Source of the DNA: Chitinophaga caseinilytica
GTDB taxonomy: Bacteria > Bacteroidota > Bacteroidia > Chitinophagales > Chitinophagaceae
Assembly (NCBI RefSeq): GCF_038396765.1
Contig: NZ_CP150096.1
Location: forward strand, 4,757,001 to 4,821,000
Length of the DNA: 64,000 nucleotides
Reading direction: 5' to 3'
The translations under genes were made by a program, and so were the position numbers. The notes under the pieces were generated by a model. It searched no databases. It saw only the letters and a list, made by a program, of their open reading frames with translations, and was not told the DNA's origin. Shown here piece after piece: positions 1 to 64,000 of this stretch; position 1 is the stretch's first letter; each line of letters opens with the position of its first letter.

Positions 1-1
1 C

Positions 2-313
2 CTGCGGACGACGCATTACGAGTGGCTCGACGATGTAAAATTCCAGGTGGCCGACGCGGTGACAGGACTGTTATTGCGATATATGTCCACGGCCGATCGG
101 CAAACCGAGGCGGATTTTATTCTCCGTGCGGCCAATGCCATTTTCCTGTTCGACAATCTGAACGAAGAAGCGTTAACCTACAAATGCCGGATACTCAACC
201 AGCTGGGGCGTCATAGCCTCGCGCGGGATGCGTACGAGAAGTTCGCCAAGGAGTACCGGGAAAGTTACGGGCAAGAATTTGGAACGGCGTTCGTGGATTT
301 GTTGCAGCATTGA
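2..313 (+). CDS. C-terminal part of an unidentified protein (5' truncated)
   Basis: The reading frame is open from the window edge to a TGA stop, so only the last ~103 residues are visible. They form a helical, TPR-like stretch: motifs such as ANAIFLFDNLNEEAL and LGRHSLARDAYEKFAKEY resemble the paired helices of the transcriptional-activator (BTAD-like) repeats found at the end of some regulators. No catalytic motif is present. The family resemblance is inferred from helix pattern alone, and the protein could equally be another TPR-type protein. A gene on the opposite strand begins downstream with a short gap, so this is the last gene of its transcript. Confidence 0.6.
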   Translation: MRTTHYEWLDDVKFQVADAVTGLLLRYMSTADRQTEADFILRAANAIFLFDNLNEEALTYKCRILNQLGRHSLARDAYEKFAKEYRESYGQEFGTAFVDLLQH

Positions 314-348
314 TGAAGAGGTAACTACGTTCTTATTTATGTTCCCTG

Positions 349-795
349 TCAGGCAGATGTTCCTTTTCTTCTGATATACTTTTTCAATTGGCGGTATTGC
401 TTTTCAACGAGCTGCCTGTCGCCGGAAAAGGAACAATGAAATACTTCGAAATGATCTTTCTTTTTGAAGGCGAATACCAGGTAAACTTTATCCTTTTCGA
501 AGCGGAATGAGCAATTGGATGGATTGTCGGCGTCGAAACGCATCTCCTGCCCGACCGAAACGTTACCTTTCAAAACTTCCAGGACTGCTACGGTCGCGCG
601 AACCCCGGATGCGGGCTGAAACTCCTCGCGTTCATAATCCATCGTTTTCACCACCAGGATATATTCACTGGTTTTTACATGGCTGGTAACCGGGTGTACC
701 ATGAGGCAATCGCAAGCGGACATCGTTGCCGGGATAATCATTAAGATTGACTGAAGGCACAGGAATAAAAGAAGTTTCTGCATTGTATAATTCAT
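349..795 (-). CDS. Secreted TIMP/NTR-like small protein
   Basis: 148 residues. A hydrophobic signal peptide (about residues 5-25) ends in MSAC, followed by CDC, so the mature protein would start with a cysteine in a C-x-C pattern. The rest alternates short beta-strand-like segments (YILVVKTM, VRATVAVLEVLKG, VYLVFAFKK) and has two more cysteines (NCSF, HCSF). Mature N-terminal C-x-C with this strand pattern is what is seen in bacterial TIMP/NTR-like OB-fold proteins; this is a motif-level match only. The cysteine after the signal could instead be a lipidation site with an imperfect lipobox. A second ATG at residue 5 (position 783) is an equally good start because the signal peptide begins there. 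Substrate or partner is unknown. Confidence 0.6.
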   Translation of the reverse strand: MNYTMQKLLLFLCLQSILMIIPATMSACDCLMVHPVTSHVKTSEYILVVKTMDYEREEFQPASGVRATVAVLEVLKGNVSVGQEMRFDADNPSNCSFRFEKDKVYLVFAFKKKDHFEVFHCSFSGDRQLVEKQYRQLKKYIRRKGTSA

Positions 796-1118
796 TAAAA
801 CGATTATTAAAACGCTTCACTCCTCCCAGCGAAGGACAACGAACAGGTGCCTTGTGACTGAGTTTAAAACAAGCACCGTGAACACTGCTTGGATGTGGAG
901 ATGGCGGCAGATACTGAATACTTCGAGCGGGCTGCATTAATGAAAATAGCCAAATTTCCATGCAACTTGAATTCAACAAACTCCGCCCATAAACCCCGTA
1001 AAGAGATCGTTACAAACCCTGCAAGCGCCGCCCTGATGCGAAGACGGCGGTAGTCCCCGTCTGTTATTCAACTCGAATGCAATCTCGGCAGCAGCCCAAT
1101 TCCTATACAACCTATACA
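796..1118. other. Intergenic stretch, no gene seen
   Basis: 323 bases between two minus-strand genes. Open frames here are short and lack codon bias. I see no RNA gene, strong hairpin or repeat. It should hold the promoter of the TIMP-like gene, but no convincing TAnnTTTG element was found. Confidence 0.5.
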
Positions 1119-1730
1119 TCAACCGATTTTGTACAAAATCCCCGTAAACGAGATCATAACAAGCACAGTAATCATTGCCCCGAGCGCAAATATGACGAAA
1201 GATTCACGCTTGATGTTTGCCAACTTTACTGAATGGACGGTATTTACCGGCCAATTTGTTCTTTTCAGGTAGTGAATGCTCGCGACATGCGCGAAAACGC
1301 TCAGGATCGATAGCGTGTAATATGGAATAAAGAACAACTTGGACGGATATTCAACCGCTACATTCGCGGCAAAATAAAAATCGGTTTCGATATGCCATTG
1401 ATAGCGCGCCAACATGACGGCGGCAACGTGATTGATGAGAAAAAGCGCCAGATAAATACCACTGAGCGCCTGCACCTTAACGGCAACGGACTGCCGCCTG
1501 AAACCTTTTCTTGCGATGAGGGTTACGCCACTGACGATCTGCGAAACAACGCAAACCAACAGCAATATTTCCACCGGTGGAAAGCGGTAGAACTTCCGGA
1601 AAATTTCCATCACCCGGATATGCGATTGCGGCCCCGCCAGCGCGAAGAGATGATTGGTAAAATGTAGTAACAGGAAGCATGCAATGATAATTCCGGATAC
1701 CCGGTGAAATTTCTGGAGTGCCGTGGCCAT
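1119..1730 (-). CDS. Membrane protein resembling succinate-dehydrogenase cytochrome b
   Basis: 203 residues with five predicted membrane helices (about 11-31, 52-72, 88-109, 133-152 and 177-198). The start FHRVSGIIIACFLLLHF and the following NH, plus histidines in helix 3 (INHVAAVML) and helix 4 (FAHVASIHYL), recall the haem-binding four- to five-helix SdhC/FrdC-type cytochrome b fold. No flavoprotein or iron-sulphur subunit gene is nearby, so it is not part of a complete complex II operon here. The role is therefore open; haem binding is inference from histidine placement. It stands alone between two unrelated minus-strand genes. Confidence 0.55.
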   Translation of the reverse strand: MATALQKFHRVSGIIIACFLLLHFTNHLFALAGPQSHIRVMEIFRKFYRFPPVEILLLVCVVSQIVSGVTLIARKGFRRQSVAVKVQALSGIYLALFLINHVAAVMLARYQWHIETDFYFAANVAVEYPSKLFFIPYYTLSILSVFAHVASIHYLKRTNWPVNTVHSVKLANIKRESFVIFALGAMITVLVMISFTGILYKIG

Positions 1731-1893
1731 AGGTTTTGCGGTTTCAAGATGTAGGATGAATGAGCCAATCCCTCAGCGAATTCCGGATTGCGCGAAAATT
1801 CGCCCTAAACGTAACGAAGGTACGCATCACATACTATGCATCGAAAAGAATGTTCTTTTCATTTCCCAAAATACCGAAAAACCGGTAGGCGCA

Positions 1894-2483
1894 AAAAATC
1901 CGACTCACTGTAGCAACAGCCTCACCACATGCCGGTAATTCTTCCCCAACGGCAATTGCTTCCCCGATTTCAACTGGATCACGTTCCATCCTATCAAGCA
2001 CAAGAAACTGCAGTTGAGGATGAAGGAATACAGATATACCAGCAGCCGCGAAAAATCGAACTCACTGTAGCAACAGCCTCACCACATGCCGGTAATTCTT
2101 CCCCAAAGGCAATTGCTTCCCCGATTTCAGCTGGATCACGTTCCGTCCTATCAAGCACAAGAAACTGCAGTTGAGGATGAAGGAATACAGATATACCAGC
2201 AGCCGCGAAAAATCGAACTCACTGTAGCAACAGCCTCACCACATGCCGGTAATTCTTCCCTAACGGCAATTGCTTCCCCGATTTCAACTGGATCACGTTC
2301 CATCCTATCAAGCACAAGAAACTGCAGTCGAGGATGAAGGAATACAGATATACCAGCAGCCGCGAAAAATCGAACTCACTGCAGCAACAACCTCACCACA
2401 TGGCGATAATTCTTCCCCAATGGCAATTGCTTCCCCGATTTCAACTGGATCACGTTCCCTTCTATCGAGCGCACGAACCGGCG
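1894..2483. repeat. 157-bp tandem repeat made from the 3' end of the LytTR gene
   Basis: Three nearly identical 157-bp units (1894-2050, 2051-2207, 2208-2364) are followed by a fourth, diverged partial unit from 2365, which is the real 3' end of the response-regulator gene. Landmarks such as the start of the CCGGTAATTCTTCCC motif recur every 157 bases. Read on the minus strand, each unit encodes the regulator's last residues (QLKSGKQLPLGKNYR... to the same TGA stop), preceded by a hydrophobic stretch (LYSFILNCSFLCLIGWN) in place of the native SYILNRRFVRSIEGN. The period is not a multiple of three, so the units do not form one open frame. They look like 3'-end copies left downstream of the gene. 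Confidence 0.9.
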
Positions 2484-3206
2484 ATTGAGAATATAAGATT
2501 TGTGAATACGAACGAATGTCTCTGAAGGCAACTGCTCCTCAAAACTCGACAACGTCCTCGGCGTGAGAATGAATCGCTCCGCCTCCCAGATCTTCACATA
2601 ATTGCCGAGGCTTTCCAGGTATTGCACCTGCTCCAGCTCCACCTGGATCCATTTCCGGTCGCTCTTCACGAACAAACGCCCCCGATCCTCCGATATGTAC
2701 GGGTTCGCTGATGAAACCGGCTCCCCCTCTTGCGGAAACGATCGTACCGGCGGTGTTTCCGACGCTGGGGAATTGCCTGTTGACTGGGCCCACTGCTCCT
2801 GCCCTTTCCCTTGCTGGGCCCGTTGCTGGTTTTCCCCTTCCGCCCGCAACCTGAAAATACTTTGCGCCCGGTTCACCGCTTTCAGGAAACGGTCGAACCG
2901 GAAAGGCTTCAGCAGGTAGTCGCAGACTTCCAGCTCATATCCTTCCAGCGCATGCTCCTCATACGCCGACGTAATGATCACCAGCGGCCGGTGTTGCAAT
3001 GTGCGCAAGAAATCCAGCCCGCTGAGCCGCGGCATCCGGATGTCCAGGAAAATAAGGTCTACCGGCCGGCGGTTCAGGAACGCCAGCGCCTCCGTGGCCA
3101 GGTAACACTGCCCCACGATCTCCAGGTCCGGGATATCGCGGGCATATTGCAGAATCACGTCGTGCGCCAGGGGCTCGTCGTCTACGATGAGGCATTGCAG
3201 GCTCAT
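2376..3206 (-). CDS. LytTR-family response regulator
   Basis: 276 residues. An N-terminal receiver domain (1-120) has the acidic pocket D9-D10, phosphoacceptor D55 in FLDIRMP, T79/S80 and K100. A long Gln/Pro/Ser-rich linker (about 122-170) is followed by a LytTR DNA-binding domain (about 172-276; YLESLGNYVKIW, ...FVRIHKSYILNRR). It overlaps the start of the upstream kinase gene by 4 bases, so the two are translationally coupled and form a LytS/LytR-type pair. The linker is longer than usual for this family. The extreme 3' end is repeated three more times downstream. Targets are not shown; the divergent ABC exporter next to the pair is the natural candidate. Confidence 0.92.
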   Translation of the reverse strand: MSLQCLIVDDEPLAHDVILQYARDIPDLEIVGQCYLATEALAFLNRRPVDLIFLDIRMPRLSGLDFLRTLQHRPLVIITSAYEEHALEGYELEVCDYLLKPFRFDRFLKAVNRAQSIFRLRAEGENQQRAQQGKGQEQWAQSTGNSPASETPPVRSFPQEGEPVSSANPYISEDRGRLFVKSDRKWIQVELEQVQYLESLGNYVKIWEAERFILTPRTLSSFEEQLPSETFVRIHKSYILNRRFVRSIEGNVIQLKSGKQLPLGKNYRHVVRLLLQ

Positions 3207-4699
3207 GAGAAATCAATGATAAGTTCCGCGATAAATGTATGATTTTTTGTGCCGGTTTCGAGCGAATGGCGCCCGGGATATAAAAGTCCCAGCCTTCGCC
3301 GCAAATTAGTCAGCCCTATGCCCGGAGGCCCTTCCGACTCGGAAACGAACGAATTCTCGCACCGGAACCGCAACTGCGCTTCGTCGCAATACAACGAAAT
3401 GTGCAAATGCGCCGCCTCCGCTGAAGGCTCCACCCCATGCTTGAAAGCATTCTCCACCAGCACCGCCAGCAACAACGGCGAAACCTGCCTCCCCTGCACC
3501 CGGATATCCCGCTCGAAACGGATATCCGCCCGGCGCTTCAACCGGATCTCCTCCAGCGCAATGTAATTTTCCAGATAACGGACTTCCTCCTCCACCTCCA
3601 CAGCCGTCTCCTTGCCCCTGTAAATCACATACCGCATCAGCTCCGACAATTGCAGGATGCTTTCCGGCGTTCTGTCTGACTGCGTAAGGCTCAGGGCATA
3701 CAGGTTATTGAGCGTATTGAAAAAGAAATGCGGGTTCAGCTGCTGCTTCAGCAAATCCAGCTCCGCCTGCGCCTTCTCTTTCTCCAATGCCGCGATCTGG
3801 CTGTTTTGCCGTCCCCACTGTATCGACACCACCAGCGGCAGACTGATGAGCATGATCATGATCGCCGCGAACGCATTTTCCATCACGAACGGATTGGATG
3901 GAAAAACCCCACCCAGCAAACGGTTCACCGGCAACCATAACAACAGCTGCGCGATCACCGGGTACAACAACGCCGCCGTGGCCAAAACGCCCCCCGCATA
4001 CAACACGATCCCGTAACGCTTCAACACCTTCGCCACCAGCACCCGGCTGTTGATGTAAAAAAACAGGTACCCGCAGGCGTACATCACGCAGAACTGCAGG
4101 GCAAACGACCAAAAACTCCACCAGTGGCGGAAAAGCGCCGGCAAACTGAACTCGAACCCTATCAGCAGAAAACCCTGCCGATTGTACTGCGGATCATCCA
4201 TACTGGAAACCGCCATGGCCGCCAGTGTAAGCGCGATCAACACGATCGTGAACAACACCGCCCGCTCCAGGCTGATCCGCCGCCACCAGCCACCCGCCCC
4301 GCCGCTTTTACGAAAATAACCCTGCAACTGCACCGCTACTTCGATCACCATCGTACCCATAGCCGCCGTGGCAAAGCACCCGCCGGGAATATCCGGCACA
4401 CGCAGGCTTTCCATCCCAAATACTTGCAACCACAACCAAACGATAAACACAAGCCCCCAGGCACTTACGCGCCACCATAGCGCGGCACTTTCCGTCCAGC
4501 GACCGCGCAGCGCCACGTATAGCCATACCGGTAACTGGCAGACCACCACCAGGCCATATATCTTTCCGTACATCGCCCAACCGCTGTCAGCCGCCAGCGT
4601 ATAGATAGCCGCTATCCAGGCGAACCACCCCGCCAGTAACCATAGCTCCAGCCCGCGCATCCCGGCCAGTACGTTTTCGTGCCTCTTTTTCGTGTTCAT
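3203..4699 (-). CDS. LytS-type sensor histidine kinase
   Basis: 498 residues. The first ~295 residues carry seven or eight hydrophobic segments, followed by a short coiled coil (AALEKEKAQAELDLLKQQ) and the His_kinase motif QLNPHFFFNTLNNL with phosphoacceptor H324. An HATPase module follows (ENAFKHGV as the N-box, and a final GIGLTNLRRRL glycine-rich motif). This is the usual architecture of Bacteroidota LytS-like kinases that pair with LytTR regulators, and the gene overlaps the regulator start by 4 bases. The ligand is unknown; no recognisable extracellular domain is inserted between helices. It is transcribed away from the ABC exporter, with about 200 bases between. Confidence 0.92.
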   Translation of the reverse strand: MNTKKRHENVLAGMRGLELWLLAGWFAWIAAIYTLAADSGWAMYGKIYGLVVVCQLPVWLYVALRGRWTESAALWWRVSAWGLVFIVWLWLQVFGMESLRVPDIPGGCFATAAMGTMVIEVAVQLQGYFRKSGGAGGWWRRISLERAVLFTIVLIALTLAAMAVSSMDDPQYNRQGFLLIGFEFSLPALFRHWWSFWSFALQFCVMYACGYLFFYINSRVLVAKVLKRYGIVLYAGGVLATAALLYPVIAQLLLWLPVNRLLGGVFPSNPFVMENAFAAIMIMLISLPLVVSIQWGRQNSQIAALEKEKAQAELDLLKQQLNPHFFFNTLNNLYALSLTQSDRTPESILQLSELMRYVIYRGKETAVEVEEEVRYLENYIALEEIRLKRRADIRFERDIRVQGRQVSPLLLAVLVENAFKHGVEPSAEAAHLHISLYCDEAQLRFRCENSFVSESEGPPGIGLTNLRRRLGLLYPGRHSLETGTKNHTFIAELIIDFS

Positions 4700-4897
4700 A
4701 CGGATTAAAAGAAATCAATCCGGGGAATCTGGACAAAATTTAATGACGAACGACCTTGTTTTCGTGATGTAAGTTCGCCGGTCCGGAAATCAGGGTTTAT
4801 ACACCTTTCATCATGGTCCCGGAAGTGTACGGCATATCAAATTGCCGGTGAAAAATACCGGCGATAATTTGCCTTCATATCAAAAAAACGAACCCGC

Positions 4898-5797
4898 ATG
4901 TCTCGCCTTCACATTCACCGACTCACCAAAAAATATGGCAGCCTGACGGCGCTCAACGGGCTGTCGCTCTCCATCCCCAACGGCATGTTCGGCTTGCTGG
5001 GCCCCAACGGCGCCGGCAAATCGACCCTCATGCGCACCCTCGCCACCCTGCAGCCGCCGGATGAAGGACAAATCCTGTTCGATGGTACCGACATCCTCCG
5101 CAACCCCGATTTCCTCCGCAGCCGGCTGGGCTACCTTCCACAGGATTTCGGCGTCTATCCCCGCGTTTCCGCCCTTTCCCTCCTCCACCACCTCGCCATA
5201 TTAAAAGGCATCCTGCACCCCGGGGAGCGCCGCGAACAGGTGGACGCACTTTTGCATCAAACACATTTGTACCACGTCCGGAAACGCGCCGTGAGCAGCT
5301 TTTCCGGCGGCATGCGCCAGCGTTTCGGCATCGCACAGGCATTGCTGGGCAACCCACAGCTCCTGATCGCCGACGAGCCCACGGCAGGCCTCGATCCGCT
5401 GGAACGGAACCGCTTCCACGACCTGCTCAGCGAAGTCGGCGAACAGATCGTCGTCATTCTCAGTACCCATATCGTCGAAGACGTGCACGACCTCTGCCAG
5501 GACATGGCCATTCTCGCCGCCGGCAACATCATCCTTCGCGGCAAACCTTCGCAACTGACCGAATCGATCCGCGGCCGCATCTGGCGGAAATCGGTGGAAC
5601 ATAATGCCGTAGCGGCACACCAGTTGGCCTGGAACGTAGTTTCCGTAAGGCTTTCCGGGGGCAAAAAACAGGTATTCGTACTGTCTGACAGCGATCCCGG
5701 ACAAGGCTTCGAGCCCATTGAGCCCGGCCTCGAACTGGTTTATTTCACCGCCCTCAACGGTGCCGCGCGCCCGGAAAAGGAGTCGGCCGCATGTTAA
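4898..5797 (+). CDS. ABC transporter ATP-binding protein
   Basis: 299 residues. Walker A is LGPNGAGKST (35-43), the signature SGGMRQR lies at 136-142 and Walker B LLIADE at 155-160, followed by the D-loop TAGLD and the switch His in STHIVED. The C-terminal ~70 residues form the accessory segment seen in CcmA/DrrA-type ATPases of ABC-2 exporters. The next gene, a permease-peptidase fusion, starts inside this gene's last codons (7-base overlap), so both are translated from one mRNA and presumably form one complex at the inner membrane. The transported compound is not evident. Divergent lytS/lytR genes upstream suggest they could control it. Confidence 0.93.
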   Translation: MSRLHIHRLTKKYGSLTALNGLSLSIPNGMFGLLGPNGAGKSTLMRTLATLQPPDEGQILFDGTDILRNPDFLRSRLGYLPQDFGVYPRVSALSLLHHLAILKGILHPGERREQVDALLHQTHLYHVRKRAVSSFSGGMRQRFGIAQALLGNPQLLIADEPTAGLDPLERNRFHDLLSEVGEQIVVILSTHIVEDVHDLCQDMAILAAGNIILRGKPSQLTESIRGRIWRKSVEHNAVAAHQLAWNVVSVRLSGGKKQVFVLSDSDPGQGFEPIEPGLELVYFTALNGAARPEKESAAC

Positions 5798-8700
5798 CAA
5801 AACTCCTCGCTTTCGAGACCGGATATCATTTCCGGCAATCCGCCTGGTGGCTGGCGGCCGTGGCTTTTCTGGGACTGGGCCTGGTGACCGTCCGCGGGAA
5901 CTTTGGCGGCGACGAAGTCCATCGCAACGCGCCCTACGCCATCTCGGTGGTGGTTGCATTACTATCGCTTTGTTCGGTGTTTGCCGCAACGGTTTTCAGT
6001 GCCGGGGCGCTGCTCCGCGATAAAACGTTCCGGATGGACGCGCTCGTTTTCTCGACGGCTATCGGGAAGGCCAGGTATTTTGGCGTGAAGTTCGGCGGAC
6101 TGTTCATTGCCGTTTTCACATTGCTGTGCCTCGCCGCCATAGGGATCTGGCTGGGCAGCCTGACGCTGGAACCTTCCATGCGTGGGCCTTTCGTATTGCA
6201 TCATTACCTGCAGCCATTGCTGGTGTTCGGTTTGCCGAACATCCTGTTTACCTGCGGCATCCTGTTTGCATTGGCCATGCGCACCTGGGACCCTAAAATG
6301 GTGTATGCCGGTGGTGTGCTGCTGTACATCCTGTACCTGACGGCCTCCATCGCCGCAGGATCGCCGCTGCTGGCGGGTTCCAACGGAACCGGGCAAAGTC
6401 TGGGCGCGATCCTCTCCGACCCTTACGGCCTGGCGCCCTTTTTCGGTGGAACGCGCTACTGGACATACGCTCAAAGGAATACTGAGCTGTATCCCTTATC
6501 GGGCGCGCTGTTGGTGAACCGTGGACTGTGGGCGCTGCTCACCGCGGGCCTGATGTGGATTGTGTACCGGCGATTCCGCTTGTCTGCGTCGAACGCCGCT
6601 TCGAAAGCGGAGCCTGCGCAGGAAGCGGAAACGGATATTTCGGCTACTTACGTGACCGCCTATACGCAAACATCCGGCGTAAAGTATTGGATATCCGCAT
6701 TCCGTGCACGGCTGGGGCTGGAAGTGCGCGCCGTGTGCCTGCACGTACCGTTCCTGCTGATGATGGGATTATGGGCATTCTACATGTTCGTGGAGTTGAA
6801 CGGATCGCTGCGCGGATTATACGGTATACAAACCATTCCCGGTAGCGGACAGATCGCGCAGCACCTGCTTTCCGTGCGACCGGCGATACTGCTGATCATC
6901 TTTTACGTCGCGGAACTGGTGTTTGCCGAGCGCTCCAGCCGCATAGACGGCATCATCGGTAGCACGCCGTTGCCCGCGGGGATATTGTGGGCCGGGAAAG
7001 CCGCCTCGCTGGCTGTGATGGCCGTTTCGATCGTAACGGTGAACGTGGTGACGGGGATCGTGGTGCAAATGATACATGGCGTTTTACCACTGCGACTGGA
7101 TATTTACGCATCGCTGTACTGGTACGCCGCGCTGCCGCTGGCTTTGCATGGTGTGCTTGCCATTTTCGTGTTGACGGTGGTGAGAAGGAAGTTCGTGGGC
7201 ATGATGGTTTGTCTGATCGTGATATTGCCCGTATTGTTCGGATCCCGCTTCGGGACGGAGCATCCCATGTTGCGATTTGCGCTGCCACAGCATTTCAAAT
7301 GGTCGGACATGGACGGCTTCGGACGGGTAGCGCTGGCGCATGGCTGGTGGATGCTGTATTGGGGGGCGCTGGCGGTGTTGATGGGCGTATTGTCTGTTCG
7401 CGCCTGGCAGCATGGCGTGAAAGGCTGGTTCCGGGGATGGGATACCGCCGGCGCAGGGGCGCTCGTGGCTTCCCTGGTGGTTTTCATGGCCTCAGGGGTT
7501 TACATCTATCGACAGATGCACGCGCCTGCGGCCTGGCAAAGCGATGCAGATACTGAAAAATGGCAGGCGGATTATGAGACGGCTGTAGCGCCCCTCGAGC
7601 CCGCATTCCTCCCGGATATCATGTCCATCAACACCCAAATCGATCTCTTCCCGGAAACCGGCCGATACATCGTAAAGTGCGAATACATCATCCGGAATAA
7701 TACGACCGGGTTGATTGATACGCTGTTAACGGGTGTTAGTCCGGAAGTGCGCTCGTGGAATATTTCCATCGACAATGCGCAAAATATTGGCAAAAACGAT
7801 CTATTGCAAATACAAAGATTCCTGTTGCAAAACCCGCTTCGCCCGGGCGATTCCCTGCGCGTACGTTTCCGGCTGGAGGCCGACCGCTCGGGCTTTGTGC
7901 CTTTCAATCCCGAACATTCCGTGGCGCGCAACGGCAGCTACATTGAGCTGGACAAGCACCTTCCCTATTTCGGCTACAACGCCGGTTACGCCCTCTCCGA
8001 CCGCCCAACCCGTGCAAAGTTCCATCTCACTGAAACCGTCGCAACCGCGCCGCCGGATACGCAATATCACCGCATCCGGTATACGACCCTCATTTCCACA
8101 GCAGCCGATCAAACTGCGCTGGCGCCCGGCCAACTGACGCGCCACTGGCAAAAGGATAACCGCGCGTATTTTGATTATGCGACTGATGGCCCGGCACCGG
8201 AAGGTCTTGCCATCAGCTCCGCCCGCTATGCCGAAAAAACGCTGCAGCACCGGGGCCGCAACATCACGGTGTATTATCATCCCGGCCATTCCGTCAACGT
8301 TCCCGCCATCCTGGAAGGCATGCAGGCCGCGCTGGATTATTGCGACACGAATTACGCTGCTTATCCCGCCAAAAACCTTACCCTCGCGGAAATCCCCGTA
8401 TATCCCGGTGCCGCTACCGCCTACCCGACGCTCATGTTCGCCAAAGAATCTGTGCTGTTCACCGCAGATTACAGCGATACGGCCCAAATTAACCACGCTT
8501 TCGCCACTGCCGCGCACGAAACCGCGCACCAGTGGTGGGCAGGCCTTCTTACGCCACAGGGAGATTCGTCGTACAAGTTCCTCACGGAAACCATGGCCAA
8601 ACACATAGAAGGCCGCGTGCTGGAACATCGCTTCGGCAGGGATAAACATCTGCAATACCTCGCGGCCGACAGGCAATACTATTTCGGGATGCGCTCCGGC

Positions 8701-8955
8701 AAAGAGCTCCCGCTCGTGCGCTCGGCAGACCAAAACTGGGTGCACTATCAAAAAGGCGCCCTCGCCATGGACACCCTCACGCAGCTCATGGGCGAAACAC
8801 GCGTGAACGCGGGCATGCGGGAACTTTTTCAACGGTACACACCGCCGAATGGACGGCCAACCGCGGAAATGTTGATGCAGATTTGGGAAAGAGGAGCCTC
8901 CGGAAAGGAAAAGGAGTTATTGGAACGGTGGTTCAGGAAAGTGGAAGAATTATAA
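5791..8955 (+). CDS. ABC-2 permease fused to an M1-type metallopeptidase
   Basis: 1054 residues. The first ~580 residues hold two sets of ABC-2-type membrane helices (for example WWLAAVAFLGLGLV and VALLSLCSVFAATV near the start, and a second set from about residue 310). The remainder is an extracytoplasmic M1-like peptidase with H909-E910-T-A-H913 and a downstream glutamate in FLTETMAKH (E933). A classical GAMEN substrate-binding motif is not evident; the equivalent region reads PGAATAYPTLMF. This fusion of permease and aminopeptidase-like domain is a known Bacteroidota architecture. It overlaps the ATPase gene by 7 bases. Whether the peptidase acts on the exported substrate or on external peptides cannot be read from sequence. 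Confidence 0.9.
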   Translation: MLTKLLAFETGYHFRQSAWWLAAVAFLGLGLVTVRGNFGGDEVHRNAPYAISVVVALLSLCSVFAATVFSAGALLRDKTFRMDALVFSTAIGKARYFGVKFGGLFIAVFTLLCLAAIGIWLGSLTLEPSMRGPFVLHHYLQPLLVFGLPNILFTCGILFALAMRTWDPKMVYAGGVLLYILYLTASIAAGSPLLAGSNGTGQSLGAILSDPYGLAPFFGGTRYWTYAQRNTELYPLSGALLVNRGLWALLTAGLMWIVYRRFRLSASNAASKAEPAQEAETDISATYVTAYTQTSGVKYWISAFRARLGLEVRAVCLHVPFLLMMGLWAFYMFVELNGSLRGLYGIQTIPGSGQIAQHLLSVRPAILLIIFYVAELVFAERSSRIDGIIGSTPLPAGILWAGKAASLAVMAVSIVTVNVVTGIVVQMIHGVLPLRLDIYASLYWYAALPLALHGVLAIFVLTVVRRKFVGMMVCLIVILPVLFGSRFGTEHPMLRFALPQHFKWSDMDGFGRVALAHGWWMLYWGALAVLMGVLSVRAWQHGVKGWFRGWDTAGAGALVASLVVFMASGVYIYRQMHAPAAWQSDADTEKWQADYETAVAPLEPAFLPDIMSINTQIDLFPETGRYIVKCEYIIRNNTTGLIDTLLTGVSPEVRSWNISIDNAQNIGKNDLLQIQRFLLQNPLRPGDSLRVRFRLEADRSGFVPFNPEHSVARNGSYIELDKHLPYFGYNAGYALSDRPTRAKFHLTETVATAPPDTQYHRIRYTTLISTAADQTALAPGQLTRHWQKDNRAYFDYATDGPAPEGLAISSARYAEKTLQHRGRNITVYYHPGHSVNVPAILEGMQAALDYCDTNYAAYPAKNLTLAEIPVYPGAATAYPTLMFAKESVLFTADYSDTAQINHAFATAAHETAHQWWAGLLTPQGDSSYKFLTETMAKHIEGRVLEHRFGRDKHLQYLAADRQYYFGMRSGKELPLVRSADQNWVHYQKGALAMDTLTQLMGETRVNAGMRELFQRYTPPNGRPTAEMLMQIWERGASGKEKELLERWFRKVEEL

Positions 8956-8970
8956 CATTAAATATTAAAG

Positions 8971-8997
8971 TGGCCTGCATGTAATGCAGGCCATTTT
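8971..8997. terminator. Rho-independent terminator, probably bidirectional
   Basis: A 10-bp stem TGGCCTGCAT/ATGCAGGCCA with a 3-base loop is followed by TTTT on the plus strand, 15 bases after the permease-peptidase gene. On the minus strand it also lies downstream of the next convergent gene and is followed by a T-rich run. Confidence 0.8.
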
Positions 8998-9040
8998 CAG
9001 AATAAGCTTCGGCATATGACGTTTATCCTATTGATAATCT

Positions 9041-9568
9041 TTACCGGTGTAGACGCTTGTGCGTCTTATTATCTACCCGAAACTCAATATTACTTTGTTT
9101 CCAGGCTTCAAAAATAGTTTTTAAAGAAGCCGCCTGCGGTTCTTCCAGTAAGAATAGATATTCCTTCTTCTCACCATAGTAGTTGAACATAATAATATTA
9201 TCTGATCCTTGTTTTATAGCTATTGAATTCATGGAATAGAACTCGCCTTTAATGCCTAAAATCTGAAATTTCAATGATTGCAATTCTTGTAAATCAAATA
9301 ATTCCACACAATCAGGTTTCTCCACCACTATTTCATTCGCCGTAATTTTAATATTCCCGATAATGTCATGATCCGTAAACATACCTCCTACCCACAATGA
9401 CAATAAACCTGCAATTAAGAATATCAGCTTAAACTGATCTACCCCAAAAAATGAACTGAAAAGGGCCACAGACAACAAAATTAGGCCTCCAAATAAAAAC
9501 AGTTTTATTTTTCCTGATCGTCTTCTGCTAATCAATGGAAGTATAACTTGTACATTCATTTTATTCAA
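9041..9568 (-). CDS. Hypothetical membrane protein with PH-like soluble domain
   Basis: 175 residues. Two adjacent membrane helices (about 22-40 and 46-64; LFLFGGLILLSVALF and LIFLIAGLLSLWVGG) are followed by a soluble beta-rich domain (NIKITANEIVVEKPDCVELFDLQELQSLKF...). Two N-terminal helices plus a small beta-rich tail resemble bacterial PH-like proteins, but this is pattern only. Together with its neighbour it sits in a patch clearly richer in A+T than the surrounding genes, which hints at recent acquisition. No functional residues can be named. Confidence 0.65.
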   Translation of the reverse strand: MNKMNVQVILPLISRRRSGKIKLFLFGGLILLSVALFSSFFGVDQFKLIFLIAGLLSLWVGGMFTDHDIIGNIKITANEIVVEKPDCVELFDLQELQSLKFQILGIKGEFYSMNSIAIKQGSDNIIMFNYYGEKKEYLFLLEEPQAASLKTIFEAWKQSNIEFRVDNKTHKRLHR

Positions 9569-9702
9569 AAAAAAATCTGTGATTCCTATTAAAAGAGTGT
9601 CGCCTTCATTGGATCAAAAAAATCAGCGTCATCTAGAAAACAACCTGTATTAAAGCATCATCAGCTATTGGGCGGTGAGAAGCAATCTTCGCATTTCAAC
9701 TT

Positions 9703-10038
9703 CTATTCTTCCATCTCTAACAAAAGATCCTGCAAATCGCCATTTAGAGTTTCTCCATCACTTTCTGAAATCAATTGAAAACTTTCCCGCATCTCATTTA
9801 GGTAAGATGAACCATCCAATATGCCAAAAATATGGGATAGTGTATCTACCTGAACCAGGCGCACAAATTGCAATAAGGTACTTTGATCAGATGATGATAA
9901 AGAACTATATAATTTTCTTGTTGCAATCCATAATGGATCTGTCGCGGCTGTCTCGTTGCCTAACGTATTTTCATACCCTTGCATCCCATTGTCAATTACC
10001 TCTCTTTTAATTGCAGTTACAAATTCCAATGCATTCAT
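9703..10038 (-). CDS. Small acidic hypothetical protein
   Basis: 111 residues, acidic and helical (IKREVIDNG, YSSLSSSDQSTLLQFVRLVQVDTLSHIFGILDG, ending DLLLEMEE). No signal peptide or membrane segment. Small acidic helical proteins in AT-rich islands are often immunity proteins, but no toxin gene is adjacent and I do not assign that role. Upstream of the ATG is an A/T-rich stretch without a Shine-Dalgarno site, typical of Bacteroidota. Codon use is AT-biased like its neighbour at 9041-9568. Confidence 0.55.
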   Translation of the reverse strand: MNALEFVTAIKREVIDNGMQGYENTLGNETAATDPLWIATRKLYSSLSSSDQSTLLQFVRLVQVDTLSHIFGILDGSSYLNEMRESFQLISESDGETLNGDLQDLLLEMEE

Positions 10039-10376
10039 ATTGCAATTTATTTAATAAATAATTGGGGGAATAATGAAAGATAATGTTGAATAAGTTTCCA
10101 CCCGGCAAATTTAACCGGAAGATGCAGCAGGTACTTGCAATTCATGGTTGAGGGAATGTCATCCCAAGATATAGATATTAAATATATCAATACTGTCAAC
10201 CGACAAAAACATGACAAAAAATTCAGCAAGATCCCCACCCTATTCCGCCGCCTTCCCGCCATCAATCCTCACCGCAATGTCAAATCCCCGCCACGATTAG
10301 ACCATCCGCAGAAATAATCGAGAAAATGTAAATATTTTTTAACAATTTTACAGTTACATTACATAAATCGTAAAAA
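10039..10376. other. AT-rich region upstream of the leucine operon
   Basis: 338 bases between the divergent acidic hypothetical gene and leuC. It must hold the leucine operon promoter. I saw no leucine-rich leader peptide or terminator-antiterminator pair. A 29-codon frame at 10211-10300 lacks leucine runs and was not accepted as a leader peptide. Confidence 0.4.
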
Positions 10377-11726
10377 ATGAGCCAACAACCCGCTACATTA
10401 TTTGACAAAGTATGGGATGCGCATGTAGTCCGGAAAATCGAAGACGGGCCGGATGTGTTTTTCATCGACCGGCACTTTATCCACGAAGTTACCAGCCCCG
10501 TGGCTTTCCTTGGGCTCGAAAACCGCCAGCTACAGGTGATGTTCCCCAACAAAACCTTCGCCACCGCGGACCACAACACTCCAACCATTAACCAGCACCT
10601 CCCCGTGGCCGACCCCCTGTCTGCCAACCAGCTGAAGGCACTGGAAAACAACTCCGCCAAATACGGCATCTCCCACTGGGGCCTCGGTAACCCGAAAAAC
10701 GGCATCGTGCACGTGGTAGGCCCCGAAAACGGGATCACCCTCCCCGGCATGACCATCGTCTGCGGAGACTCCCACACCTCCACCCACGGAGCCTTCGGCG
10801 CCATCGCTTTCGGCATCGGCACCTCCGAAGTGGAAATGGTACTCTCCTCCCAGTGTATCATGCAGCCCAAACCGAAGAAAATGCTCATCAACGTAAACGG
10901 CAAACTCGGTAAAGGCGTAACCCCTAAAGACGCTGTCCTCTATATCATCTCCCAACTCACCGCAGCAGGCGCCACCGGCTACTTCATCGAATACGCCGGC
11001 GAAGTGTTCCGCGAAATGAGCATGGAAGGAAGAATGACGGTCTGCAACATGTCTATCGAAATGGGCGCCCGCGGCGGCATGATCGCGCCGGACGAAACTA
11101 CCTTCGCTTATATCAAAGGCCGCGAAAAAGCACCGCAGGGTGAAGCCTGGGACAAAGCCCTCGCTTACTGGAAAACGCTCAAAACCGACGAAGGCGCTAC
11201 GTTCGACGTGGTGTACGACTACCAGGCCGCCGACATCGAGCCGCAAATCACTTATGGCACCAATCCCGGTATGGGCATGGGCATCTCGCAACGCATCCCC
11301 ACGGCGGCGAAAGCGGGCGGCAGCAAAGCCAGCTACGAGAAATCGCTCGATTACATGGGCTTCCATGAAAACGACGCCATGCTCGGTAAAAAGATCGACT
11401 ATGTGTTCATCGGCTCCTGCACCAACGGCCGTATCGAAGATTTCCGCGCCTTCGCGTCCATCGTGAAAGGCCGCAAAAAAGCCGATCACGTCACCGCCTG
11501 GATCGTTCCCGGATCCCACATCGTAGAAGCACAGATCCGCGAAGAAGGGATTTACGACATCCTGACCGAAGCCGGCTTCCAGCTGCGCCAACCCGGATGC
11601 TCCGCCTGCCTGGCCATGAACGACGACAAGATCCCCGCGGGCAAGTACGCCGTGAGCACCAGCAACCGCAACTTCGAAGGCCGCCAGGGCCCCGGAGCGC
11701 GCACCCTGCTCGCTTCCCCCTCGTAG
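10377..11726 (+). CDS. leuC: 3-isopropylmalate dehydratase large subunit (frameshifted end)
   Basis: 449 residues in this frame. LeuC with LeuD isomerises 2- to 3-isopropylmalate in leucine synthesis. The [4Fe-4S] ligands C348 (IGSCTNGR), C408 and C411 (CSACLAMN) are present, as are [10 protein letters not shown] and [12 protein letters not shown]. Normal LeuC ends with a short alanine-rich segment after RQGPGART; here the frame stops at a TAG four codons into that region. The missing tail ([14 protein letters not shown]... to TAA at 11780-11782) is intact in the next frame. One extra C in the C-run at 11716-11720 would restore a 468-residue protein. First gene of a leuC-leuD-synthase-leuB operon. 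All catalytic cysteines precede the shift, so even the short form may keep its cluster. Confidence 0.93.
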
Positions 11727-11782
11727 CTGCCGCAGCGGCCGTTACCGGCGTGGTGACCGACCCGAGAGACCTGATCGCTTAA
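11716..11782 (+). other. Out-of-frame C-terminal tail of leuC
   Basis: After five consecutive C bases (11716-11720) the leuC frame reads TCG TAG. In the alternative frame the sequence continues as [20 protein letters not shown] and stops at TAA, exactly the type of tail LeuC proteins carry. This is either a sequencing or assembly error in a homopolymer or a real one-base deletion. leuD follows 31 bases later. Confidence 0.85.
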
Positions 11783-11813
11783 CTTCCTTCCAAACCACAG
11801 AGACTATCTAAAA

Positions 11814-12410
11814 ATGGCATACGATAAATTCACCGTTCTCACCAGCACCGCAGTACCCCTGCCCATCGAGAACGTAGACACCGACCAGATCATCCCCGCG
11901 CGCTTCCTCAAAGCCACCGAGCGCAAAGGTTTCGGCGATAACCTCTTCCGCGACTGGCGGTATAACGGAGACGATTCCCCGAAGCAGGACTTCGTCCTCA
12001 ACAACCCGATCTACTCCGGCAAAATCCTCGTGGCCGGCAAGAACTTCGGCAGCGGCAGCTCCCGCGAGCACGCAGCCTGGGCTATCTACGACTACGGGTT
12101 CCGTTGCGTAGTGTCCAGCTTCTTCGCCGACATCTTCAAAAACAACTCCCTCAACATCGGCATCCTCCCCGTTCAGGTGAGCCCGGAATTCCTCGATAAA
12201 ATCTTCCTCGCCATCGAGGCAGACGCCAAAGCGGAAATCACCGTAGACCTCGACAAACAGCTGATCACCATCGCCGCCACCGGCGAAAGCGAATCCTTCG
12301 CCATCAACAGCTACAAAAAACATAACCTCATGAACGGTTATGACGATATCGATTATTTACAGGCGATGAAGGACGAAATCCGGACGTTCGCCGACAAAAG
12401 CATATACTAG
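11814..12410 (+). CDS. leuD: 3-isopropylmalate dehydratase small subunit
   Basis: 198 residues, the usual length. It supplies the swivelling domain that completes the LeuCD active site. Motifs include [14 protein letters not shown] near the N-terminus and [16 protein letters not shown], the conserved substrate-contact loop. It follows leuC and is followed by the synthase gene after only 2 bases, so the four genes are surely one transcript. Nothing unusual in length or composition. Confidence 0.95.
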
Positions 12411-12412
12411 CA

Positions 12413-13936
12413 ATGCCCGCCCAGCGATATCTTGAGATCATGGACACCACGCTTCGCGACGGCGAGCAAACGAGCGGCGTCTCTTTTTCCCCTTCGGAAA
12501 AACTGACCATCGCCCAACTGCTGCTGACGGAAGTGAAGGCAGACCGCATCGAAGTGGCTTCGGCGCGCGTGTCTGACGGGGAAATGGCCGCCGTGAAAGC
12601 CATCACCAAATGGGCGAAGGCCAGCAAGCTGCTCGAGCGCGTGGAAGTGCTCACGTTCGTGGACGGAGACGTGTCTATCCAATGGATGCAGGAAACCGGC
12701 GCGAAAGTGATGAACCTCCTCACCAAAGGTTCCCTCAACCACCTCACGCATCAACTCAAAAAGAAACCCGAACAGCATTTCGCCGATATCGCCGAAGTGA
12801 TCGCCAAAGCGAAAAAGAAAGGCCTCATCGTGAACGTGTACCTCGAAGACTGGAGCAACGGCATGCGCCATTCCCGCGATTACGTGTTCCAGTACCTCGA
12901 TTTCATCGCCACCCAACCCGTCAAACGCGTCATGCTGCCCGATACGCTGGGCATCCTCACGCCCGACGAGTCGTATCAATACCTCTCCGAAATCGTGGAG
13001 CGGTATCCCAAACTGCACTTCGATTTCCATGCGCATAACGATTACGACCTGGGCACCGCCAACGTCCTCGAAGGCGTGAAAGCCGGCGTACACGGCATCC
13101 ACCTCACCATCAACGGCATGGGGGAAAGAGCGGGCAACGCGCCCCTCGCCAGCGCCATCGCCGTGCTGAACGATTTCATGCCCGGTGTTAAAACCAGCGT
13201 GGCCGAAAAATCGCTCTACAGCGTGAGCAAACTCGTGGAAACGTTCTCCGGCATCCGCGTTCCCGCCAACAAACCGGTGGTGGGCGAAAACGTATTCACC
13301 CAAACGGCCGGCATCCATGCCGACGGCGACAAGAAAAACAAGCTTTACTTCAGCGACCTCATGCCCGAACGCTTCGGCCGCCAGCGCAAATACGCACTGG
13401 GCAAAACGAGCGGGAAAGCCAATATCGAGAACAACCTCCAGCAGCTGGGCATCCGGCTGTCGGAACCCGATCTGAAGAAAGTAACGCAGAAGATCATCGA
13501 ACTGGGCGACAAGAAAGAAATGGTGACACAGGCAGACCTGCCCTACATCATCTCCGACATTCTCGACAGCAACACCATCGAACAGAAGGTGCATATCGAA
13601 GATTACGTGCTCACCCACGCCAAGCACCTCAAACCCTCCGCCACACTGCGCATCAGCGTTCATGGCGAGAGCTATGAAGAACATGCGCAGGGCGACGGGC
13701 AGTACGATGCTTTCATGAACGCGCTGAAAAAAGTCTATAAAAAACGGAAAGAAGAACTGCCGCAGCTGACCGATTACACCGTACGCATCCCGCCCGGCGG
13801 TAAAACGGACGCACTGTGCGAAACCGTCATCACCTGGCAGGTTGCCGGGCAGCGGGAATTCAAGACCCGCGGGCTCGACAGCGATCAGACCGTTTCCGCC
13901 ATCAAGGCCACGCAAAAAATGCTGAACTTACTTTAA
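12413..13936 (+). CDS. 2-isopropylmalate/citramalate synthase family enzyme
   Basis: 507 residues. The DRE-TIM catalytic domain opens with DTTLRDGEQT (about residues 11-20), and carries FDFHAHNDYDLGTAN with the metal-binding HxH and GMGERAGNAPL. The C-terminal ~130 residues (from about 375) form the LeuA dimer/regulatory domain that binds the feedback inhibitor. In Bacteroidota this gene commonly sits inside leuC-leuD-X-leuB operons, sometimes next to a second, classical leuA; it could make 2-isopropylmalate (LeuA) or citramalate (CimA). No second leuA is visible in the window. Operon position favours a role in leucine or isoleucine synthesis; sequence inspection alone does not decide the acceptor. 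Confidence 0.9.
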   Translation: MPAQRYLEIMDTTLRDGEQTSGVSFSPSEKLTIAQLLLTEVKADRIEVASARVSDGEMAAVKAITKWAKASKLLERVEVLTFVDGDVSIQWMQETGAKVMNLLTKGSLNHLTHQLKKKPEQHFADIAEVIAKAKKKGLIVNVYLEDWSNGMRHSRDYVFQYLDFIATQPVKRVMLPDTLGILTPDESYQYLSEIVERYPKLHFDFHAHNDYDLGTANVLEGVKAGVHGIHLTINGMGERAGNAPLASAIAVLNDFMPGVKTSVAEKSLYSVSKLVETFSGIRVPANKPVVGENVFTQTAGIHADGDKKNKLYFSDLMPERFGRQRKYALGKTSGKANIENNLQQLGIRLSEPDLKKVTQKIIELGDKKEMVTQADLPYIISDILDSNTIEQKVHIEDYVLTHAKHLKPSATLRISVHGESYEEHAQGDGQYDAFMNALKKVYKKRKEELPQLTDYTVRIPPGGKTDALCETVITWQVAGQREFKTRGLDSDQTVSAIKATQKMLNLL

Positions 13937-13951
13937 ACCCATCTCAACCGA

Positions 13952-15025
<1,074 letters not shown>

Positions 15026-15046
15026 TCGGATTATTTGGAAATATCG

Positions 15047-15085
15047 TCCCGCACGGAGGTTTCGGCTTTTGTGCGGGATTTTTTT
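15047..15085 (+). terminator. Rho-independent terminator of the leucine operon
   Basis: An 8-bp stem TCCCGCAC/GTGCGGGA with a 16-base loop is followed directly by seven T bases. It starts 21 bases after the leuB stop codon. Confidence 0.85.
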
Positions 15086-15095
15086 GTTGGATGGG

Positions 15096-17006
15096 TTACA
15101 CCGCTACCGTAGCTCCGTTCGATAAATTCCGCGGCAGTGCAAAGTAGAACGTGGTGCCGATGCCGGGCTCCCTTTCGGCCCAGATGCGCCCATGCATGCG
15201 GGCGAGCATGTCCTGGCTGATGATCATGGCGATGCCGGCGCCTTTGAGCCCGTCTTTCGTAGCCATGGTTTTCTGTTCCGGGTTGAAGATCTTGTCAATT
15301 TCGGCGGCGCTGAGCTCTTTGCCGTAATTGGTGACGGCGGTAATGAGCTGGTCGCCGTCCACGAAAGCGCGGACTAAGATGGGCTTGCCTTTGGCGGCGT
15401 ATTTGGTGGCGTTGTTGAGAATATTGCGGCAGATGAAGCCCAGCATGTTCTTTTCCGCATACACCTCCTGCCCTTGCAGGCTATCGTCCAGCACCAGCCT
15501 GACATCTTTATCTTGCTGTGCCATCGTATAGAATTGGTTGGCTTCTTGCATGACGTCTTCGATTTTGAAGGAATCCGTACGGATTTTCCCACCTTTCCGC
15601 TTGGCGCTGATCCAGGCCAGGAGGCCTTCCATGAACCGGATACTGTCTTCCGAAGTTTTCTTGAGGCTGGCCATCATCCCTTCGATCTCTTTCGGCGTAA
15701 GGTCGTGCTCCATTTCGAACAGCTGGGAAATGGTGATGATGCTGGAGAATGGCGCCCGCAGATCGTGGGCCATCACGGAGATGAGCATGTTATGGAACTG
15801 GTCCCAGTCTTCGAGCTCGCGGGTGCGCTCTTCCGATTTTTCGCGCAGCTCCTGCTGGATCCGCGCTACTTTCCGGCTTTGGCTGCGGGAACGGTAGAGG
15901 AAGAACAGGAGCCCGCCGGTTACGATGGTCAACAGTACAAGGAGATAGATCGTCCGTTTCTGCGCCGTTTGCCGGGATTGCGCTTCGCGCAGTTTGCGCT
16001 CGTTCAATACATAATCGAAATAGGTAAACCCGGATGACTGTAATTCCGTCACCGCTTCGGTATTCTGGGCCAGTTGCTGCTGTGCGAAGTGGAGCGCTTT
16101 GGCGGTATCGCCCAGCGCTTCGCATAAATGCATCATTTCGGGCAGTAGCAGGCTGGTCACGTAAAAGAATTTCTGGCGCTGGGAGATCTGCAGCCCTTCC
16201 GTAAAATGCTGCATCGCGAGGGCGCTGTCGCCCCCCATTTCCAGGATCATTTTCCCGATATCGTGATGCAGGAACGCCATGAAGCTGAAGTTCCCCTTCT
16301 TTTCGGCGTCTGCCAGCAATTCCCTGAAACCGTCCAGCCCTTCCTGCTTGCCGCCTGCGTCGAACAGGCGCTTGGCTTCGATCTGCAGGCAATAATTATA
16401 CATGATCTCGTCTTTCCATTTCTCCGCGTTCCGTTTGGCGAGGATGAGCATGGAATCGCGCTGGCGCTTGGTGAGCGAAGAATCGATATCGATCAGGTTG
16501 AGCAAGGCGATGGTACGGGAGCTGTCGCTCGGCGCTGCGCGCGCCACCCGTTCCGCTTCATACAGCTTGTCGACGCATTTGGCGTAGTTGCCGTCGAAAA
16601 TGAAATTGATGGCGATATTATTGAGCAGCAACGATACGCGGCTGCTGTCGCCCATTTTGCGGTACATCCGCAGGGCGTCGTTATTGAAACGGGAGGAAAG
16701 GTAATTGTTGCGGGTCATGTAATAGACGCCGCGCCCGGTGAGCGCGCCGGCGATGCCGCGTTCGTAGCCGTGGCGCTCGGAAATGCGCATGGCTTTGTCC
16801 GTATAATATATGACACTGTCCCATTGCCGGTAATGATAGTAATCGGCCAGTTCAGCCAGCGCGTCTGCGTACGCCAGGCTATCCTGGATGGTTGCAAGTG
16901 ATTGCTGCAGCTGGCGGATGTGCTTGAGTTGACCGAAGCTCCTGGTGGAGCAAAGTACCATCAAGACAATACACCAACCAATTGCCCGAAAGCGTCGGTA
17001 ATGCAT
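15096..17006 (-). CDS. TPR-containing sensor histidine kinase
   Basis: 636 residues. A signal peptide or N-terminal helix (about 8-25) is followed by a periplasmic run of TPR-like repeats (about 40-320), one membrane helix (352-371), a coiled coil (RIQQELREKSEERTRELED) and a cytoplasmic kinase. The phosphoacceptor is H414 in MLISVMAHDLRAPFSS; the ATPase domain carries NILNNATKYA and GAGIAMIISQDML. This TPR-TM-HisKA-HATPase layout is common in Bacteroidota. No response regulator is adjacent, so it is an orphan kinase. The TPR domain presumably senses a protein or peptide in the periplasm; that is inference. Confidence 0.9.
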   Translation of the reverse strand: MHYRRFRAIGWCIVLMVLCSTRSFGQLKHIRQLQQSLATIQDSLAYADALAELADYYHYRQWDSVIYYTDKAMRISERHGYERGIAGALTGRGVYYMTRNNYLSSRFNNDALRMYRKMGDSSRVSLLLNNIAINFIFDGNYAKCVDKLYEAERVARAAPSDSSRTIALLNLIDIDSSLTKRQRDSMLILAKRNAEKWKDEIMYNYCLQIEAKRLFDAGGKQEGLDGFRELLADAEKKGNFSFMAFLHHDIGKMILEMGGDSALAMQHFTEGLQISQRQKFFYVTSLLLPEMMHLCEALGDTAKALHFAQQQLAQNTEAVTELQSSGFTYFDYVLNERKLREAQSRQTAQKRTIYLLVLLTIVTGGLLFFLYRSRSQSRKVARIQQELREKSEERTRELEDWDQFHNMLISVMAHDLRAPFSSIITISQLFEMEHDLTPKEIEGMMASLKKTSEDSIRFMEGLLAWISAKRKGGKIRTDSFKIEDVMQEANQFYTMAQQDKDVRLVLDDSLQGQEVYAEKNMLGFICRNILNNATKYAAKGKPILVRAFVDGDQLITAVTNYGKELSAAEIDKIFNPEQKTMATKDGLKGAGIAMIISQDMLARMHGRIWAEREPGIGTTFYFALPRNLSNGATVAV

Positions 17007-17233
17007 ATGTGTTCGTTTCCATCGGTGAAGGGGCCTGCGTTCATTGGTTATTCGGTTTCGTCTGTCAGTAGGTAATATCCATCGTTCTGGGATATGCGTC
17101 GGGGCCCTTTGGTTACTGTTACTGTCACAGCCGGTAAATCAAAAGGGATGCCAGAATTTTAAAACCATCCATGGATAAGGTTTTCATCATCCTACACAGC
17201 TCCTTCCCATACAAATGTAAAGATTTCGCGCAT

Positions 17234-17274
17234 AAAAAAACGACATCGCCGCCGGGTAAGGGCGGGATGTCGTT
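17234..17274 (-). terminator. Terminator of the SusCD/EEP operon
   Basis: On the minus strand the stem AACGACATCCCGCC / GGCGATGTCGTT is followed by a run of seven T bases. It lies about 30 bases after the stop of the endonuclease/phosphatase gene and closes the uptake operon. Confidence 0.85.
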
Positions 17275-17302
17275 TCCAGGGCCTGATTTCCGTTCAGTCC
17301 GG

Positions 17303-18106
17303 TTATTTCACGATCCACTCGGCCACAACGGCCAGGTGGTCTGAAGGGTAAGGTTCGTTGATCACTTCCGTCCGTACGGGCACCCATCCGCTTTTCTTCG
17401 TAGCCAGCACGAAATCGATCACCCTTTTGGGGTTGATGACGGGAATCGTGTAGCCGCAATCGGTACAGGAAGGCCGGTATTTCTCCAGCAATGTGGCAAA
17501 TGCGGGGGTAGACGGCGTGGTGTTGAAGTCGCCGGAAAGCACCAGCGGCAACGCCAACGTGTCTGCCAGGCGGTTCAGGGCGGCCACCTGCTCGTCCCGG
17601 TTGGCAGGAGTACTAACATCGAGGTGGGTACTGCCGATGGTGAGCTTTTTCCCGTTCCGGAAAGTGATGTCGGCCAGGGCTACTACCCGGTCTTCCGCCG
17701 CGGGGTTCGACGTTTCGGGCAACCTGACCGTCCGCCCGTTCTGCAACGGGTACTTCGACAGGATGGCTACGCCGTATTCCCCACCGTCGTGGTCGATGGC
17801 TTTGCCGAAATACACCTGCATACCCGTTTTTTGGGCCAGTAGGGCCGCCTGGTCGATGTTCCCGGAGCGTTGGGTGCGCACGTCCACTTCCTGCAGGGCC
17901 AGCACGTCGGGCTGCTGTGCCCGCACCACGGCGGCAATGGCATCTACGTCGATGAAGCCGGGTTTGGTGGGCGGGTTGCAGTGATGGATGTTATATGTCA
18001 TGACACGGAGCGTATCGCCCATTGCGGCGGGCTTTGGCCCGGGGACGGCCTGCGGGCCGTTTTGCGCGCAGGCTGCCAGGATGAATGCAGATAGTATGAA
18101 TTTCAT
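17303..18106 (-). CDS. Endonuclease/exonuclease/phosphatase-family lipoprotein
   Basis: 267 residues. A short signal sequence ends in the lipobox LAAC (Cys13), so the protein should be anchored in a membrane. The body is a complete EEP-fold hydrolase: TYNIHH, ALQEVD (metal-binding Glu), GSTHLD, SGDFN and the terminal SDHLAV catalytic His/Asp. EEP enzymes cut phosphodiester or phosphate-ester bonds in nucleic acids, lipids or inositol phosphates. It starts 27 bases after the SusD gene, so it belongs to that uptake operon, which suggests a surface enzyme preparing a phosphate-containing nutrient. The exact substrate is not shown by sequence. Confidence 0.9.
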   Translation of the reverse strand: MKFILSAFILAACAQNGPQAVPGPKPAAMGDTLRVMTYNIHHCNPPTKPGFIDVDAIAAVVRAQQPDVLALQEVDVRTQRSGNIDQAALLAQKTGMQVYFGKAIDHDGGEYGVAILSKYPLQNGRTVRLPETSNPAAEDRVVALADITFRNGKKLTIGSTHLDVSTPANRDEQVAALNRLADTLALPLVLSGDFNTTPSTPAFATLLEKYRPSCTDCGYTIPVINPKRVIDFVLATKKSGWVPVRTEVINEPYPSDHLAVVAEWIVK

Positions 18107-18133
18107 GTTATGCGGTCTTTTTCGTCAGTAAGA

Positions 18134-19798
18134 TCATTCCCAGCCCGGGTTTTGCGGCGCCAGGTTCGGGTTCCGCTGGATCTGTAACAGGGGCACTGGG
18201 AAACGGTAATGTTTCGGCGCCACAAACTGGCGGCCGCTCATCACGATGATATACCCTTCGGCGTCGGTCTTGAAATTGGCGACATGGGAAGGCACCAGGG
18301 CGAGGGACTTCTTCATCCCTTTCACGTCTGCCGCCAGCTTGTCCCCTTCTTTCCAGCGTACCATATCGTACCAGCGGCCACCTTCGCGCGCCAGCTCGAT
18401 GCGGCGCTCACGGCGGATCTCCGTGCGCAGGTCCAGCCCATTGGCCGCCAGGAACGACAGCGTCATGGGCATCATGCCCACCCTCTCGCGGAGTTTGTTG
18501 ATGGAATTATCGATATCGCCCTGGGTGAGCTTGCCCTGCTCGAAGCGCGCTTCCGCCCAGGTGAGCAGCACTTCGGCATACCGCAACACGTGAATGTCGT
18601 TGGCATCGCGGGTAACAAGGGCCACTGCGGGGATTTCCACGTATTTGGTGTAATAATACCCGGTGATCGTCACGCAACCCTGCTTGTCGGCCAGGAACTT
18701 CGGCGCGGTGAACGTGGTAATATCGGTATTCTGCGGATTGCCGTCGCGCTTGCCGCCCCATTTGGAGCCCGGCGCCAGGATGGTCATCTTCATGCGGGGA
18801 TCGCGGTTTTCGAAGATGTTGGCGTAGGTATCTTCCTTGTAGGTGGGCGATTGGGTGATGGGAAGCCCGTCAGCACAGAGGTACGCATCCACCAGCGACT
18901 TCGTCGGGTTGTAGCGGCTCGACTGGTCGGGCACCTGCGTTTCGCGGCTGATGTTGTGCATGCTCACGTCCAGCAGGTTGATACGGGCGATGATCGTCTC
19001 CTTGTTGGTGCCGTTGGCGAGTTTTCCTTTCCAGGTGAAGAAGTTGTAATAATCTTCTGCCGGGCGGCCGGTGGAATAAAGCTGGTACACGTTCATGTCC
19101 ATCACCCGCTTGGCCGCGTCTTCCGCATCGGCGAACCTGTCGTCGTACAGCGCCATGCGGGCTTTGAGGGCCAGGGCGGCGCCCTTGTTCATGCGGCCGA
19201 GTTTCGGGCCGGTCATGATGGCCGATTGCATGAGGCCGGCGGCTTCTTCCAGCTCACTGAGAATGAAATCGACGATCTCTTTTTTGGAATTCCTCGGGCC
19301 GTAGAGCTCCGTAATGTTCAGGGGCTCCGTTACCAGTGGCAGATCGCCGAAGTACATCACCAGGTTCATGTACATGTACGCGCGGATGGTTTTGGCCTCT
19401 CCCACCAGCTGGTTCAGCGTAGCTTCTGGCACGCCCTTGGCACGGTGATAGTTGGCCAGAAAAGCGTTACAGTCGCGGATTCCGGAGTATTGGGACACCC
19501 ATTCGGCGTTTACCGAAGACAGATCGGAATCGTAGTTGCCACTGCCGAAAATGCGGTATGCGTCGCTTGTGGAGGAATTGATAGAGTTGTCGCCCATCTG
19601 GTCCATGGCGATGGTATTGTTATTCTTGACGTTGGCGTAGAGCGCGTTGATGGCCAGGGTCAGCTGCTCTTCGTTCTGCCAGAACGTTTCGTCGGAGATC
19701 GCGTCCTGCGGGTTGCGGTCCAGGAAATCCTTACGGCAACCGGTGGCAGTGATAAGCAGGATGGCGGATATGCTGAGAAAAATCCTTTTCATGATCAT
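18134..19798 (-). CDS. SusD/RagB-family nutrient-binding lipoprotein
   Basis: 554 residues. The signal peptide ends in the lipobox TATGC (Cys21), followed by the SusD start RKDFLDRNPQDAISDETFW. TPR-like helices and a conserved C-terminal SusD region (ELAREGGRWYDMVRWKEGD, ...FPVPLLQIQRNPNL) are present. SusD proteins form the surface lid over the SusC barrel and capture the substrate. Its ATG overlaps the SusC stop by 4 bases. Ligand unknown; the downstream EEP lipoprotein points to a phosphate-ester substrate rather than a plain polysaccharide, but this is inference. Confidence 0.93.
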   Translation of the reverse strand: MIMKRIFLSISAILLITATGCRKDFLDRNPQDAISDETFWQNEEQLTLAINALYANVKNNNTIAMDQMGDNSINSSTSDAYRIFGSGNYDSDLSSVNAEWVSQYSGIRDCNAFLANYHRAKGVPEATLNQLVGEAKTIRAYMYMNLVMYFGDLPLVTEPLNITELYGPRNSKKEIVDFILSELEEAAGLMQSAIMTGPKLGRMNKGAALALKARMALYDDRFADAEDAAKRVMDMNVYQLYSTGRPAEDYYNFFTWKGKLANGTNKETIIARINLLDVSMHNISRETQVPDQSSRYNPTKSLVDAYLCADGLPITQSPTYKEDTYANIFENRDPRMKMTILAPGSKWGGKRDGNPQNTDITTFTAPKFLADKQGCVTITGYYYTKYVEIPAVALVTRDANDIHVLRYAEVLLTWAEARFEQGKLTQGDIDNSINKLRERVGMMPMTLSFLAANGLDLRTEIRRERRIELAREGGRWYDMVRWKEGDKLAADVKGMKKSLALVPSHVANFKTDAEGYIIVMSGRQFVAPKHYRFPVPLLQIQRNPNLAPQNPGWE

Positions 19799-22700
19799 TT
19801 GAAGTTGACATTTAAACCAAATACGAACGTCTTCACCTGCGGATAGTAACCGCCGAGGGTAAGGGGCGTTTCGGGATCGTAACCGTAGAAGAAATCTGTT
19901 TTCGTGAACAGGTTATCGGCGGAGAAATAGAACCGGATCTTTTCCGCGCGGATGCGGCGCGTCAGGTGGCCGGGCAACGTATATCCCACCTGCACGTTCT
20001 TCAGGCGGAGGTACGAGGCGTTTTCCAGCCAGAAGGTAGACAGCTGCTGGTTGTAAGTGTAGCCGTAAGCGAGGCGCGGATAGGTGGCGTCGGTGTTCTG
20101 CGGCGTCCAGCGGTCGAGGTGGATTTCCTGCGGGTTGGAGCTTTCGTTGATGAAAGCGTGACGGGCCGCGCCGGAAATAAATCCGTCCGCCTTGCCTACG
20201 CCCTGCAGGAAGAAGCTCAGGTCGATCCCCTTATACCCCACGTTCCCTTTGAAACCGTACGTGTACCGGGGAATGGAGTTGCCGATCACTTCACGGTCGG
20301 CCGCCGGGGTGATTTCACCGTCCCCGTTCAGATCGCGGTAGATGAGGTCGCCGGGCTGCATGGGGAAGCTCTTGTTGTACGGGAACAGCGGCGTGTATTT
20401 GCCGGTAGCGTCGTCGTATTTGTAGTCAGACACCTGCGAAATGCGCTCGGCCACATACCCGTAATAGGCATCAATGGGGTAACCCACCATCCGGATGCGC
20501 TCGCCGGGCGTGCTGGGCGCATCGCCGAGGCTCACCACCTTGTTGCGGACGTCGGAAATGTTGAAGTTGGCGCCGTACGACCAGTCGTTCACCCGGTCTT
20601 GCCACCCGGCCATAAATTCCCATCCCTGGTTGCGCACCTTGCCGGCGTTCTGGGCGGGGTACGAACCGCGGAGACCGAGTACGTCGGGCAGGGGCACTTT
20701 CAGGAGGATGTCATTGGTATTGTTGATGAAGTAATCCGCAGTCACGGTAAGCCGGTTGTTCAGCATGGCCAGGTCGATGCCCACGTTCTGCTTCACGACA
20801 GATTCCCAGGTGAGCAGTTCGTTGGGAACGCCCGTCTGGCGGTAGCCTACGGTCAGCACGTTGCCGATAGGCATGGTGGCAACGGAGTTGATGATGGACA
20901 GGTAAGCGAAATCGTCTCCCACCTTGTCGTTCCCCTGCGTACCGTACGACAGGCGCACTTTACCGAAATTGATAACGTGTTTCATCCTTTCGAAGAAGGG
21001 CTCGTTGGAGAACACCCATCCGGCGGAACCGGAGAAGAACCAGTTCCAGCGCACCGGCCCGGCGAAGCGGGTGGAGCCGTCGTACCGGAAGTTCCCTTCC
21101 AGCAGGTATTTATCGTTGTACCCATAGTTCAGCCGGCCGAAAAGTGATTGCAGGGCGTTCTGCGCGGCATCCGAATTGTTCAGCTGGTTGAGGGTGCCGA
21201 GGTTGATGGAGCCCACTTCCTGTGTGGGCAGGTTGGTGCGGGTGGCGCTGAAGTTGCGGCTCGCGTTCTCTTCCGCGGATGCGGCCACCATGCCTTTCAC
21301 GGAATGCCCGCCGTGGAAGGTTTTCTCGTATTCGGCCATCCCGATGATCGTCTGGTACAAACCGGTGTAATCGCGGTTGTCGATCTTGTTGGGATAATTG
21401 GATTGATAGATGAGTGAATTATCTACCGGGCTGTAATAGTTGATGGTTTTGGAGAAGATCTCGCGGAAAGAGTTATACTTCACAAGGCCGTATTGCGCGC
21501 GCAGCCGGAACTCCTTCGTAATGTTCAGCGTGCCCTGCAAATTGGCGGTGATCTCCTGCGACGCGAACTTGTTGGTACCACCGTCTGTCGTAATGGCGAT
21601 GGGGTTCTGCGATCCGCCATGATATCCCCAGCTGCCGTTGGTGAAACGTACGGGGATGAGCGGGGAAATCTGGTGGGCGGAATACAGCGGGCCCGCGTCG
21701 AAGTCTACACCCGCGCTGGAACCGCTGTTCAACCGGTCTACATAACCGATGTTGGCATCCAGCTGGAGGATGTCGAATACGGTCGTGTTCACGCGCAGGC
21801 GCACGTTGTGGCGCTTGGCGGAGAAATTATCGCCGGTAACGAGGCCGCCCTGTTTCAGATAGGAATACGACAGATAATAATTGGTATTGTTGGCGCCGCC
21901 GGAAAGGTTGAGCATGTGGCTCTGCTGCGGGGCGCTGGATTTGTAGATTTCGTCGATCCAGTTGGTATTGGCGAAATAGTTGGGATCGGAGCCGTTGCGC
22001 GCGGTCTCGATCTGCGCGTCGGTGAAGGTGGGGTTCTGGCCCGCGTTCACTTTGGCTTCGTTCTGCAATGTCATGTAATCCACGGAACCGAGGAATTTCG
22101 GCAGCGCGGTCGGCGTCTGGAGACCGAAATAATTGGCATACGTGAGCGAAGGCCTGGCGTTGGCTTTTCCTTTTTTGGTAGTCACGAGGATCACGCCGTT
22201 GGCGCCGCGCACCCCGTAAATGGAGGAAGAGGCCGCGTCTTTGAGGACGGTTACCGTTTCGATATCGTCCGGGTTGAGGATGTTCAGGTTGCCGCCGGGG
22301 ATACCGTCTACCACCACGAGCGGATCGGGATCGTTGAGGGTGCCGATGCCGCGGATGCGGATCTTGGTGGTGTTATCGCCACCGCCGGGAATGCCGGATG
22401 CGCTCTGGAAGGTTACGCCGGGCATCGATCCCTGCAGCGCCGCCGTGGGCGAAGTAACCGGGCGGCCGGCGAAATCTTCGCTGGTAACGGTGCTCACGGC
22501 GCCGGTGAGGTTCGCTTTCTTCTGGGTGCCGTAGCCTACTACCACTACTGCGTCGAGCGCGGTGGTGGAGGGTTTGATGGACAGGCTGAAAGCCGTGCGC
22601 CCGTCTGCCGTGAAAGGCACGTCTTCATACCCCATCATTTTCACGACCAGCTTATCCCCTTCCGAAGCCGCGATGCGGAATTCGCCTTTTTCGTTGGTGA

Positions 22701-23154
22701 TGACGGATTGATTGGTGGTCTGGTTCCAGATGCGGGCCCCGGGAACGGGAGCGCCTTTTTCGTCGGTCACCTTTCCACCGATATCGGCCTTCACGACCGA
22801 TTTGCGCTGCACCACGATGGTGTTCTGGTTAATGGTGTAAGTCAGCGGCTGGCCTTCGAAACACTTGGCCAGTACCGTTTCGATGTCGGCATTGCGGACA
22901 TGTACCGAAACGGGCAATGCATCTTCGAGCATTTCGGTGTTGAAAAGGAAATTGTAACCTGCCTGCGCCTTGATCTGGCGGAAGATTTCGCGGAGGGTGA
23001 CCCTGTCTTCCGACAGCGTGATCTTCTGCGCATAGGCGGCCGCAGCGGCCTGAAGGGACAGGAACAGCACCAGGGCCGCCGTGATACGGATCACCCTGCG
23101 GGCCTTTCCGGGCAATAGCTGTCGCTTCCCCGGGGTGGAGAGGTGAGATGTCAT
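19795..23154 (-). CDS. SusC-family TonB-dependent transporter with STN signalling domain
   Basis: 1119 residues. After a signal peptide (cleavage near AYAQ, residue 43) comes an STN secretin-like domain (about 44-117), then a carboxypeptidase-regulatory-like domain (about 127-205), the TonB box/plug (GYGTQKKANLTG, then TTKIRIRGIGTLNDPDPLVVVDG) and a large beta-barrel ending in VFGLNVNFK. The STN domain is what lets such receptors signal to a FecR anti-sigma factor; the fecR gene lies 58 bases upstream and the ECF sigma gene beyond it. So this receptor both imports a nutrient and turns on its own operon. Intact and of typical length. Confidence 0.94.
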   Translation of the reverse strand: MTSHLSTPGKRQLLPGKARRVIRITAALVLFLSLQAAAAAYAQKITLSEDRVTLREIFRQIKAQAGYNFLFNTEMLEDALPVSVHVRNADIETVLAKCFEGQPLTYTINQNTIVVQRKSVVKADIGGKVTDEKGAPVPGARIWNQTTNQSVITNEKGEFRIAASEGDKLVVKMMGYEDVPFTADGRTAFSLSIKPSTTALDAVVVVGYGTQKKANLTGAVSTVTSEDFAGRPVTSPTAALQGSMPGVTFQSASGIPGGGDNTTKIRIRGIGTLNDPDPLVVVDGIPGGNLNILNPDDIETVTVLKDAASSSIYGVRGANGVILVTTKKGKANARPSLTYANYFGLQTPTALPKFLGSVDYMTLQNEAKVNAGQNPTFTDAQIETARNGSDPNYFANTNWIDEIYKSSAPQQSHMLNLSGGANNTNYYLSYSYLKQGGLVTGDNFSAKRHNVRLRVNTTVFDILQLDANIGYVDRLNSGSSAGVDFDAGPLYSAHQISPLIPVRFTNGSWGYHGGSQNPIAITTDGGTNKFASQEITANLQGTLNITKEFRLRAQYGLVKYNSFREIFSKTINYYSPVDNSLIYQSNYPNKIDNRDYTGLYQTIIGMAEYEKTFHGGHSVKGMVAASAEENASRNFSATRTNLPTQEVGSINLGTLNQLNNSDAAQNALQSLFGRLNYGYNDKYLLEGNFRYDGSTRFAGPVRWNWFFSGSAGWVFSNEPFFERMKHVINFGKVRLSYGTQGNDKVGDDFAYLSIINSVATMPIGNVLTVGYRQTGVPNELLTWESVVKQNVGIDLAMLNNRLTVTADYFINNTNDILLKVPLPDVLGLRGSYPAQNAGKVRNQGWEFMAGWQDRVNDWSYGANFNISDVRNKVVSLGDAPSTPGERIRMVGYPIDAYYGYVAERISQVSDYKYDDATGKYTPLFPYNKSFPMQPGDLIYRDLNGDGEITPAADREVIGNSIPRYTYGFKGNVGYKGIDLSFFLQGVGKADGFISGAARHAFINESSNPQEIHLDRWTPQNTDATYPRLAYGYTYNQQLSTFWLENASYLRLKNVQVGYTLPGHLTRRIRAEKIRFYFSADNLFTKTDFFYGYDPETPLTLGGYYPQVKTFVFGLNVNFK

Positions 23155-23212
23155 ACGTTTACAGATTGTTCTTAGTAGTTAAAGCTGGTTGACGCGTGTA
23201 TATTGAATTTTG

Positions 23213-24349
23213 CTAGTTCATGACTTGAATGGTGTTGCCTTCCACACGGAACTGCACGGTGCCGGTGAGCGACAGCATATGCAGTACGTCCTGCACGTTT
23301 TTGAAACGGGAAATGGAGCCGGCGAAGGAAATCGTGGTGCCCGGATCGCGGAAGCGCACGTCCACATCGTACCAGCGGGAAATTTTCCGCATGATGGACG
23401 GCAGCGGCTCGTCGTTGAAAACGAACATCCCGTTCTTCCAGGCCATGGCCTGTTCGAGGTCGGCGCTGCGCACCTGGATCCGTTGCCCTTCCGTGAACCG
23501 CCCCTGCTGCCCCGGTTTCAGGACAACGGCCGTTCCGCCGCCGCTGAGGCGCACCTTGCCTTCGAGCAGGGTGGTTTGGACGGCAGGCTCGTCGGCATAC
23601 GCCATTACGTTGAAATGCGTGCCGAGCACGTCTACATCGAGGCCGCGGGCTTTGACGCGGAAAGGCTGGCGCTCGTTGCGGGCCACTTCGAAATAGGCTT
23701 CGCCGTCCAGCTCCACAATCCGCTCAGGCCCATCGAAAACGGCCGGAAAGCGCAGCCTGGAAGCGGCGTTCAGCCAAATGCGGGTGCCGTCTGGCAGGGT
23801 CAGGTCATATTGCCCGCCGCGCGGAATGGCGATGGTATGGAAAACGGGCTCCGTCGGCACTTCGCCATCGCCGGAATAAACGATTTGTCCATTGGCGGTT
23901 TTCCGCACCAGGGCCCCGCCCTGCCGGGCGATCTGGCCTGAGCTGGCGTCTCCCAGGGCAATTTCGCTGCCGTCGCCCAGAATGAGCACGGCTTTATTGG
24001 AACCGGGAACGATTTGCTTTTGGACCGTATCCACCGGAACGGATTTATCCGCAAGTGGCGCATTTTGCTGATGAGGCTGAAGGAGGAAGAAAGCGGCCCC
24101 TGCGGCAAGGAGCACCGCAGCGGCGGCGGCGAGCTTTTTCCAGGGGAAGAGGCGCCTGACCTTTTCTTCGCGGGAAATGGAATCCTGCAGGCGGGCGTAG
24201 ACCGACTCCTGCTGGGGCGCATCGTCCCACTGGCCGTCCACCCATTCAAAATCATCCTTATACGACTGCAGGAGCTCCAGCTCCCGGGGGGAACATTCTC
24301 CCCGGAGCGACTTTTCATACAGTGCGATGAATTCGTTTTTCGATAACAT
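23213..24349 (-). CDS. FecR-family anti-sigma factor
   Basis: 378 residues. The N-terminal ~70 cytoplasmic residues bind the sigma factor, one membrane helix follows (about 72-90, LAAAAAVLLAAGAAFFLL), then a periplasmic FecR domain (RGGQYDLTLPDGTRIWLNAASRLRFP, VLGTHFNVMAY) and a C-terminal STN-like module (about 305-378). It is divergent from the sigma gene and precedes the SusC gene in the same direction, the standard sigma/FecR/SusCD arrangement. It keeps the sigma factor inactive until the receptor signals. Confidence 0.94.
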   Translation of the reverse strand: MLSKNEFIALYEKSLRGECSPRELELLQSYKDDFEWVDGQWDDAPQQESVYARLQDSISREEKVRRLFPWKKLAAAAAVLLAAGAAFFLLQPHQQNAPLADKSVPVDTVQKQIVPGSNKAVLILGDGSEIALGDASSGQIARQGGALVRKTANGQIVYSGDGEVPTEPVFHTIAIPRGGQYDLTLPDGTRIWLNAASRLRFPAVFDGPERIVELDGEAYFEVARNERQPFRVKARGLDVDVLGTHFNVMAYADEPAVQTTLLEGKVRLSGGGTAVVLKPGQQGRFTEGQRIQVRSADLEQAMAWKNGMFVFNDEPLPSIMRKISRWYDVDVRFRDPGTTISFAGSISRFKNVQDVLHMLSLTGTVQFRVEGNTIQVMN

Positions 24350-24523
24350 AGAAGGCCTGCTTTCCTATATAGAGCCGTTTATCCATCCGCACACACATAC
24401 TTTTTGAAAAAATTGTATTTTGCCGTCATCGGGAATCATTTCCGCGGGAAGTCTCCTCATCCATCACCCTCATTCATAATTATTTAACGCGGGCTTTTTT
24501 AATTATTCGACCAACTTTGGGGC

Positions 24524-25114
24524 ATGAACACGATCGATGCGAATGCGGCGGATGCCGTTTTGTGGCTGGAAGTAAGGCAACATGACAGGAGGGCGTACAG
24601 GATACTGTTCGACCGCTACGGCGGCGCGCTTTACCGTTCGGCCTTCCGCCTGCTGCAAGACCGGGAAGCGAGCGAAACCGTGGCGCACGACATTTTCCTC
24701 AATCTCTGGCTGAAGCGGGAAACCCTCGAGATCCGGGACTTCCGTTCCTACATCATGACCGCCGCCAGGTATCATGTATATAAAGCCCTCCGCGCCAGGG
24801 CCGCCTCGCCGGAAACAGCTGTAGAAACGGAGATGATGGAAGGGATTTCCGGTTCGATCGGGAACGGCGCCGAAGAAAAAATGGCGGAATTGCGGGTGCG
24901 GGAACTCATCGGGCGGCATATGAACGATCTGCCCAAACGCTGCCGCGAGATATTTTTACTGAGTCGGGAACAACATCTTACCAACCAGGAAATCGCGGAA
25001 AGACTGAACATTTCCCGCCGCAGCGTGGAAAACCAGATCACCTTCGCCCTGCGCCATCTGCGCATGCATATGAAGGAATACAGCCTCCTCGTGGCCGTAC
25101 TCCTCGATGTCTGA
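24524..25114 (+). CDS. ECF RNA polymerase sigma factor
   Basis: 196 residues. Region 2 covers about residues 25-95 (AYRILFDRYGGALYRSAFRLL, then FRSYIMTAARYHVYKAL) and region 4 about 130-180, with the helix-turn-helix HLTNQEIAERLNISRRSVENQI. It is divergent from fecR, with 174 bases between the two starts that must hold the controlled promoters. Expected targets are fecR-susC-susD-EEP. The last residues (YSLLVAVLLDV) are hydrophobic, as in many Bacteroidota ECF factors. It converges on the glycosyltransferase gene, 13 bases away. Confidence 0.94.
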   Translation: MNTIDANAADAVLWLEVRQHDRRAYRILFDRYGGALYRSAFRLLQDREASETVAHDIFLNLWLKRETLEIRDFRSYIMTAARYHVYKALRARAASPETAVETEMMEGISGSIGNGAEEKMAELRVRELIGRHMNDLPKRCREIFLLSREQHLTNQEIAERLNISRRSVENQITFALRHLRMHMKEYSLLVAVLLDV

Positions 25115-25127
25115 TCTTCATTCTTCC

Positions 25128-26837
25128 CTATCTACGTAAAAGGTACAAACCGACATGCTGCACGTCTTTGGGACGTGTGCGCGCATTCACCTGTTTAATA
25201 CTGAGCTTGCTCACATGGATATGCTCGAAAACCTGCACGGGACTGAGGCCCGTGCCTGCCATGGCGTTTACATCGGCGAACAGCAGTAAGGGGCGGCCCG
25301 TCAATTGCGACGTATCGCCCAACTGATGGAGGGTTTGCAGCGGCGAATGGAGATAAAAATCCAGCGCGTAGTTGTATTCTCCGGTTTGCAGCTGTACGAC
25401 CTTCGCGCCGGGGAATTGCCGGTTGGCCACGAAAGCCGCTTCGCTGCCGGATTGGTATTTCAACAAAGCAGGATAAAAAACGAGGTTGAGGTAAAAATTC
25501 ACCAGCACGGCCGCCACCATCGTCCGCACGAGCAAATACTGAACGGATACGTTTTTCTTCAGCATCGGCCGCAGGCGCGCCAGGGCCACGAGCCCTCCTA
25601 TCACCAGCACCAGCAACGGCAGTGTTTGTCCGGGCCGGAACAGCAGGTGGATGGCCATAGCCGCCGCGGGCAGGAGCATCGTGAAAACGGTCTGCGCGAT
25701 GCGGATGAGCTTCCTCCCTCCTTCCGTGCGGACGTTCAGCACATACTGCGCCGTCAAAATGGCGAAAAACGGGAAAAGGATATTCAGATAATGCGGCAGT
25801 TGGAACCTGGACAGGGAAAACACGACGAAGCAGGGCAACGCAGCGGCCAGGGTCAGCCATTCCGTTTGTGCGCCCCGCGTCCAACCTTTCCTGATTTTAT
25901 TCACCACCGCCGCATACAGCAAAACCGACCAGGGCAAAAACGCCCATAAGACCGTATGCAAATAAAACGCAGGATCGCCCTTTCCTTTGATGGGCCCGGT
26001 GTTGAGGAAGCGCCCGAACTGGCTGTCCCAAAAGAAAAACCGGATGCCCGAAACGCCCGTTCTGCCGAAAACCGTTTTTTCCGGGTGCGCGTCGAACTGG
26101 ACGTACAGGCAGTATAATTCGGGGAGGATGAAGAGGAACGTGAGCGCAGTGGAGATCATCCAGCGGAAATGAAAAACTTCCCGCCAGTTCCGTTTGATGA
26201 TCATCTCCCCGCCGATCGCGCCTGCGATGGGAATGAGCGCGAACGGGCCTTTGGTCATGACCGCAATGGCGGCGAAAAGTGCGCCCAGCGCCAGTTGTCC
26301 GTATCCCTTCCCCGACCGTGCCCTGTAAAAATGGTACACACTGGCGACAATGGCGCCCGTGAGGTAAGGTTCCGCGCGCACATCGGTGTTGGAAATGATG
26401 ATGTGCTCGGCCGTCAGTAAAATCGCCGTGGCCCACCAGGCTACCTGTTCATTGTACAGCAATTTCGCCAGGCGGTACGTGTATACCGCGCCCATCATGA
26501 GAAACAGGACAGCCGGCAATTTATAGGCCCAGCCCGAATACCCGAAAAGCTGAAAGGAAAGCGCGGCCATCCAGAACGGGAAGTGCGGCTTGTCGAGCCA
26601 ATCCCTTCCTTCCGCGAACAAATGGATATAATCGTTGTGTTGCGCCATGGTTTTGGCGATAGACGCGTACAGCGCCCCGTCCGGGCCCATGATCGTCACG
26701 AACAGTCCGCTGAAATTGACGAGCACGGCCAGCGCCATGAGCAGTTTGAAATCCGTTCCGTTCGCCGATGAAATTCCCTTAATATCCCTGCGCTTCCCGC
26801 GGACGGGAAACGTGCTGTAAGTGATACTATAATCCAT
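25128..26837 (-). CDS. ArnT-like glycosyltransferase (GT-83/PMT family)
   Basis: 569 residues with about 11-12 membrane helices. The first external loop carries the catalytic-type aspartate D53 (MGPDGALYASIAKTM) and WLDKPHFPFWM, and the next loop has D152-R154-E156 (NTDVRAEPYLTG), typical of polyprenyl-phosphate-sugar transferases related to ArnT. They move a sugar from a lipid carrier to lipid A or another acceptor at the outer face of the inner membrane. It overlaps the upstream PAP2 gene by 11 bases, suggesting joint work on envelope lipids. The sugar and acceptor cannot be named. Confidence 0.85.
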   Translation of the reverse strand: MDYSITYSTFPVRGKRRDIKGISSANGTDFKLLMALAVLVNFSGLFVTIMGPDGALYASIAKTMAQHNDYIHLFAEGRDWLDKPHFPFWMAALSFQLFGYSGWAYKLPAVLFLMMGAVYTYRLAKLLYNEQVAWWATAILLTAEHIIISNTDVRAEPYLTGAIVASVYHFYRARSGKGYGQLALGALFAAIAVMTKGPFALIPIAGAIGGEMIIKRNWREVFHFRWMISTALTFLFILPELYCLYVQFDAHPEKTVFGRTGVSGIRFFFWDSQFGRFLNTGPIKGKGDPAFYLHTVLWAFLPWSVLLYAAVVNKIRKGWTRGAQTEWLTLAAALPCFVVFSLSRFQLPHYLNILFPFFAILTAQYVLNVRTEGGRKLIRIAQTVFTMLLPAAAMAIHLLFRPGQTLPLLVLVIGGLVALARLRPMLKKNVSVQYLLVRTMVAAVLVNFYLNLVFYPALLKYQSGSEAAFVANRQFPGAKVVQLQTGEYNYALDFYLHSPLQTLHQLGDTSQLTGRPLLLFADVNAMAGTGLSPVQVFEHIHVSKLSIKQVNARTRPKDVQHVGLYLLRR

Positions 26838-27438
26838 ATTCCGGTTGCATATGATAATGGACGCGGCGCGGTTCGCGCACGAACCAGCGGTCGAAGAAAT
26901 AAGCGCATGCCGCGCCCACGGCAGCTCCGTAAACGGCGCCGGCTACGATATCGAACGGGAAATGTTTGCCCACGTACACTTGCGCGTAACAAACTGCGAA
27001 GGCCCATAGCCACAGGAGGTTCCAGCGTTTTCCTTCCAAACGGAACACTGCCATAAACCAGAAAGTGGCCAGGCCGAAGTGGTTGGATGCGTGAGATGAT
27101 GGAAGCGAGAATTGTCCGCCGCAATCGATCAATCCCCGGACTTTTCCCTGCAAATCCGGGTCAAAACACGGTCTGATCCGCGCGAACAGGGGTTTCAGGA
27201 TGCTGGCGCTGCCGTAGTCGGTGATCGCGAAGCAAACGATGGTCATGAGAATGAATTGCGCGGCGTATTTCCGCTGGTGGCGCAGGACCCAGTAAAGCAC
27301 GAATGCGTACAGCGGGATCCAGGTGAGGGCATTGCGGAGCAGCTTCATACCTCCGTCCAGCATGGACGACGATGCATCTGCATGGATGAACGTGAAGAGC
27401 GTTTTATCCAACGCGTCCATCATTTCCAGGATATTCAT
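26827..27438 (-). CDS. PAP2-superfamily membrane phosphatase
   Basis: 203 residues with several membrane helices. The three PAP2 motifs are visible: K82...R89-P90 (KPLFARIRP), PSSH at 113-116, and VYVGKHFPFDIVAG with H159 and D163. In the third motif the usual Ser-Arg pair is Ala-Gln (YAQVYVGKH). Such enzymes remove phosphate from isoprenoid or phosphatidyl lipids, for instance recycling undecaprenyl diphosphate or dephosphorylating lipid A. Translational overlap with the ArnT-like gene supports an envelope-lipid role. Confidence 0.88.
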   Translation of the reverse strand: MNILEMMDALDKTLFTFIHADASSSMLDGGMKLLRNALTWIPLYAFVLYWVLRHQRKYAAQFILMTIVCFAITDYGSASILKPLFARIRPCFDPDLQGKVRGLIDCGGQFSLPSSHASNHFGLATFWFMAVFRLEGKRWNLLWLWAFAVCYAQVYVGKHFPFDIVAGAVYGAAVGAACAYFFDRWFVREPRRVHYHMQPEYGL

Positions 27439-27560
27439 ATTCGGCAGGATTGGGTGACAGTTCCTGTGTAAGGTAGGCCGCCCATATTACCGGAAAATCA
27501 AGGGAATATTATGATAGCATTATGAGTGGCTGATTTCCGCCAACGTAGCATATTCAATGG

Positions 27561-28283
27561 TTACAGGTTTGATTTGAGTTGGATGGGATTCCCGATGGTG
27601 TCGTATCCCTGGAAGATGAGGTTGTTACCGGAATCGATGCCGATGGAAACTCTGGGGCGGCCGCGGTCGTCGCGGATGAAGAGCCCTACTGCACGGTTAT
27701 CGGTTTTACCGATGAAGAGCCGTTCCTGCCCGGTGAGGCCCTGTGCGCGGAGGTTTCGGAGGGTGGCGGCGAGGGCGGCCGTGTCGTTGAGGGCTTTGAG
27801 GGAATCGTGCAGGCGGACCAGTTTGCCGGTGGGCATTTCATCGCTCCGGTCCCACATTTTCAGGCCGTAGTGGCGGCGTTGGCCGTTGTCTTCGTATTGG
27901 AGCTGAACGATTTGGTCGTTGGCATATTGATCGAGTGAAAATCCCATATCGGATGTTTTCTTTTCACCGGAATAGGTGAATCCGCCGCATTCGTCGCCTT
28001 CGTCGTTGAAGAAGATCAGACCGGCGCCGCGGTCGCGCTGTGGCAGGGTTTTGCCGTCTACGATGCCGGGGTGCTGGCGTTCGCGGTTGGCGATGACGAG
28101 GCGGAGGGTGCCGTCTTTTTCGACGATGTTGACGCGTTCTACGGTGATTTCTCGGAACCGGCCGCCGTTGTGGTTATGGAAGAAGGTTTGCCAGGCCAGG
28201 AGGGCAACTACGGCGCTGAGGGCAACGCTATAAACCTGGAGGAAACGAAGTTGCCGGAAGGCGTGGGAATTGTTGGATTGCAT
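27561..28283 (-). CDS. Conserved hypothetical membrane-anchored protein
   Basis: 240 residues. One N-terminal helix (about 18-34, YSVALSAVVALLAWQTFF) anchors a large extracytoplasmic beta-rich domain with many charged turns (REITVERVNIVEKDGTLRLVIANRERQ, ...RGRPRVSIGIDSGNNLIFQG). Repeating short strands such as LRLVIANRE, FIRDDRGRPRVSIG and GLIFFNDEGDECGGF suggest a beta-helix or propeller built of similar strands. No catalytic motif recognised. It is a single-gene unit, with unrelated genes either side. Confidence 0.65.
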   Translation of the reverse strand: MQSNNSHAFRQLRFLQVYSVALSAVVALLAWQTFFHNHNGGRFREITVERVNIVEKDGTLRLVIANRERQHPGIVDGKTLPQRDRGAGLIFFNDEGDECGGFTYSGEKKTSDMGFSLDQYANDQIVQLQYEDNGQRRHYGLKMWDRSDEMPTGKLVRLHDSLKALNDTAALAATLRNLRAQGLTGQERLFIGKTDNRAVGLFIRDDRGRPRVSIGIDSGNNLIFQGYDTIGNPIQLKSNL

Positions 28284-28492
28284 ATCGTGTGGATTTGGCT
28301 ATTGACGATTTGGAATATTGCTGGTGGCGGTTATACGAGGGAAGAACGGCAGCGCTGCGGGCGTTGCTGAAGGATATGGTTACCGGCCTGAATTTGGCGG
28401 CGGTGAGGCGGCAAAACGGTGAAAAGGGCATGGCCGGACGGGGGAATTTCCGTTGAAATTATCAAAAAATCAGCATCTCCATCCGTTTTTCG

Positions 28493-28524
28493 GAGATATT
28501 CTCGGTTTCAGAAGAGATATTCTC
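28493..28524 (+). promoter_or_regulatory. Pair of GAGATATTCTC inverted repeats
   Basis: The 11-base sequence GAGATATTCTC (arms GAGA/TCTC) occurs at 28493-28503 and again at 28514-28524, exactly 21 bases apart, two helical turns. The pair lies about 35-65 bases upstream of the -7 element at 28559, where an activator would sit. It looks like an operator for the gene pair that follows. Confidence 0.45.
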
Positions 28525-28558
28525 GCCCTTTTTTTCATCATCGGGTTTCCATCCGCAG

Positions 28559-28566
28559 TAAGTTTG
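28559..28566 (+). promoter_or_regulatory. TAnnTTTG -7 element
   Basis: TAAGTTTG matches the Bacteroidota -7 consensus and lies 35 bases before the ATG at 28602, which supports that start. A clear -33 TTG was not found, so activator dependence is plausible. Confidence 0.45.
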
Positions 28567-28601
28567 CAGTATTGTTTTTAATCCCCCAATCTAGCTACAT
28601 T

Positions 28602-29036
28602 ATGCTACGACTATTAAAGTACCGGGGCGAAATGCGGAAACGATCGTTGCGATGTCCTGGAAGGGTATTTCCACCTTGCAGTCAGTTGGCGTACCGTTTC
28701 GTGTTTTCGACTGTCCGGCATGATTACAATTTTCTGCCGAATGTTTTGTTTGACCGGTTGCGGGCTAGCTCGGTCGACTATGACAACATGGATGACCATC
28801 AATATTGCGCCCGTTGCGGGATATCATTGTTTGATACGCTTGCGGGTGCGCGGAGGGCTTATGAGGATTTAAGTCCCTACACAAAAACCAAACTGGGTTA
28901 TTCGCATGTAGCCCAGGGGATATTGAATGAGCCTGACGGATGGATGAAGCCGGTTGGCAAAAACGGGCATTTCAGTTTTTTTGAAAGTATGGATGCCGAT
29001 CTGACGAACAATTTCATCATTATTGAACAGTTATAA
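28602..29036 (+). CDS. Hypothetical protein
   Basis: 144 residues when started at the ATG 35 bases after the TAAGTTTG element; an upstream in-frame ATG at 28419 would add 61 residues of poor, arginine-rich composition and run through the proposed operator. A single C-x2-C (HQYCARCGISLFDTL) precedes a region with aromatic and glycine residues (LGYSHVAQGILNEPDG..., NGHFSFFESMDADL). The layout recalls small proteins of bacterial conflict loci that occur with a partner gene, but no known family was recognised. It is followed after 11 bases by another small gene, so the two are probably co-translated. Confidence 0.6.
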   Translation: MLRLLKYRGEMRKRSLRCPGRVFPPCSQLAYRFVFSTVRHDYNFLPNVLFDRLRASSVDYDNMDDHQYCARCGISLFDTLAGARRAYEDLSPYTKTKLGYSHVAQGILNEPDGWMKPVGKNGHFSFFESMDADLTNNFIIIEQL

Positions 29037-29047
29037 ATAGTAAAATC

Positions 29048-29449
29048 ATGAACAACCAATTCGATCATCTGCCGTTTGGCAAACTGAAAAAGCTGAGTGA
29101 GTTATTGAGTTTTGAGGACTGGTCCGTTTTGGATCATTACCGAAGCCTGGATGACAAGGATTTTTTGTCGTACTGGATTCCTGATAAGGATACTTTTTAC
29201 CGGCGATTATTATGGCAGGTTAGCAGGGAAACACTGTTTGCATACCTGAGGGGCTCGGTGACGCTCAGGAATTTGGTGCTGGGGGATGATGAGAATGCAT
29301 CCAGGTATGTGGTCAATGTAACGCCTAAAGGTGAATTTAGAGATGGTGTTATTGTAACGGCCGGCAAACTGTCTCCGTGTGACATACCGGAATCAGACAG
29401 CGTATATGATTATGCCATTCCCAAAGTCTACCAGGCTGAAGTTGGCTGA
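29048..29449 (+). CDS. Hypothetical protein, partner of the preceding gene
   Basis: 133 residues, no signal or membrane helix. The middle reads RRLLWQVSRETLFAYLRGSVTLRNLVLG, a pattern seen in small accessory families where a ligand-contact strand is followed by a 'L-R-x-G-x-x-x-L-R' helix; I noticed a loose resemblance to DUF6575-type proteins but cannot confirm it. The gene begins 11 bases after its neighbour's stop, so they form a pair. The pair may be a toxin-immunity-like or binding-partner unit; that is a guess from size and pairing only. Confidence 0.6.
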   Translation: MNNQFDHLPFGKLKKLSELLSFEDWSVLDHYRSLDDKDFLSYWIPDKDTFYRRLLWQVSRETLFAYLRGSVTLRNLVLGDDENASRYVVNVTPKGEFRDGVIVTAGKLSPCDIPESDSVYDYAIPKVYQAEVG

Positions 29450-29568
29450 CGGGCTGGTGCATCTTGTCGCAATTCGCCCAAAGATTGTCGCGTTTGCACA
29501 GGGTTTGCTGTCGGGAATCTGTTTAGGTTTGTAGTGTTGTTATTCCTCAACGCTTAAAACCTGAAAAT

Positions 29569-30051
29569 ATGCAAAAGATCACTCCCTGTTTGTGGTTCAA
29601 CTTCAATGCCGACGAGGCGCTGGCTTTTTATGAAACCGTTTTCCCGGATTTCAAGCTGCTGAGCAAGAGTCATTATGGTGAATGGGGAGGCCCCAATGCC
29701 GGGAAGCTCCTGACGGCGGAATTCGAGCTGTTCGGGTCCCGGTTCCAGGCGCTGAATGCCGGGCCTCAATTTCCATTCACGGAAGCGATTTCCCTGAGCA
29801 TCCGATGCAAGGGGCAGGAAGAGGTGGATCATTATTGGGATAAATTAACGGCCGATGGCGGACAGGAAAGTATGTGTGGCTGGTTGAAGGATAAGTTCGG
29901 GCTTTCGTGGCAGGTGGTGCCGGAAGAACTGACGAAACTGATGTCGGACCCCAACAAGGAACGCGCTACCCGTGCAGCCCAGGCGATGATGAAGCAGAAG
30001 AAGATCGTGATCAGGGAGATCCAGGACGCGGTGGATACTGTGCCGGCTTGA
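29569..30051 (+). CDS. VOC/PhnB-like protein (3-demethylubiquinone methyltransferase-like fold)
   Basis: 160 residues. It begins MQKITPCLWFNFNADEALAFYETVFPDF, the standard opening of the PhnB/3-dmu-9_3-mt branch of the vicinal-oxygen-chelate fold, and continues with ...KDKFGLSWQVVPEEL. These small metal- or ligand-binding proteins are common in Bacteroidota; most have no assigned reaction. A second, divergent relative lies at 59683-60117 in this window. The gene ends inside the first unit of a degenerate tandem repeat. Confidence 0.88.
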   Translation: MQKITPCLWFNFNADEALAFYETVFPDFKLLSKSHYGEWGGPNAGKLLTAEFELFGSRFQALNAGPQFPFTEAISLSIRCKGQEEVDHYWDKLTADGGQESMCGWLKDKFGLSWQVVPEELTKLMSDPNKERATRAAQAMMKQKKIVIREIQDAVDTVPA

Positions 30052-30401
30052 TGTAAGCCAGGTTCCAGGCTTCGCCGGCGGTTTTCAAGAAAGGGCGGAC
30101 GTGGTTTCTGCCTGAAATAAGCTGGGATTCTGGTACTAAGGCGTTTATCGGGACTCGAATGAACGCTGCCTCTTCTTGATGTATACGGGGATTCTGGTAC
30201 CGTGGGCGCTTTATCTGATGCGGATGAATATACCACTGCCTGATGTATGCCGGGTTTCTGGTACTGTGGGTGATTTATCAGAATGCGGATGAATACTGCC
30301 ACTGCCTGAGTATGCCGGGTTTTTAGTACCGTGGGCAGTTTATCGGAATGCAGATGAACGCTTACTCTACCATAGATAAATGGGATTCTGGTAAGGGCGG
30401 T
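30045..30401. repeat. Degenerate ~64-bp tandem repeat between two 3' ends
   Basis: Six imperfect units share the core GGGtTTCTGGTACnGTGGG followed by a TTTATC and GAATG motif. Core starts fall at about 30061, 30124, 30188, 30252, 30317 and 30382, spaced 63-65 bases. The first unit overlaps the end of the VOC gene and the last ends at the stop of the convergent MarR gene, so the array fills the whole gap between two 3' ends. Units have diverged by roughly one base in four or five. Confidence 0.75.
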
Positions 30402-30887
30402 TTAACCCTCGCGGGACAGGCCATCCCGGATGCGTTGATACATACTCCTATCATCCAACGCGCTTTCCAATTCTCCCAGGATGCGGAGCAGGTCGCCGGA
30501 AGATTGCTGTAGCCATTTGCGATTTTCTTCGCGGATGACTTGCAGCATGGGCCCGATGCGCTTGTACATGTTTCTGCCGCTGGCGCTGAGAGACAGCAGG
30601 CGCCGGCGGGCATCCCGCGGGTCGGGAGAGGCTTTCATCAGGCCGTGTTCCAGCATTTGGTCTGCCAGTTGCACAACAGCGGGATGGCTGATTTGCAGGG
30701 CATCCGAAATCTCGGTGATCCCCATGGTTTTCTTTCGGCTGAGTAGTTCCAGGATCAGGAACCACCGCGCTTCAAAATCCAGGGAAGATTCCTTGTAAAT
30801 CCGGCTGACATCCTGGGACAGGCGCTCTCCCAGCCTTTTCAAACGGGTCGCCAATGCGAGTTCTTCCAGTTCGTGAACGATATTCAT
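30402..30887 (-). CDS. MarR-family transcriptional regulator
   Basis: 161 residues. A winged-helix core (about 52-115) has SRKKTMGITEISDALQISHPAVVQLADQML as the recognition region and the wing SPDPRDARRRLLSLSASG, with dimerisation helices at both ends. It acts as a cytoplasmic repressor or activator that responds to a small phenolic or similar ligand. No obvious target is adjacent on its own strand. A TATTTTTA element sits only 5 bases before its ATG, so the mRNA may be leaderless. Confidence 0.9.
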   Translation of the reverse strand: MNIVHELEELALATRLKRLGERLSQDVSRIYKESSLDFEARWFLILELLSRKKTMGITEISDALQISHPAVVQLADQMLEHGLMKASPDPRDARRRLLSLSASGRNMYKRIGPMLQVIREENRKWLQQSSGDLLRILGELESALDDRSMYQRIRDGLSREG

Positions 30888-31009
30888 GCCTTAAAAATAT
30901 CCCTTTTTAGGCGTTACGACATTATTTTCCGAAAATTCCTGCGCGAACTTTCCTGCAAAATGTCAATCCAGATGTTCGGAGCCGACAGCGCCGGCTCCGG
31001 AATGTCGTT

Positions 31010-31860
31010 TCATGATAAACAAATGGTTGTGCCGTACCAATTACCGGATCGACCAATGGCAGAGGTTGGTACATCGACGACAACACTCGCTTTTCATGCT
31101 CAACTCGTTCGACGTTTCTCTTCTTCCGCCCCACCAATCCGCTGAAGATGGCCACCATGCTGTTGGCCTCCAAAGCGGTAGTTTTATTATGCCGTCAGCA
31201 CCCGCGTGTCACGCTCAACTCGCTCGACGTTTCTCTTCTTCCGCCCCACCAGTCGGGTAGCGAGTCCATGCTACTCCTGGTCGCCGAAGCGGTAGTTTCA
31301 TATCAACGTCAGCACCTGCGTGTCACGCTCAACTCGCACGACGCTTCTCTTCTTCCGCCCCACCAGTCCGCCGGCGAGGAGCGCCTTGCTGCTGGCTAGT
31401 TACATCTAAATGTCAGCGCCCTCGTGTCTCGCTCAACTCGCTCGACGTTTCTCTTCTTCCGCCCCACCAGTCCGCCGACGAGGGCCGCCTTGTTGTTGGC
31501 CACCAAAGCAGTTGTTACATCTCAAAGTCAGCACCTGCGCGGCTCGCTCGACGTTTCTCTTCTTCCGCCCCACCAATCCGCCGACAATGGCCACCAAAGC
31601 AGTAGTTTCATATCAAAGTCAGCACCCGCGTGTCACGTAAAGATCGCACGATGCTCCTCTTCTTCCGCCCCACCAGTCCGCCGCTAAGGGTCATGCTACT
31701 GCTGGTCGCCGAAGCGGTAGTTAAATGTCAACGTCAGCACCCGCGCGCCTCGCTCAACCCGCACGACGCTTCTCTTCTTCAGCCCCACCAGTCCGCCGGC
31801 GAGGGCCGCCTTGCTGCTGGCCGCCGAAACGGTAGTTAAATGTCAACGTCAGCACCCGCG
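31010..31860. repeat. 100-115 bp tandem repeat made from the 3' end of the TonB receptor gene
   Basis: Seven copies of a unit containing TTCTTCCGCCCCACCA, with starts at about 31121, 31236, 31350, 31454, 31560, 31660 and 31775. The last is the true gene end. On the minus strand each unit encodes the receptor's final beta-strand (RVLTLTFNYRFGG), the QQQGGPRRRTGG tail and EEEKRR. Several copies carry stop codons or small deletions (spacing varies 100, 104, 106, 114, 115), so they are decaying non-coding copies. Together with 30888-31009 they fill the 866-base gap after the receptor. Confidence 0.9.
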
Positions 31861-34195
31861 TGTCTCGGAACTGGCGAAATGCTTCCGAATAACCGGTCAG
31901 TTTTGTGAACGCTTTCACCCGGCCGGTCAGGAAAACATCGCTCAGGTTCAGTTTCAGGGACCCTTTCCGTTCCCAGAACTGCCGCTGGGCGCCAATTCCG
32001 AGCTGCCAGTTACTGGCGATATCCAGGAACCCGTACCAGCTGCGGCTTTGGAAATTACCGTTCACCTCCATCGTGGTTTTAGGATCGAGGGTGATCGTAT
32101 TACTCGTATTGAAATTGAACACCACGCGGCCTTCGTTGAGATCGGTATCCACAAGATTGCCGCGATAAAGCCCGTAATACGCAACCACCGTATTGCTGCT
32201 GTTCAGCCATTTGATGGAAGTCACCGGCACCCCCACCGTCAAATGGTAATAATCATACCGCGCAAGATTGCGGTTCGTCTGCAATACGCTGTTCGGTTCC
32301 ACGTCGGGCGCCAGCACGGAAAGCACATTGTCCTTCGTTCTGCTGTAACCGGCCTTGGCAGTATAGATCTCGCGGAAAGCGTACACCAGCTCGTAAGACG
32401 CCGTGATCTCCGGCCGAAGCGCGGGGTTCCCGGTCGAAGAAGTCAGCGGGTCGAGGAAAACGCGGAAAGGATTGAGCTCGCGGTACGAAGGCCGGTCGAT
32501 GCGCCGGCTCAATGTAACACCCAGATCGTGCCGGTCATTGAACTTGTACCCCAGGTAGCCACTGGGAAAAAGTTGCACATAATCGCGGTCGAAGGTTTCT
32601 TCGTGTATCACCTGGCGGCCATTGGCAAGGGTTTGCTCCAGCCGCAAACCGAACTGGTAGCTCAGCTTCTTCCAGTTTCCGGAACCGTTAAGATAGGCCG
32701 CGTTGATGTTCTCTTTGTAAATGAAACGATTGCTCTTTCCTTCGTCCAGATCATACCCGCCATGGCTGCGGTCAAAAAAGCTGACATCGTTATCAGTACG
32801 CACCCAGCTGCTTTTGATACCGCCTTCCAGCTTCATCCCCCATCTTTTTATGGGATGAACGTAGTCCACTTTTACGGAGTAGATATCGAGCTGGCCGCTC
32901 AGATCGCCGAACAGCAGGAAATCCTGCCGCGCAGGAGCATTGCTGGCATCCAGGTAAGCAGTTCTATAGTTCTGATACTCCCAACTGCCATACCGCGCAT
33001 AGTCGAGATCCGACGTTAATTCACGGCCGGCGGTATCGAGCAAACGGCGGAAGTTGACATTGAAGCTGTAGTTTCGGCGGTGCAGATCGTTGTTCCCCAG
33101 GGTATTGAACCGCCCCGTGGGCGCTTGCGCGGCGTCGAACGACTGTGCCTTGCTGTCTGAACGGACGATCCCGTCATTGATAACCGCGTTGGCCGCGAAG
33201 CCGACAGTGGTACGGGAATTCGGCTGATAATCCATCCCGCCGCGGACATTATGCGTATTGAACCGGAACCCGAAAAAGTTATCGTAATCGTTGCCACCGG
33301 TTTCCACTCCTTCTTTGGTGAAGAATTTCCGGTGGATGTCGAGATCGTTGTAATCGCGGCGATGGCCCAAATTATAGGATGCGAAGTAATTGAAGGGGCC
33401 TTTGCGATGGTTGATGCTCAGGGAAGGATTGACCTTGGCATAAACGCCCTGACCGAGACTGAGCCCCACCGTTCCGTTCGTCCCGTTGTTCCGCCCTTTT
33501 TTAAGCCGGATATCGATGATTCCCGCGTTGCCGGCGGCATCGTATTTCGCGGAGGGATTGGTGATGAGATCGATCCGGTCTATCTGCGCGGCGTTGAGGC
33601 TTCGCAGGTAAGTGGCGAGGTCTTGCCCGGACATGGGCACCTGTTTCCCATCGATCATCACCAGCACACCCTGACGGCCCCTCATGGCGATGTTGTCATT
33701 CTGATCGACCGTGATGCCCGGGGCTTTTTCGAGCACTTCCAGCGCATTGCTCCCCGCCGCCGAGATGGAGCCGGCAACATTCAGCACGGTTTTATCGTAC
33801 TGTTGCTGTACCAAAGGCTTCTGGGCCACCACGTTCGCTTCGCGGAGCTGCCGGGCGGCAGCCTCCAGCCTGATTTCCCCGAGATCGGTAGCGGTGGAAT
33901 GCACGATCTCGGCAGACAGGTACCGGTTGTAAGCCAGATGCTGTATCGCCACCTGGTACTTGCCGGCCCGGACGCCCGAAATGCGGAAATTCCCCTGCGC
34001 ATCGGCATATTCCATCTTCACCAGTTTCTTATCGGCAGCATTCAGCAACTGCACGATCACCTCCTCCGGCCGGAAACCCTCGCCCCCGGAAACCTTCCCG
34101 CGGATGTCTCCACCCACCTGCGCCAGCGATCCTGCCGGCCAGGCCATCATTAAACATATAATTGCACGAACAAATAGTAAAGAAAAACGCTTCAT
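31754..34195 (-). CDS. TonB-dependent outer-membrane receptor (CarboxypepD-reg, beta-barrel type)
   Basis: 813 residues from the ATG at 34195, which starts a clear signal peptide (KRFSLLFVRAIICLMMAWPAGSLAQ); an ATG 10 codons upstream is less likely. After cleavage comes a carboxypeptidase-regulatory-like domain (about 27-105), a plug domain with ALEVLEKAPGITVDQND and MIDGKQVPMSGQDL, and a long barrel closing with RVLTLTFNYRF. The Gln/Gly/Arg tail after this strand is unusual. No SusD partner is present, so it is of the OMP beta-barrel type that may bind a protein, peptide or metal complex. The final ~35 codons are repeated downstream. Confidence 0.9.
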   Translation of the reverse strand: MKRFSLLFVRAIICLMMAWPAGSLAQVGGDIRGKVSGGEGFRPEEVIVQLLNAADKKLVKMEYADAQGNFRISGVRAGKYQVAIQHLAYNRYLSAEIVHSTATDLGEIRLEAAARQLREANVVAQKPLVQQQYDKTVLNVAGSISAAGSNALEVLEKAPGITVDQNDNIAMRGRQGVLVMIDGKQVPMSGQDLATYLRSLNAAQIDRIDLITNPSAKYDAAGNAGIIDIRLKKGRNNGTNGTVGLSLGQGVYAKVNPSLSINHRKGPFNYFASYNLGHRRDYNDLDIHRKFFTKEGVETGGNDYDNFFGFRFNTHNVRGGMDYQPNSRTTVGFAANAVINDGIVRSDSKAQSFDAAQAPTGRFNTLGNNDLHRRNYSFNVNFRRLLDTAGRELTSDLDYARYGSWEYQNYRTAYLDASNAPARQDFLLFGDLSGQLDIYSVKVDYVHPIKRWGMKLEGGIKSSWVRTDNDVSFFDRSHGGYDLDEGKSNRFIYKENINAAYLNGSGNWKKLSYQFGLRLEQTLANGRQVIHEETFDRDYVQLFPSGYLGYKFNDRHDLGVTLSRRIDRPSYRELNPFRVFLDPLTSSTGNPALRPEITASYELVYAFREIYTAKAGYSRTKDNVLSVLAPDVEPNSVLQTNRNLARYDYYHLTVGVPVTSIKWLNSSNTVVAYYGLYRGNLVDTDLNEGRVVFNFNTSNTITLDPKTTMEVNGNFQSRSWYGFLDIASNWQLGIGAQRQFWERKGSLKLNLSDVFLTGRVKAFTKLTGYSEAFRQFRDTRVLTLTFNYRFGGQQQGGPRRRTGGAEEEKRRAG

Positions 34196-34656
34196 CGGGG
34201 AACAGATTTTGGGTATTATTTCCACGAAATTCCGCCGATTCCATCATGCTTCCAACCAAATTTACGTAAGTGCTTACCATTATTTAATACCTGTCCGATT
34301 CCGGACATCCGTTTCGCCGGTCTTCACATATTTTCAGCCATCCATTTTCACGATATTCAACTATCCCAATCGCCCGTTCGCGCTGCCGAACCTTCCATTC
34401 ATCGCTCCCAGTCGCCATTTCAGCTTCCCCGCCCCAAGTCCCCCACAACCATCACCCTCACCATTCTTCCCGGAAAACACTTCTTCCCCATCAGGAACTG
34501 AAATTTTCGATTTTATAGATGAACGGTATTTAAAGCTGCCCGAATCCCCAAGGGAACCGTCCGAAAGTAATCTAGTCCCACCCCAAAAACAGGAAGGCGG
34601 TGTTACCGGCCTTTCCCGGTAACGACCGCCTTCCCATGCGAAGCGATGCTCATATA
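34196..34656. other. Intergenic region upstream of the TonB receptor
   Basis: 461 bases between two minus-strand genes. It holds a strong terminator for the upstream oxidoreductase gene (34582-34635) and, nearer the receptor, A/T-rich sequence suitable for a promoter. No riboswitch or small gene was recognised. Confidence 0.5.
34582..34635 (-). terminator. Rho-independent terminator of the oxidoreductase gene
   Basis: On the minus strand a long stem (GGAAGGCGGT, then GTTACCGG, pairing with CCGGTAAC and ACCGCCTTCC, one bulged base) is followed by CTGTTTTTGG. It begins about 20 bases after the gene's stop codon. Confidence 0.85.
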
Positions 34657-35535
34657 TCATGCCCGTAAAACCTTGATCATCGCCGACAATTCCTCGTCTG
34701 CCAGCCCCATGTCCGCCGCGCGACGGAACATCCCCGCCAGGTAATCCGGGAAAGCACTGTTGATCCCCGCATCTTTTGCCTGTTCCAATATCCTCGCCGA
34801 CGCATCCACTGAAATGCTCAGCGGGCTTTCCGTTTTGGCAAAGCGATTTTCATGCACCAGTTGCCCTTCGTACTTGATAAATTCCCCGAAAGTGCTGAGG
34901 ATGCCCGTCAGCAGTCCCGCGTATTTATCAACCGGGAAACCGGCATGCTCCATGATCCGCGCGCCGTGGAAAAAGCCCATCAGCGTCCCGTAAATCCCTG
35001 AAAGCGTGGCCAAATCCACCGACGAGGCCAGCCCCGCTCCTTCTCCCAGCCATTCCGGCGCGCCGGCGAAGGTTTTCAGTACCGGGAGCGCCGGTTCCCA
35101 GGCCGATTTTTTCCCCGAAATATATAAAGGAGTGTCTTCCCGTCCCATTTGTTGCGGCGCGGCCTGGATGGCGCCATCGAGGTATCCGGCGCCAAGGGCT
35201 TCCGCCCAGGCTTCGAGGCGCTCCGCTTCTGCAGGGCTCCCGCTCGTCAGTTGCACGAGCACTTTCCCTTTCCAGTCTGCAGCTTCCGTAGGTGCGAGAA
35301 TGGCGTTTGCCGCGGCGTAATCATGTACGCACATCACGATCACATTTCCCGCGTTCACCGCTTCTACTGGCGTTGCTGCCACTTTCGCGCCGGCTTCGGC
35401 GAGGGGAACGGATTTATCGGTGCTGCGGTTCCATACCGTTACGCCGTAACCTTGTGCCAGGAGCAATTTCGCCAGCGTGGCGCCCATCTTGCCGAGGCCC
35501 AGAACGGCCGCGGATTTTTCATTGTGTTGTTTCAT
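34657..35535 (-). CDS. NAD(P)-dependent oxidoreductase, imine-reductase/6PGDH-like
   Basis: 292 residues from the ATG at 35535 (MKQHNEKSAAVLGLGKMG); earlier in-frame ATGs would run across the promoter. The Rossmann motif GLGKMG (13-18) is followed by NRSTDK for NADP-type binding, and VIVMCVHDYAAAN and GSPAEAERLEAWA match the hydroxyisobutyrate-dehydrogenase fold. The C-terminal half resembles NADPH-dependent imine reductases. It is divergent from an HxlR regulator that probably controls it. Substrate unknown. Confidence 0.87.
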   Translation of the reverse strand: MKQHNEKSAAVLGLGKMGATLAKLLLAQGYGVTVWNRSTDKSVPLAEAGAKVAATPVEAVNAGNVIVMCVHDYAAANAILAPTEAADWKGKVLVQLTSGSPAEAERLEAWAEALGAGYLDGAIQAAPQQMGREDTPLYISGKKSAWEPALPVLKTFAGAPEWLGEGAGLASSVDLATLSGIYGTLMGFFHGARIMEHAGFPVDKYAGLLTGILSTFGEFIKYEGQLVHENRFAKTESPLSISVDASARILEQAKDAGINSAFPDYLAGMFRRAADMGLADEELSAMIKVLRA

Positions 35536-35556
35536 CGTTCGTTTGTTTTGCTGGAA

Positions 35557-35587
35557 CAAAGGTGCGACGCAACGGAAAGGCGGACAA
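35557..35587 (-). promoter_or_regulatory. Promoter of the oxidoreductase gene
   Basis: On the minus strand TTG (35585-35587) is followed after 20 bases by CACCTTTG (35557-35564), one mismatch from TAnnTTTG. It lies about 20 bases before the ATG at 35535. The spacer region toward the HxlR gene carries direct repeats of TATGG(G/A)..AAAAA, possible HxlR sites. Confidence 0.45.
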
Positions 35588-35681
35588 TATGGGAAAAAAG
35601 ATTCGGTATGGAGAAAAAGTTCCCTATGGCGGCAAAAGTTCATTCCCGAAAAAGGCCTACCTTTCCCGAAAGGAATGGATT

Positions 35682-36059
35682 ATGTACGAAAGAAAAATTG
35701 CTGAAAACCTGGATTGCGGCGTCAACGTGGCCAACAAGATCGTGGGCGGCAAATGGCGCGCCTGCATCATCGATTCGATTTCCCGGGGCATCAGCAGGCC
35801 CAGCGGGATACAGCGCGAAATCCCGGAAGCGCCGGCGCGGGTGATCCAGATGCACCTCCGCGAACTGGAAACCCTCCAGGTGATCCGGAAAGAGACTTCG
35901 GGCGGGTTCCCCCTGAAAGCGGAATACTTCCTCACAGATTTCGGCCGCTCGGTACTGCCGCTCATCGCCGCGATGGACGCCTGGGGCAATGCGAACAAGG
36001 CATTCGTGCAGGAAATGTCGGCCGCTATGGCGGAAGAAGCACTCAACACAACATCTTGA
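35682..36059 (+). CDS. HxlR-family transcriptional regulator
   Basis: 125 residues from the ATG giving MYERKIAENLDCGVNVANKIVGGKW, the usual HxlR opening. The winged helix covers about 15-105 (GKWRACIIDSISRGISRPSGIQREI, then RVIQMHLRELETLQVI and the wing KETSGGFPLKAEYFLTDFGRSV). One cysteine (C12) is placed near where redox-sensing members carry theirs. It is divergent from the imine-reductase-like gene, the common arrangement for a regulator and its target. Its TGA overlaps the TTG start of the next gene. Confidence 0.9.
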   Translation: MYERKIAENLDCGVNVANKIVGGKWRACIIDSISRGISRPSGIQREIPEAPARVIQMHLRELETLQVIRKETSGGFPLKAEYFLTDFGRSVLPLIAAMDAWGNANKAFVQEMSAAMAEEALNTTS

Positions 36060-36637
36060 AAGTCGTCATCGCACCATATGACCCGCTCTGGCCCGACGCG
36101 TACGCAGCGCAGCAGCGCCTCATCTCGGAGGCGCTCGGGCATCTGTTCCCGGTGATCGAACATATCGGCAGCACATCCGTGCCCGGGCTCGCCGCCAAAC
36201 CGGTGATCGATATCCTCGTCGGCGTTGCGTCCGACGAATTACTCGATGCCACGATCGAACCGATGAACCGCCGCGGATATACGTACTTCCGGAAATACGA
36301 ACCTTCTATGCCCTACCGCCGCTTCTTCGCATTACTGAGCATGCCGCCCGGCGAACCGGCGCCCTGGCTGGTGGATATCGGCGATCCCTTCGTGACCGGC
36401 GGCCCCATCCCCTCGCTCGTCAACATCCACATCATGGTCAAAAACACCTGGCATTGGAAAAGGCACCTGGCGATGCGTGACTTCCTGCGGTCGCACCCCG
36501 ATGTGGCCGATGCCTATGCCGCGCTCAAGATCGGGCTTTCGGCCCGGGAGTTCGGCGACACCAACGAATACAACGCCGCGAAAGATGCCTTCGTGAAATC
36601 CGTAGAGCAGCGCGCCCTCGCCTGGTGGAAAGGTTGA
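36056..36637 (+). CDS. GrpB-family protein (nucleotidyltransferase-like), TTG start
   Basis: 193 residues if translation starts at TTG 36056, giving (L/M)KVVIAPYDPLWPDAY, exactly where GrpB proteins begin. No in-frame ATG lies at a sensible place: upstream frame is only a shadow of the HxlR gene. The start forms a TTGA overlap with the HxlR stop, so the two are coupled. The family motif HIGSTSVPGLAAKPVIDILV is complete, and later RRFFALL and NIHIM match the fold. GrpB/UPF0157 proteins have a nucleotidyltransferase-like fold with unclear chemistry. Confidence 0.85.
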   Translation: MKVVIAPYDPLWPDAYAAQQRLISEALGHLFPVIEHIGSTSVPGLAAKPVIDILVGVASDELLDATIEPMNRRGYTYFRKYEPSMPYRRFFALLSMPPGEPAPWLVDIGDPFVTGGPIPSLVNIHIMVKNTWHWKRHLAMRDFLRSHPDVADAYAALKIGLSAREFGDTNEYNAAKDAFVKSVEQRALAWWKG

Positions 36638-36698
36638 TTCCCCGCAATTGTTGTTCCCTTCCCGGCAAATGTGTAAATTAGATGTCAAACCATGCCAT

Positions 36699-37511
36699 AT
36701 GCCGCAACCCAATCTTCCCTTGTCAGACGCCGACATCCGGCATTTTATCACGGAAGGCTACGTTCGCCTCAACCAGGCATTCCCGCGTGAGCTCGCGCTG
36801 GAAGTGCAGGATATTTTATGGAAGGAAATGAACCTCCGCCCGGATGCGCCTGCGCAATGGAAAGCGCCTGTGGTCTGGCTGGGCGAGTTTTCGCAGGAAC
36901 CTTTCGTCCAGGCAGCCAACACGCCCGTGCTGCACGCCGCGTTCGACCAGCTCGTAGGCCCCGGCCGCTGGGCGCCCCGCCAGAGCGTGGGCACCTTTCC
37001 CGTCCGCTTTCCGAGCAACGAAGACACGGGCGACGATGGCTGGCATGTGGACGTGAGCTTCCCCGGCCGCGAAGCCGCCAGCGATCCGGGAAATTTCTTC
37101 AAGTGGAAATCCAACCTCCACTCCAAAAACCGCGCCTTGCTGATGCTGTTCCTCTTCTCCGACATCGGTGAAAACGACGCTCCCACCCGCATCCGCGCCG
37201 GTTCCCATCTCGATGTGGCCAAACTCCTTCGTCCACATGGCGATAAAGGCCTCACCGCCCTGCAGATCGCCGATAAACTGGGCAGCACCGGCCACCGGAA
37301 AGAAACCCTCGCAACCGGCGAAGCCGGCACCGTATATCTTTGCCACCCTTTTCTCGTACATGCAGCGCAAAAGCACCGCGGCACACAGCCCAGGTTCCTC
37401 GCGCAACCGGGTTTATTTCCCAAACAACCTTTTTCACTGTTCAATAAGGCAGGAAATTACAATGCCGTAGAATCCGCTATCAGACTGGGTATCGGGCTGG
37501 ATAAAGAATAG
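36699..37511 (+). CDS. Phytanoyl-CoA dioxygenase (PhyH)-family protein
   Basis: 270 residues from the ATG giving MPQPNLPLSDADIRHFITEGYVRL, the classical start of PhyH-type oxygenases. The iron-binding facial triad is H116 and D118 in GWHVDVSF and H221 in PFLVHAAQKHRG; R227 or R232 would hold 2-oxoglutarate. So it should be an Fe(II)/2-oxoglutarate-dependent hydroxylase. The substrate is not indicated by neighbours. It follows the GrpB gene by about 60 bases and probably has its own weak promoter. Confidence 0.88.
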   Translation: MPQPNLPLSDADIRHFITEGYVRLNQAFPRELALEVQDILWKEMNLRPDAPAQWKAPVVWLGEFSQEPFVQAANTPVLHAAFDQLVGPGRWAPRQSVGTFPVRFPSNEDTGDDGWHVDVSFPGREAASDPGNFFKWKSNLHSKNRALLMLFLFSDIGENDAPTRIRAGSHLDVAKLLRPHGDKGLTALQIADKLGSTGHRKETLATGEAGTVYLCHPFLVHAAQKHRGTQPRFLAQPGLFPKQPFSLFNKAGNYNAVESAIRLGIGLDKE

Positions 37512-37568
37512 CTGCCCGCTTTTTTTTATGGAACGGACGTGTGATTGCATCATCCTGAAAATTCGGAT

Positions 37569-38303
37569 ATGCGATACGTTAGCCTGTTACTATGCATGAT
37601 TGGCCTGATTTCCTGCCATCAACCCGGATATCAAATCCGCACCTATCACGAAAACGGATACACGCTTGCCGATACGTTGCTGCATGGAAATGTACGGTCT
37701 ATCCCCTTCGATGCATATGCCCGGTATGCCATTTGTTATATCGGCCCGGATTCCGGCAGAATAGCCACCGGAAAGCCATTGCCGCGATCCGGCAGAACAC
37801 CTGACCCTGGCGGATACCTGGCCAGGAAATTCGACAGCAACTACATGACCATCCATGTAGACACGTCACATACACAACTTCAATTCGAACATTCCCATTT
37901 TGACACCACAACCAACCGCCGCATTATCGATTCCATTTCCTTGTTCAACGGGATGCGCGTGACATTGAAAAATGTGTCGGATTCACTGCTATACCTTGGC
38001 AATTTCAATACGCTGGGATTCGCTTACCTCGAAATGCAGAATGGGAAGAAAGACTGGATAAGGATGGAGAACCCGTCGTCGTGGTACAGCTACTGCAGCA
38101 CCGGCGCAAGGGCCAACTACCTGCGGCCCGGAGAAATCCTCATTGCGAAGTTTCCGCGTTACGAAGGCGAATTCACCGCTAATTTCAGGGTGGTCTGGGA
38201 AAAATACAACCGTCAGAAAATCTGTTCCAACGAGTTCGTGGCACCCGTCAGCGATCTCATGCTCAATATCGTTGACCTGAAAACGGAAAGGTATTCCGAA
38301 TAA
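37569..38303 (+). CDS. Hypothetical lipoprotein
   Basis: 244 residues starting MRYVSLLLCMIGLISCHQ, with lipobox LISC (Cys16); an ATG 8 codons upstream is less likely because it precedes the signal core. The mature part is rich in aromatic and charged residues (RTYHENGYTLADTLLHG, YLEMQNGKKDWIRMENPSSW) with no known domain recognised. A beta-sandwich is plausible from the strand pattern. It converges on the AraC regulator gene, 4 bases away. Function unknown; predicted location is the periplasmic or outer-membrane surface. Confidence 0.7.
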   Translation: MRYVSLLLCMIGLISCHQPGYQIRTYHENGYTLADTLLHGNVRSIPFDAYARYAICYIGPDSGRIATGKPLPRSGRTPDPGGYLARKFDSNYMTIHVDTSHTQLQFEHSHFDTTTNRRIIDSISLFNGMRVTLKNVSDSLLYLGNFNTLGFAYLEMQNGKKDWIRMENPSSWYSYCSTGARANYLRPGEILIAKFPRYEGEFTANFRVVWEKYNRQKICSNEFVAPVSDLMLNIVDLKTERYSE

Positions 38304-38307
38304 CCTG

Positions 38308-39150
38308 TCAATCCTCCGGGATCCAGCTCGTGCAGAAACTGCCGTCCCCATTCATTTTCAGGAATTCTTTCGGCGGGGCGCCGGTATAATGCCTGAAATC
38401 CTTGATGAGGTGGCTTTGGTCGTGGTAACCGAAATGCTCGATAAGGAAAAACCAGTCCGGCTTCTGCGAAGGGTGCTCCAGTAGCCAGTTCACCACGGCT
38501 TTGAAGCGCAGGAACCGGATCAGTTCCTTGGGTGAATACCCGCCGTATTTCCGGAATCGCTGCTGCACGGTGCGCTCCGTAATATCCCATTGCTCCGCGA
38601 TCACTTTTACCGGGTTGAGGGCCGGGTCGCGGATGGCGTCGAGGTTTTCGAGGAGGGGAACAGACGCCGGTTCCGAAGGCGCTACGGCTTGCAGGATCAT
38701 CTTTTCCGCGGCGGCGGCGCGCTCCATCGGATCGGAAAATTTGGCGAGGGATGCATGCATCGCCTCCAGCCGGACGGCCGTTTGCGCGAAGCGGGGATCG
38801 TCTGCCACCGACAGATCGATATCGTCGGGAGAAATGCCCAGCAGGCGATAAAAGCCGTCGAGCACAAAAGGCAATACCAAAATATCGGTTCCGCCGGGGC
38901 GTTCGTAGGTGAGCATCCGGCGGAGGGGGCCCAGTACCATGATGTTGTCCATCGTTTGCTGGAGAGCTTCCGACCGGTCGAACGTATAGCGCAACGGTTC
39001 GCCGAAACTGAAGATCAGCAGCATTTCCAGGTTGGGCGACAAATGAAACACCTCAGTAGCGGCGCTTTCCGGCGCCTGGATAGCGTACAGCGGCTGTAGC
39101 ACGTCTTTCAACCTTTCATCCCTGTCATATTTCTTACCGTATATATCCAT
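38308..39150 (-). CDS. AraC-family transcriptional regulator
   Basis: 280 residues from the ATG at 39150 (MDIYGKKYDRDERLKDV); longer frames run into the divergent NmrA gene and are discarded. The N-terminal half is a DUF6597-like sensor segment (VFHLSPNLEMLLIFSFGEPLRY), the C-terminal ~100 residues a pair of AraC helix-turn-helices (ALNPVKVIAEQWDITERTVQQRF, then FGYHDQSHLIKDFRHYTGAPPKEF). It is divergent from an NmrA/epimerase gene with an 85-base intergenic region that holds TAnnTTTG elements on both strands, so it very probably controls that gene. Confidence 0.9.
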   Translation of the reverse strand: MDIYGKKYDRDERLKDVLQPLYAIQAPESAATEVFHLSPNLEMLLIFSFGEPLRYTFDRSEALQQTMDNIMVLGPLRRMLTYERPGGTDILVLPFVLDGFYRLLGISPDDIDLSVADDPRFAQTAVRLEAMHASLAKFSDPMERAAAAEKMILQAVAPSEPASVPLLENLDAIRDPALNPVKVIAEQWDITERTVQQRFRKYGGYSPKELIRFLRFKAVVNWLLEHPSQKPDWFFLIEHFGYHDQSHLIKDFRHYTGAPPKEFLKMNGDGSFCTSWIPED

Positions 39151-39190
39151 GGCGTTCGTTTTCTTACAATTTCCGGCGGGGCGCCGGTGG

Positions 39191-39198
39191 TAAGTTTG
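39191..39198 (+). promoter_or_regulatory. TAnnTTTG -7 element of the NmrA-like gene
   Basis: TAAGTTTG, a full match to the -7 consensus, lies 37 bases before the ATG at 39236. Confidence 0.45.
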
Positions 39199-39215
39199 CA
39201 TCATCAAACCGAAAA

Positions 39216-39223
39216 CAAAAGTA
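39216..39223 (-). promoter_or_regulatory. TAnnTTTG -7 element of the AraC-family gene
   Basis: On the minus strand TACTTTTG is a full match, about 65 bases before the AraC ATG at 39150. The divergent -7 elements overlap in their spacer regions, so the two promoters would compete. Confidence 0.4.
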
Positions 39224-39235
39224 AAACATTCTACT

Positions 39236-40171
39236 ATGGCATTGCACACACTCCTCGGCGCCAACGGCACCATCGCCTCCGCCCTCCTCCCCGTTCTCCA
39301 GGCCGAAGGCCAGCAGGTCCGCCTCGTTTCGCGGAACCCCAAACCCGTTCCCGGCACGGAATCCATTGCCGCCGATGTGCTCGACTACGAACAGGTGCTC
39401 CATGCGGTGAAGGGCTCCGATATCGTGTATATGCTCGTCGGCATTCAGTACAATGCGTCGGTCTGGGAGCGCGACTGGCCCGTGATCATGCGCAACGTCA
39501 TCAATGCCTGCAAAGCCGCCAATGCCAGGCTCATCTTCTTCGACAACGCCTACATGTACGGAAAAGTAGATGGCGACATCACCGAAACCACGCCCTACCG
39601 CCCCGTTAGCCGCAAAGGAAAGGTGCGCGCCGGTGTAGCCCAAATGCTCGAAGCCGAAATGCGGTCCGGTGCATTAAAAGGCATCATCGCCAGGGCCGTC
39701 GATTTTTACGGGCCCGGCGTTACCGACAAAAGCGCCGCCGGCGTGCTCGTGTTCGCCAACATGAAAAAAGGGAAAAAGGCGCAATGGTTCCTCAACGCCG
39801 ACGTTCCCCGCTCCTACAACTATACGCCCGACGCCGCAAGGGCTTTGTATATGCTTTCCCAAAGCGAAGACGCCTTCGGGCAGATATGGCACCTGCCTTG
39901 TGTCAGCCCCGCGCTAACCGGCCGCCAGTTCATACAGCTCGCCGCCAAAGAAATGGGCGCAACAAACAGCGTGACCGTTTTGCCGAAATGGCTCCTCAAA
40001 GTCATCGGCTGGTTCAACCCCTTCATGCGCGAAATGCAGGAAATGCAGTACCAGGACGCGTTCCCGTTCCGCTTCAGCTCCTCCAAATTCGAAAAACACT
40101 TCCATTTCACACCCACTTCCTACGAAGCCGGCGTGAAGGCCACCGCCCAATGGTACCTCGCACAGCCCTGA
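39236..40171 (+). CDS. NAD-dependent epimerase/NmrA-type SDR protein
   Basis: 311 residues. The Rossmann start is HTLLGANGTIASALLPVL (GxxGxxG), followed by LVSRNPKPV and DVLDYEQV for cofactor contact, then NVINACKAANARLIFFDNAYMYG, where the Tyr belongs to the extended-SDR YxxxK-like area. Members reduce or epimerise small substrates or act as sensors of redox state. Downstream part (SYNYTPDAARALYML, FHFTPTSYEAG) fits extended SDR enzymes. Divergent AraC regulator upstream. Confidence 0.85.
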   Translation: MALHTLLGANGTIASALLPVLQAEGQQVRLVSRNPKPVPGTESIAADVLDYEQVLHAVKGSDIVYMLVGIQYNASVWERDWPVIMRNVINACKAANARLIFFDNAYMYGKVDGDITETTPYRPVSRKGKVRAGVAQMLEAEMRSGALKGIIARAVDFYGPGVTDKSAAGVLVFANMKKGKKAQWFLNADVPRSYNYTPDAARALYMLSQSEDAFGQIWHLPCVSPALTGRQFIQLAAKEMGATNSVTVLPKWLLKVIGWFNPFMREMQEMQYQDAFPFRFSSSKFEKHFHFTPTSYEAGVKATAQWYLAQP

Positions 40172-40295
40172 CCCGATGGCATGAAAATCCGGCGGCAATG
40201 CCTATCTTGGACGTTCAAACAACAAGTAAAAACGGAATGGCGAACGCTTATCCGATAGCTGATCGTCGACCGGCCATGAAAATAAACTCCAGACC

Positions 40296-40718
40296 ATGAG
40301 AATGTACCAGGAAATGTTGCGGTTGCCGGGAAAACGCAGGGGCTTTCACCTTGTTACGGAGGAAGTGCTCCGCGCGATACCGGCCATCCGGGAGATGAGA
40401 ACAGGCATGCTGCAAGTGTTCATCCAGCATACGTCTGCCTCGCTGACGGTGAACGAGAACGCCGACCCCACGGTGCGCCGCGATTTCGAGACGTTCTTCA
40501 ACAAAGCCGTTCCGGAAAACGATCCCGATTACGAGCACGACTACGAAGGCGCCGACGACATGCCGGCGCATCTCAAATCCTCACTGCTCGGCTGCTCCGT
40601 GCTGTTGCCCGTGCGCAACGGCCGGCCGGCCCTCGGCACCTGGCAGGGCATTTATCTCTGTGAGCACCGCGACGAAGGCGGCCCACGCAACCTGGTCATT
40701 ACCCTCTGGGGCGAATAA
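40296..40718 (+). CDS. YjbQ-family protein (UPF0047)
   Basis: 140 residues. Family hallmarks are LPGKRRGFHLVTEEV near the N-terminus, FIQHTSASLTVNENADPTVRRD with the metal-binding His, and the C-terminal GTWQGIYLCEHRDEGGPRNLVITLWGE. YjbQ proteins show weak thiamine-phosphate-synthase activity and bind metal; their physiological role is not settled. Starts at 40296 or, two codons on, 40302 are both possible. A short 20-codon frame (40237-40299) ends across this ATG (ATGA), which may couple translation. Confidence 0.92.
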   Translation: MRMYQEMLRLPGKRRGFHLVTEEVLRAIPAIREMRTGMLQVFIQHTSASLTVNENADPTVRRDFETFFNKAVPENDPDYEHDYEGADDMPAHLKSSLLGCSVLLPVRNGRPALGTWQGIYLCEHRDEGGPRNLVITLWGE

Positions 40719-40733
40719 CCTATATTTGAAGAT

Positions 40734-41633
40734 ATGCTCCTTCAACCCACCATCAGCCTCCTCCGCGAACAGACGCTGCCCGATTTCCCTTCCGGCTCCG
40801 CACTCGCTTTTAAAGACGGACGACTGTACCTCGTGGGAGACGATGCCCGGGAGCTCCGCATCCTCGATACGCAATACAAGACCGCGGGTTCCATACAGCT
40901 GTTCTCCCATCCGCAGTACCGCATTCCAAAACCGGAGAAGGCCGACCTGGAATCGGCCGTGGTACTGAAACACAAGCAGGCACAATACCTGGCGGCCTTC
41001 GGATCGGCCAGCCTCGAAACCCGCCGGCAAATATTGCTCCTGCCCCTGCCCTTCCGCACCAGCGACCATCCCGTCATCTATACCCATTATGCCGCCGATT
41101 TCCTCGACGCCATCGGCCGGCAGTTGCACGACATCAATATCGAAGGCGCCACCATCGCCGCCAACAAGCTTGTGCTGGCGAACCGGGGGCACGAAGACAA
41201 TCCGCATAATACCCTCATCATTGCCCGGCCGGATTGCTGGAACCCCATGCACAACGACCATCCTTTCCTCCAGCAGATCAAACTGCCGGAATCGAGCCGG
41301 GGATTCCGTGGCGTGTCTGACCTATGCTACATTCCCGGCCGCGACCTGCTCCTCCTGACCCTGACCACCGAAGCCACCGCCAGCACGTACGACGACGGTA
41401 TCATCGGCGACAGCTACCTGGCCGTGATCCGCGATTACAGCAAAAAAATGCGGAACGGAACGGTGATGCCCGACGAAATGGTGAACCTGACGAGCGTATC
41501 GGCCGTATTCGCCGGACAAAAGATCGAGGGCATCTGCCTGGAAAAAAACCGGGCGGAAGGCCTGCTGCTCCACCTGGTGGCCGATAACGACGCGGGCGAC
41601 AGCCGTCTTTTCACCATCAACGCCATGCTGTAA
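40734..41633 (+). CDS. Hypothetical beta-propeller-like protein (DUF6929-like)
   Basis: 299 residues with no signal peptide. The sequence is a series of short beta-strands and turns (SGSALAFKDGRLYLVGDDARELRILD, IEGATIAANKLVLANRGHEDNPHNTLIIAR, IEGICLEKNRAEGLLLHLVADND), as in a beta-propeller with strand-end DG/DN turns. It resembles DUF6929/DUF3616-type proteins. It starts 15 bases after yjbQ, so the two are likely co-transcribed. No enzymatic residue is evident. Confidence 0.7.
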   Translation: MLLQPTISLLREQTLPDFPSGSALAFKDGRLYLVGDDARELRILDTQYKTAGSIQLFSHPQYRIPKPEKADLESAVVLKHKQAQYLAAFGSASLETRRQILLLPLPFRTSDHPVIYTHYAADFLDAIGRQLHDINIEGATIAANKLVLANRGHEDNPHNTLIIARPDCWNPMHNDHPFLQQIKLPESSRGFRGVSDLCYIPGRDLLLLTLTTEATASTYDDGIIGDSYLAVIRDYSKKMRNGTVMPDEMVNLTSVSAVFAGQKIEGICLEKNRAEGLLLHLVADNDAGDSRLFTINAML

Positions 41634-41692
41634 AACACGCTTGGCGGATACATCCCGGCAACTTACCTTTATAGTCTCAAACACGGTTTCTT

Positions 41693-42109
41693 ATGCGCGA
41701 CGTCAATCTGTCGAACCTTCCCATCGCCGCTGCTCCCTGGAAAGAAAACGCTTCCGAGGTGCTGTACCTTTTGCAACAGGTGTACCCGGACATGGACATC
41801 CTCCTGTCTGCCGAACTGGAACAGCTGGCCGAGATGCGCGGCGACGATGACCAGGAAGACGCCATGGATTACCTGGGACAGGCGCTTAGCGTGTATGGAT
41901 ACGCGTTATACAAGATCGATTCGCTGCAGGAAGAGAACTGGTACGCGATCCTGTCTACCGACGAAGAACCGCCCGAAGAAGCCGTGTACCAGGTGAGTGA
42001 AGAAGAGATGGACCAGGAAGGCATCGCCGAGGAAAGCCGGAAAACGTACGGCCGCCGCGAAGCCACGCTCTGCAAGCTCTTCGACCATGAATGGGGCGAT
42101 CAGTTTTAA
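41693..42109 (+). CDS. Small acidic hypothetical protein
   Basis: 138 residues, strongly acidic ([33 protein letters not shown]). Helical, soluble, with no signal or membrane segment. It belongs to the run of small plus-strand genes following yjbQ. No family recognised; a protein-protein or regulatory role is conceivable but nothing in the sequence shows it. Confidence 0.6.
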
Positions 42110-42123
42110 TAAAACCTGCAACC

Positions 42124-42522
42124 ATGAACATTCTCCGGCTCGATCATTTGGTGCTAACCGTGGCGGACATAGACGCTACCTGCGCGTTTTACACGGTGGT
42201 ACTGGGCATGGAAACGACGACTTTCGGCGAGGGCCGGAAGGCCCTTCGTTTCGGGGACCAGAAAATCAACCTGCACCAGCGCGGGCAGGAATTTGAGCCC
42301 AAAGCCGAACATCCCCTCCCCGGCTCGGCCGACCTCTGTTTCATTACCGACACGCCGCTGGAAGCCGTAGTGCGAACGCTGGAACATCACAACATTCCCA
42401 TCATCGAAAAAGGCGTGATCCGCACCGGCGCTACCGGCCCCATCCGTTCCGTTTACTTCCGCGATCCTGACGGGAACCTGGTAGAAGTGAGCAATTATCT
42501 GAAATATGCGACGGCATTGTAA
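42124..42522 (+). CDS. Glyoxalase/VOC-family protein
   Basis: 132 residues from the ATG at 42124 ([23 protein letters not shown]), the standard VOC opening with the first metal-ligand His in LDHLVL. The second half has [12 protein letters not shown] and [16 protein letters not shown], with the final Glu ligand. It fits the subgroup with fosfomycin-resistance or virulence-type members, though substrate cannot be given. It begins 14 bases after the preceding gene. Confidence 0.88.
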
Positions 42523-42608
42523 CGCACACTCATTTCCTTTTTATTGAAAACCCGCGCCAAAATGCCTATCCTCACTACGTTCCCCGAAATTTTCTATTAG
42601 TCTACTAA

Positions 42609-42643
42609 TTTTGTAGGTTATTTAAAAAAGAGTATTATCTTTG
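42609..42643 (+). promoter_or_regulatory. Promoter of the SusCD-sulfatase operon
   Basis: A -33 TTG (42611-42613, within TTTTG) is followed after 22 bases by TATCTTTG (42636-42643), a full TAnnTTTG -7 match. The start of transcription would fall near 42650, leaving a leader of about 320 bases before the SusC ATG. Confidence 0.6.
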
Positions 42644-42653
42644 ATGCGAACTA

Positions 42654-42734
42654 CCGGTAAGCCATTATCAGATTCGAGGGATAGTTAGACCAGCGAGACC
42701 AACCAGACTATCAGTGGCATGAGGCGATCACCGG
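42654..42734 (+). promoter_or_regulatory. Candidate structured leader RNA of the sulfatase operon
   Basis: Just downstream of the predicted transcript start, three inverted pairs nest in order: CCGGT (42654-42658) with ACCGG (42730-42734), GCCA (42661-42664) with TGGC (42715-42718), and GATAGT (42680-42685) with ACTATC (42707-42712). The apical loop carries repeated AGACCA motifs. No known riboswitch class was recognised. Each pair alone could be chance; the nesting and position suggest an RNA element. Confidence 0.35.
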
Positions 42735-42762
42735 GCCTGATCTTTTCTAAAAACCAACACGC

Positions 42763-42822
42763 ATGTCATCCTTCCTTATTATTCCTCCGCGATGTCGGGC
42801 CATGCTGCCCTGTATGCGGTAG
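42763..42822 (+). CDS. Possible cysteine-containing leader peptide
   Basis: A 19-codon frame, MSSFLIIPPRCRAMLPCMR, preceded by an A-rich stretch as usual for Bacteroidota starts, sits inside the long leader of the sulfatase operon. It has Cys codons at 42793 and 42811 and an RCR motif. Its stop codon lies in a hairpin (GCAGC/GCTGC, extended by CGG/CCG) at about 42817-42842. Cysteine-bearing leader peptides that end near a hairpin are a known way to sense cysteine supply in other bacteria, which would suit a sulphur-releasing operon. No expression evidence is available; this is inference from position. Confidence 0.35.
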   Translation: MSSFLIIPPRCRAMLPCMR

Positions 42823-42969
42823 CAGCATTCCGCTGCCTGCCGTTTGACCGTTTGCTGTACTGAAGCGCCGCCGCAGGTGGGGTTTCGGAAGCACGCGCGT
42901 ATCCTTTTCCGCCGTATTCCTGCAATTGCGGGCCGGCTGTTTATTGTCGTATCTCAAATCAACCATAGC

Positions 42970-45900
42970 ATGTTCAATTTTCTACCGACCATGCCGCGGC
43001 ACCGCCATGTCTGGCCGGCGCTCATCTTCGCGGCATTGCTGCTGACCGTCTTTAACGGTTACGCACAAACGCAGCCTCTCATTAATTCCAGGCTTTCGGG
43101 CCGCATCGTGGACGGAAAGTCGCGCGAGCCCATTCCCGGCGCCACCGTTCAGATCAAGGGCACCACGCACGGCGTGGCCACAGACGGCGAAGGCAGGTTC
43201 GCTTTCGTGACGGGGCAGCCATTTCCCTACACCTTAATTATTACATCCGTTGGGTATAAACGGGTAGAAGTGATCGTAGAGCATACGCAGATCGAAATTC
43301 CGCTGGAGCCTTCGCAAAGCCAGTTGAACGATGTAGTCGTGATAGGGTACGGCACGCAGAAGAAAAGCGATTTGACGGGCGCCATCGCATCCGTGGCTGG
43401 CCCGCTGCTGCGGCAACCCGTCAGCTCGTTCGACCAGGCGCTGAAAGGCGCGGCGCCCGGCGTGCAGGTAACGCAGACATCGGGGCAGCCCGGCGGCGGC
43501 GTGAGCATCCGCATCCGCGGGGGCGCTTCCATACAGGGCGGAAATGAGCCGCTGTATGTGATCGACGGATTTCCCGTGTACAACAACGCCGTAACGGCAG
43601 GCACCATCAGCGGCACACCCGTCAATCCGTTAAACGGCATCAACCCCTCCGACATCGAAACCATCGACATCCTCAAAGACGCCTCCGCTACGGCGATTTA
43701 CGGATCGCGCGGCGCTAACGGCGTGGTGATCATTACCACCAAAAAAGGCAAGGCGGACAGAAGCGTATTGTCTTACGAAGGATCGTACGGCGTACAGTCG
43801 CTCCGTAAGAAAGTAGACGTCCTTAACGGACGGGAGTTCGCCGCGCTGCGCAACGACGTTCTATATGATGTAAACCCGTCCAAAGGGAAATTCCAATATC
43901 TCAGCCAGGCCCAGATCGACAGCGTCGGCAAAGGGACCGACTGGCAGGATGCGGCTTTCCGATCGGCACCGCAGCAAAACCACCAACTGACGCTCAGCGG
44001 CGGCAGCGCGAAGACGCGGTATTATTTGTCCGGCAACTACTTCAAGCAGGACGGCATCATCCGTCATACCGATTTCACCCGCCTCGGCATCCGCGCCAAC
44101 ATCGACGCGCAACCGTACGACAGGCTGAAGACCGGTGCCAGCATCACCGCATCGCGCTCAGACGGCAATGTGGCACCCTCCGGCATCATCAATTCCCTGC
44201 TCATTATGCCGCCCACGGCCACCATTTACGACCCCAATGGCGGATATACTTTGCGAAATCCTTTCGAGAACATCTTCGCCAACCCCTACGCCACCATCGT
44301 AGAAACCCTGAACAAGGCCACCACCAATCGTTTCTTCGGGACGGCCTTCGCGGAATACAAGATCCTGGAAGGCTTGCAGGCGAAAGTGCTGTTTGGCGCA
44401 GACGTGAACAACACGCACGAAAAAAGCTACATCCCGTCCACCATTTACGAAGGCCAGCAAACGAAAGGCGCCGCGGGCCGCGGCGAATACACGAGCTATT
44501 CCTGGCTGAACGAAAACACCCTTTCCTACGCCCGCCAGGCCGGCCGTCACAGCTTCGACATCCTGGCCGGGTTCACGCAGCAGGAATTCAGCAGCGACGT
44601 GGTGCGCAGCGGCGCGGAACAGTTCGTGTCCGACGCACTTACCTACAACAACCTCCAGAGCGGCGCCGTGCTGGTGCGCCCCTGGTCGGACGCCACCAAA
44701 TGGGTGCTCCATTCCTGGCTGGGCCGCGTGAATTACAACTACGCGAGCCGGTATTACTTCACGGCCAGCATCCGGGCGGATGGCTCGTCGAGGTTCGGGA
44801 AAGGCAACAAATGGGGACGTTTCCCTTCCGCCGCGGCATCGTGGCGGGTGAGCAACGAACCGTTCTTCAAGGATTTCAGCCGCGCCATCAGCGACCTGAA
44901 ATTACGCGCCAGCTTCGGCACCACCGGCAACCTGGAAATCGGCGAGTACCAGTCGCTCGCAACGTTGTACAGTTTGACGTATTTGCTCGGAAACACCGTA
45001 GCTACGGGGTTTGCGCCCAACCGGCTGCCGAACGACAAGCTGGGATGGGAAACCACCGTCCAGTACAACGCCGGCATCGACATCGGCTTTTTCGACAACC
45101 GGCTGACGCTTTCCGTCGACGCTTACCGGAAAAAAACGCGCAACCTGCTGCTGAACGTGGAAATCCCCTGGACGAGCGGGCAAACCAGTTCGCTGCAGAA
45201 CTTCGGTTCCGTATCCAACAAAGGCCTGGAACTGACTGCCAGCAGCAAGAATCTGTTAGGCGAATTCACCTGGACCACCGACGCCAACGCGTCGATCAAC
45301 AGAAACGAAGTATTGTCGCTGGGGAACGGGGCGCGGTCTTACATCAGCGGTAACTACATCATCCAGGTGGGGCAACCGCTGGGGAGCTTTTACGGAACGG
45401 TTACCGACGGCATCCTGCAAACCGGCGAAGAACATACCAAAGGGAAATTTACCGGCAACGCCACGCCCAAACCCGGTGACCGGCTGTACAAAGACATCAA
45501 TGGCGACGGCACTTTCACCACGGCGGCAGACCGTACCATCATCGGTAACGCCCAGCCCGATGTGATCCTGGGGCTTAACAATAATTTCAACTGGAAGGGT
45601 TTCGCGTTGAGCGTATTCCTCCAGGGCACCTTCGGCAACCAGGTCCTCAACGCCAACCGGCAAGCCCTCGAACTGTTTACCGGCCAGCAAAACGCAGCCG
45701 GTTCCGCCCGCGACCGCTGGACGCCGGAGCACCCCAGTCAAACCATCCCCCGCGCCAAACTCGATCCCGCACCCGTTTTCAGCGACCGGTTCATCGAAGA
45801 CGGCTCGTTCCTCCGCCTGAAAAACGTTTCCCTTTCCTATACGCTACCGAAACAATTCACCGGAAAAATCTCCACCGTGCAGGTCTACGTATCCGCGCAA

Positions 45901-46035
45901 AACCTCGCCACCTGGACCAAATACACCGGCTTCGACCCGGAAGTTACGTCCGGCAGCAACGTTTCGCCCGGAACGGACCAGGGCATTTACCCGCTGTCGC
46001 GCACCATCCTGGGCGGCCTGAAAGTATCACTGTAA
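42970..46035 (+). CDS. SusC-family TonB-dependent transporter
   Basis: 1021 residues from ATG 42970 (MFNFLPTMPRHRHVW), followed by a signal peptide ending near GYAQ; a longer frame from 42844 has a poor N-terminus. A carboxypeptidase-regulatory-like domain (LSGRIVDGKSREPIPGATVQIKG) leads to the plug (GYGTQKKSDLTGAI, SIRIRGGASIQGGNEPLYVIDG) and a barrel that ends TILGGLKVSL. There is no STN domain, so unlike the SusC at 19795-23154 it does not signal to a sigma factor. With the SusD gene and two sulfatases downstream it should import a sulphated sugar or similar compound. Confidence 0.93.
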   Translation: MFNFLPTMPRHRHVWPALIFAALLLTVFNGYAQTQPLINSRLSGRIVDGKSREPIPGATVQIKGTTHGVATDGEGRFAFVTGQPFPYTLIITSVGYKRVEVIVEHTQIEIPLEPSQSQLNDVVVIGYGTQKKSDLTGAIASVAGPLLRQPVSSFDQALKGAAPGVQVTQTSGQPGGGVSIRIRGGASIQGGNEPLYVIDGFPVYNNAVTAGTISGTPVNPLNGINPSDIETIDILKDASATAIYGSRGANGVVIITTKKGKADRSVLSYEGSYGVQSLRKKVDVLNGREFAALRNDVLYDVNPSKGKFQYLSQAQIDSVGKGTDWQDAAFRSAPQQNHQLTLSGGSAKTRYYLSGNYFKQDGIIRHTDFTRLGIRANIDAQPYDRLKTGASITASRSDGNVAPSGIINSLLIMPPTATIYDPNGGYTLRNPFENIFANPYATIVETLNKATTNRFFGTAFAEYKILEGLQAKVLFGADVNNTHEKSYIPSTIYEGQQTKGAAGRGEYTSYSWLNENTLSYARQAGRHSFDILAGFTQQEFSSDVVRSGAEQFVSDALTYNNLQSGAVLVRPWSDATKWVLHSWLGRVNYNYASRYYFTASIRADGSSRFGKGNKWGRFPSAAASWRVSNEPFFKDFSRAISDLKLRASFGTTGNLEIGEYQSLATLYSLTYLLGNTVATGFAPNRLPNDKLGWETTVQYNAGIDIGFFDNRLTLSVDAYRKKTRNLLLNVEIPWTSGQTSSLQNFGSVSNKGLELTASSKNLLGEFTWTTDANASINRNEVLSLGNGARSYISGNYIIQVGQPLGSFYGTVTDGILQTGEEHTKGKFTGNATPKPGDRLYKDINGDGTFTTAADRTIIGNAQPDVILGLNNNFNWKGFALSVFLQGTFGNQVLNANRQALELFTGQQNAAGSARDRWTPEHPSQTIPRAKLDPAPVFSDRFIEDGSFLRLKNVSLSYTLPKQFTGKISTVQVYVSAQNLATWTKYTGFDPEVTSGSNVSPGTDQGIYPLSRTILGGLKVSL

Positions 46036-46052
46036 ACCATCAATCTTTCCTT

Positions 46053-47525
46053 ATGCAATTTAACAAACGATATATCCTTCCTGCGCTGCTGATCGGCCTT
46101 TCCGCCTGCAGCAGCCTCGACGAACGGCCGCAGTCGCAGCTCGTGACGCAGGAGTTCTATAAAGACGGCGCGCAGGCAGATGCCGCCGTGGTGGCCACTT
46201 ACCGCAAGCTGTACGAAACGGGGCAATCGCTGTACAACAGTCTTTTCCAGATCGGCGTCGAAATGGCGACAGACGATTACGAAGCAGGGCCGCGGGCCAG
46301 GAACGCCCATGTCCGCGCGATTTCCGGCCTTACGCACGACGCCTCCAACGACCGTATGGAGCAGCTCTGGCGCCAGAGTTACGACGCCATCAACGCCGCC
46401 AACATCGCCATCGACCGCATTGCGCTGGTGCCGGAAGGCAAGATCACGGCGGTTTTGCGGGAACGACTGATCAATGAGGCAAAGTTCCTGCGCGCGCTGC
46501 ATTACTTCAATCTCGTGCGCTGGTTCGGCGATGTGCCGATCGTGCTGCATGAACCGAAAGACCTTTCACCCGAAGCGTTATACGTGGCTAAAAGCCCGCA
46601 GGCCGAAGTTTACAACCAGATCATCGCCGACCTTTCATCCGCAGAAAACCTGCCCGCGCCCGGCCAGTACGGTAAAAACGACGTTGGCCGGGCCACTTCG
46701 GGCGCGGCAAAATCACTGTTGTCGAAAGTATACCTCACACAGCAGGACTGGGCCAAAGCCGCGGCCAAAAGCAAGGAAGTGATCGACGCCAATTGGTATG
46801 GACTGTTCGATGACTTCGCGGATGTGTTCAATACGCCGTCCAAAAACGGGAAGGAACATATTTTCTCCGCACAATTCCTCGGCAACGCGGGGTACCAGGG
46901 AAACAGTCTTGCCAGCAGAAGCGCGCCCAACGAAGTCCCCGGCATCAACGGCGACTATGCCGATGCGCTGCACAAACAGGGCAAACTGTACGAAAGCTTC
47001 AGCGACGGCGATACCCGCAAAGCCGTGACGTTCATCACGACGATGGTGAGCCCCACCGACGGAAAAACCTACAATTTCGACCCGCATTTCCATAAATATT
47101 ACGACCCGGCGGTGATCGGCAACCAGGGCCAGTCTTCGAAGAACCTGCCCATTATCCGGTATGCGGAAGTGCTCCTGATCCATGCGGAAGCGGTGAACGA
47201 GCTGAACGGCCCTACTGCGGCGGCTTACGAAGCCATCGACAAAGTGCGTTTACGCGCGCATGTACCGAAGCTCGCCGACGTGGCGCCTTCGCTCAGCGCC
47301 GCGGATTTCCGCGACAGCGTGTTCCAGGAGCGGCGGAAAGAACTGGTGTATGAATACCAGCGATGGTTCGACCTGGTGCGCCGCGGGCCCGACTATTACG
47401 TCAAAACCCTGCGCGCAGCCGGCAAAACGCTCGCCGCGCCCCGGCACATCCGCTTCCCGACGCCGCAGCGGGAGCTGAACCTCAATCCGAAACTGCGGCA
47501 AGACCCATTATGGATTAATAACTGA
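46053..47525 (+). CDS. SusD/RagB-family nutrient-binding lipoprotein
   Basis: 490 residues. The signal peptide ends in the lipobox LSAC (Cys15), followed by SSLDERPQSQLVTQEFYKDG. SusD helices and the C-terminal ERRKELVYEYQRWFDLVRRGPDYY segment are present. It starts 17 bases after the SusC stop. The ligand is presumably sulphated because two sulfatases follow in the same operon; that is inference from neighbours. Confidence 0.93.
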   Translation: MQFNKRYILPALLIGLSACSSLDERPQSQLVTQEFYKDGAQADAAVVATYRKLYETGQSLYNSLFQIGVEMATDDYEAGPRARNAHVRAISGLTHDASNDRMEQLWRQSYDAINAANIAIDRIALVPEGKITAVLRERLINEAKFLRALHYFNLVRWFGDVPIVLHEPKDLSPEALYVAKSPQAEVYNQIIADLSSAENLPAPGQYGKNDVGRATSGAAKSLLSKVYLTQQDWAKAAAKSKEVIDANWYGLFDDFADVFNTPSKNGKEHIFSAQFLGNAGYQGNSLASRSAPNEVPGINGDYADALHKQGKLYESFSDGDTRKAVTFITTMVSPTDGKTYNFDPHFHKYYDPAVIGNQGQSSKNLPIIRYAEVLLIHAEAVNELNGPTAAAYEAIDKVRLRAHVPKLADVAPSLSAADFRDSVFQERRKELVYEYQRWFDLVRRGPDYYVKTLRAAGKTLAAPRHIRFPTPQRELNLNPKLRQDPLWINN

Positions 47526-47533
47526 CGAAAACA

Positions 47534-49168
47534 ATGAAGACGATTTTCCTGTTCGCATGCGCGCTGTTGGCGCTCCTGCCCGCGGCGCACCCGCAAAGCG
47601 CCCGCCGGCCCAACATCATCCTCATCATGGTGGATGACATGGGTTATTCCGACATCGGGCCCTACGGCTCCGAGATCCACACGCCCAACCTCGACCGCCT
47701 GGCACGGGAGGGCCTGAAATTGCGGGAGTTCTATAACAATTCCATCTGCGCCCCTACCCGCGCCTCGCTCATGACCGGGCAATACAACCACCGCGCCGGG
47801 ATCGGATTTTTCGACGTGAACCTGGGATTGCCGGCGTACCAGGGGTATTTAAACCGCTCGTCGCTCACCGTGGCCGAAGTGCTGCAACAATCCGGCTACA
47901 CGACGCTCATGGCCGGCAAGTGGCACGTGGGGAACGATAGTCTTTCCTGGCCCAACCAGCGCGGGTTCGACCGATTCTTCGGGTTCATCGGCGGCGCCAG
48001 CAATTATTACGACATCGGCTCCTACGCAGATAAAGTGCGGCCCGTTACGCTGGTCGAAAACAACAAAACCATCCGCCTGCAACCGGGTCAATATTTGACG
48101 GACGAGATCGCCGGGCATGCGGTGCAGTACCTCGACGAAACCCGCGATTCAAAAAAGCCCTTCTTCCTCTACGTTGCCTACAACGCGCCGCACTGGCCCT
48201 TGCAGGCGCAGCCGGAAGATATCGAAAAGTATAAGGGAAGGTATTCCATCGGATGGGATTCCCTGCGCACACAGCGCATCGCGCGGATGAAGGAACTGGG
48301 CATCATCGCGCCCGGCGCCACGATTGCCACCGATCCGGAAGTGCCGCGATGGGAAAGCCTGACATTCGACGAAAAGAAATTATGGGAAAAGAAGATGGAA
48401 GTTTATGCCGCGATGATCGACCGGCTGGACCAGGGGATCGGTAAAATCCTGAACAAGTTGAAAGAACTGAAGCAAGACGAAAATACGCTCGTCGTTTTCA
48501 TTTCCGACAACGGCGCGCAGGGCGGGTTCATTCCATTTGGAAGGAAGCGCCAGCGGAACAGCGGGCCCATCGGCACTGCGGGCTCTTACGATTACCAGGA
48601 ACAAAGCTGGGCGCACGTTTCGAACACGCCTTTCCGTGCATATAAGGCCACGGCGTATGAAGGCGGCATCAGTTCTCCCCTCATCGCCTGGTTTCCCGGG
48701 AAGATCGCCGCGGGCTCCACGGCGCGGGGGACGGCCCACCTGATCGACCTGGCGCCTACTTTTTACGAAATCGCCGGGGCGAAATACCCTTCCGTGTACA
48801 AGCAGACGCCTTCGTATCCGCTGGCAGGCACCAGTCTGGCCCATCTGTTCTTCGCCCGGCAGGAAATCGACCGGAAGGCGCCCCTGTTCTGGGAACGCGC
48901 CGGCAACCGCGCCGTCCGCAGCGGCAGATGGAAACTCGTATCCGCCTATCCCGCCAATGTTTGGGAATTGTACGACATCGAGACGGACCGTGCCGAGACG
49001 CGGGACCTCGCCGCACAAAACCCGCAATTGGTGACCGAGCTCTCCGCCGCATACGACAAATGGGCCAAAGCCAACGACGTAGTGGAATACGACAAGATCC
49101 GGCCAAGCGGTAATTCCGGGTTCGCCGGCCCTTTCCAGAACCCGCCCGCAACCGGCGGCAGGCGCTAA
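47534..49168 (+). CDS. Type I sulfatase (arylsulfatase family), first copy
   Basis: 544 residues with a signal peptide (residues 1-21). The sulfatase signature C72-A-P-T-R (SICAPTRASLMTG) has the cysteine converted to formylglycine by a maturase, which is not encoded in the window. The metal ligands begin in NIILIMVDDMGYSD, and GKWHVGN and DNGAQGG are present. It removes sulphate esters from carbohydrate or other substrates, in the periplasm. It starts 8 bases after the SusD gene. The next gene is a close paralogue, so the two arose by tandem duplication. Confidence 0.93.
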   Translation: MKTIFLFACALLALLPAAHPQSARRPNIILIMVDDMGYSDIGPYGSEIHTPNLDRLAREGLKLREFYNNSICAPTRASLMTGQYNHRAGIGFFDVNLGLPAYQGYLNRSSLTVAEVLQQSGYTTLMAGKWHVGNDSLSWPNQRGFDRFFGFIGGASNYYDIGSYADKVRPVTLVENNKTIRLQPGQYLTDEIAGHAVQYLDETRDSKKPFFLYVAYNAPHWPLQAQPEDIEKYKGRYSIGWDSLRTQRIARMKELGIIAPGATIATDPEVPRWESLTFDEKKLWEKKMEVYAAMIDRLDQGIGKILNKLKELKQDENTLVVFISDNGAQGGFIPFGRKRQRNSGPIGTAGSYDYQEQSWAHVSNTPFRAYKATAYEGGISSPLIAWFPGKIAAGSTARGTAHLIDLAPTFYEIAGAKYPSVYKQTPSYPLAGTSLAHLFFARQEIDRKAPLFWERAGNRAVRSGRWKLVSAYPANVWELYDIETDRAETRDLAAQNPQLVTELSAAYDKWAKANDVVEYDKIRPSGNSGFAGPFQNPPATGGRR

Positions 49169-49188
49169 TCTTCCCTTAAACATCCAAC

Positions 49189-50817
49189 ATGAAAAAATAT
49201 CTGATTTCTCTGGCGGTAGTCTTGCAAGCGGCGCCGCTCTTCGCCCAAAGTCAGCCTAAAAAACCGAATATCATCCTCATCATGGTCGATGACATGGGCT
49301 ATTCCGACCTGGGCAGTTATGGTTCCGAGATCCGTACGCCTAACCTGGACCGGCTGGCCAAAGAAGGGCTGCGGCTGCGGGAATTCTACAATAATTCCAT
49401 CTGTGCCCCTACCCGCGCCTCGCTCCTCACGGGGCAATACCAGCACAAGGCCGGCGTCGGATATTTCGACGTCAACCTCGGGCTGCCGGCGTACCAGGGT
49501 TTCCTGAACCGGCAAAGCCTCACCATCGGCGAAGTGCTCCGTCAAAACGGGTACAGCACTTTGCTTTCCGGGAAATGGCATGTGGGGAACGACAGTACTT
49601 CCTGGCCCGTGCAGCGCGGCTTCGACCGGTTCTTCGGCGTGATCGGCGGCGGCGCCAACTATTTCGATCCCGAACCGATGCCGCTGGGCGGCCGCGCCTA
49701 CCCGGTGGTGCTGCTGGAAAACAACCGGCGCATCAAACCCGCCGCCGGCAGTTATTATTTTACGGATGAGATCACCCGCCACGCAGTGGATTTCCTCGAT
49801 GAACAGCACAAATCCGGCAAACCGTTCTTCCTCTACCTTGCCTACACCGCGCCACACTGGCCGCTGCAGGCACTTCCGGAAGATATCGCCAAATACAAAG
49901 GCCGGTACGACATCGGCTGGGATTCCCTCCGCAGTGAGCGCCTCGCCCGCCAGCGCCAGCTGGGGCTTTTGCCGGCCGGTCAAACCATCGCCCCGCGCGA
50001 TTCCTCCGTTCCCGATTGGGACAACCTGACCTTCGACCAGCAACAGTTATGGAAAGCGAAGATGGAAGTTTTCGCGGCGATGGTTGACCGGATGGACCAG
50101 GGCGTGGGACAGGTGCTCACCAAACTGAAAGCCCTCGGCGCAGACGACAACACGCTGATCGTCTTCATCTCCGACAACGGAGCGCCTGCGGAAGACGTGG
50201 CCCATTTCGGGCAGAAAGCCGGGCGGAATTCCGGGCCGGTAGGCACCGCGGGATCGTTCGAATCGCAGGGCAAGAATTGGTCGTTCGTGTCGAACTCCCC
50301 GTTCCGGGCGTTCAAGAACAATATGTACGAAGGCGGCATTAGCAGTCCTTTCATCGCCTGGTTCCCCGGCAAGGTGCCGCAGGGCGCCATTGCAAAGGGG
50401 ACGGGCCATCTGATCGACCTTGCGCCCACGTTTTACGAGATCGCCGGGGCAAAGTACCCGTCTACTTTCAACGGCACTACCCCCAATAAGCTGGCGGGCG
50501 TGAGCCTGGCGGGTTTGTTATTCAACAACCGCGAGATCGACCCGGAGCGGCCCATCTTCTGGGAGCGCGCGGGCAACAGGGCCGTCCGCAAAGGGAAATG
50601 GAAACTCGTTTCCGGCTATCCGCAATACCGCTGGGAACTGTACGACCTAGAAAAAGACCGTGGGGAAACCATCGACGTGGCGCAGCAAAACCGCCAGGTG
50701 GTCAACGAACTGTCTGCCGCCTATTTCCAATGGGCGGAACAGACGGGCGTGGTGCCTTACGACCAGATAAAACCGGCTTCCGTTTTCGGGAACCCGCCCG
50801 CCCGGCAAAGCAGGTAA
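49189..50817 (+). CDS. Type I sulfatase, second copy
   Basis: 542 residues with signal peptide, and C72 in SICAPTRASLLTG at the same position as in the upstream paralogue. Long stretches are identical or nearly so (NIILIMVDDMGYSD, GSEI, REFYNNSICAPTRASL, GKWHVGNDS). Differences cluster in the substrate-pocket loops (for example ANYFDPEPMPLGG against SNYYDIGSYADK), suggesting each cuts a different sulphate position. Last gene before a strong terminator. Confidence 0.93.
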   Translation: MKKYLISLAVVLQAAPLFAQSQPKKPNIILIMVDDMGYSDLGSYGSEIRTPNLDRLAKEGLRLREFYNNSICAPTRASLLTGQYQHKAGVGYFDVNLGLPAYQGFLNRQSLTIGEVLRQNGYSTLLSGKWHVGNDSTSWPVQRGFDRFFGVIGGGANYFDPEPMPLGGRAYPVVLLENNRRIKPAAGSYYFTDEITRHAVDFLDEQHKSGKPFFLYLAYTAPHWPLQALPEDIAKYKGRYDIGWDSLRSERLARQRQLGLLPAGQTIAPRDSSVPDWDNLTFDQQQLWKAKMEVFAAMVDRMDQGVGQVLTKLKALGADDNTLIVFISDNGAPAEDVAHFGQKAGRNSGPVGTAGSFESQGKNWSFVSNSPFRAFKNNMYEGGISSPFIAWFPGKVPQGAIAKGTGHLIDLAPTFYEIAGAKYPSTFNGTTPNKLAGVSLAGLLFNNREIDPERPIFWERAGNRAVRKGKWKLVSGYPQYRWELYDLEKDRGETIDVAQQNRQVVNELSAAYFQWAEQTGVVPYDQIKPASVFGNPPARQSR

Positions 50818-50840
50818 CGATTGCGACCGGGCACATCCTG

Positions 50841-50882
50841 CGGCCTGCTTCCCCCGGCAACGGGCGGAGGCAGGCCGTTTTT
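50841..50882 (+). terminator. Rho-independent terminator of the sulfatase operon
   Basis: An 8-bp stem CGGCCTGC/GCAGGCCG followed by five T bases, 24 bases after the second sulfatase stop. The remaining 253 bases to the CHAT gene hold a TATTTTTA element near 50905 and nothing else I could recognise. Confidence 0.85.
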
Positions 50883-51135
50883 ATGCCCATCCTCCAATGA
50901 AAAGAAATGCCTATTTTTACGGGAGTTACTACGAACAGTTAATACGCCCGATACCATGTCCCATATCCCTGCCGCCTGCATTTTTCCATGCAGTGCACAC
51001 CCTGTGAAAGCGCATACGATTTCGCAGCATGATTCAACCCCACGGCGGCCTTCCCGGCTTCGCCGGAAACAGATAAACAGTCATAACAGATAAGTCCACC
51101 CCAAAAAAGATCCCGTTTACCGGAAACGCACGAAC

Positions 51136-54100
51136 ATGTCTATCAACGAATTGCATCTATACGGCACCCGCCGCCCCGCTTCCGCCGATGTACCGGGGCT
51201 TTCTCACCTGGCCAGTTTCCAGCTAAGTGGCGCAGAGCGCGGCACGCAGGAAGAACACACGGTCCCCGTAACGGAGGAGCACATCCTCGCCATTACGCTC
51301 GACGACGACACCATCTGGTATTGCGACCCCGCGCAACTGGAGTCGCTGTTTCCCGGAACGGCCGTCCAGCAGCGCGGCGGGACAGCAGTGTACCGCTTCC
51401 CCGGCACGCTGACCACCGATCTTCCCGAACGCGGCGCCATGCCCATGCTGGCGGTCAAATTGCTGGAGGTTTTCGTCAAGAAAGCCGCTGCGCCGGTTAT
51501 CCGCGACCTCGCCGGCGAACTGGAAGACCGGCAGACCAATGGCCAATATGGGTTGCTGCCGGCCGGCGACGATCTGCTTTTGACAGCCGCATCGTTGCCG
51601 GAAGGAGAAACCGCGCCTTACCTGCTTTTCATCCACGGCACGGCCTCCAGTTTCGCCGGAGCATTCGGCGATCTCCGGGACACCGACACCTGGAAGAGCC
51701 TCCGCAAGATGTACGGGCCGCGGATATTGGCCTATCAGCACCGGACGCTCACGCTGTCGCCCCTCCAGAATGTGACGGAGCTGGCCCAACAATTGCCTGA
51801 TGGCGCAGACCTGCATATCGTGACCCATTCGCGGGGCGGGCTCCTCGGCGATATCCTCGCCCGCTATTCCGCAGAAGGGAAAAAAGTAGGTTTTCATGCC
51901 GTCGAAAAGGAGTACCTCCGCAAACACGACCGCACGGCCGACCTTGCCGCCATCGCTTCCCTCGATGAAATTTTCCGGCACAAAAATCTTCGTATATCCA
52001 AAATAGTTAGAGTAGCATGCCCTGCCAGCGGCACTTTGCTGGCATCGCGGCGGCTGGACCATTATTTCAACGTGATCCTGAACCTGTTGGGGCTCGCAAC
52101 CGGCTTCCATCCGGTATTCCAGGCGTTCAAAGCTTTGCTGGGCGCGCTGGTGGCGGCTAAAGGCGATCCGGAATCGTTGCCGGGCCTGGAAGCACAACAG
52201 CCCGCATCGCCTTTCATCCGCGCGCTGAACAATCCCGGGCCGGAAACGCTGATCGATTCGCCGTTGTTCGTTATTTCGGGGATCAGCCGGATCAGTGCGG
52301 GCTGGCGCGGACTGGCGGCTATTCTGGGGAAACTGTATTTCCGTTCCGGGAACGACCTGGTGGTGGATACCGCTTCCATGTACAACGGCGCGCGCCGGGT
52401 GCCGCAGCGGGTACAGTATTTCCTGGACCAGGGCGCGAACGCCAGTCATTTCAACTATTTCTTCAACAACGGTTCCGCCTCCGCGCTATTGCTGGCCCTC
52501 CAATCGGACGGTGAAGGAACGGTTGCCGGGTTCAATACGGGCGCGCAGATGGCAGGAGATGCGCTGCGTACCGGCGTGGCGGCGGGCGGAAAGCTCGTCC
52601 GCGACCAGGTTTCCGGCAGCAGGCCGGTGGTCCTCCTCGTGCCGGGGCTGCTGGGCAGTTGGCTGGGCAACGGCCAAAAAACGCTCTGGCCCGATTACAG
52701 GGAATTGCTGGAAGGCGGGCTCACGGAGCTTTCCATGGATAATAAAACCATCGTGGCAGAGGCCCTCCCCGCTTCTGCCTACACCGAACTGGCCGATGCG
52801 CTCCTCACTTCGCACGACGTGCTGACTTTCCCTTACGACTGGCGCCGCTCGCCGGTGGAAACAGGCGCGTTGCTCGCCGAAAAAGTGAACGTGCTCCTGC
52901 AGGCCGGGCTGCGCGTGCAGCTCCTCGCGCATGGCACGGGCGGCCTGCTCGTCCGTGAACTGACCTACCGCCATCCGGACACCTGGAAGGCTTTGCGCGC
53001 GCAGGGAGGATGCAGTGCGTTGCTGCTGGGAAGTCCGCTGGGCGGCACTTACCGCATTCCGCAGATGCTCTTCGGGGAAGATGCGGTGATCCGCCAGCTC
53101 GCGGGTCTCGATCTCCATCATTCCACCGCCGAGCTCACCGCAGTGTTTGCGGGCCTCCCCGGCCTGATGTGCCTTCTTCCCTTTTCCACGGCCATTGCCG
53201 ATTATGCCGATCCCGCGGCGTGGGAAGCATTGCGCATCGCACTGAAACATCCCGACTGGCCGGTGCCGTCGGGCGAAAACTTGCAGCTTTTCGCGCAGTA
53301 CCGGGAGGATGTAGGTTCCGGCATGGAACATGCCGATGCGAGCGGTATCGCGTTCATCGCCGGACAATCGCCCGCCGGGCGCCTCACGCCGGACGGGCAC
53401 CGCATCGAGCCGGACGGACGGCTCACCTTTACCGGGACCCCGGCCGGCGACGGCAGCGCGCCCTGGGCCGACAGCATCCCGGCTTACCTGCAAAAAAACG
53501 GGCAGGTATATTTCACCGATGTTCCCTACGGCGCCCTTCCCTGCGACAAACGGCTCTTTACGGCCATCCGGGAAATCCTGGGCACGGGCGCTACCACGCT
53601 GTTGCGCACCGAACCGCCCGTTAGCAGGGGCATCGGGAAAAGTCAACCCCAGAAAGCCGCACTGTCTTTCGGATTATCGCCCGAAAACCTGGAACGCTCC
53701 ATGCTGGGGCTTCCGCAGGATACCGTTTACCGCGAAGGCGCGGTGCCCGTTACCATCACGCTCAGTAACGGCGACTGTAAATTTGCGGCGCACCCGGTGT
53801 TGGTGGGGCATTTCCTGAACGATGGCCTCTTTTCCGCCGAAAAATCCATCAACAGGTACCTGCAGGGCGAACTGGCGCGGAGGCACGGCCTGGGCCTATA
53901 CCCCGGCGAAACGGGCACGAGCGAAACCTTCATCGTGGAAAAACCAGCACCGTTCAAAGGCGCCATCATTACGGGTTTGGGAAAACAGGGGGAATTGACG
54001 CCATGGCTCCTGGCGCAAACCGTGGAAAAATCCATCCTGAAATATTTGTCGATTTTCAATAGTCCGATAGCCGTTCCGGAATCCGTAGCTACGAACAAAC

Positions 54101-56427
54101 GTACCGTGGGCATCAGCGCCCTGGCGATCGGCTGCGGATATGGCGGATTAAGCATCGAAAGTTCCGTGCGCGCGGTCATCGCAGGGGTGCAGGCCGCGAA
54201 CGATAAAATCCGGGATAATTACGACAATGCCATTACCGTCGGCGAAATAGAATTCATCGAGATGTACCGCGACCGGGCGATGAGCTGCTTCATGGCCATC
54301 AACCACATCGCGGAAGAGGAAAAGCAGCAATTGCATATCCTGTGGAAGAACAGGACGATCGTGAAGCGCCCCGGCAGCAGGGAACGCATGCTGATCGACA
54401 ATAACAGCGACTGGTGGACGCGCATCCAGGTGCGGCAGATGGAAGACGGCGACACGGGCGACGGGTCGGGCGCGTTGCGCTTCACCATGTCTACCGACGC
54501 AGCGCGGGAAGAAGAGCGCATCCTGCATATTTCACGAAGCGGGCTGCAATCGTTGCTCAATACCATGAGCGGGCAAAACCGCTGGAACCCGCAGCTCGCC
54601 AAGTCCATGTTCGAAATGCTGATCCCCAACGATTTTAAGGAGCAGGTGAAACGGCAGAGCAACATCAACTGGATCGTAGACACCGAAACCGCCGCATATC
54701 CCTGGGAACTGTTGCAGGACGCGCTTTCCGACGCATTGCCACTCAGTGTGAACGCCGGCATGGTGCGCCAGCTCGCCACGCGCGACTACCGCATCCGCAT
54801 CAATCCCGTCGTGGCGCGGACGGCGCTCATCGTGGCCGATCCCGATCTCAAGGAAGCATTCAGCCAACTGCCGGGCGCGCGGCACGAGGGGGCCAAGGTG
54901 CAACAGCTCCTCGAAGCGCAGGACTACAACACCTGGCCCTTGCTCAACGCATCCGACGCAGACATCCTTTCCACCCTCTTCGCCCGCGACTACAAGATCA
55001 TCCATCTCGCCGGCCATGGCGTCTTCGACCCGGAAAATTATCTCAAAAGCGGCATGCTCATCGGTCCGGACGCCTGTCTCAACACCACCCATCTCCACCA
55101 AATCCCCACCGTTCCCGAGTTCGTGTTCGTGAACTGCTGTTTCCTCGGTGAAATGGACAGCGGAGCCGAAGCCCGCTACCAGCAAAGATATCAGCTCGCC
55201 GCCAACTTCGGGACGCAACTGATCAACAACGGCGTACGCGCCGTGATCGTAGCGGGATGGGCGGTAGACGACGCGGCCGCGCTCGATTTTACGGAGAAAC
55301 TATATGGAGAATTGTTCGAAGGAAATAATTTCGGGGATGCGGTGAAAGCCGCACGCCGCCACATTTTCGATTTGCATGGCCACCGCACCAACACCTGGGG
55401 TGCCTACCAGTGCTACGGCGATCCTTTCTATGTGATGGAGCCCCGTGGCAGCGCACGGCAAACATACGGACAGTTCCTCCTGGCAGACGATGCGGAGATC
55501 ATGCTGTCGAACATCCTCAGCGCGCTTGACCTTGGCGACGGCGATCCGCAATACACGCTCCGGCAGGTGGAAGATATTTGCAGGCGGGTGGATGAAAACA
55601 ATATCCGCACATCCGCCATTACCGAGCTGGAAGCCTTGCTTTACGCGAGCCTCCGGCAATACGGCCCCGCCATCCAGCTATTCACCCAACTACTGCAGGC
55701 CGAAGCGGCCAACTTTTCCGGCGCTACGGTGGAGCGCTACTGCGCCGTGCGGCTCGCCCATCTTATGCAGCAATACCAATCGGACGCTGCGCTCAAAACC
55801 GACCCCGCACAACGCGAAACCTTCATTGCGCAAACGGACCGCATCATCAGCGACATCGTTTTCCTGCGGAACATGGGCGCCACTTCGGAAAGGCTGCACC
55901 TGCTCGGCGGCGCATACAAACGGAAGGCCTACCTCAGCGAAGGCAAAGCGAAGAAAGCCGCCTACCGCGCATCCGCCGATTGCTACCGCGACGCCGCCAA
56001 TATGAACACCAACGGCACCAAAACGTATAGCCTTTCCTGTTATTACCTGCTGCAAAACGCACTTTCACTTGCCGGCGCGCAGGGCCCGGCGAAAGAACTT
56101 GCCGAATCGGAGCTGAAACAGGCGCTGGACGCACATCGCCAGCATCCCGTCGATCTGCTCGACGGACAGGCTTACCGGCATCTCGTTACGGAAGGGCACC
56201 TGCTGTTGGGGCTGCATCTTTTGCACCCCACCAGCCAATCGTTCCGGGAAGCGGAAACCGTTTACCAGTCGGCCGCCAGGCAGCCGGCGCACCCGGTGAT
56301 GAAACAGGCGGATGCGGGCGTGTTCGAGTTTATAGACGATGTATTGTCGCTCGCGGGCAAAAACCGGCTCGCCCGCGCGGAAAAAGCGCGGGAAGCGTTG
56401 CGGTCGCTGCGGGAGCTGATGCCGTAG
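51136..56427 (+). CDS. Giant CHAT-protease protein with two alpha/beta-hydrolase modules and TPR helices
   Basis: 1763 residues, no signal peptide, so cytoplasmic. In order: an N-terminal lipase-like DUF7379-type domain (about 100-420) with oxyanion HGTASS and nucleophile S232 (VTHSRGG); a second LCAT-like hydrolase (about 490-830) with LVPGLLGSWLGN, in which the nucleophile position reads LAHGTGG, so Gly600 replaces Ser; a region with an aminopeptidase-N-domain-like core (about 868-1010, HPVLVGHF, GLYPGETGTSE, GAIITGLG); a CHAT caspase-like protease (about 1176-1432) with H1294 (LAGHG) and C1335 (VNCC); and a TPR-like tail (1440-1763). CHAT proteins with sensor or effector modules occur in bacterial defence and cell-death systems, which is the likely but unproven context. 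It stands alone with a terminator upstream. Confidence 0.88.
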   Translation: MSINELHLYGTRRPASADVPGLSHLASFQLSGAERGTQEEHTVPVTEEHILAITLDDDTIWYCDPAQLESLFPGTAVQQRGGTAVYRFPGTLTTDLPERGAMPMLAVKLLEVFVKKAAAPVIRDLAGELEDRQTNGQYGLLPAGDDLLLTAASLPEGETAPYLLFIHGTASSFAGAFGDLRDTDTWKSLRKMYGPRILAYQHRTLTLSPLQNVTELAQQLPDGADLHIVTHSRGGLLGDILARYSAEGKKVGFHAVEKEYLRKHDRTADLAAIASLDEIFRHKNLRISKIVRVACPASGTLLASRRLDHYFNVILNLLGLATGFHPVFQAFKALLGALVAAKGDPESLPGLEAQQPASPFIRALNNPGPETLIDSPLFVISGISRISAGWRGLAAILGKLYFRSGNDLVVDTASMYNGARRVPQRVQYFLDQGANASHFNYFFNNGSASALLLALQSDGEGTVAGFNTGAQMAGDALRTGVAAGGKLVRDQVSGSRPVVLLVPGLLGSWLGNGQKTLWPDYRELLEGGLTELSMDNKTIVAEALPASAYTELADALLTSHDVLTFPYDWRRSPVETGALLAEKVNVLLQAGLRVQLLAHGTGGLLVRELTYRHPDTWKALRAQGGCSALLLGSPLGGTYRIPQMLFGEDAVIRQLAGLDLHHSTAELTAVFAGLPGLMCLLPFSTAIADYADPAAWEALRIALKHPDWPVPSGENLQLFAQYREDVGSGMEHADASGIAFIAGQSPAGRLTPDGHRIEPDGRLTFTGTPAGDGSAPWADSIPAYLQKNGQVYFTDVPYGALPCDKRLFTAIREILGTGATTLLRTEPPVSRGIGKSQPQKAALSFGLSPENLERSMLGLPQDTVYREGAVPVTITLSNGDCKFAAHPVLVGHFLNDGLFSAEKSINRYLQGELARRHGLGLYPGETGTSETFIVEKPAPFKGAIITGLGKQGELTPWLLAQTVEKSILKYLSIFNSPIAVPESVATNKRTVGISALAIGCGYGGLSIESSVRAVIAGVQAANDKIRDNYDNAITVGEIEFIEMYRDRAMSCFMAINHIAEEEKQQLHILWKNRTIVKRPGSRERMLIDNNSDWWTRIQVRQMEDGDTGDGSGALRFTMSTDAAREEERILHISRSGLQSLLNTMSGQNRWNPQLAKSMFEMLIPNDFKEQVKRQSNINWIVDTETAAYPWELLQDALSDALPLSVNAGMVRQLATRDYRIRINPVVARTALIVADPDLKEAFSQLPGARHEGAKVQQLLEAQDYNTWPLLNASDADILSTLFARDYKIIHLAGHGVFDPENYLKSGMLIGPDACLNTTHLHQIPTVPEFVFVNCCFLGEMDSGAEARYQQRYQLAANFGTQLINNGVRAVIVAGWAVDDAAALDFTEKLYGELFEGNNFGDAVKAARRHIFDLHGHRTNTWGAYQCYGDPFYVMEPRGSARQTYGQFLLADDAEIMLSNILSALDLGDGDPQYTLRQVEDICRRVDENNIRTSAITELEALLYASLRQYGPAIQLFTQLLQAEAANFSGATVERYCAVRLAHLMQQYQSDAALKTDPAQRETFIAQTDRIISDIVFLRNMGATSERLHLLGGAYKRKAYLSEGKAKKAAYRASADCYRDAANMNTNGTKTYSLSCYYLLQNALSLAGAQGPAKELAESELKQALDAHRQHPVDLLDGQAYRHLVTEGHLLLGLHLLHPTSQSFREAETVYQSAARQPAHPVMKQADAGVFEFIDDVLSLAGKNRLARAEKAREALRSLRELMP

Positions 56428-56429
56428 GA

Positions 56430-56840
56430 TCAGGCTTTTTTGGAGCGCATGGCTTTGGTGTGCTCGAGTGCCGGGTCATTGCGGAAGCAGTCGTATTCCG
56501 GGGTGCCTTTGGCGTAGATGGCGATGCGGCCCTGTTCGTCGTAATGGATGCCCCAACCATAGCGTTTTCCCAACGGGGAAGCGCGGAGACAGGCGCGGCC
56601 CTTCTGGAAATATTCGGTACGGGCATCTTTGCGGGCCTGGCCGGCGAGACCTTCCTTATCGGCGTACTGGTTGAAAATGATATCGTCGGAAGTGTATTTG
56701 TAGGGATGGGCGATGATCATATCGAACTGATAGGACGCTACGGTGATTTTGTCGCCCTTGGCCTGGGGGATTTCCCCTTCCGCTACCGGACAATCTTCCG
56801 CTACTTCGATAAACGTATTGATGTAGTTGGTTGTTTTCAT
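56430..56840 (-). CDS. DUF6157-family hypothetical protein
   Basis: 136 residues from the ATG at 56840 (MKTTNYINTFIEVAEDCPV); an ATG 18 codons upstream lies close to the promoter and is not preferred. The opening plus GDKITVASYQFDMIIAHPYKYTSDDIIF match DUF6157 proteins, small cytoplasmic proteins of unknown role found widely in bacteria. It converges on the CHAT gene with 2 bases between stops, so a shared terminator would lie inside the other gene. Confidence 0.7.
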   Translation of the reverse strand: MKTTNYINTFIEVAEDCPVAEGEIPQAKGDKITVASYQFDMIIAHPYKYTSDDIIFNQYADKEGLAGQARKDARTEYFQKGRACLRASPLGKRYGWGIHYDEQGRIAIYAKGTPEYDCFRNDPALEHTKAMRSKKA

Positions 56841-56891
56841 GGATGCATCGTTTGAAACGGGTATAAGTCGGACTGAAATCTTTCTGGACAT

Positions 56892-56899
56892 CAAAAATA
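56892..56899 (-). promoter_or_regulatory. TAnnTTTG -7 element of the DUF6157 gene
   Basis: TATTTTTG on the minus strand, a full -7 match, about 50 bases before the ATG at 56840. It supports that start codon. No clear -33 TTG seen. Confidence 0.4.
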
Positions 56900-56927
56900 A
56901 ATTTACGTCGCCGTTTGCTGAAATGGA

Positions 56928-58202
56928 TTACTTCCACCGCCCGAACTTCGGGTGATGGATGCGTTGCGAGGAATATATACCGGCGTGGCCGCTGCAAAAA
57001 TAAGCCATGAGGCAAGCCACGCCAAAGTACACCACATTGTCTGCGCCGAATAGTTCGATGCCCATGAGCGTGCAGGCGATGGGCGTATTCGTTGCGCCGG
57101 CGAACACGGCGATGAAGCCCAGTGCGGCGAGCAGGTCTACCGGCGCCCCGGTATACAGCGCAATGGTGTTGCCGAGCGTGGCCCCGATGAAAAAGAGCGG
57201 TGTCACTTCTCCCCCTTTGAACCCCATCCCCAGCGTCACCACGGTAAAAACGAGTTTCCACAGCCAGCTGAATTGGTCGACGCCGCCTTCCTTAAATGCG
57301 TTCACGATGGAAATGCCTGCCGGATGTTGTGCGATAACGCCCAACCCGATATAATCCTCCGTTCCCGCGATAAAAACAAGTGCGATCACGATACAGCCGC
57401 CCACGAACGGCGTCAGCCAGGGCGTTTTCACGAATATTTTGCCGGACATGTTTTTCAATGCGTGCATGGCCCAGGAAAACAGCCGGCCGGCAAACCCGAA
57501 AGCCGCGCCTGCAACGATGGTGATGCCGAGCAACTGCCAATTGAACGCTTCACTGAAATGGATGGCGTAATGCGTATGGGTGGCGCCCCAGAGCCGGCAA
57601 ACCTGGTCAGACAAGTACGCCGCGAGGAGGCAGGGCAAAAGGGCTTTGAAATCGCGCAATTTGTTATTCCCGATCGCCAGCACTTCCAGGGCAAATACCG
57701 CACCTGCGATGGGCGTTCCGAATACCGCGCCGAACCCGCCGGCGATCCCCATCATGAGGACGACCCGCGTATCTTCTTCGTCCAGCTTCATCCACCGGCC
57801 GATCCTCGACGCCAGGCTGCCGCCCATTTGAACGGCCGTTCCCTCGCGCCCGGCGGAGCCGCCGAACAGGTGGGTCACGAGCGTGGTGAGCAGCACGAGC
57901 GGCGTCATCCGCAGCGGCACACCGCCGCCGGGCTCATGGATTTCGTCGATAATGAGGTTGTTGCCGCCGGCGGAATTTTTCCCGAACTGGTGATACAGCC
58001 ACCATATGCCGATCCCTGCCAGTGGCAGCAGGTACAGCAGCCAGGGATTTTCCCAGCGGGTTTCCGTTACAGCATCCAATGAAATGAGGAACAAGGCCAC
58101 GGCCGATCCGGTGAAAAGCGACACGGGCAGGGCGATGAGCGCAAAATAGGCGAAGTAAAACCTGGAGTGGAAAACGTCGATGGGAGAATTTGAATCGTTC
58201 AT
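56928..58202 (-). CDS. CLC-type antiporter, probably fluoride/proton (CLC-F)
   Basis: 424 residues with about ten or more membrane helices. CLC landmarks are GREGTAVQMGG, where the glutamate is the gating residue, GGFGAVFGTPIAG, and KGGEVTPLFFIGATLG. In place of the chloride-type GSGIP loop it has GGNNLIIDE; the Asn at the anion-contact Ser position fits the fluoride-exporting CLC-F branch as I recall it. The strong support comes from a fluoride riboswitch upstream. It would pump fluoride out in exchange for protons, lowering cytoplasmic fluoride. Length and motifs are intact. Confidence 0.9.
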   Translation of the reverse strand: MNDSNSPIDVFHSRFYFAYFALIALPVSLFTGSAVALFLISLDAVTETRWENPWLLYLLPLAGIGIWWLYHQFGKNSAGGNNLIIDEIHEPGGGVPLRMTPLVLLTTLVTHLFGGSAGREGTAVQMGGSLASRIGRWMKLDEEDTRVVLMMGIAGGFGAVFGTPIAGAVFALEVLAIGNNKLRDFKALLPCLLAAYLSDQVCRLWGATHTHYAIHFSEAFNWQLLGITIVAGAAFGFAGRLFSWAMHALKNMSGKIFVKTPWLTPFVGGCIVIALVFIAGTEDYIGLGVIAQHPAGISIVNAFKEGGVDQFSWLWKLVFTVVTLGMGFKGGEVTPLFFIGATLGNTIALYTGAPVDLLAALGFIAVFAGATNTPIACTLMGIELFGADNVVYFGVACLMAYFCSGHAGIYSSQRIHHPKFGRWK

Positions 58203-58204
58203 AC

Positions 58205-58248
58205 CTACAAATAGTTTAACATCCGGCCGAAGCCGTCAATATTTGCAG
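58205..58248 (-). promoter_or_regulatory. Expression-platform hairpin masking the CLC start
   Basis: On the minus strand CTGCAAATA (58240-58248) can pair with TATTTGTAG (58205-58213), which lies 2 bases before the ATG; the inner part also pairs (TTGAC with GTTAA, GGC with GCC around a TTCG loop). The stem begins at the end of the riboswitch pseudoknot, so fluoride binding could compete with it and free the start codon. Control would then be translational. Confidence 0.6.
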
Positions 58249-58299
58249 GCGCCATCAGCTGCGAAGCAGCGGTTTGGGTCAGGAAGACACCATTTCCTG
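58244..58299 (-). ncRNA. Fluoride riboswitch (crcB motif)
   Basis: On the minus strand AGGAAATGGTGTCTTCCTG forms P1 (AGGAA/TTCCT). After CCCAAACC comes a P3 stem GCTGC-TTC-GCAGC, then TGATGGCGCC. The pseudoknot pairs GGTGTC (58286-58291) with GGCGCC (58248-58253) through G-C and G-U pairs. The order P1, loop, AAAC, P3, CTGATGG and closing strand matches the fluoride riboswitch, and it lies 41 bases upstream of the CLC start. It would raise expression when fluoride is present. Confidence 0.85.
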
Positions 58300-58346
58300 T
58301 TTTGATGGCTGCAAGGTAAGCAATAATTCATTGCCTGTCAAGCGCA

Positions 58347-58380
58347 GCGCCGCCGCCCGCGAATCGGCGGACGGCGGCGC
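58347..58380 (-). terminator. Hairpin downstream of the flavin oxidoreductase gene
   Basis: GCGCCGCCG/CGGCGGCGC with a 16-base loop, 20 bases past the stop codon at 58400. It lacks a T-run, so it may stop transcription inefficiently or simply protect the 3' end. Confidence 0.45.
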
Positions 58381-58399
58381 CTTATTCCCGTTGATATTT

Positions 58400-59443
58400 T
58401 CAGGATTTCGTTTTGCCGAGGGCTTCGCGCACGGCGGGCGCCACGCGCGTTCCGAACAGCTCGATGCAGCGCAGTACTTTTTCCGGCTCGATGTAGCCTT
58501 TTACGAGCTGGCCGAGGAAACGGGTATGGCCGAAGAGCTTGTGCTGGTGGAGGATCTTGTCCACCACTTCCTGCACGCTGCCCACGAAGAGCGGGCCATC
58601 GGGTAAACGGAGGTATTCGAATTGTTCGCGGGTGATGGGCTGCCAGCCGCGGTCGAGGCCCACGCGGTTCATAAGCGCCTCGTACGAAGGCCAGAATTCA
58701 TCGGCCGCCTGGTCGGAATCTTCCGAGATATACATTTGGCTGTTGATACCGAATTGCAGTTTGGACAGGTCGTGCCCGGCTTCTTCCGCCGCTTTTTTAT
58801 AGAGGTTCATGAAAGGGACGAACTGTGCGGGGCGCCCGCCCAGAATGGCCACGATGAGCGGCAGCCCCAGCTTTCCGGCCCTGACGGCGGATGCGGGCGT
58901 GCCACCCGCGGCGATCCATACGGGCAGTGAAGATTGATATGGCCGGGGATATACGCCCCGGTTGGTGACCGGCGCGCGGTATTTCCCTTTCCAGGTGAGG
59001 GTTTCGTTTTCGTTGATCTCCAGCAGCATCTGGAGTTTTTCGATGAACAGCTGATCATAATCGCTCAGACTGAACCCGAACAGCGGGAACGATTCCGTGA
59101 ACGAGCCACGGCCCGCCATGATCTCCGCACGGCCGCCGGAAATGAGGTCGAGCGTGGCGAAGTTCTGGAACGTGCGCACGGGATCGGCGGAACTAAGCAC
59201 GGTTACCGAGCTGGTGAGCCGGATATGCTCCGTTACGGAAGCAATGCCGGCAAGGGCTACTTCGGGCGCGGAAATGATAAAGTCCGGGCGATGGTGCTCG
59301 CCCAGGGCGAACACGTCGAGTCCTGTCTGGTCGGCCATGCGCGCTTCCGCGATGAGTTCCTGCATGGCGAGGAAAGATGCGCGGGCGCCGCCGCTCACAC
59401 CTTCCGGTCTGATTTCTCCGAATGAGCTGATTCCTAATTCCAT
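58400..59443 (-). CDS. LLM-class flavin-dependent oxidoreductase
   Basis: 347 residues. The luciferase-like TIM-barrel start MELGISSFGEI is followed by LAMQELIAEARMADQTGLDVFALGEHH and LTSSVTVLSSADPVRTFQNFATLDLISGGRAEIMAGRG, which is typical of the bacterial luciferase-like family. It uses reduced FMN or F420-like flavin with oxygen to oxidise small substrates. A TATTTTTG element about 18-25 bases before the ATG supports its start. Single-gene unit. The substrate is unknown. Confidence 0.9.
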   Translation of the reverse strand: MELGISSFGEIRPEGVSGGARASFLAMQELIAEARMADQTGLDVFALGEHHRPDFIISAPEVALAGIASVTEHIRLTSSVTVLSSADPVRTFQNFATLDLISGGRAEIMAGRGSFTESFPLFGFSLSDYDQLFIEKLQMLLEINENETLTWKGKYRAPVTNRGVYPRPYQSSLPVWIAAGGTPASAVRAGKLGLPLIVAILGGRPAQFVPFMNLYKKAAEEAGHDLSKLQFGINSQMYISEDSDQAADEFWPSYEALMNRVGLDRGWQPITREQFEYLRLPDGPLFVGSVQEVVDKILHQHKLFGHTRFLGQLVKGYIEPEKVLRCIELFGTRVAPAVREALGKTKS

Positions 59444-59460
59444 AGTTCCGGTTTGAAATG

Positions 59461-59468
59461 CAAAAATA
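59461..59468 (-). promoter_or_regulatory. TAnnTTTG -7 element of the LLM oxidoreductase gene
   Basis: TATTTTTG on the minus strand, 17 bases before the ATG at 59443. Full match to the -7 consensus, giving a very short leader. Confidence 0.5.
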
Positions 59469-59621
59469 GGTGAAACCCGCCAGCCCCCGCCCCCCGGTGA
59501 CCTGCAGGTAAGTACGTCCAGCTACGGAAAACATTCATCCAATCACATCAAAACACTGAAAATCAATCCAATACATTTCAATGCGTGTATAACGCCTTCC
59601 AAGCCAACAGCTTTACCCACC

Positions 59622-59649
59622 AAAAAAAGCCCCCGGTTCCCGGGAGGCT
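59622..59649 (-). terminator. Rho-independent terminator of the VOC gene
   Basis: On the minus strand AGCCTCCCGG / CCGGGGGCT around a 3-4 base loop is followed by seven T bases. It ends transcription of the VOC gene (and of the small gene ahead of it). Confidence 0.85.
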
Positions 59650-59682
59650 TCGAAATGTCTTGTTGCGTTTCGTAAAGCGGAA

Positions 59683-60117
59683 TTATTGCGGTTTGTGCTC
59701 CATGCCCACCATCCACTGAATGCCGAATTTATCCGTGCACATCCCGAAAAGCGGGCTCCAGAAAGTGGGCCCCAGCGGCATGGACACTTTCCCGCCTGCG
59801 GAGAGCCCGTCGAAAATGCGCTTGCTTTCGGCTTCATCGGCTGTAGACAGTGACACGAAGCTGGCGTTGCCCTGGTTCACCGGGCCGTAAGCCGGCGGGC
59901 AATCGCTTCCCATCAAAACGTTGTTGCCAACGGGCAAAGCCACGTGCATCACCAGGTCAGCGTCTTTCGGGTCCATCGGCATATCGGGCGAAGGAGGCGC
60001 GTCTTTCATCCGCATCATGCCCGGACCGGTGAATTCACCGCCCAGTACGGATTTATAATATTCGAAAGCTTCCGCGCAATTGCCGTTGAAGTTCAGATAA
60101 GGATTCATTGTTGCCAT
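59683..60117 (-). CDS. VOC/PhnB-like protein
   Basis: 144 residues from ATG 60117 (MATMNPYLNFNGNCAEAFEYYKSVLGG), the classic PhnB opening. The rest (DLVMHVALPVGNNVLMGSD, ...FWSPLFGMCTDKFGIQWMVGMEH) matches the same fold as the protein at 29569-30051. It follows a small gene by 13 bases and forms an operon with it under the divergent promoter shared with the GlxA-type regulator. Reaction unknown. Confidence 0.9.
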   Translation of the reverse strand: MATMNPYLNFNGNCAEAFEYYKSVLGGEFTGPGMMRMKDAPPSPDMPMDPKDADLVMHVALPVGNNVLMGSDCPPAYGPVNQGNASFVSLSTADEAESKRIFDGLSAGGKVSMPLGPTFWSPLFGMCTDKFGIQWMVGMEHKPQ

Positions 60118-60130
60118 GTTGCAGGTATTT

Positions 60131-60373
60131 TTATGATGTGATAGATTGAGCGATAACGTCTTCCAATACCTCCGCATGATATCCGGACTTTTCCAGCAAG
60201 CCGATCACCGCCTGCGGATCCACTTCGGCGCCATCGCGGCACACGCGGAGGATGCGGTCGCAGTCTTCCAGGTCGAAGTTGGCGCGGCACCCTTCCAGCA
60301 CTTCCGCAATGGCGGCTACCAGCTGCCGGGCGACGGCTTCCGAAACTACGTCTGTTTTGAATACTTCGATCAT
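60131..60373 (-). CDS. Small hypothetical protein (80 residues)
   Basis: 80 residues starting MIEVFKTDVVSEAVARQLVAAIAEV. Helix-strand alternation plus NFDLEDCDRILRVC and the C-terminal AVIGLLEKSGYHAEVLED recall heavy-metal-associated ferredoxin-like folds, with two cysteines spaced C-x6-C. It is common in Bacteroidota without an assigned role. It starts a two-gene unit with the VOC gene and is divergent from the GlxA-type regulator. It was easy to overlook because longer overlapping frames mask it. Confidence 0.75.
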   Translation of the reverse strand: MIEVFKTDVVSEAVARQLVAAIAEVLEGCRANFDLEDCDRILRVCRDGAEVDPQAVIGLLEKSGYHAEVLEDVIAQSITS

Positions 60374-60391
60374 GCGGGGGAATTGATAACG

Positions 60392-60399
60392 CAAAAATA
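60392..60399 (-). promoter_or_regulatory. TAnnTTTG -7 element of the small gene-VOC operon
   Basis: TATTTTTG on the minus strand, 18 bases before the ATG at 60373. The -33 candidate (TTG) is only 14 bases upstream, shorter than usual, so the exact promoter is uncertain. Confidence 0.4.
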
Positions 60400-60469
60400 G
60401 CGGGCGATGTTCACAAAAGGGGGTGTAAAAAAGGCAAAATACGGGGTGGATTGCGCCAATTATTCTGCT

Positions 60470-60477
60470 TATTTTTG
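60470..60477 (+). promoter_or_regulatory. TAnnTTTG -7 element abutting the GlxA start
   Basis: TATTTTTG ends 4 bases before the ATG at 60482, so transcription would start at or next to the start codon. A TTG at 60451-60453 sits 16 bases upstream. If correct, the mRNA is leaderless. Confidence 0.45.
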
Positions 60478-60481
60478 GCAT

Positions 60482-61474
60482 ATGAAGCACATCTCCATTC
60501 TCATTCCCAAAGGCGCCGTGGCGCTGGGCTGTATCGAAGGATCGTTCCGGGTGTTCACGCAGGCCAACGAGTTTCTCCGCGCCGCTGGGGAAGAACCCAT
60601 GTTCAACGTGCAGTTTGTGGGAATGACGGACCAGGCGCAGGTGTACGACCGCCTTTTCACCGTTCAGCCGGACACCCGGATCGCCGACCTCCGCAAAACC
60701 GACCTCATCATCATCCCCGCCGTGAACGGCGATATGGACGAAGTGATCGCGGACAACGAAGCATTCCTCCCCTGGATCCGCCAGCAGCACGCACGCGGCG
60801 CGGAAGTGGCGAGCCTTTGCGTGGGGGCTTTCCTGCTCGCGGCCAGCGGATTGGTAGATGGCAAGAAATGTTCGACCCACTGGTTGTCGGAGCCCCTTTT
60901 CCGCGACATGTTCCCCAATGTAGAGCTCGTTCCCGACCGGATCATCACCGACGAAAAGGGCACCTATTCCAGCGGCGGCGCCAACTCGTTCTACAACCTG
61001 CTGCTGCACCTGGTGGAAAAATTCACGTACCGCGACGTGGCCATCCTTTGCTCCAAATATTTCGCCATCGAGATCGACCGCGACAGCCAGAGCGCATTCA
61101 TTATGTTCAAAGGCCAGAAAGACCATCCGGACGATTCCGTACGTGAAATCCAGTCTTACATCGAGTCCAACTTCGCCGAGCGCATTACCGTAGACCAGCT
61201 CACGTCGCACTTCGCGATCAGCCGGCGCAGCCTGGAGCGGCGTTTCAAGAAAGCCACGCGCAACACCGTTACCGAATACATCCAGCGGGTAAAGATCGAA
61301 GCGGCGAAAAAAGGGTTCGAAACGAGCCGGAAAAATATCACGGAAGTGATGTTCGAAGTGGGATACACCGACAACAAGGCATTCCGGACGCTGTTCAAAC
61401 GCACGACCGGCCTTTCGCCCGTGGAATACCGTAAAAAGTACAACCGCGAAGTGCCGCTGCCTGCGCGCAACTGA
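60482..61474 (+). CDS. GlxA-family AraC regulator with DJ-1/PfpI domain
   Basis: 330 residues from ATG 60482 (MKHISILIPKG), the conserved start. Residues 1-180 form a DJ-1/PfpI (class I amidotransferase-like) domain with C113 in ASLCVGAFLLA, the nucleophile-elbow position. Residues 220-325 carry the AraC helix-turn-helix pair (ERITVDQLTSHFAISRRSLERRFKKAT, then NITEVMFEVGYTDNKAFRTLFKRTTG). It likely senses a reactive aldehyde or similar and controls the divergent small-gene/VOC pair; that is inference from location. Confidence 0.92.
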   Translation: MKHISILIPKGAVALGCIEGSFRVFTQANEFLRAAGEEPMFNVQFVGMTDQAQVYDRLFTVQPDTRIADLRKTDLIIIPAVNGDMDEVIADNEAFLPWIRQQHARGAEVASLCVGAFLLAASGLVDGKKCSTHWLSEPLFRDMFPNVELVPDRIITDEKGTYSSGGANSFYNLLLHLVEKFTYRDVAILCSKYFAIEIDRDSQSAFIMFKGQKDHPDDSVREIQSYIESNFAERITVDQLTSHFAISRRSLERRFKKATRNTVTEYIQRVKIEAAKKGFETSRKNITEVMFEVGYTDNKAFRTLFKRTTGLSPVEYRKKYNREVPLPARN

Positions 61475-61775
61475 CGCATTCCCGGAATTTCGCTATATTG
61501 TAACCCGAAACTTTAGACAAACATGCAATTTCAGTATCCTTCCACTCCTCCTCCTGCCGTGCAGCTGTAATCACAGATGATTCACGGACGTACGTAAAAT
61601 GCCGCACCATTCGTTGCGGCCGGCTTTGCCATTCCTCCCAAGGGTTGTCTGATACAGCTTTTCCCGCTACTTAACGGGCGTGATCGTTATTGCACGCCCA
61701 TTTCCGCTTCCGGCATTCCGCCGGACGATTTCCTGTATCCGGGAACGCACGGCCGTTCCCCCAACCCGATCATCG
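61475..61775. other. Intergenic region, no gene seen
   Basis: 301 bases between the GlxA-type regulator and the EamA gene. A 15-codon frame at 61523-61570 (MQFQYPSTPPPAVQL) and a weak CCGCA/TGCGG hairpin near 61602 were noted, but neither is convincing. Confidence 0.4.
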
Positions 61776-62666
61776 ATGACCAGATATATGTTCATGGTAT
61801 TTGCCGGCGCATGCAGCTACGGCATGTTGTCTACTTTCGTCAAACTCGCGTTCCGGCAGGGTTTCGGCCCAGTTCACATTGCTTTTCTGCAGGCGCTCAC
61901 GGGCATGTGCGTGCTGTGGGGCATTACGCTTTTGAAGGAAAAATCGCGCTTCCGCATCAACGCCCCGCTGCTGGCGACGGGCGCCGCCATCGGCCTCACG
62001 TCTTTCGTGTATTACGTTTCCGTGCAGTTCATTCCTGCTTCGCTCGCCATCGTTTTGCTTATGCAATTCGTGTGGATGGGGATTTTGTTCGACTGGCTGC
62101 TTTTCGGCCAACGGCCCGGCAGCCGGCATTGGCTGTGCGTGGGGCTTATTCTTGCGGGCACGTTTTTATCGTCGGGCATTTCGGCCGGTGGTCAATTTCC
62201 GGCTGGCTACTGGAAAGGCGTTGGCCTGGCGCTGCTGTCCGCTTTTTTCTACGCGGTTTTTATCGTCGCCAATAGCAAGGCCGGGCAGGACGTGCCCCCT
62301 GTGCGCAAAAGTGCCGTGATGATGACGGGCGCTTCCCTGGCGATTTTCCTCGTCAATTGCAGGACGCTCGTGCTCACGCCGCTCCCCGGCGCAGGGATCC
62401 TGCCGTGGACGGCCTTCCTGGCCTTCTTCGGCACCATTCTGCCGCCATTGCTTTTTGCGAAAGGGATCCCGAAGATCGGCGCCTCCCTGAGCGCGCTCGT
62501 CATGTCTGCCGAATTGCCCGTAGCCGTGCTTTGCTCCAGCCTGTTGCTGCGCGAAGCCGTAAATCCGCTCCAATGGGGCGGTGTGGGATTGATGCTCGCG
62601 GCCATGGCGCTGTTGCCGAAAAGCGCCGGTAAAGCGGTTATAAAACAAACAGGGCAAACGGTGTAA
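61776..62666 (+). CDS. EamA-family (DMT) transporter
   Basis: 296 residues from ATG 61776 (MTRYMFMVFAGACSYGMLSTFVKLAF); an upstream in-frame ATG gives an unlikely Arg/Pro-rich start. Ten membrane helices in two EamA repeats are visible, the first opening with FAGACSYGMLSTFVKLAF and the second at YWKGVGLALLSAFFYAVFIVANS. Such transporters export amino acids or small metabolites. It is single and converges on the Mla genes with a large hairpin between. Confidence 0.88.
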   Translation: MTRYMFMVFAGACSYGMLSTFVKLAFRQGFGPVHIAFLQALTGMCVLWGITLLKEKSRFRINAPLLATGAAIGLTSFVYYVSVQFIPASLAIVLLMQFVWMGILFDWLLFGQRPGSRHWLCVGLILAGTFLSSGISAGGQFPAGYWKGVGLALLSAFFYAVFIVANSKAGQDVPPVRKSAVMMTGASLAIFLVNCRTLVLTPLPGAGILPWTAFLAFFGTILPPLLFAKGIPKIGASLSALVMSAELPVAVLCSSLLLREAVNPLQWGGVGLMLAAMALLPKSAGKAVIKQTGQTV

Positions 62667-62695
62667 TCCGGCTGCGCGCAATGCAGTTAAACGCT

Positions 62696-62742
62696 TTGTG
62701 GCCCGGGGGAACGTCTGATCAGATCGTTCTGCCGGGCCACAA
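62696..62742. terminator. Strong hairpin between convergent genes
   Basis: An 11-bp stem TTGTGGCCCGG/CCGGGCCACAA encloses an inner palindrome around TCTGATCAGA. It has no long T-run but sits exactly between the EamA and MlaD stops, and probably serves both. Confidence 0.65.
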
Positions 62743-62762
62743 GGTCGTTATGAAAATAGGAG

Positions 62763-63806
62763 TTATTGTGCGGACAAAGAATCCTTCTGCGCACGTTCCG
62801 CTTCTTTCTCCAGGCGCTTCTGTTCCTTGGCTTCCGCCTTGTCGCGCCGGCGGAAGAACCCGCGGAGCAGGAAGTTGTGCTGCAACGCTTCCATGTTTTC
62901 GTCGAGCTTGTAGGTGCTTGATTGCAGGTTCTTGATCGTGGTTTTGAGGGATTGCGCCGTGGCTTCGTCGTTCAGCAGCATACCAGCCGGCGTTTTACTG
63001 CTTTTCAGGTTATCGTTCACGCTGGCGCTCGCGGACTGGAGGTTGTTCATCACACTATCGATCCCCTTCGACGCCGATTCGATCCGGCTCATCGACGAGC
63101 GCAGGTTCGAAAACACGACGGTATCCGTCACGAGATCGTTGGCCAGGGAGCCCTTGCTCTGTAATTTCCCCGTATAGTCGGTCAGGTTAGCCGTGATGCG
63201 GCGGGTGTTTTCCGTGGTGCGCTGCAATCCGGCGATTGCGCCCTTCAGATCGTTATACACCGTATCGCTGGCAATCAACCGTCCCAAAGAACCTTCTCCC
63301 TCCGCGATCTTTTTGGTGATCGTTTTCAGGTTGCCGGTAATTTCCACGAGGCTTTTATTGTTGACCTGCAGCGTTTCGAGCAGCTCGTCGCTGCTGATGG
63401 CGGTCACCACCGCAATGGTATCTCCGTCTTCCACCGCCGGCACGCCGGCCGTTCCGCCAGACAGCGCGATGATCTTGTTGCCCACCAGCCCGTCGGAGCT
63501 CACTTTGGCCACCACGTCCTTATGAATGAAATCGCGGCTGCGCTTGTCGATCTCCATCCGGACCTGGATGCGGTCGTGCCCCAGGAAGCTGATGGCTTTG
63601 ATGGTGCCGACCTTCACTCCGGAATACCAGACGTTGTCGCCCTTCGCGAGGCCGCCGATGTCGTGGAACACGGCCACTACGCCGAGGCTGGACATGAATG
63701 TTTTTTTCTGTCCACCCAGGATGAGGATCCCTGCAACGAAAATGAGCAATCCGATAAATACGAATATGCCTACGATGACGCCTCTTTTTGTGCTTTTATC
63801 GTTCAT
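62763..63806 (-). CDS. MlaD-like MCE-domain lipid-transport protein
   Basis: 347 residues. One N-terminal membrane helix (about 12-30, VFIGLLIFVAGILIL) precedes an MCE domain (about 38-116; AVFHDIGGLAKGDNVWYSGVKVGTIKAIS, KVSSDGLVGNKIIALSGG). Long coiled coils follow (about 130-345), as expected for proteins that span the periplasm. It forms the hexameric ring of a phospholipid transporter of the Mla type. The MlaF-type ATPase gene ends 3 bases upstream in the same direction, so they are one operon. Confidence 0.92.
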   Translation of the reverse strand: MNDKSTKRGVIVGIFVFIGLLIFVAGILILGGQKKTFMSSLGVVAVFHDIGGLAKGDNVWYSGVKVGTIKAISFLGHDRIQVRMEIDKRSRDFIHKDVVAKVSSDGLVGNKIIALSGGTAGVPAVEDGDTIAVVTAISSDELLETLQVNNKSLVEITGNLKTITKKIAEGEGSLGRLIASDTVYNDLKGAIAGLQRTTENTRRITANLTDYTGKLQSKGSLANDLVTDTVVFSNLRSSMSRIESASKGIDSVMNNLQSASASVNDNLKSSKTPAGMLLNDEATAQSLKTTIKNLQSSTYKLDENMEALQHNFLLRGFFRRRDKAEAKEQKRLEKEAERAQKDSLSAQ

Positions 63807-63809
63807 GGC

Positions 63810-64000
63810 TTACTGAATAAAATTGTAATCATAAAATTCCCGGATCAGCTCATCGCCTTCACCTTCGGAAAATACCGTATCAAAATCTCCCTGCCGGATA
63901 AATTTCCCTTCTTTCATCACAGCGATCTTATCGCCCGTGGCGCGGGCGCAGGTAAGGTCGTGCGTGATGATGATAGAGCTGGTCTTGAACCTTTTTTGTA
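63810..64000 (-). CDS. MlaF-like ABC transporter ATPase (5' end outside window)
   Basis: Only the C-terminal ~62 residues are present, cut by the window edge. They include the switch region SIIITHDLTCARATGDKIAVMKEGKF, the pattern of MlaF/Ttg2A ATPases after the Walker B segment. The stop is 3 bases before the MlaD start. The ATPase would drive phospholipid transport through the MlaD ring. Earlier motifs lie outside the window. Confidence 0.88.
   Translation of the reverse strand, partial: QKRFKTSSIIITHDLTCARATGDKIAVMKEGKFIRQGDFDTVFSEGEGDELIREFYDYNFIQ

Follow-up and report, generated by a model that had tools for sequence, protein, structure and literature searches.

TIR enzymes produce NAD-derived signals, and Burroughs and Aravind are said to have proposed in 2020 that the TPR-S domain is a sensor of such signals and a module of ASK1. 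According to the available part of PMC12847820, type IV Thoeris employs a caspase-like protease activated by N7-cADPR, and ThsA effectors, which have a macro domain, oligomerise and bind both ADPR and nucleotides related to it (available part of PMC11204291). The TPR part of Csx29 switches its CHAT protease allosterically (PMC10028731, in the part available), and in VMAP conflict systems, as far as the accessible text of PMC7159879 goes, a caspase domain is always accompanied by an alpha/beta-hydrolase gene.

The window, a 64,000-nucleotide stretch of DNA from Chitinophaga caseinilytica, contained a gene for a CHAT protein that also carries a DUF7379 hydrolase. Its features and surroundings were as follows.

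46053..50817, + strand: upstream neighbours outside the system, a SusD-like protein and two sulfatases (polysaccharide-use genes; Pfam)
50840..50882, + strand: intrinsic terminator-like hairpin 3′ of the upstream sulfatase gene (inverted repeat; fold −36.3 kcal/mol, z −5.5)
51136..56427, + strand: whole gene DUF7379-LCAT-macro-CHAT-TPR-S, 1763 aa (open frame; Pfam; full-length homologues)
51136..51585, + strand: N-terminal beta-rich region, residues 1-150, of low conservation (model secondary structure; mean identity 28% vs 114 others)
51586..52545, + strand: first alpha/beta hydrolase, DUF7379, residues 151-470 (AlphaFold models and PDB comparison)
51829-51831, 52354-52356 and 52447-52449, + strand: first-hydrolase triad, Ser232, Asp407 and His438
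52597..53631, + strand: second alpha/beta hydrolase, LCAT/lysosomal PLA2 type, residues 488-832 (AlphaFold models and PDB comparison)
52933-52935, 53449-53451 and 53527-53529, + strand: second-hydrolase sites, Gly600 (nucleophile position), Asp772 and Tyr798 (His position)
53740..54336, + strand: macro-like domain, residues about 869-1067, predicted nucleotide sensor (AlphaFold models and PDB comparison)
54595..55422, + strand: CHAT caspase-like protease, residues 1154-1429
55015-55017 and 55138-55140, + strand: CHAT dyad, His1294 and Cys1335
55480..56424, + strand: TPR-S-like helical domain, residues 1449-1763, akin to the ASK1 central regulatory region (AlphaFold models and PDB comparison)
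56430..59443, − strand: downstream neighbours DUF6157, CLC channel and luciferase-like monooxygenase (Pfam; synteny)

Type IV Thoeris resembles this family in that a caspase-superfamily protease is genetically linked to TIR NADases; compared with its effector as given in the citing description (Rousset 2025, cited in the available part of PMC12847820), the protease here is a CHAT that shares its 1763-aa chain with two hydrolases and a macro-like domain, and in most cases no TIR gene is linked to it. Type II ThsA likewise has a macro-fold domain in a TIR-linked effector, but it is a TM-macro protein (PMC11204291, available part), whereas the macro-like domain here was fused to a protease and hydrolases and Pfam named no transmembrane domain in the window protein. 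In Thoeris a TIR gene stands in the operon of the effector or adjoins it. No TIR gene adjoined the window gene, and therefore the system was not filed as Thoeris; one did so beside a minority of relatives.

TPR-CHAT/Csx29 (Craspase) and SAVED-CHAT share the CHAT fold and dyad, and Csx29 also has a helical sensor region. Unlike in these, the TPR-S domain was C-terminal to CHAT, no SAVED domain was found in the Pfam scan of the window protein, and no CRISPR gene was present among its scanned neighbours. VMAP pairs also match a caspase-superfamily protease with an alpha/beta hydrolase, but there a separate, neighbouring gene encodes the hydrolase within MoxR-vWA ternary systems (PMC7159879, available part), whereas here both are fused. 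Relatives share, in their second hydrolase, both fold and nucleophile elbow with LCAT/group XV phospholipase A2 and the T6SS lipase Tle4; the domain differs in being fused to a protease and sensors and, in the clade of the window, in having lost Ser and His. Described TPR-S systems resemble the window protein in its putative TPR-S domain, but here this is joined with DUF7379, LCAT and macro-like domains. This combination was not found in the literature searched (few subscription journals covered), and no paper in it, most subscription journals lying outside, came up for DUF7379, the TPR-S domain or CHAT-TPR-S by name.

Domain layout and genomic setting

A preliminary description had read the gene as one 1763-residue protein with two hydrolases, an aminopeptidase-N-like region, a CHAT protease and TPR-like helices. 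The open frame, Pfam and full-length homologues confirmed a real ORF, and AlphaFold models with PDB comparison bore out both alpha/beta hydrolases (residues 151-470 and 488-832), the CHAT fold (1154-1429) and the helices, a candidate TPR-S domain (Pfam PF20308), but replaced the aminopeptidase-N-like part by the macro-like domain (869-1067). A chain of sensor, protease and hydrolase in one polypeptide was supported. The CHAT domain scored 93.9 bits (Pfam cut-off 24) and matched the caspase/separase fold. DUF7379 scored 109.2 bits (cut-off 33) with its triad intact, and the second hydrolase passed the LCAT/group XV PLA2 fold comparison and Pfam cut-off but lacked the Ser-Asp-His triad. NCBIfam gave no family match for the protein at E 1.

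The macro fold was matched by the predicted structure of residues about 869-1067, and this likeness was structural. Sequence similarity was weak (a sub-threshold M17_N-like match, E 0.0017-0.0049), and the best PDB profile match was a LAP (E 0.5); LAP N-domains have the same fold. In our alignment the loop residues H892/D896/E902 were not conserved in the Azotobacter relative, and Y1002-G1003-G1004 as such was absent from all four proteobacterial relatives. Three homologues of 1895-1919 aa (P0012, P0070 and P0094) carried an extra YEATS/pYEATS domain in the precomputed Pfam list, and thus the family also admits another sensor-type module.

As first described, the gene stood alone behind a terminator (the strong terminator-like hairpin at 50840..50882, which closes a SusD-sulfatase operon), and the three genes directly downstream were on the opposite strand. 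Its examined neighbours were metabolic and syntenic in its clade, with no defence island, and no TIR gene was present among the 10 neighbours scanned. When eight window proteins were searched with PADLOC, one neighbour matched an oxidoreductase model and six matched none; for the giant CHAT protein no strong match to a known defence system was obtained, the best being BovA at E 0.0026. Two further CHAT proteins were seen in the genome (G000:C1:5739672-5740118 and 3230012-3230464, in frames of 717 and 636 aa).

Catalytic residues and selection on the second hydrolase

A search gave 1147 homologues at E ≤ 0.001, and the best 120 of these were aligned with the window protein (121 rows). In this alignment Ser232, Asp407, His438, His1294 and Cys1335 were invariant (121/121), so that the first hydrolase keeps its Ser232, as stated earlier, within a complete triad. 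Asp772 was also kept in 121/121. Ser600 and His798 were present in 114 of the 114 proteins outside a seven-member Chitinophaga group, all seven of which had Gly at 600 and Tyr at 798. Among genome loci, 76/80 had Ser600 and His798 and 4/80 (L016, L017, L018 and L022) had Gly and Tyr; the protein and locus sets overlap, since P0005, P0028, P0034, P0038, P0064 and P0071 are identical to L018, L041, L020, L023, L032 and L076. Three full-length proteobacterial relatives, on plasmids of Paracoccus, Azotobacter and Ensifer, had a complete second-hydrolase triad and kept all eight catalytic positions.

A profile of the second-hydrolase domain aligned position 600 with the LCAT nucleophile motif, and its Asp and His were assigned from conservation and from their location after late strands of the model. 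The Ser600 to Gly and His798 to Tyr changes, as far as these alignments go, are confined to one Chitinophaga clade (hereafter the dead clade), in which the second hydrolase is predicted to be catalytically dead. The clade retained the DWR motif and Asp772, and the Met beside the lost Ser was replaced by Thr (Thr601). The preliminary description had noticed the missing nucleophile; the His was lost as well. The design as such nevertheless does not include a dead module, since the triad at this place is intact in relatives from two phyla.

In an 87-row tree, obtained by a short search and flagged for long branches and uneven composition (the dead-clade rows being among the latter), the seven dead-clade rows formed one side of a branch (SH-aLRT 100, length 0.83), and the loss of Ser600 and His798 maps to this single branch. 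Columns conserved to 95% or more across the 188 rows outside the clade were then compared, the incomplete L074 and L093, which have no Ser232 column, being excluded. Seventeen such columns were altered in every one of the 11 dead-clade rows, which represent 10 distinct sequences. These comprised 14 of 79 columns in the second hydrolase vs 3 of 168 elsewhere (Fisher P 1.4e-5). Without residues 833-862 and 1436-1439 the count was 14/16, the extra column of the 17 lying outside the second hydrolase. Seven other clades had at most two such changes each in the second hydrolase, the dead-clade stem being longer than those of the other clades compared.

For the same six dead-clade pairs dN/dS was 0.096-0.181 in the second hydrolase vs 0.083-0.150 in the first, with dS near saturation in several pairs. 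A live pair gave 0.167 vs 0.141; for a second live pair, L030/L032, saturation in the second hydrolase left no ratio to report. The CHAT domain, at 0.02-0.08, was under strong purifying selection. Since dN/dS was still constrained within the dead clade, the data fit a second hydrolase retained as a pseudoenzyme rather than a decaying module, and it probably scaffolds or binds a ligand.

Distribution of the family and its gene neighbours

A match was found in 19/79 genomes of the genus and, at E 1e-50, in 6/395 sampled genomes of the phylum, including the window's own. Five of these six matched over most of the length; the sixth (G073) had a 1065-aa frame from the second hydrolase to CHAT, two matched pieces being read as one frame. 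Hydrolase-free versions (883-1038 aa), which begin anywhere from 0 to about 140 residues ahead of the macro-like domain, occurred in four genus genomes. Eight plasmid records, all proteobacterial, held relatives with 28-31% identity (E 1e-30), and phage records gave no match at E 1e-20. The dead version adjoined the DUF6157, CLC and luciferase-like genes at one site and in the same order in 6/6 intact dead-clade genomes, and no copy was present at 24 other CLC loci (about 1.5 kb of flank per side). The dead version looks vertically kept in its subclade, and the family outside it is patchily distributed. One copy closely related to the dead clade (G485:C1:2940431-2945076) was split into several frames, possibly by sequencing error, in a 65%-complete single-contig assembly.

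A conserved operon partner was rejected, as clustering of neighbours gave none that was family-wide. The two widest clusters each occurred in 14/81 sets (80 loci and the window) at scattered positions, clusters mostly at one adjacent position reached at most 7 sets, and 51/75 copies with both neighbours called had no same-strand neighbour within 100 bp.

TIR genes near the family gene were counted in flanks of up to 10 kb a side at 80 loci, with an HMM seeded by two TIR neighbours that Pfam had confirmed. Twelve lay within 2.5 kb, in 11/80 loci, and 6, 3 and 1 lay in the next three 2.5-kb bins; only 13/80 loci had a TIR gene anywhere in the flanks. The genome-wide rate was taken from a PF13676 search of 74 genomes (loci L020, L024, L026, L053, L072 and L090 left out), which gave 247 matches in 401.6 Mb, or 0.62 per Mb. 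Against this, the density in the four bins was 32, 18, 9 and 3.4 per Mb with growing distance; the detectors near the gene and genome-wide differ, which was judged unable to yield a 50-fold difference. A TIR gene within 2.5 kb was observed at 10/74 loci vs 0.2 expected from genome-specific rates, and 20,000 simulations never gave more than 4, the null being random placement, with general defence-gene clustering outside it. Nine of the 10 near TIR genes coincided with PF13676 matches (by coordinate conversion, the same contig being assumed), and the tenth, at L037, was a Pfam match.

The neighbours were varied: nSTAND1 and TIR genes (L037), an LRR-Roc-TIR gene (L075), a TIR-nSTAND-LRR gene (L071), smaller TIR proteins that have no STAND domain according to Pfam (L064, L081 and L084) and, at L080, a protein whose SLOG-type match is marginal. 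In G488, outside the 74 loci, an FRG gene and then a TIR gene were found beside the family gene, the TIR gene being two genes away. G030 is the genome of L030, and thus its TIR neighbour is no second case. A relative consisting only of macro, CHAT and TPR-S parts, on a Rhizobium plasmid, had a TIR-nSTAND-WD40 gene on either side, separated from it by one small gene in one direction and two in the other; the Paracoccus and Azotobacter plasmid copies had no annotated TIR gene within 7 kb. The Azotobacter copy (L165, 6731-12118) lay on a mobilizable plasmid among restriction-modification genes, a recombinase and transposases.

The defence link suggested in the preliminary description has a footing in TIR, TIR-STAND and LRR-Roc-TIR neighbours of a minority of relatives, but not at the window copy, whose examined neighbours are metabolic. 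Two findings together were to count against that description: Ser at 600 in homologues, which the alignment showed, and the lack of any link to defence loci among them, which was not borne out. Its "self-contained" device is doubtful, because clustering of TIR signal-makers with the gene in relatives means that the protein would need a partner.

The single PF13676 match in the window genome was an LRR-Roc-COR-TIR gene (1161 aa, G000:C1:1700645-1704124, L163:5643-9128) about 3.1 Mb from the window gene. At E 1e-60 it was found in 5/79 genus genomes (the window's, three others of the dead clade and G481), among them 4/6 intact dead-clade genomes. As a dedicated partner it was set down as suggestive only, the genomes being close kin and 2/6 intact dead-clade genomes lacking it.

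A PADLOC search covered 122 of 124 selected adjacent proteins, from 67/81 sets (near-duplicate clades and the window left out). It matched 112 models vs 9 among 89 proteins six genes away, a figure set aside as a defence-island statistic because many of the 112 came from two SNF2-type proteins. By our own HMM seven of the 122 were TIR proteins, six of them passing the Pfam cut-off and L025, at 22.8 bits, falling short of it. The CHAT gene of L034 was flanked by a response-regulator gene (9457-9870) and a gene for a 1340-aa SNF2 protein resembling ZorD/DpdE (15048-19070); L042 had a 1339-aa downstream gene (15093-19112), and in L110 a response-regulator gene (4244-4657) lay 5′ of a hydrolase-free version. 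In Muriicola a separate Peptidase_C14 caspase gene was directly 3′ of the CHAT gene (L068:15587-16402).

A candidate mechanism and its alternatives

We favour, with a probability of about 0.55, the reading that the protein is an immune or cell-death effector gated by a TIR-made NAD-derived signal, similar in logic to a Thoeris effector. The signal, binding site, substrates, self-cleavage and any effect on phage are all putative in the following scheme. A TIR-bearing sensor of the invader (TIR-STAND, LRR-Roc-COR-TIR or a small TIR protein) would make an NAD-derived nucleotide, which would be bound by the macro-like domain, the TPR-S domain or both. The CHAT protease would then be switched on allosterically and cut cellular proteins; it may also cut its own chain, freeing or unleashing the N-terminal hydrolases. 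These would attack lipids or another ester and so harm the infected cell, and in the window's Chitinophaga clade this last step would fall to the first hydrolase alone.

About one chance in five is left to activation of a defence effector by direct contact with a STAND/Roc sensor or by a phage protein, no nucleotide being involved and the TIR neighbours draining NAD in parallel. TPR domains often bind protein, and nSTAND1 neighbours occur in L037, L071 and the Rhizobium plasmid. Csx29, in complex with Cas7-11 and target RNA, is activated via its TPR domain (PMC10028731, available part). Such contact would leave the macro-like domain unexplained, and it does not account for the gene being adjoined by TIR proteins without a Pfam STAND domain (L064, L081 and L084).

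Slightly less probable is a domesticated housekeeping role in the window's clade (controlled proteolysis, lipid turnover or developmental lysis), immunity having been abandoned and the second lipase lost along the way. The one shared site in 6/6 intact genomes, the metabolic neighbours and the low CHAT dN/dS speak for it. It is opposed by the patchy, TIR-enriched distribution of the remaining family, by the fully conserved first-hydrolase and CHAT centres, and by the LRR-Roc-COR-TIR gene in 4/6 dead-clade genomes, although these are close relatives.

Defence genes cluster, and the TIR association might be such clustering and the function of the protein unrelated, which we consider improbable. 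TIR density still stood at 3.4 per Mb at 7.5-10 kb, neighbours of the SNF2/ZorD-DpdE-like and response-regulator kinds were also present, and no single PADLOC family, TIR included, matched more than 2/122 adjacent proteins. On the other hand, TIR enrichment was highest right beside the gene and 7/122 adjacent proteins were TIR, a comparison that is uneven in that other defence families were counted only by PADLOC models at E 1e-8. Least credible by far is a second hydrolase still active through another residue such as Thr601: Asp772 and DWR persist and Thr stands beside the lost Ser, but neither Ser nor His is left, Thr601 lies one residue away from where the nucleophile should be, and 14/17 clade-wide changes at conserved columns sit in this domain.

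More tentatively than the NAD-gated effector itself, we suggest that the family may be an undescribed branch of TIR signalling, a single-chain protease gated by an NAD signal and with two built-in lipases. It would be modular enough to allow the hydrolase-free macro-CHAT-TPR-S versions seen in Chitinophaga and Rhizobium, and in one Chitinophaga lineage a lipase would have become a pseudoenzyme and the gene would have settled in the core genome, its product acting together with an LRR-Roc-COR-TIR sensor encoded at an unlinked locus. If true, three immune themes that otherwise stand apart (TIR/NAD signals, macro-fold sensing and caspase-like proteolysis) would be joined with lipid hydrolysis in one chain. 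Gene neighbourhood here links TIR enzymes to the TPR-S module of bacteria, which has a fold like that of the ASK1 regulatory region. Versions with two live lipases, with a dead second one and with none occur naturally, so that the contribution of each module can be probed.
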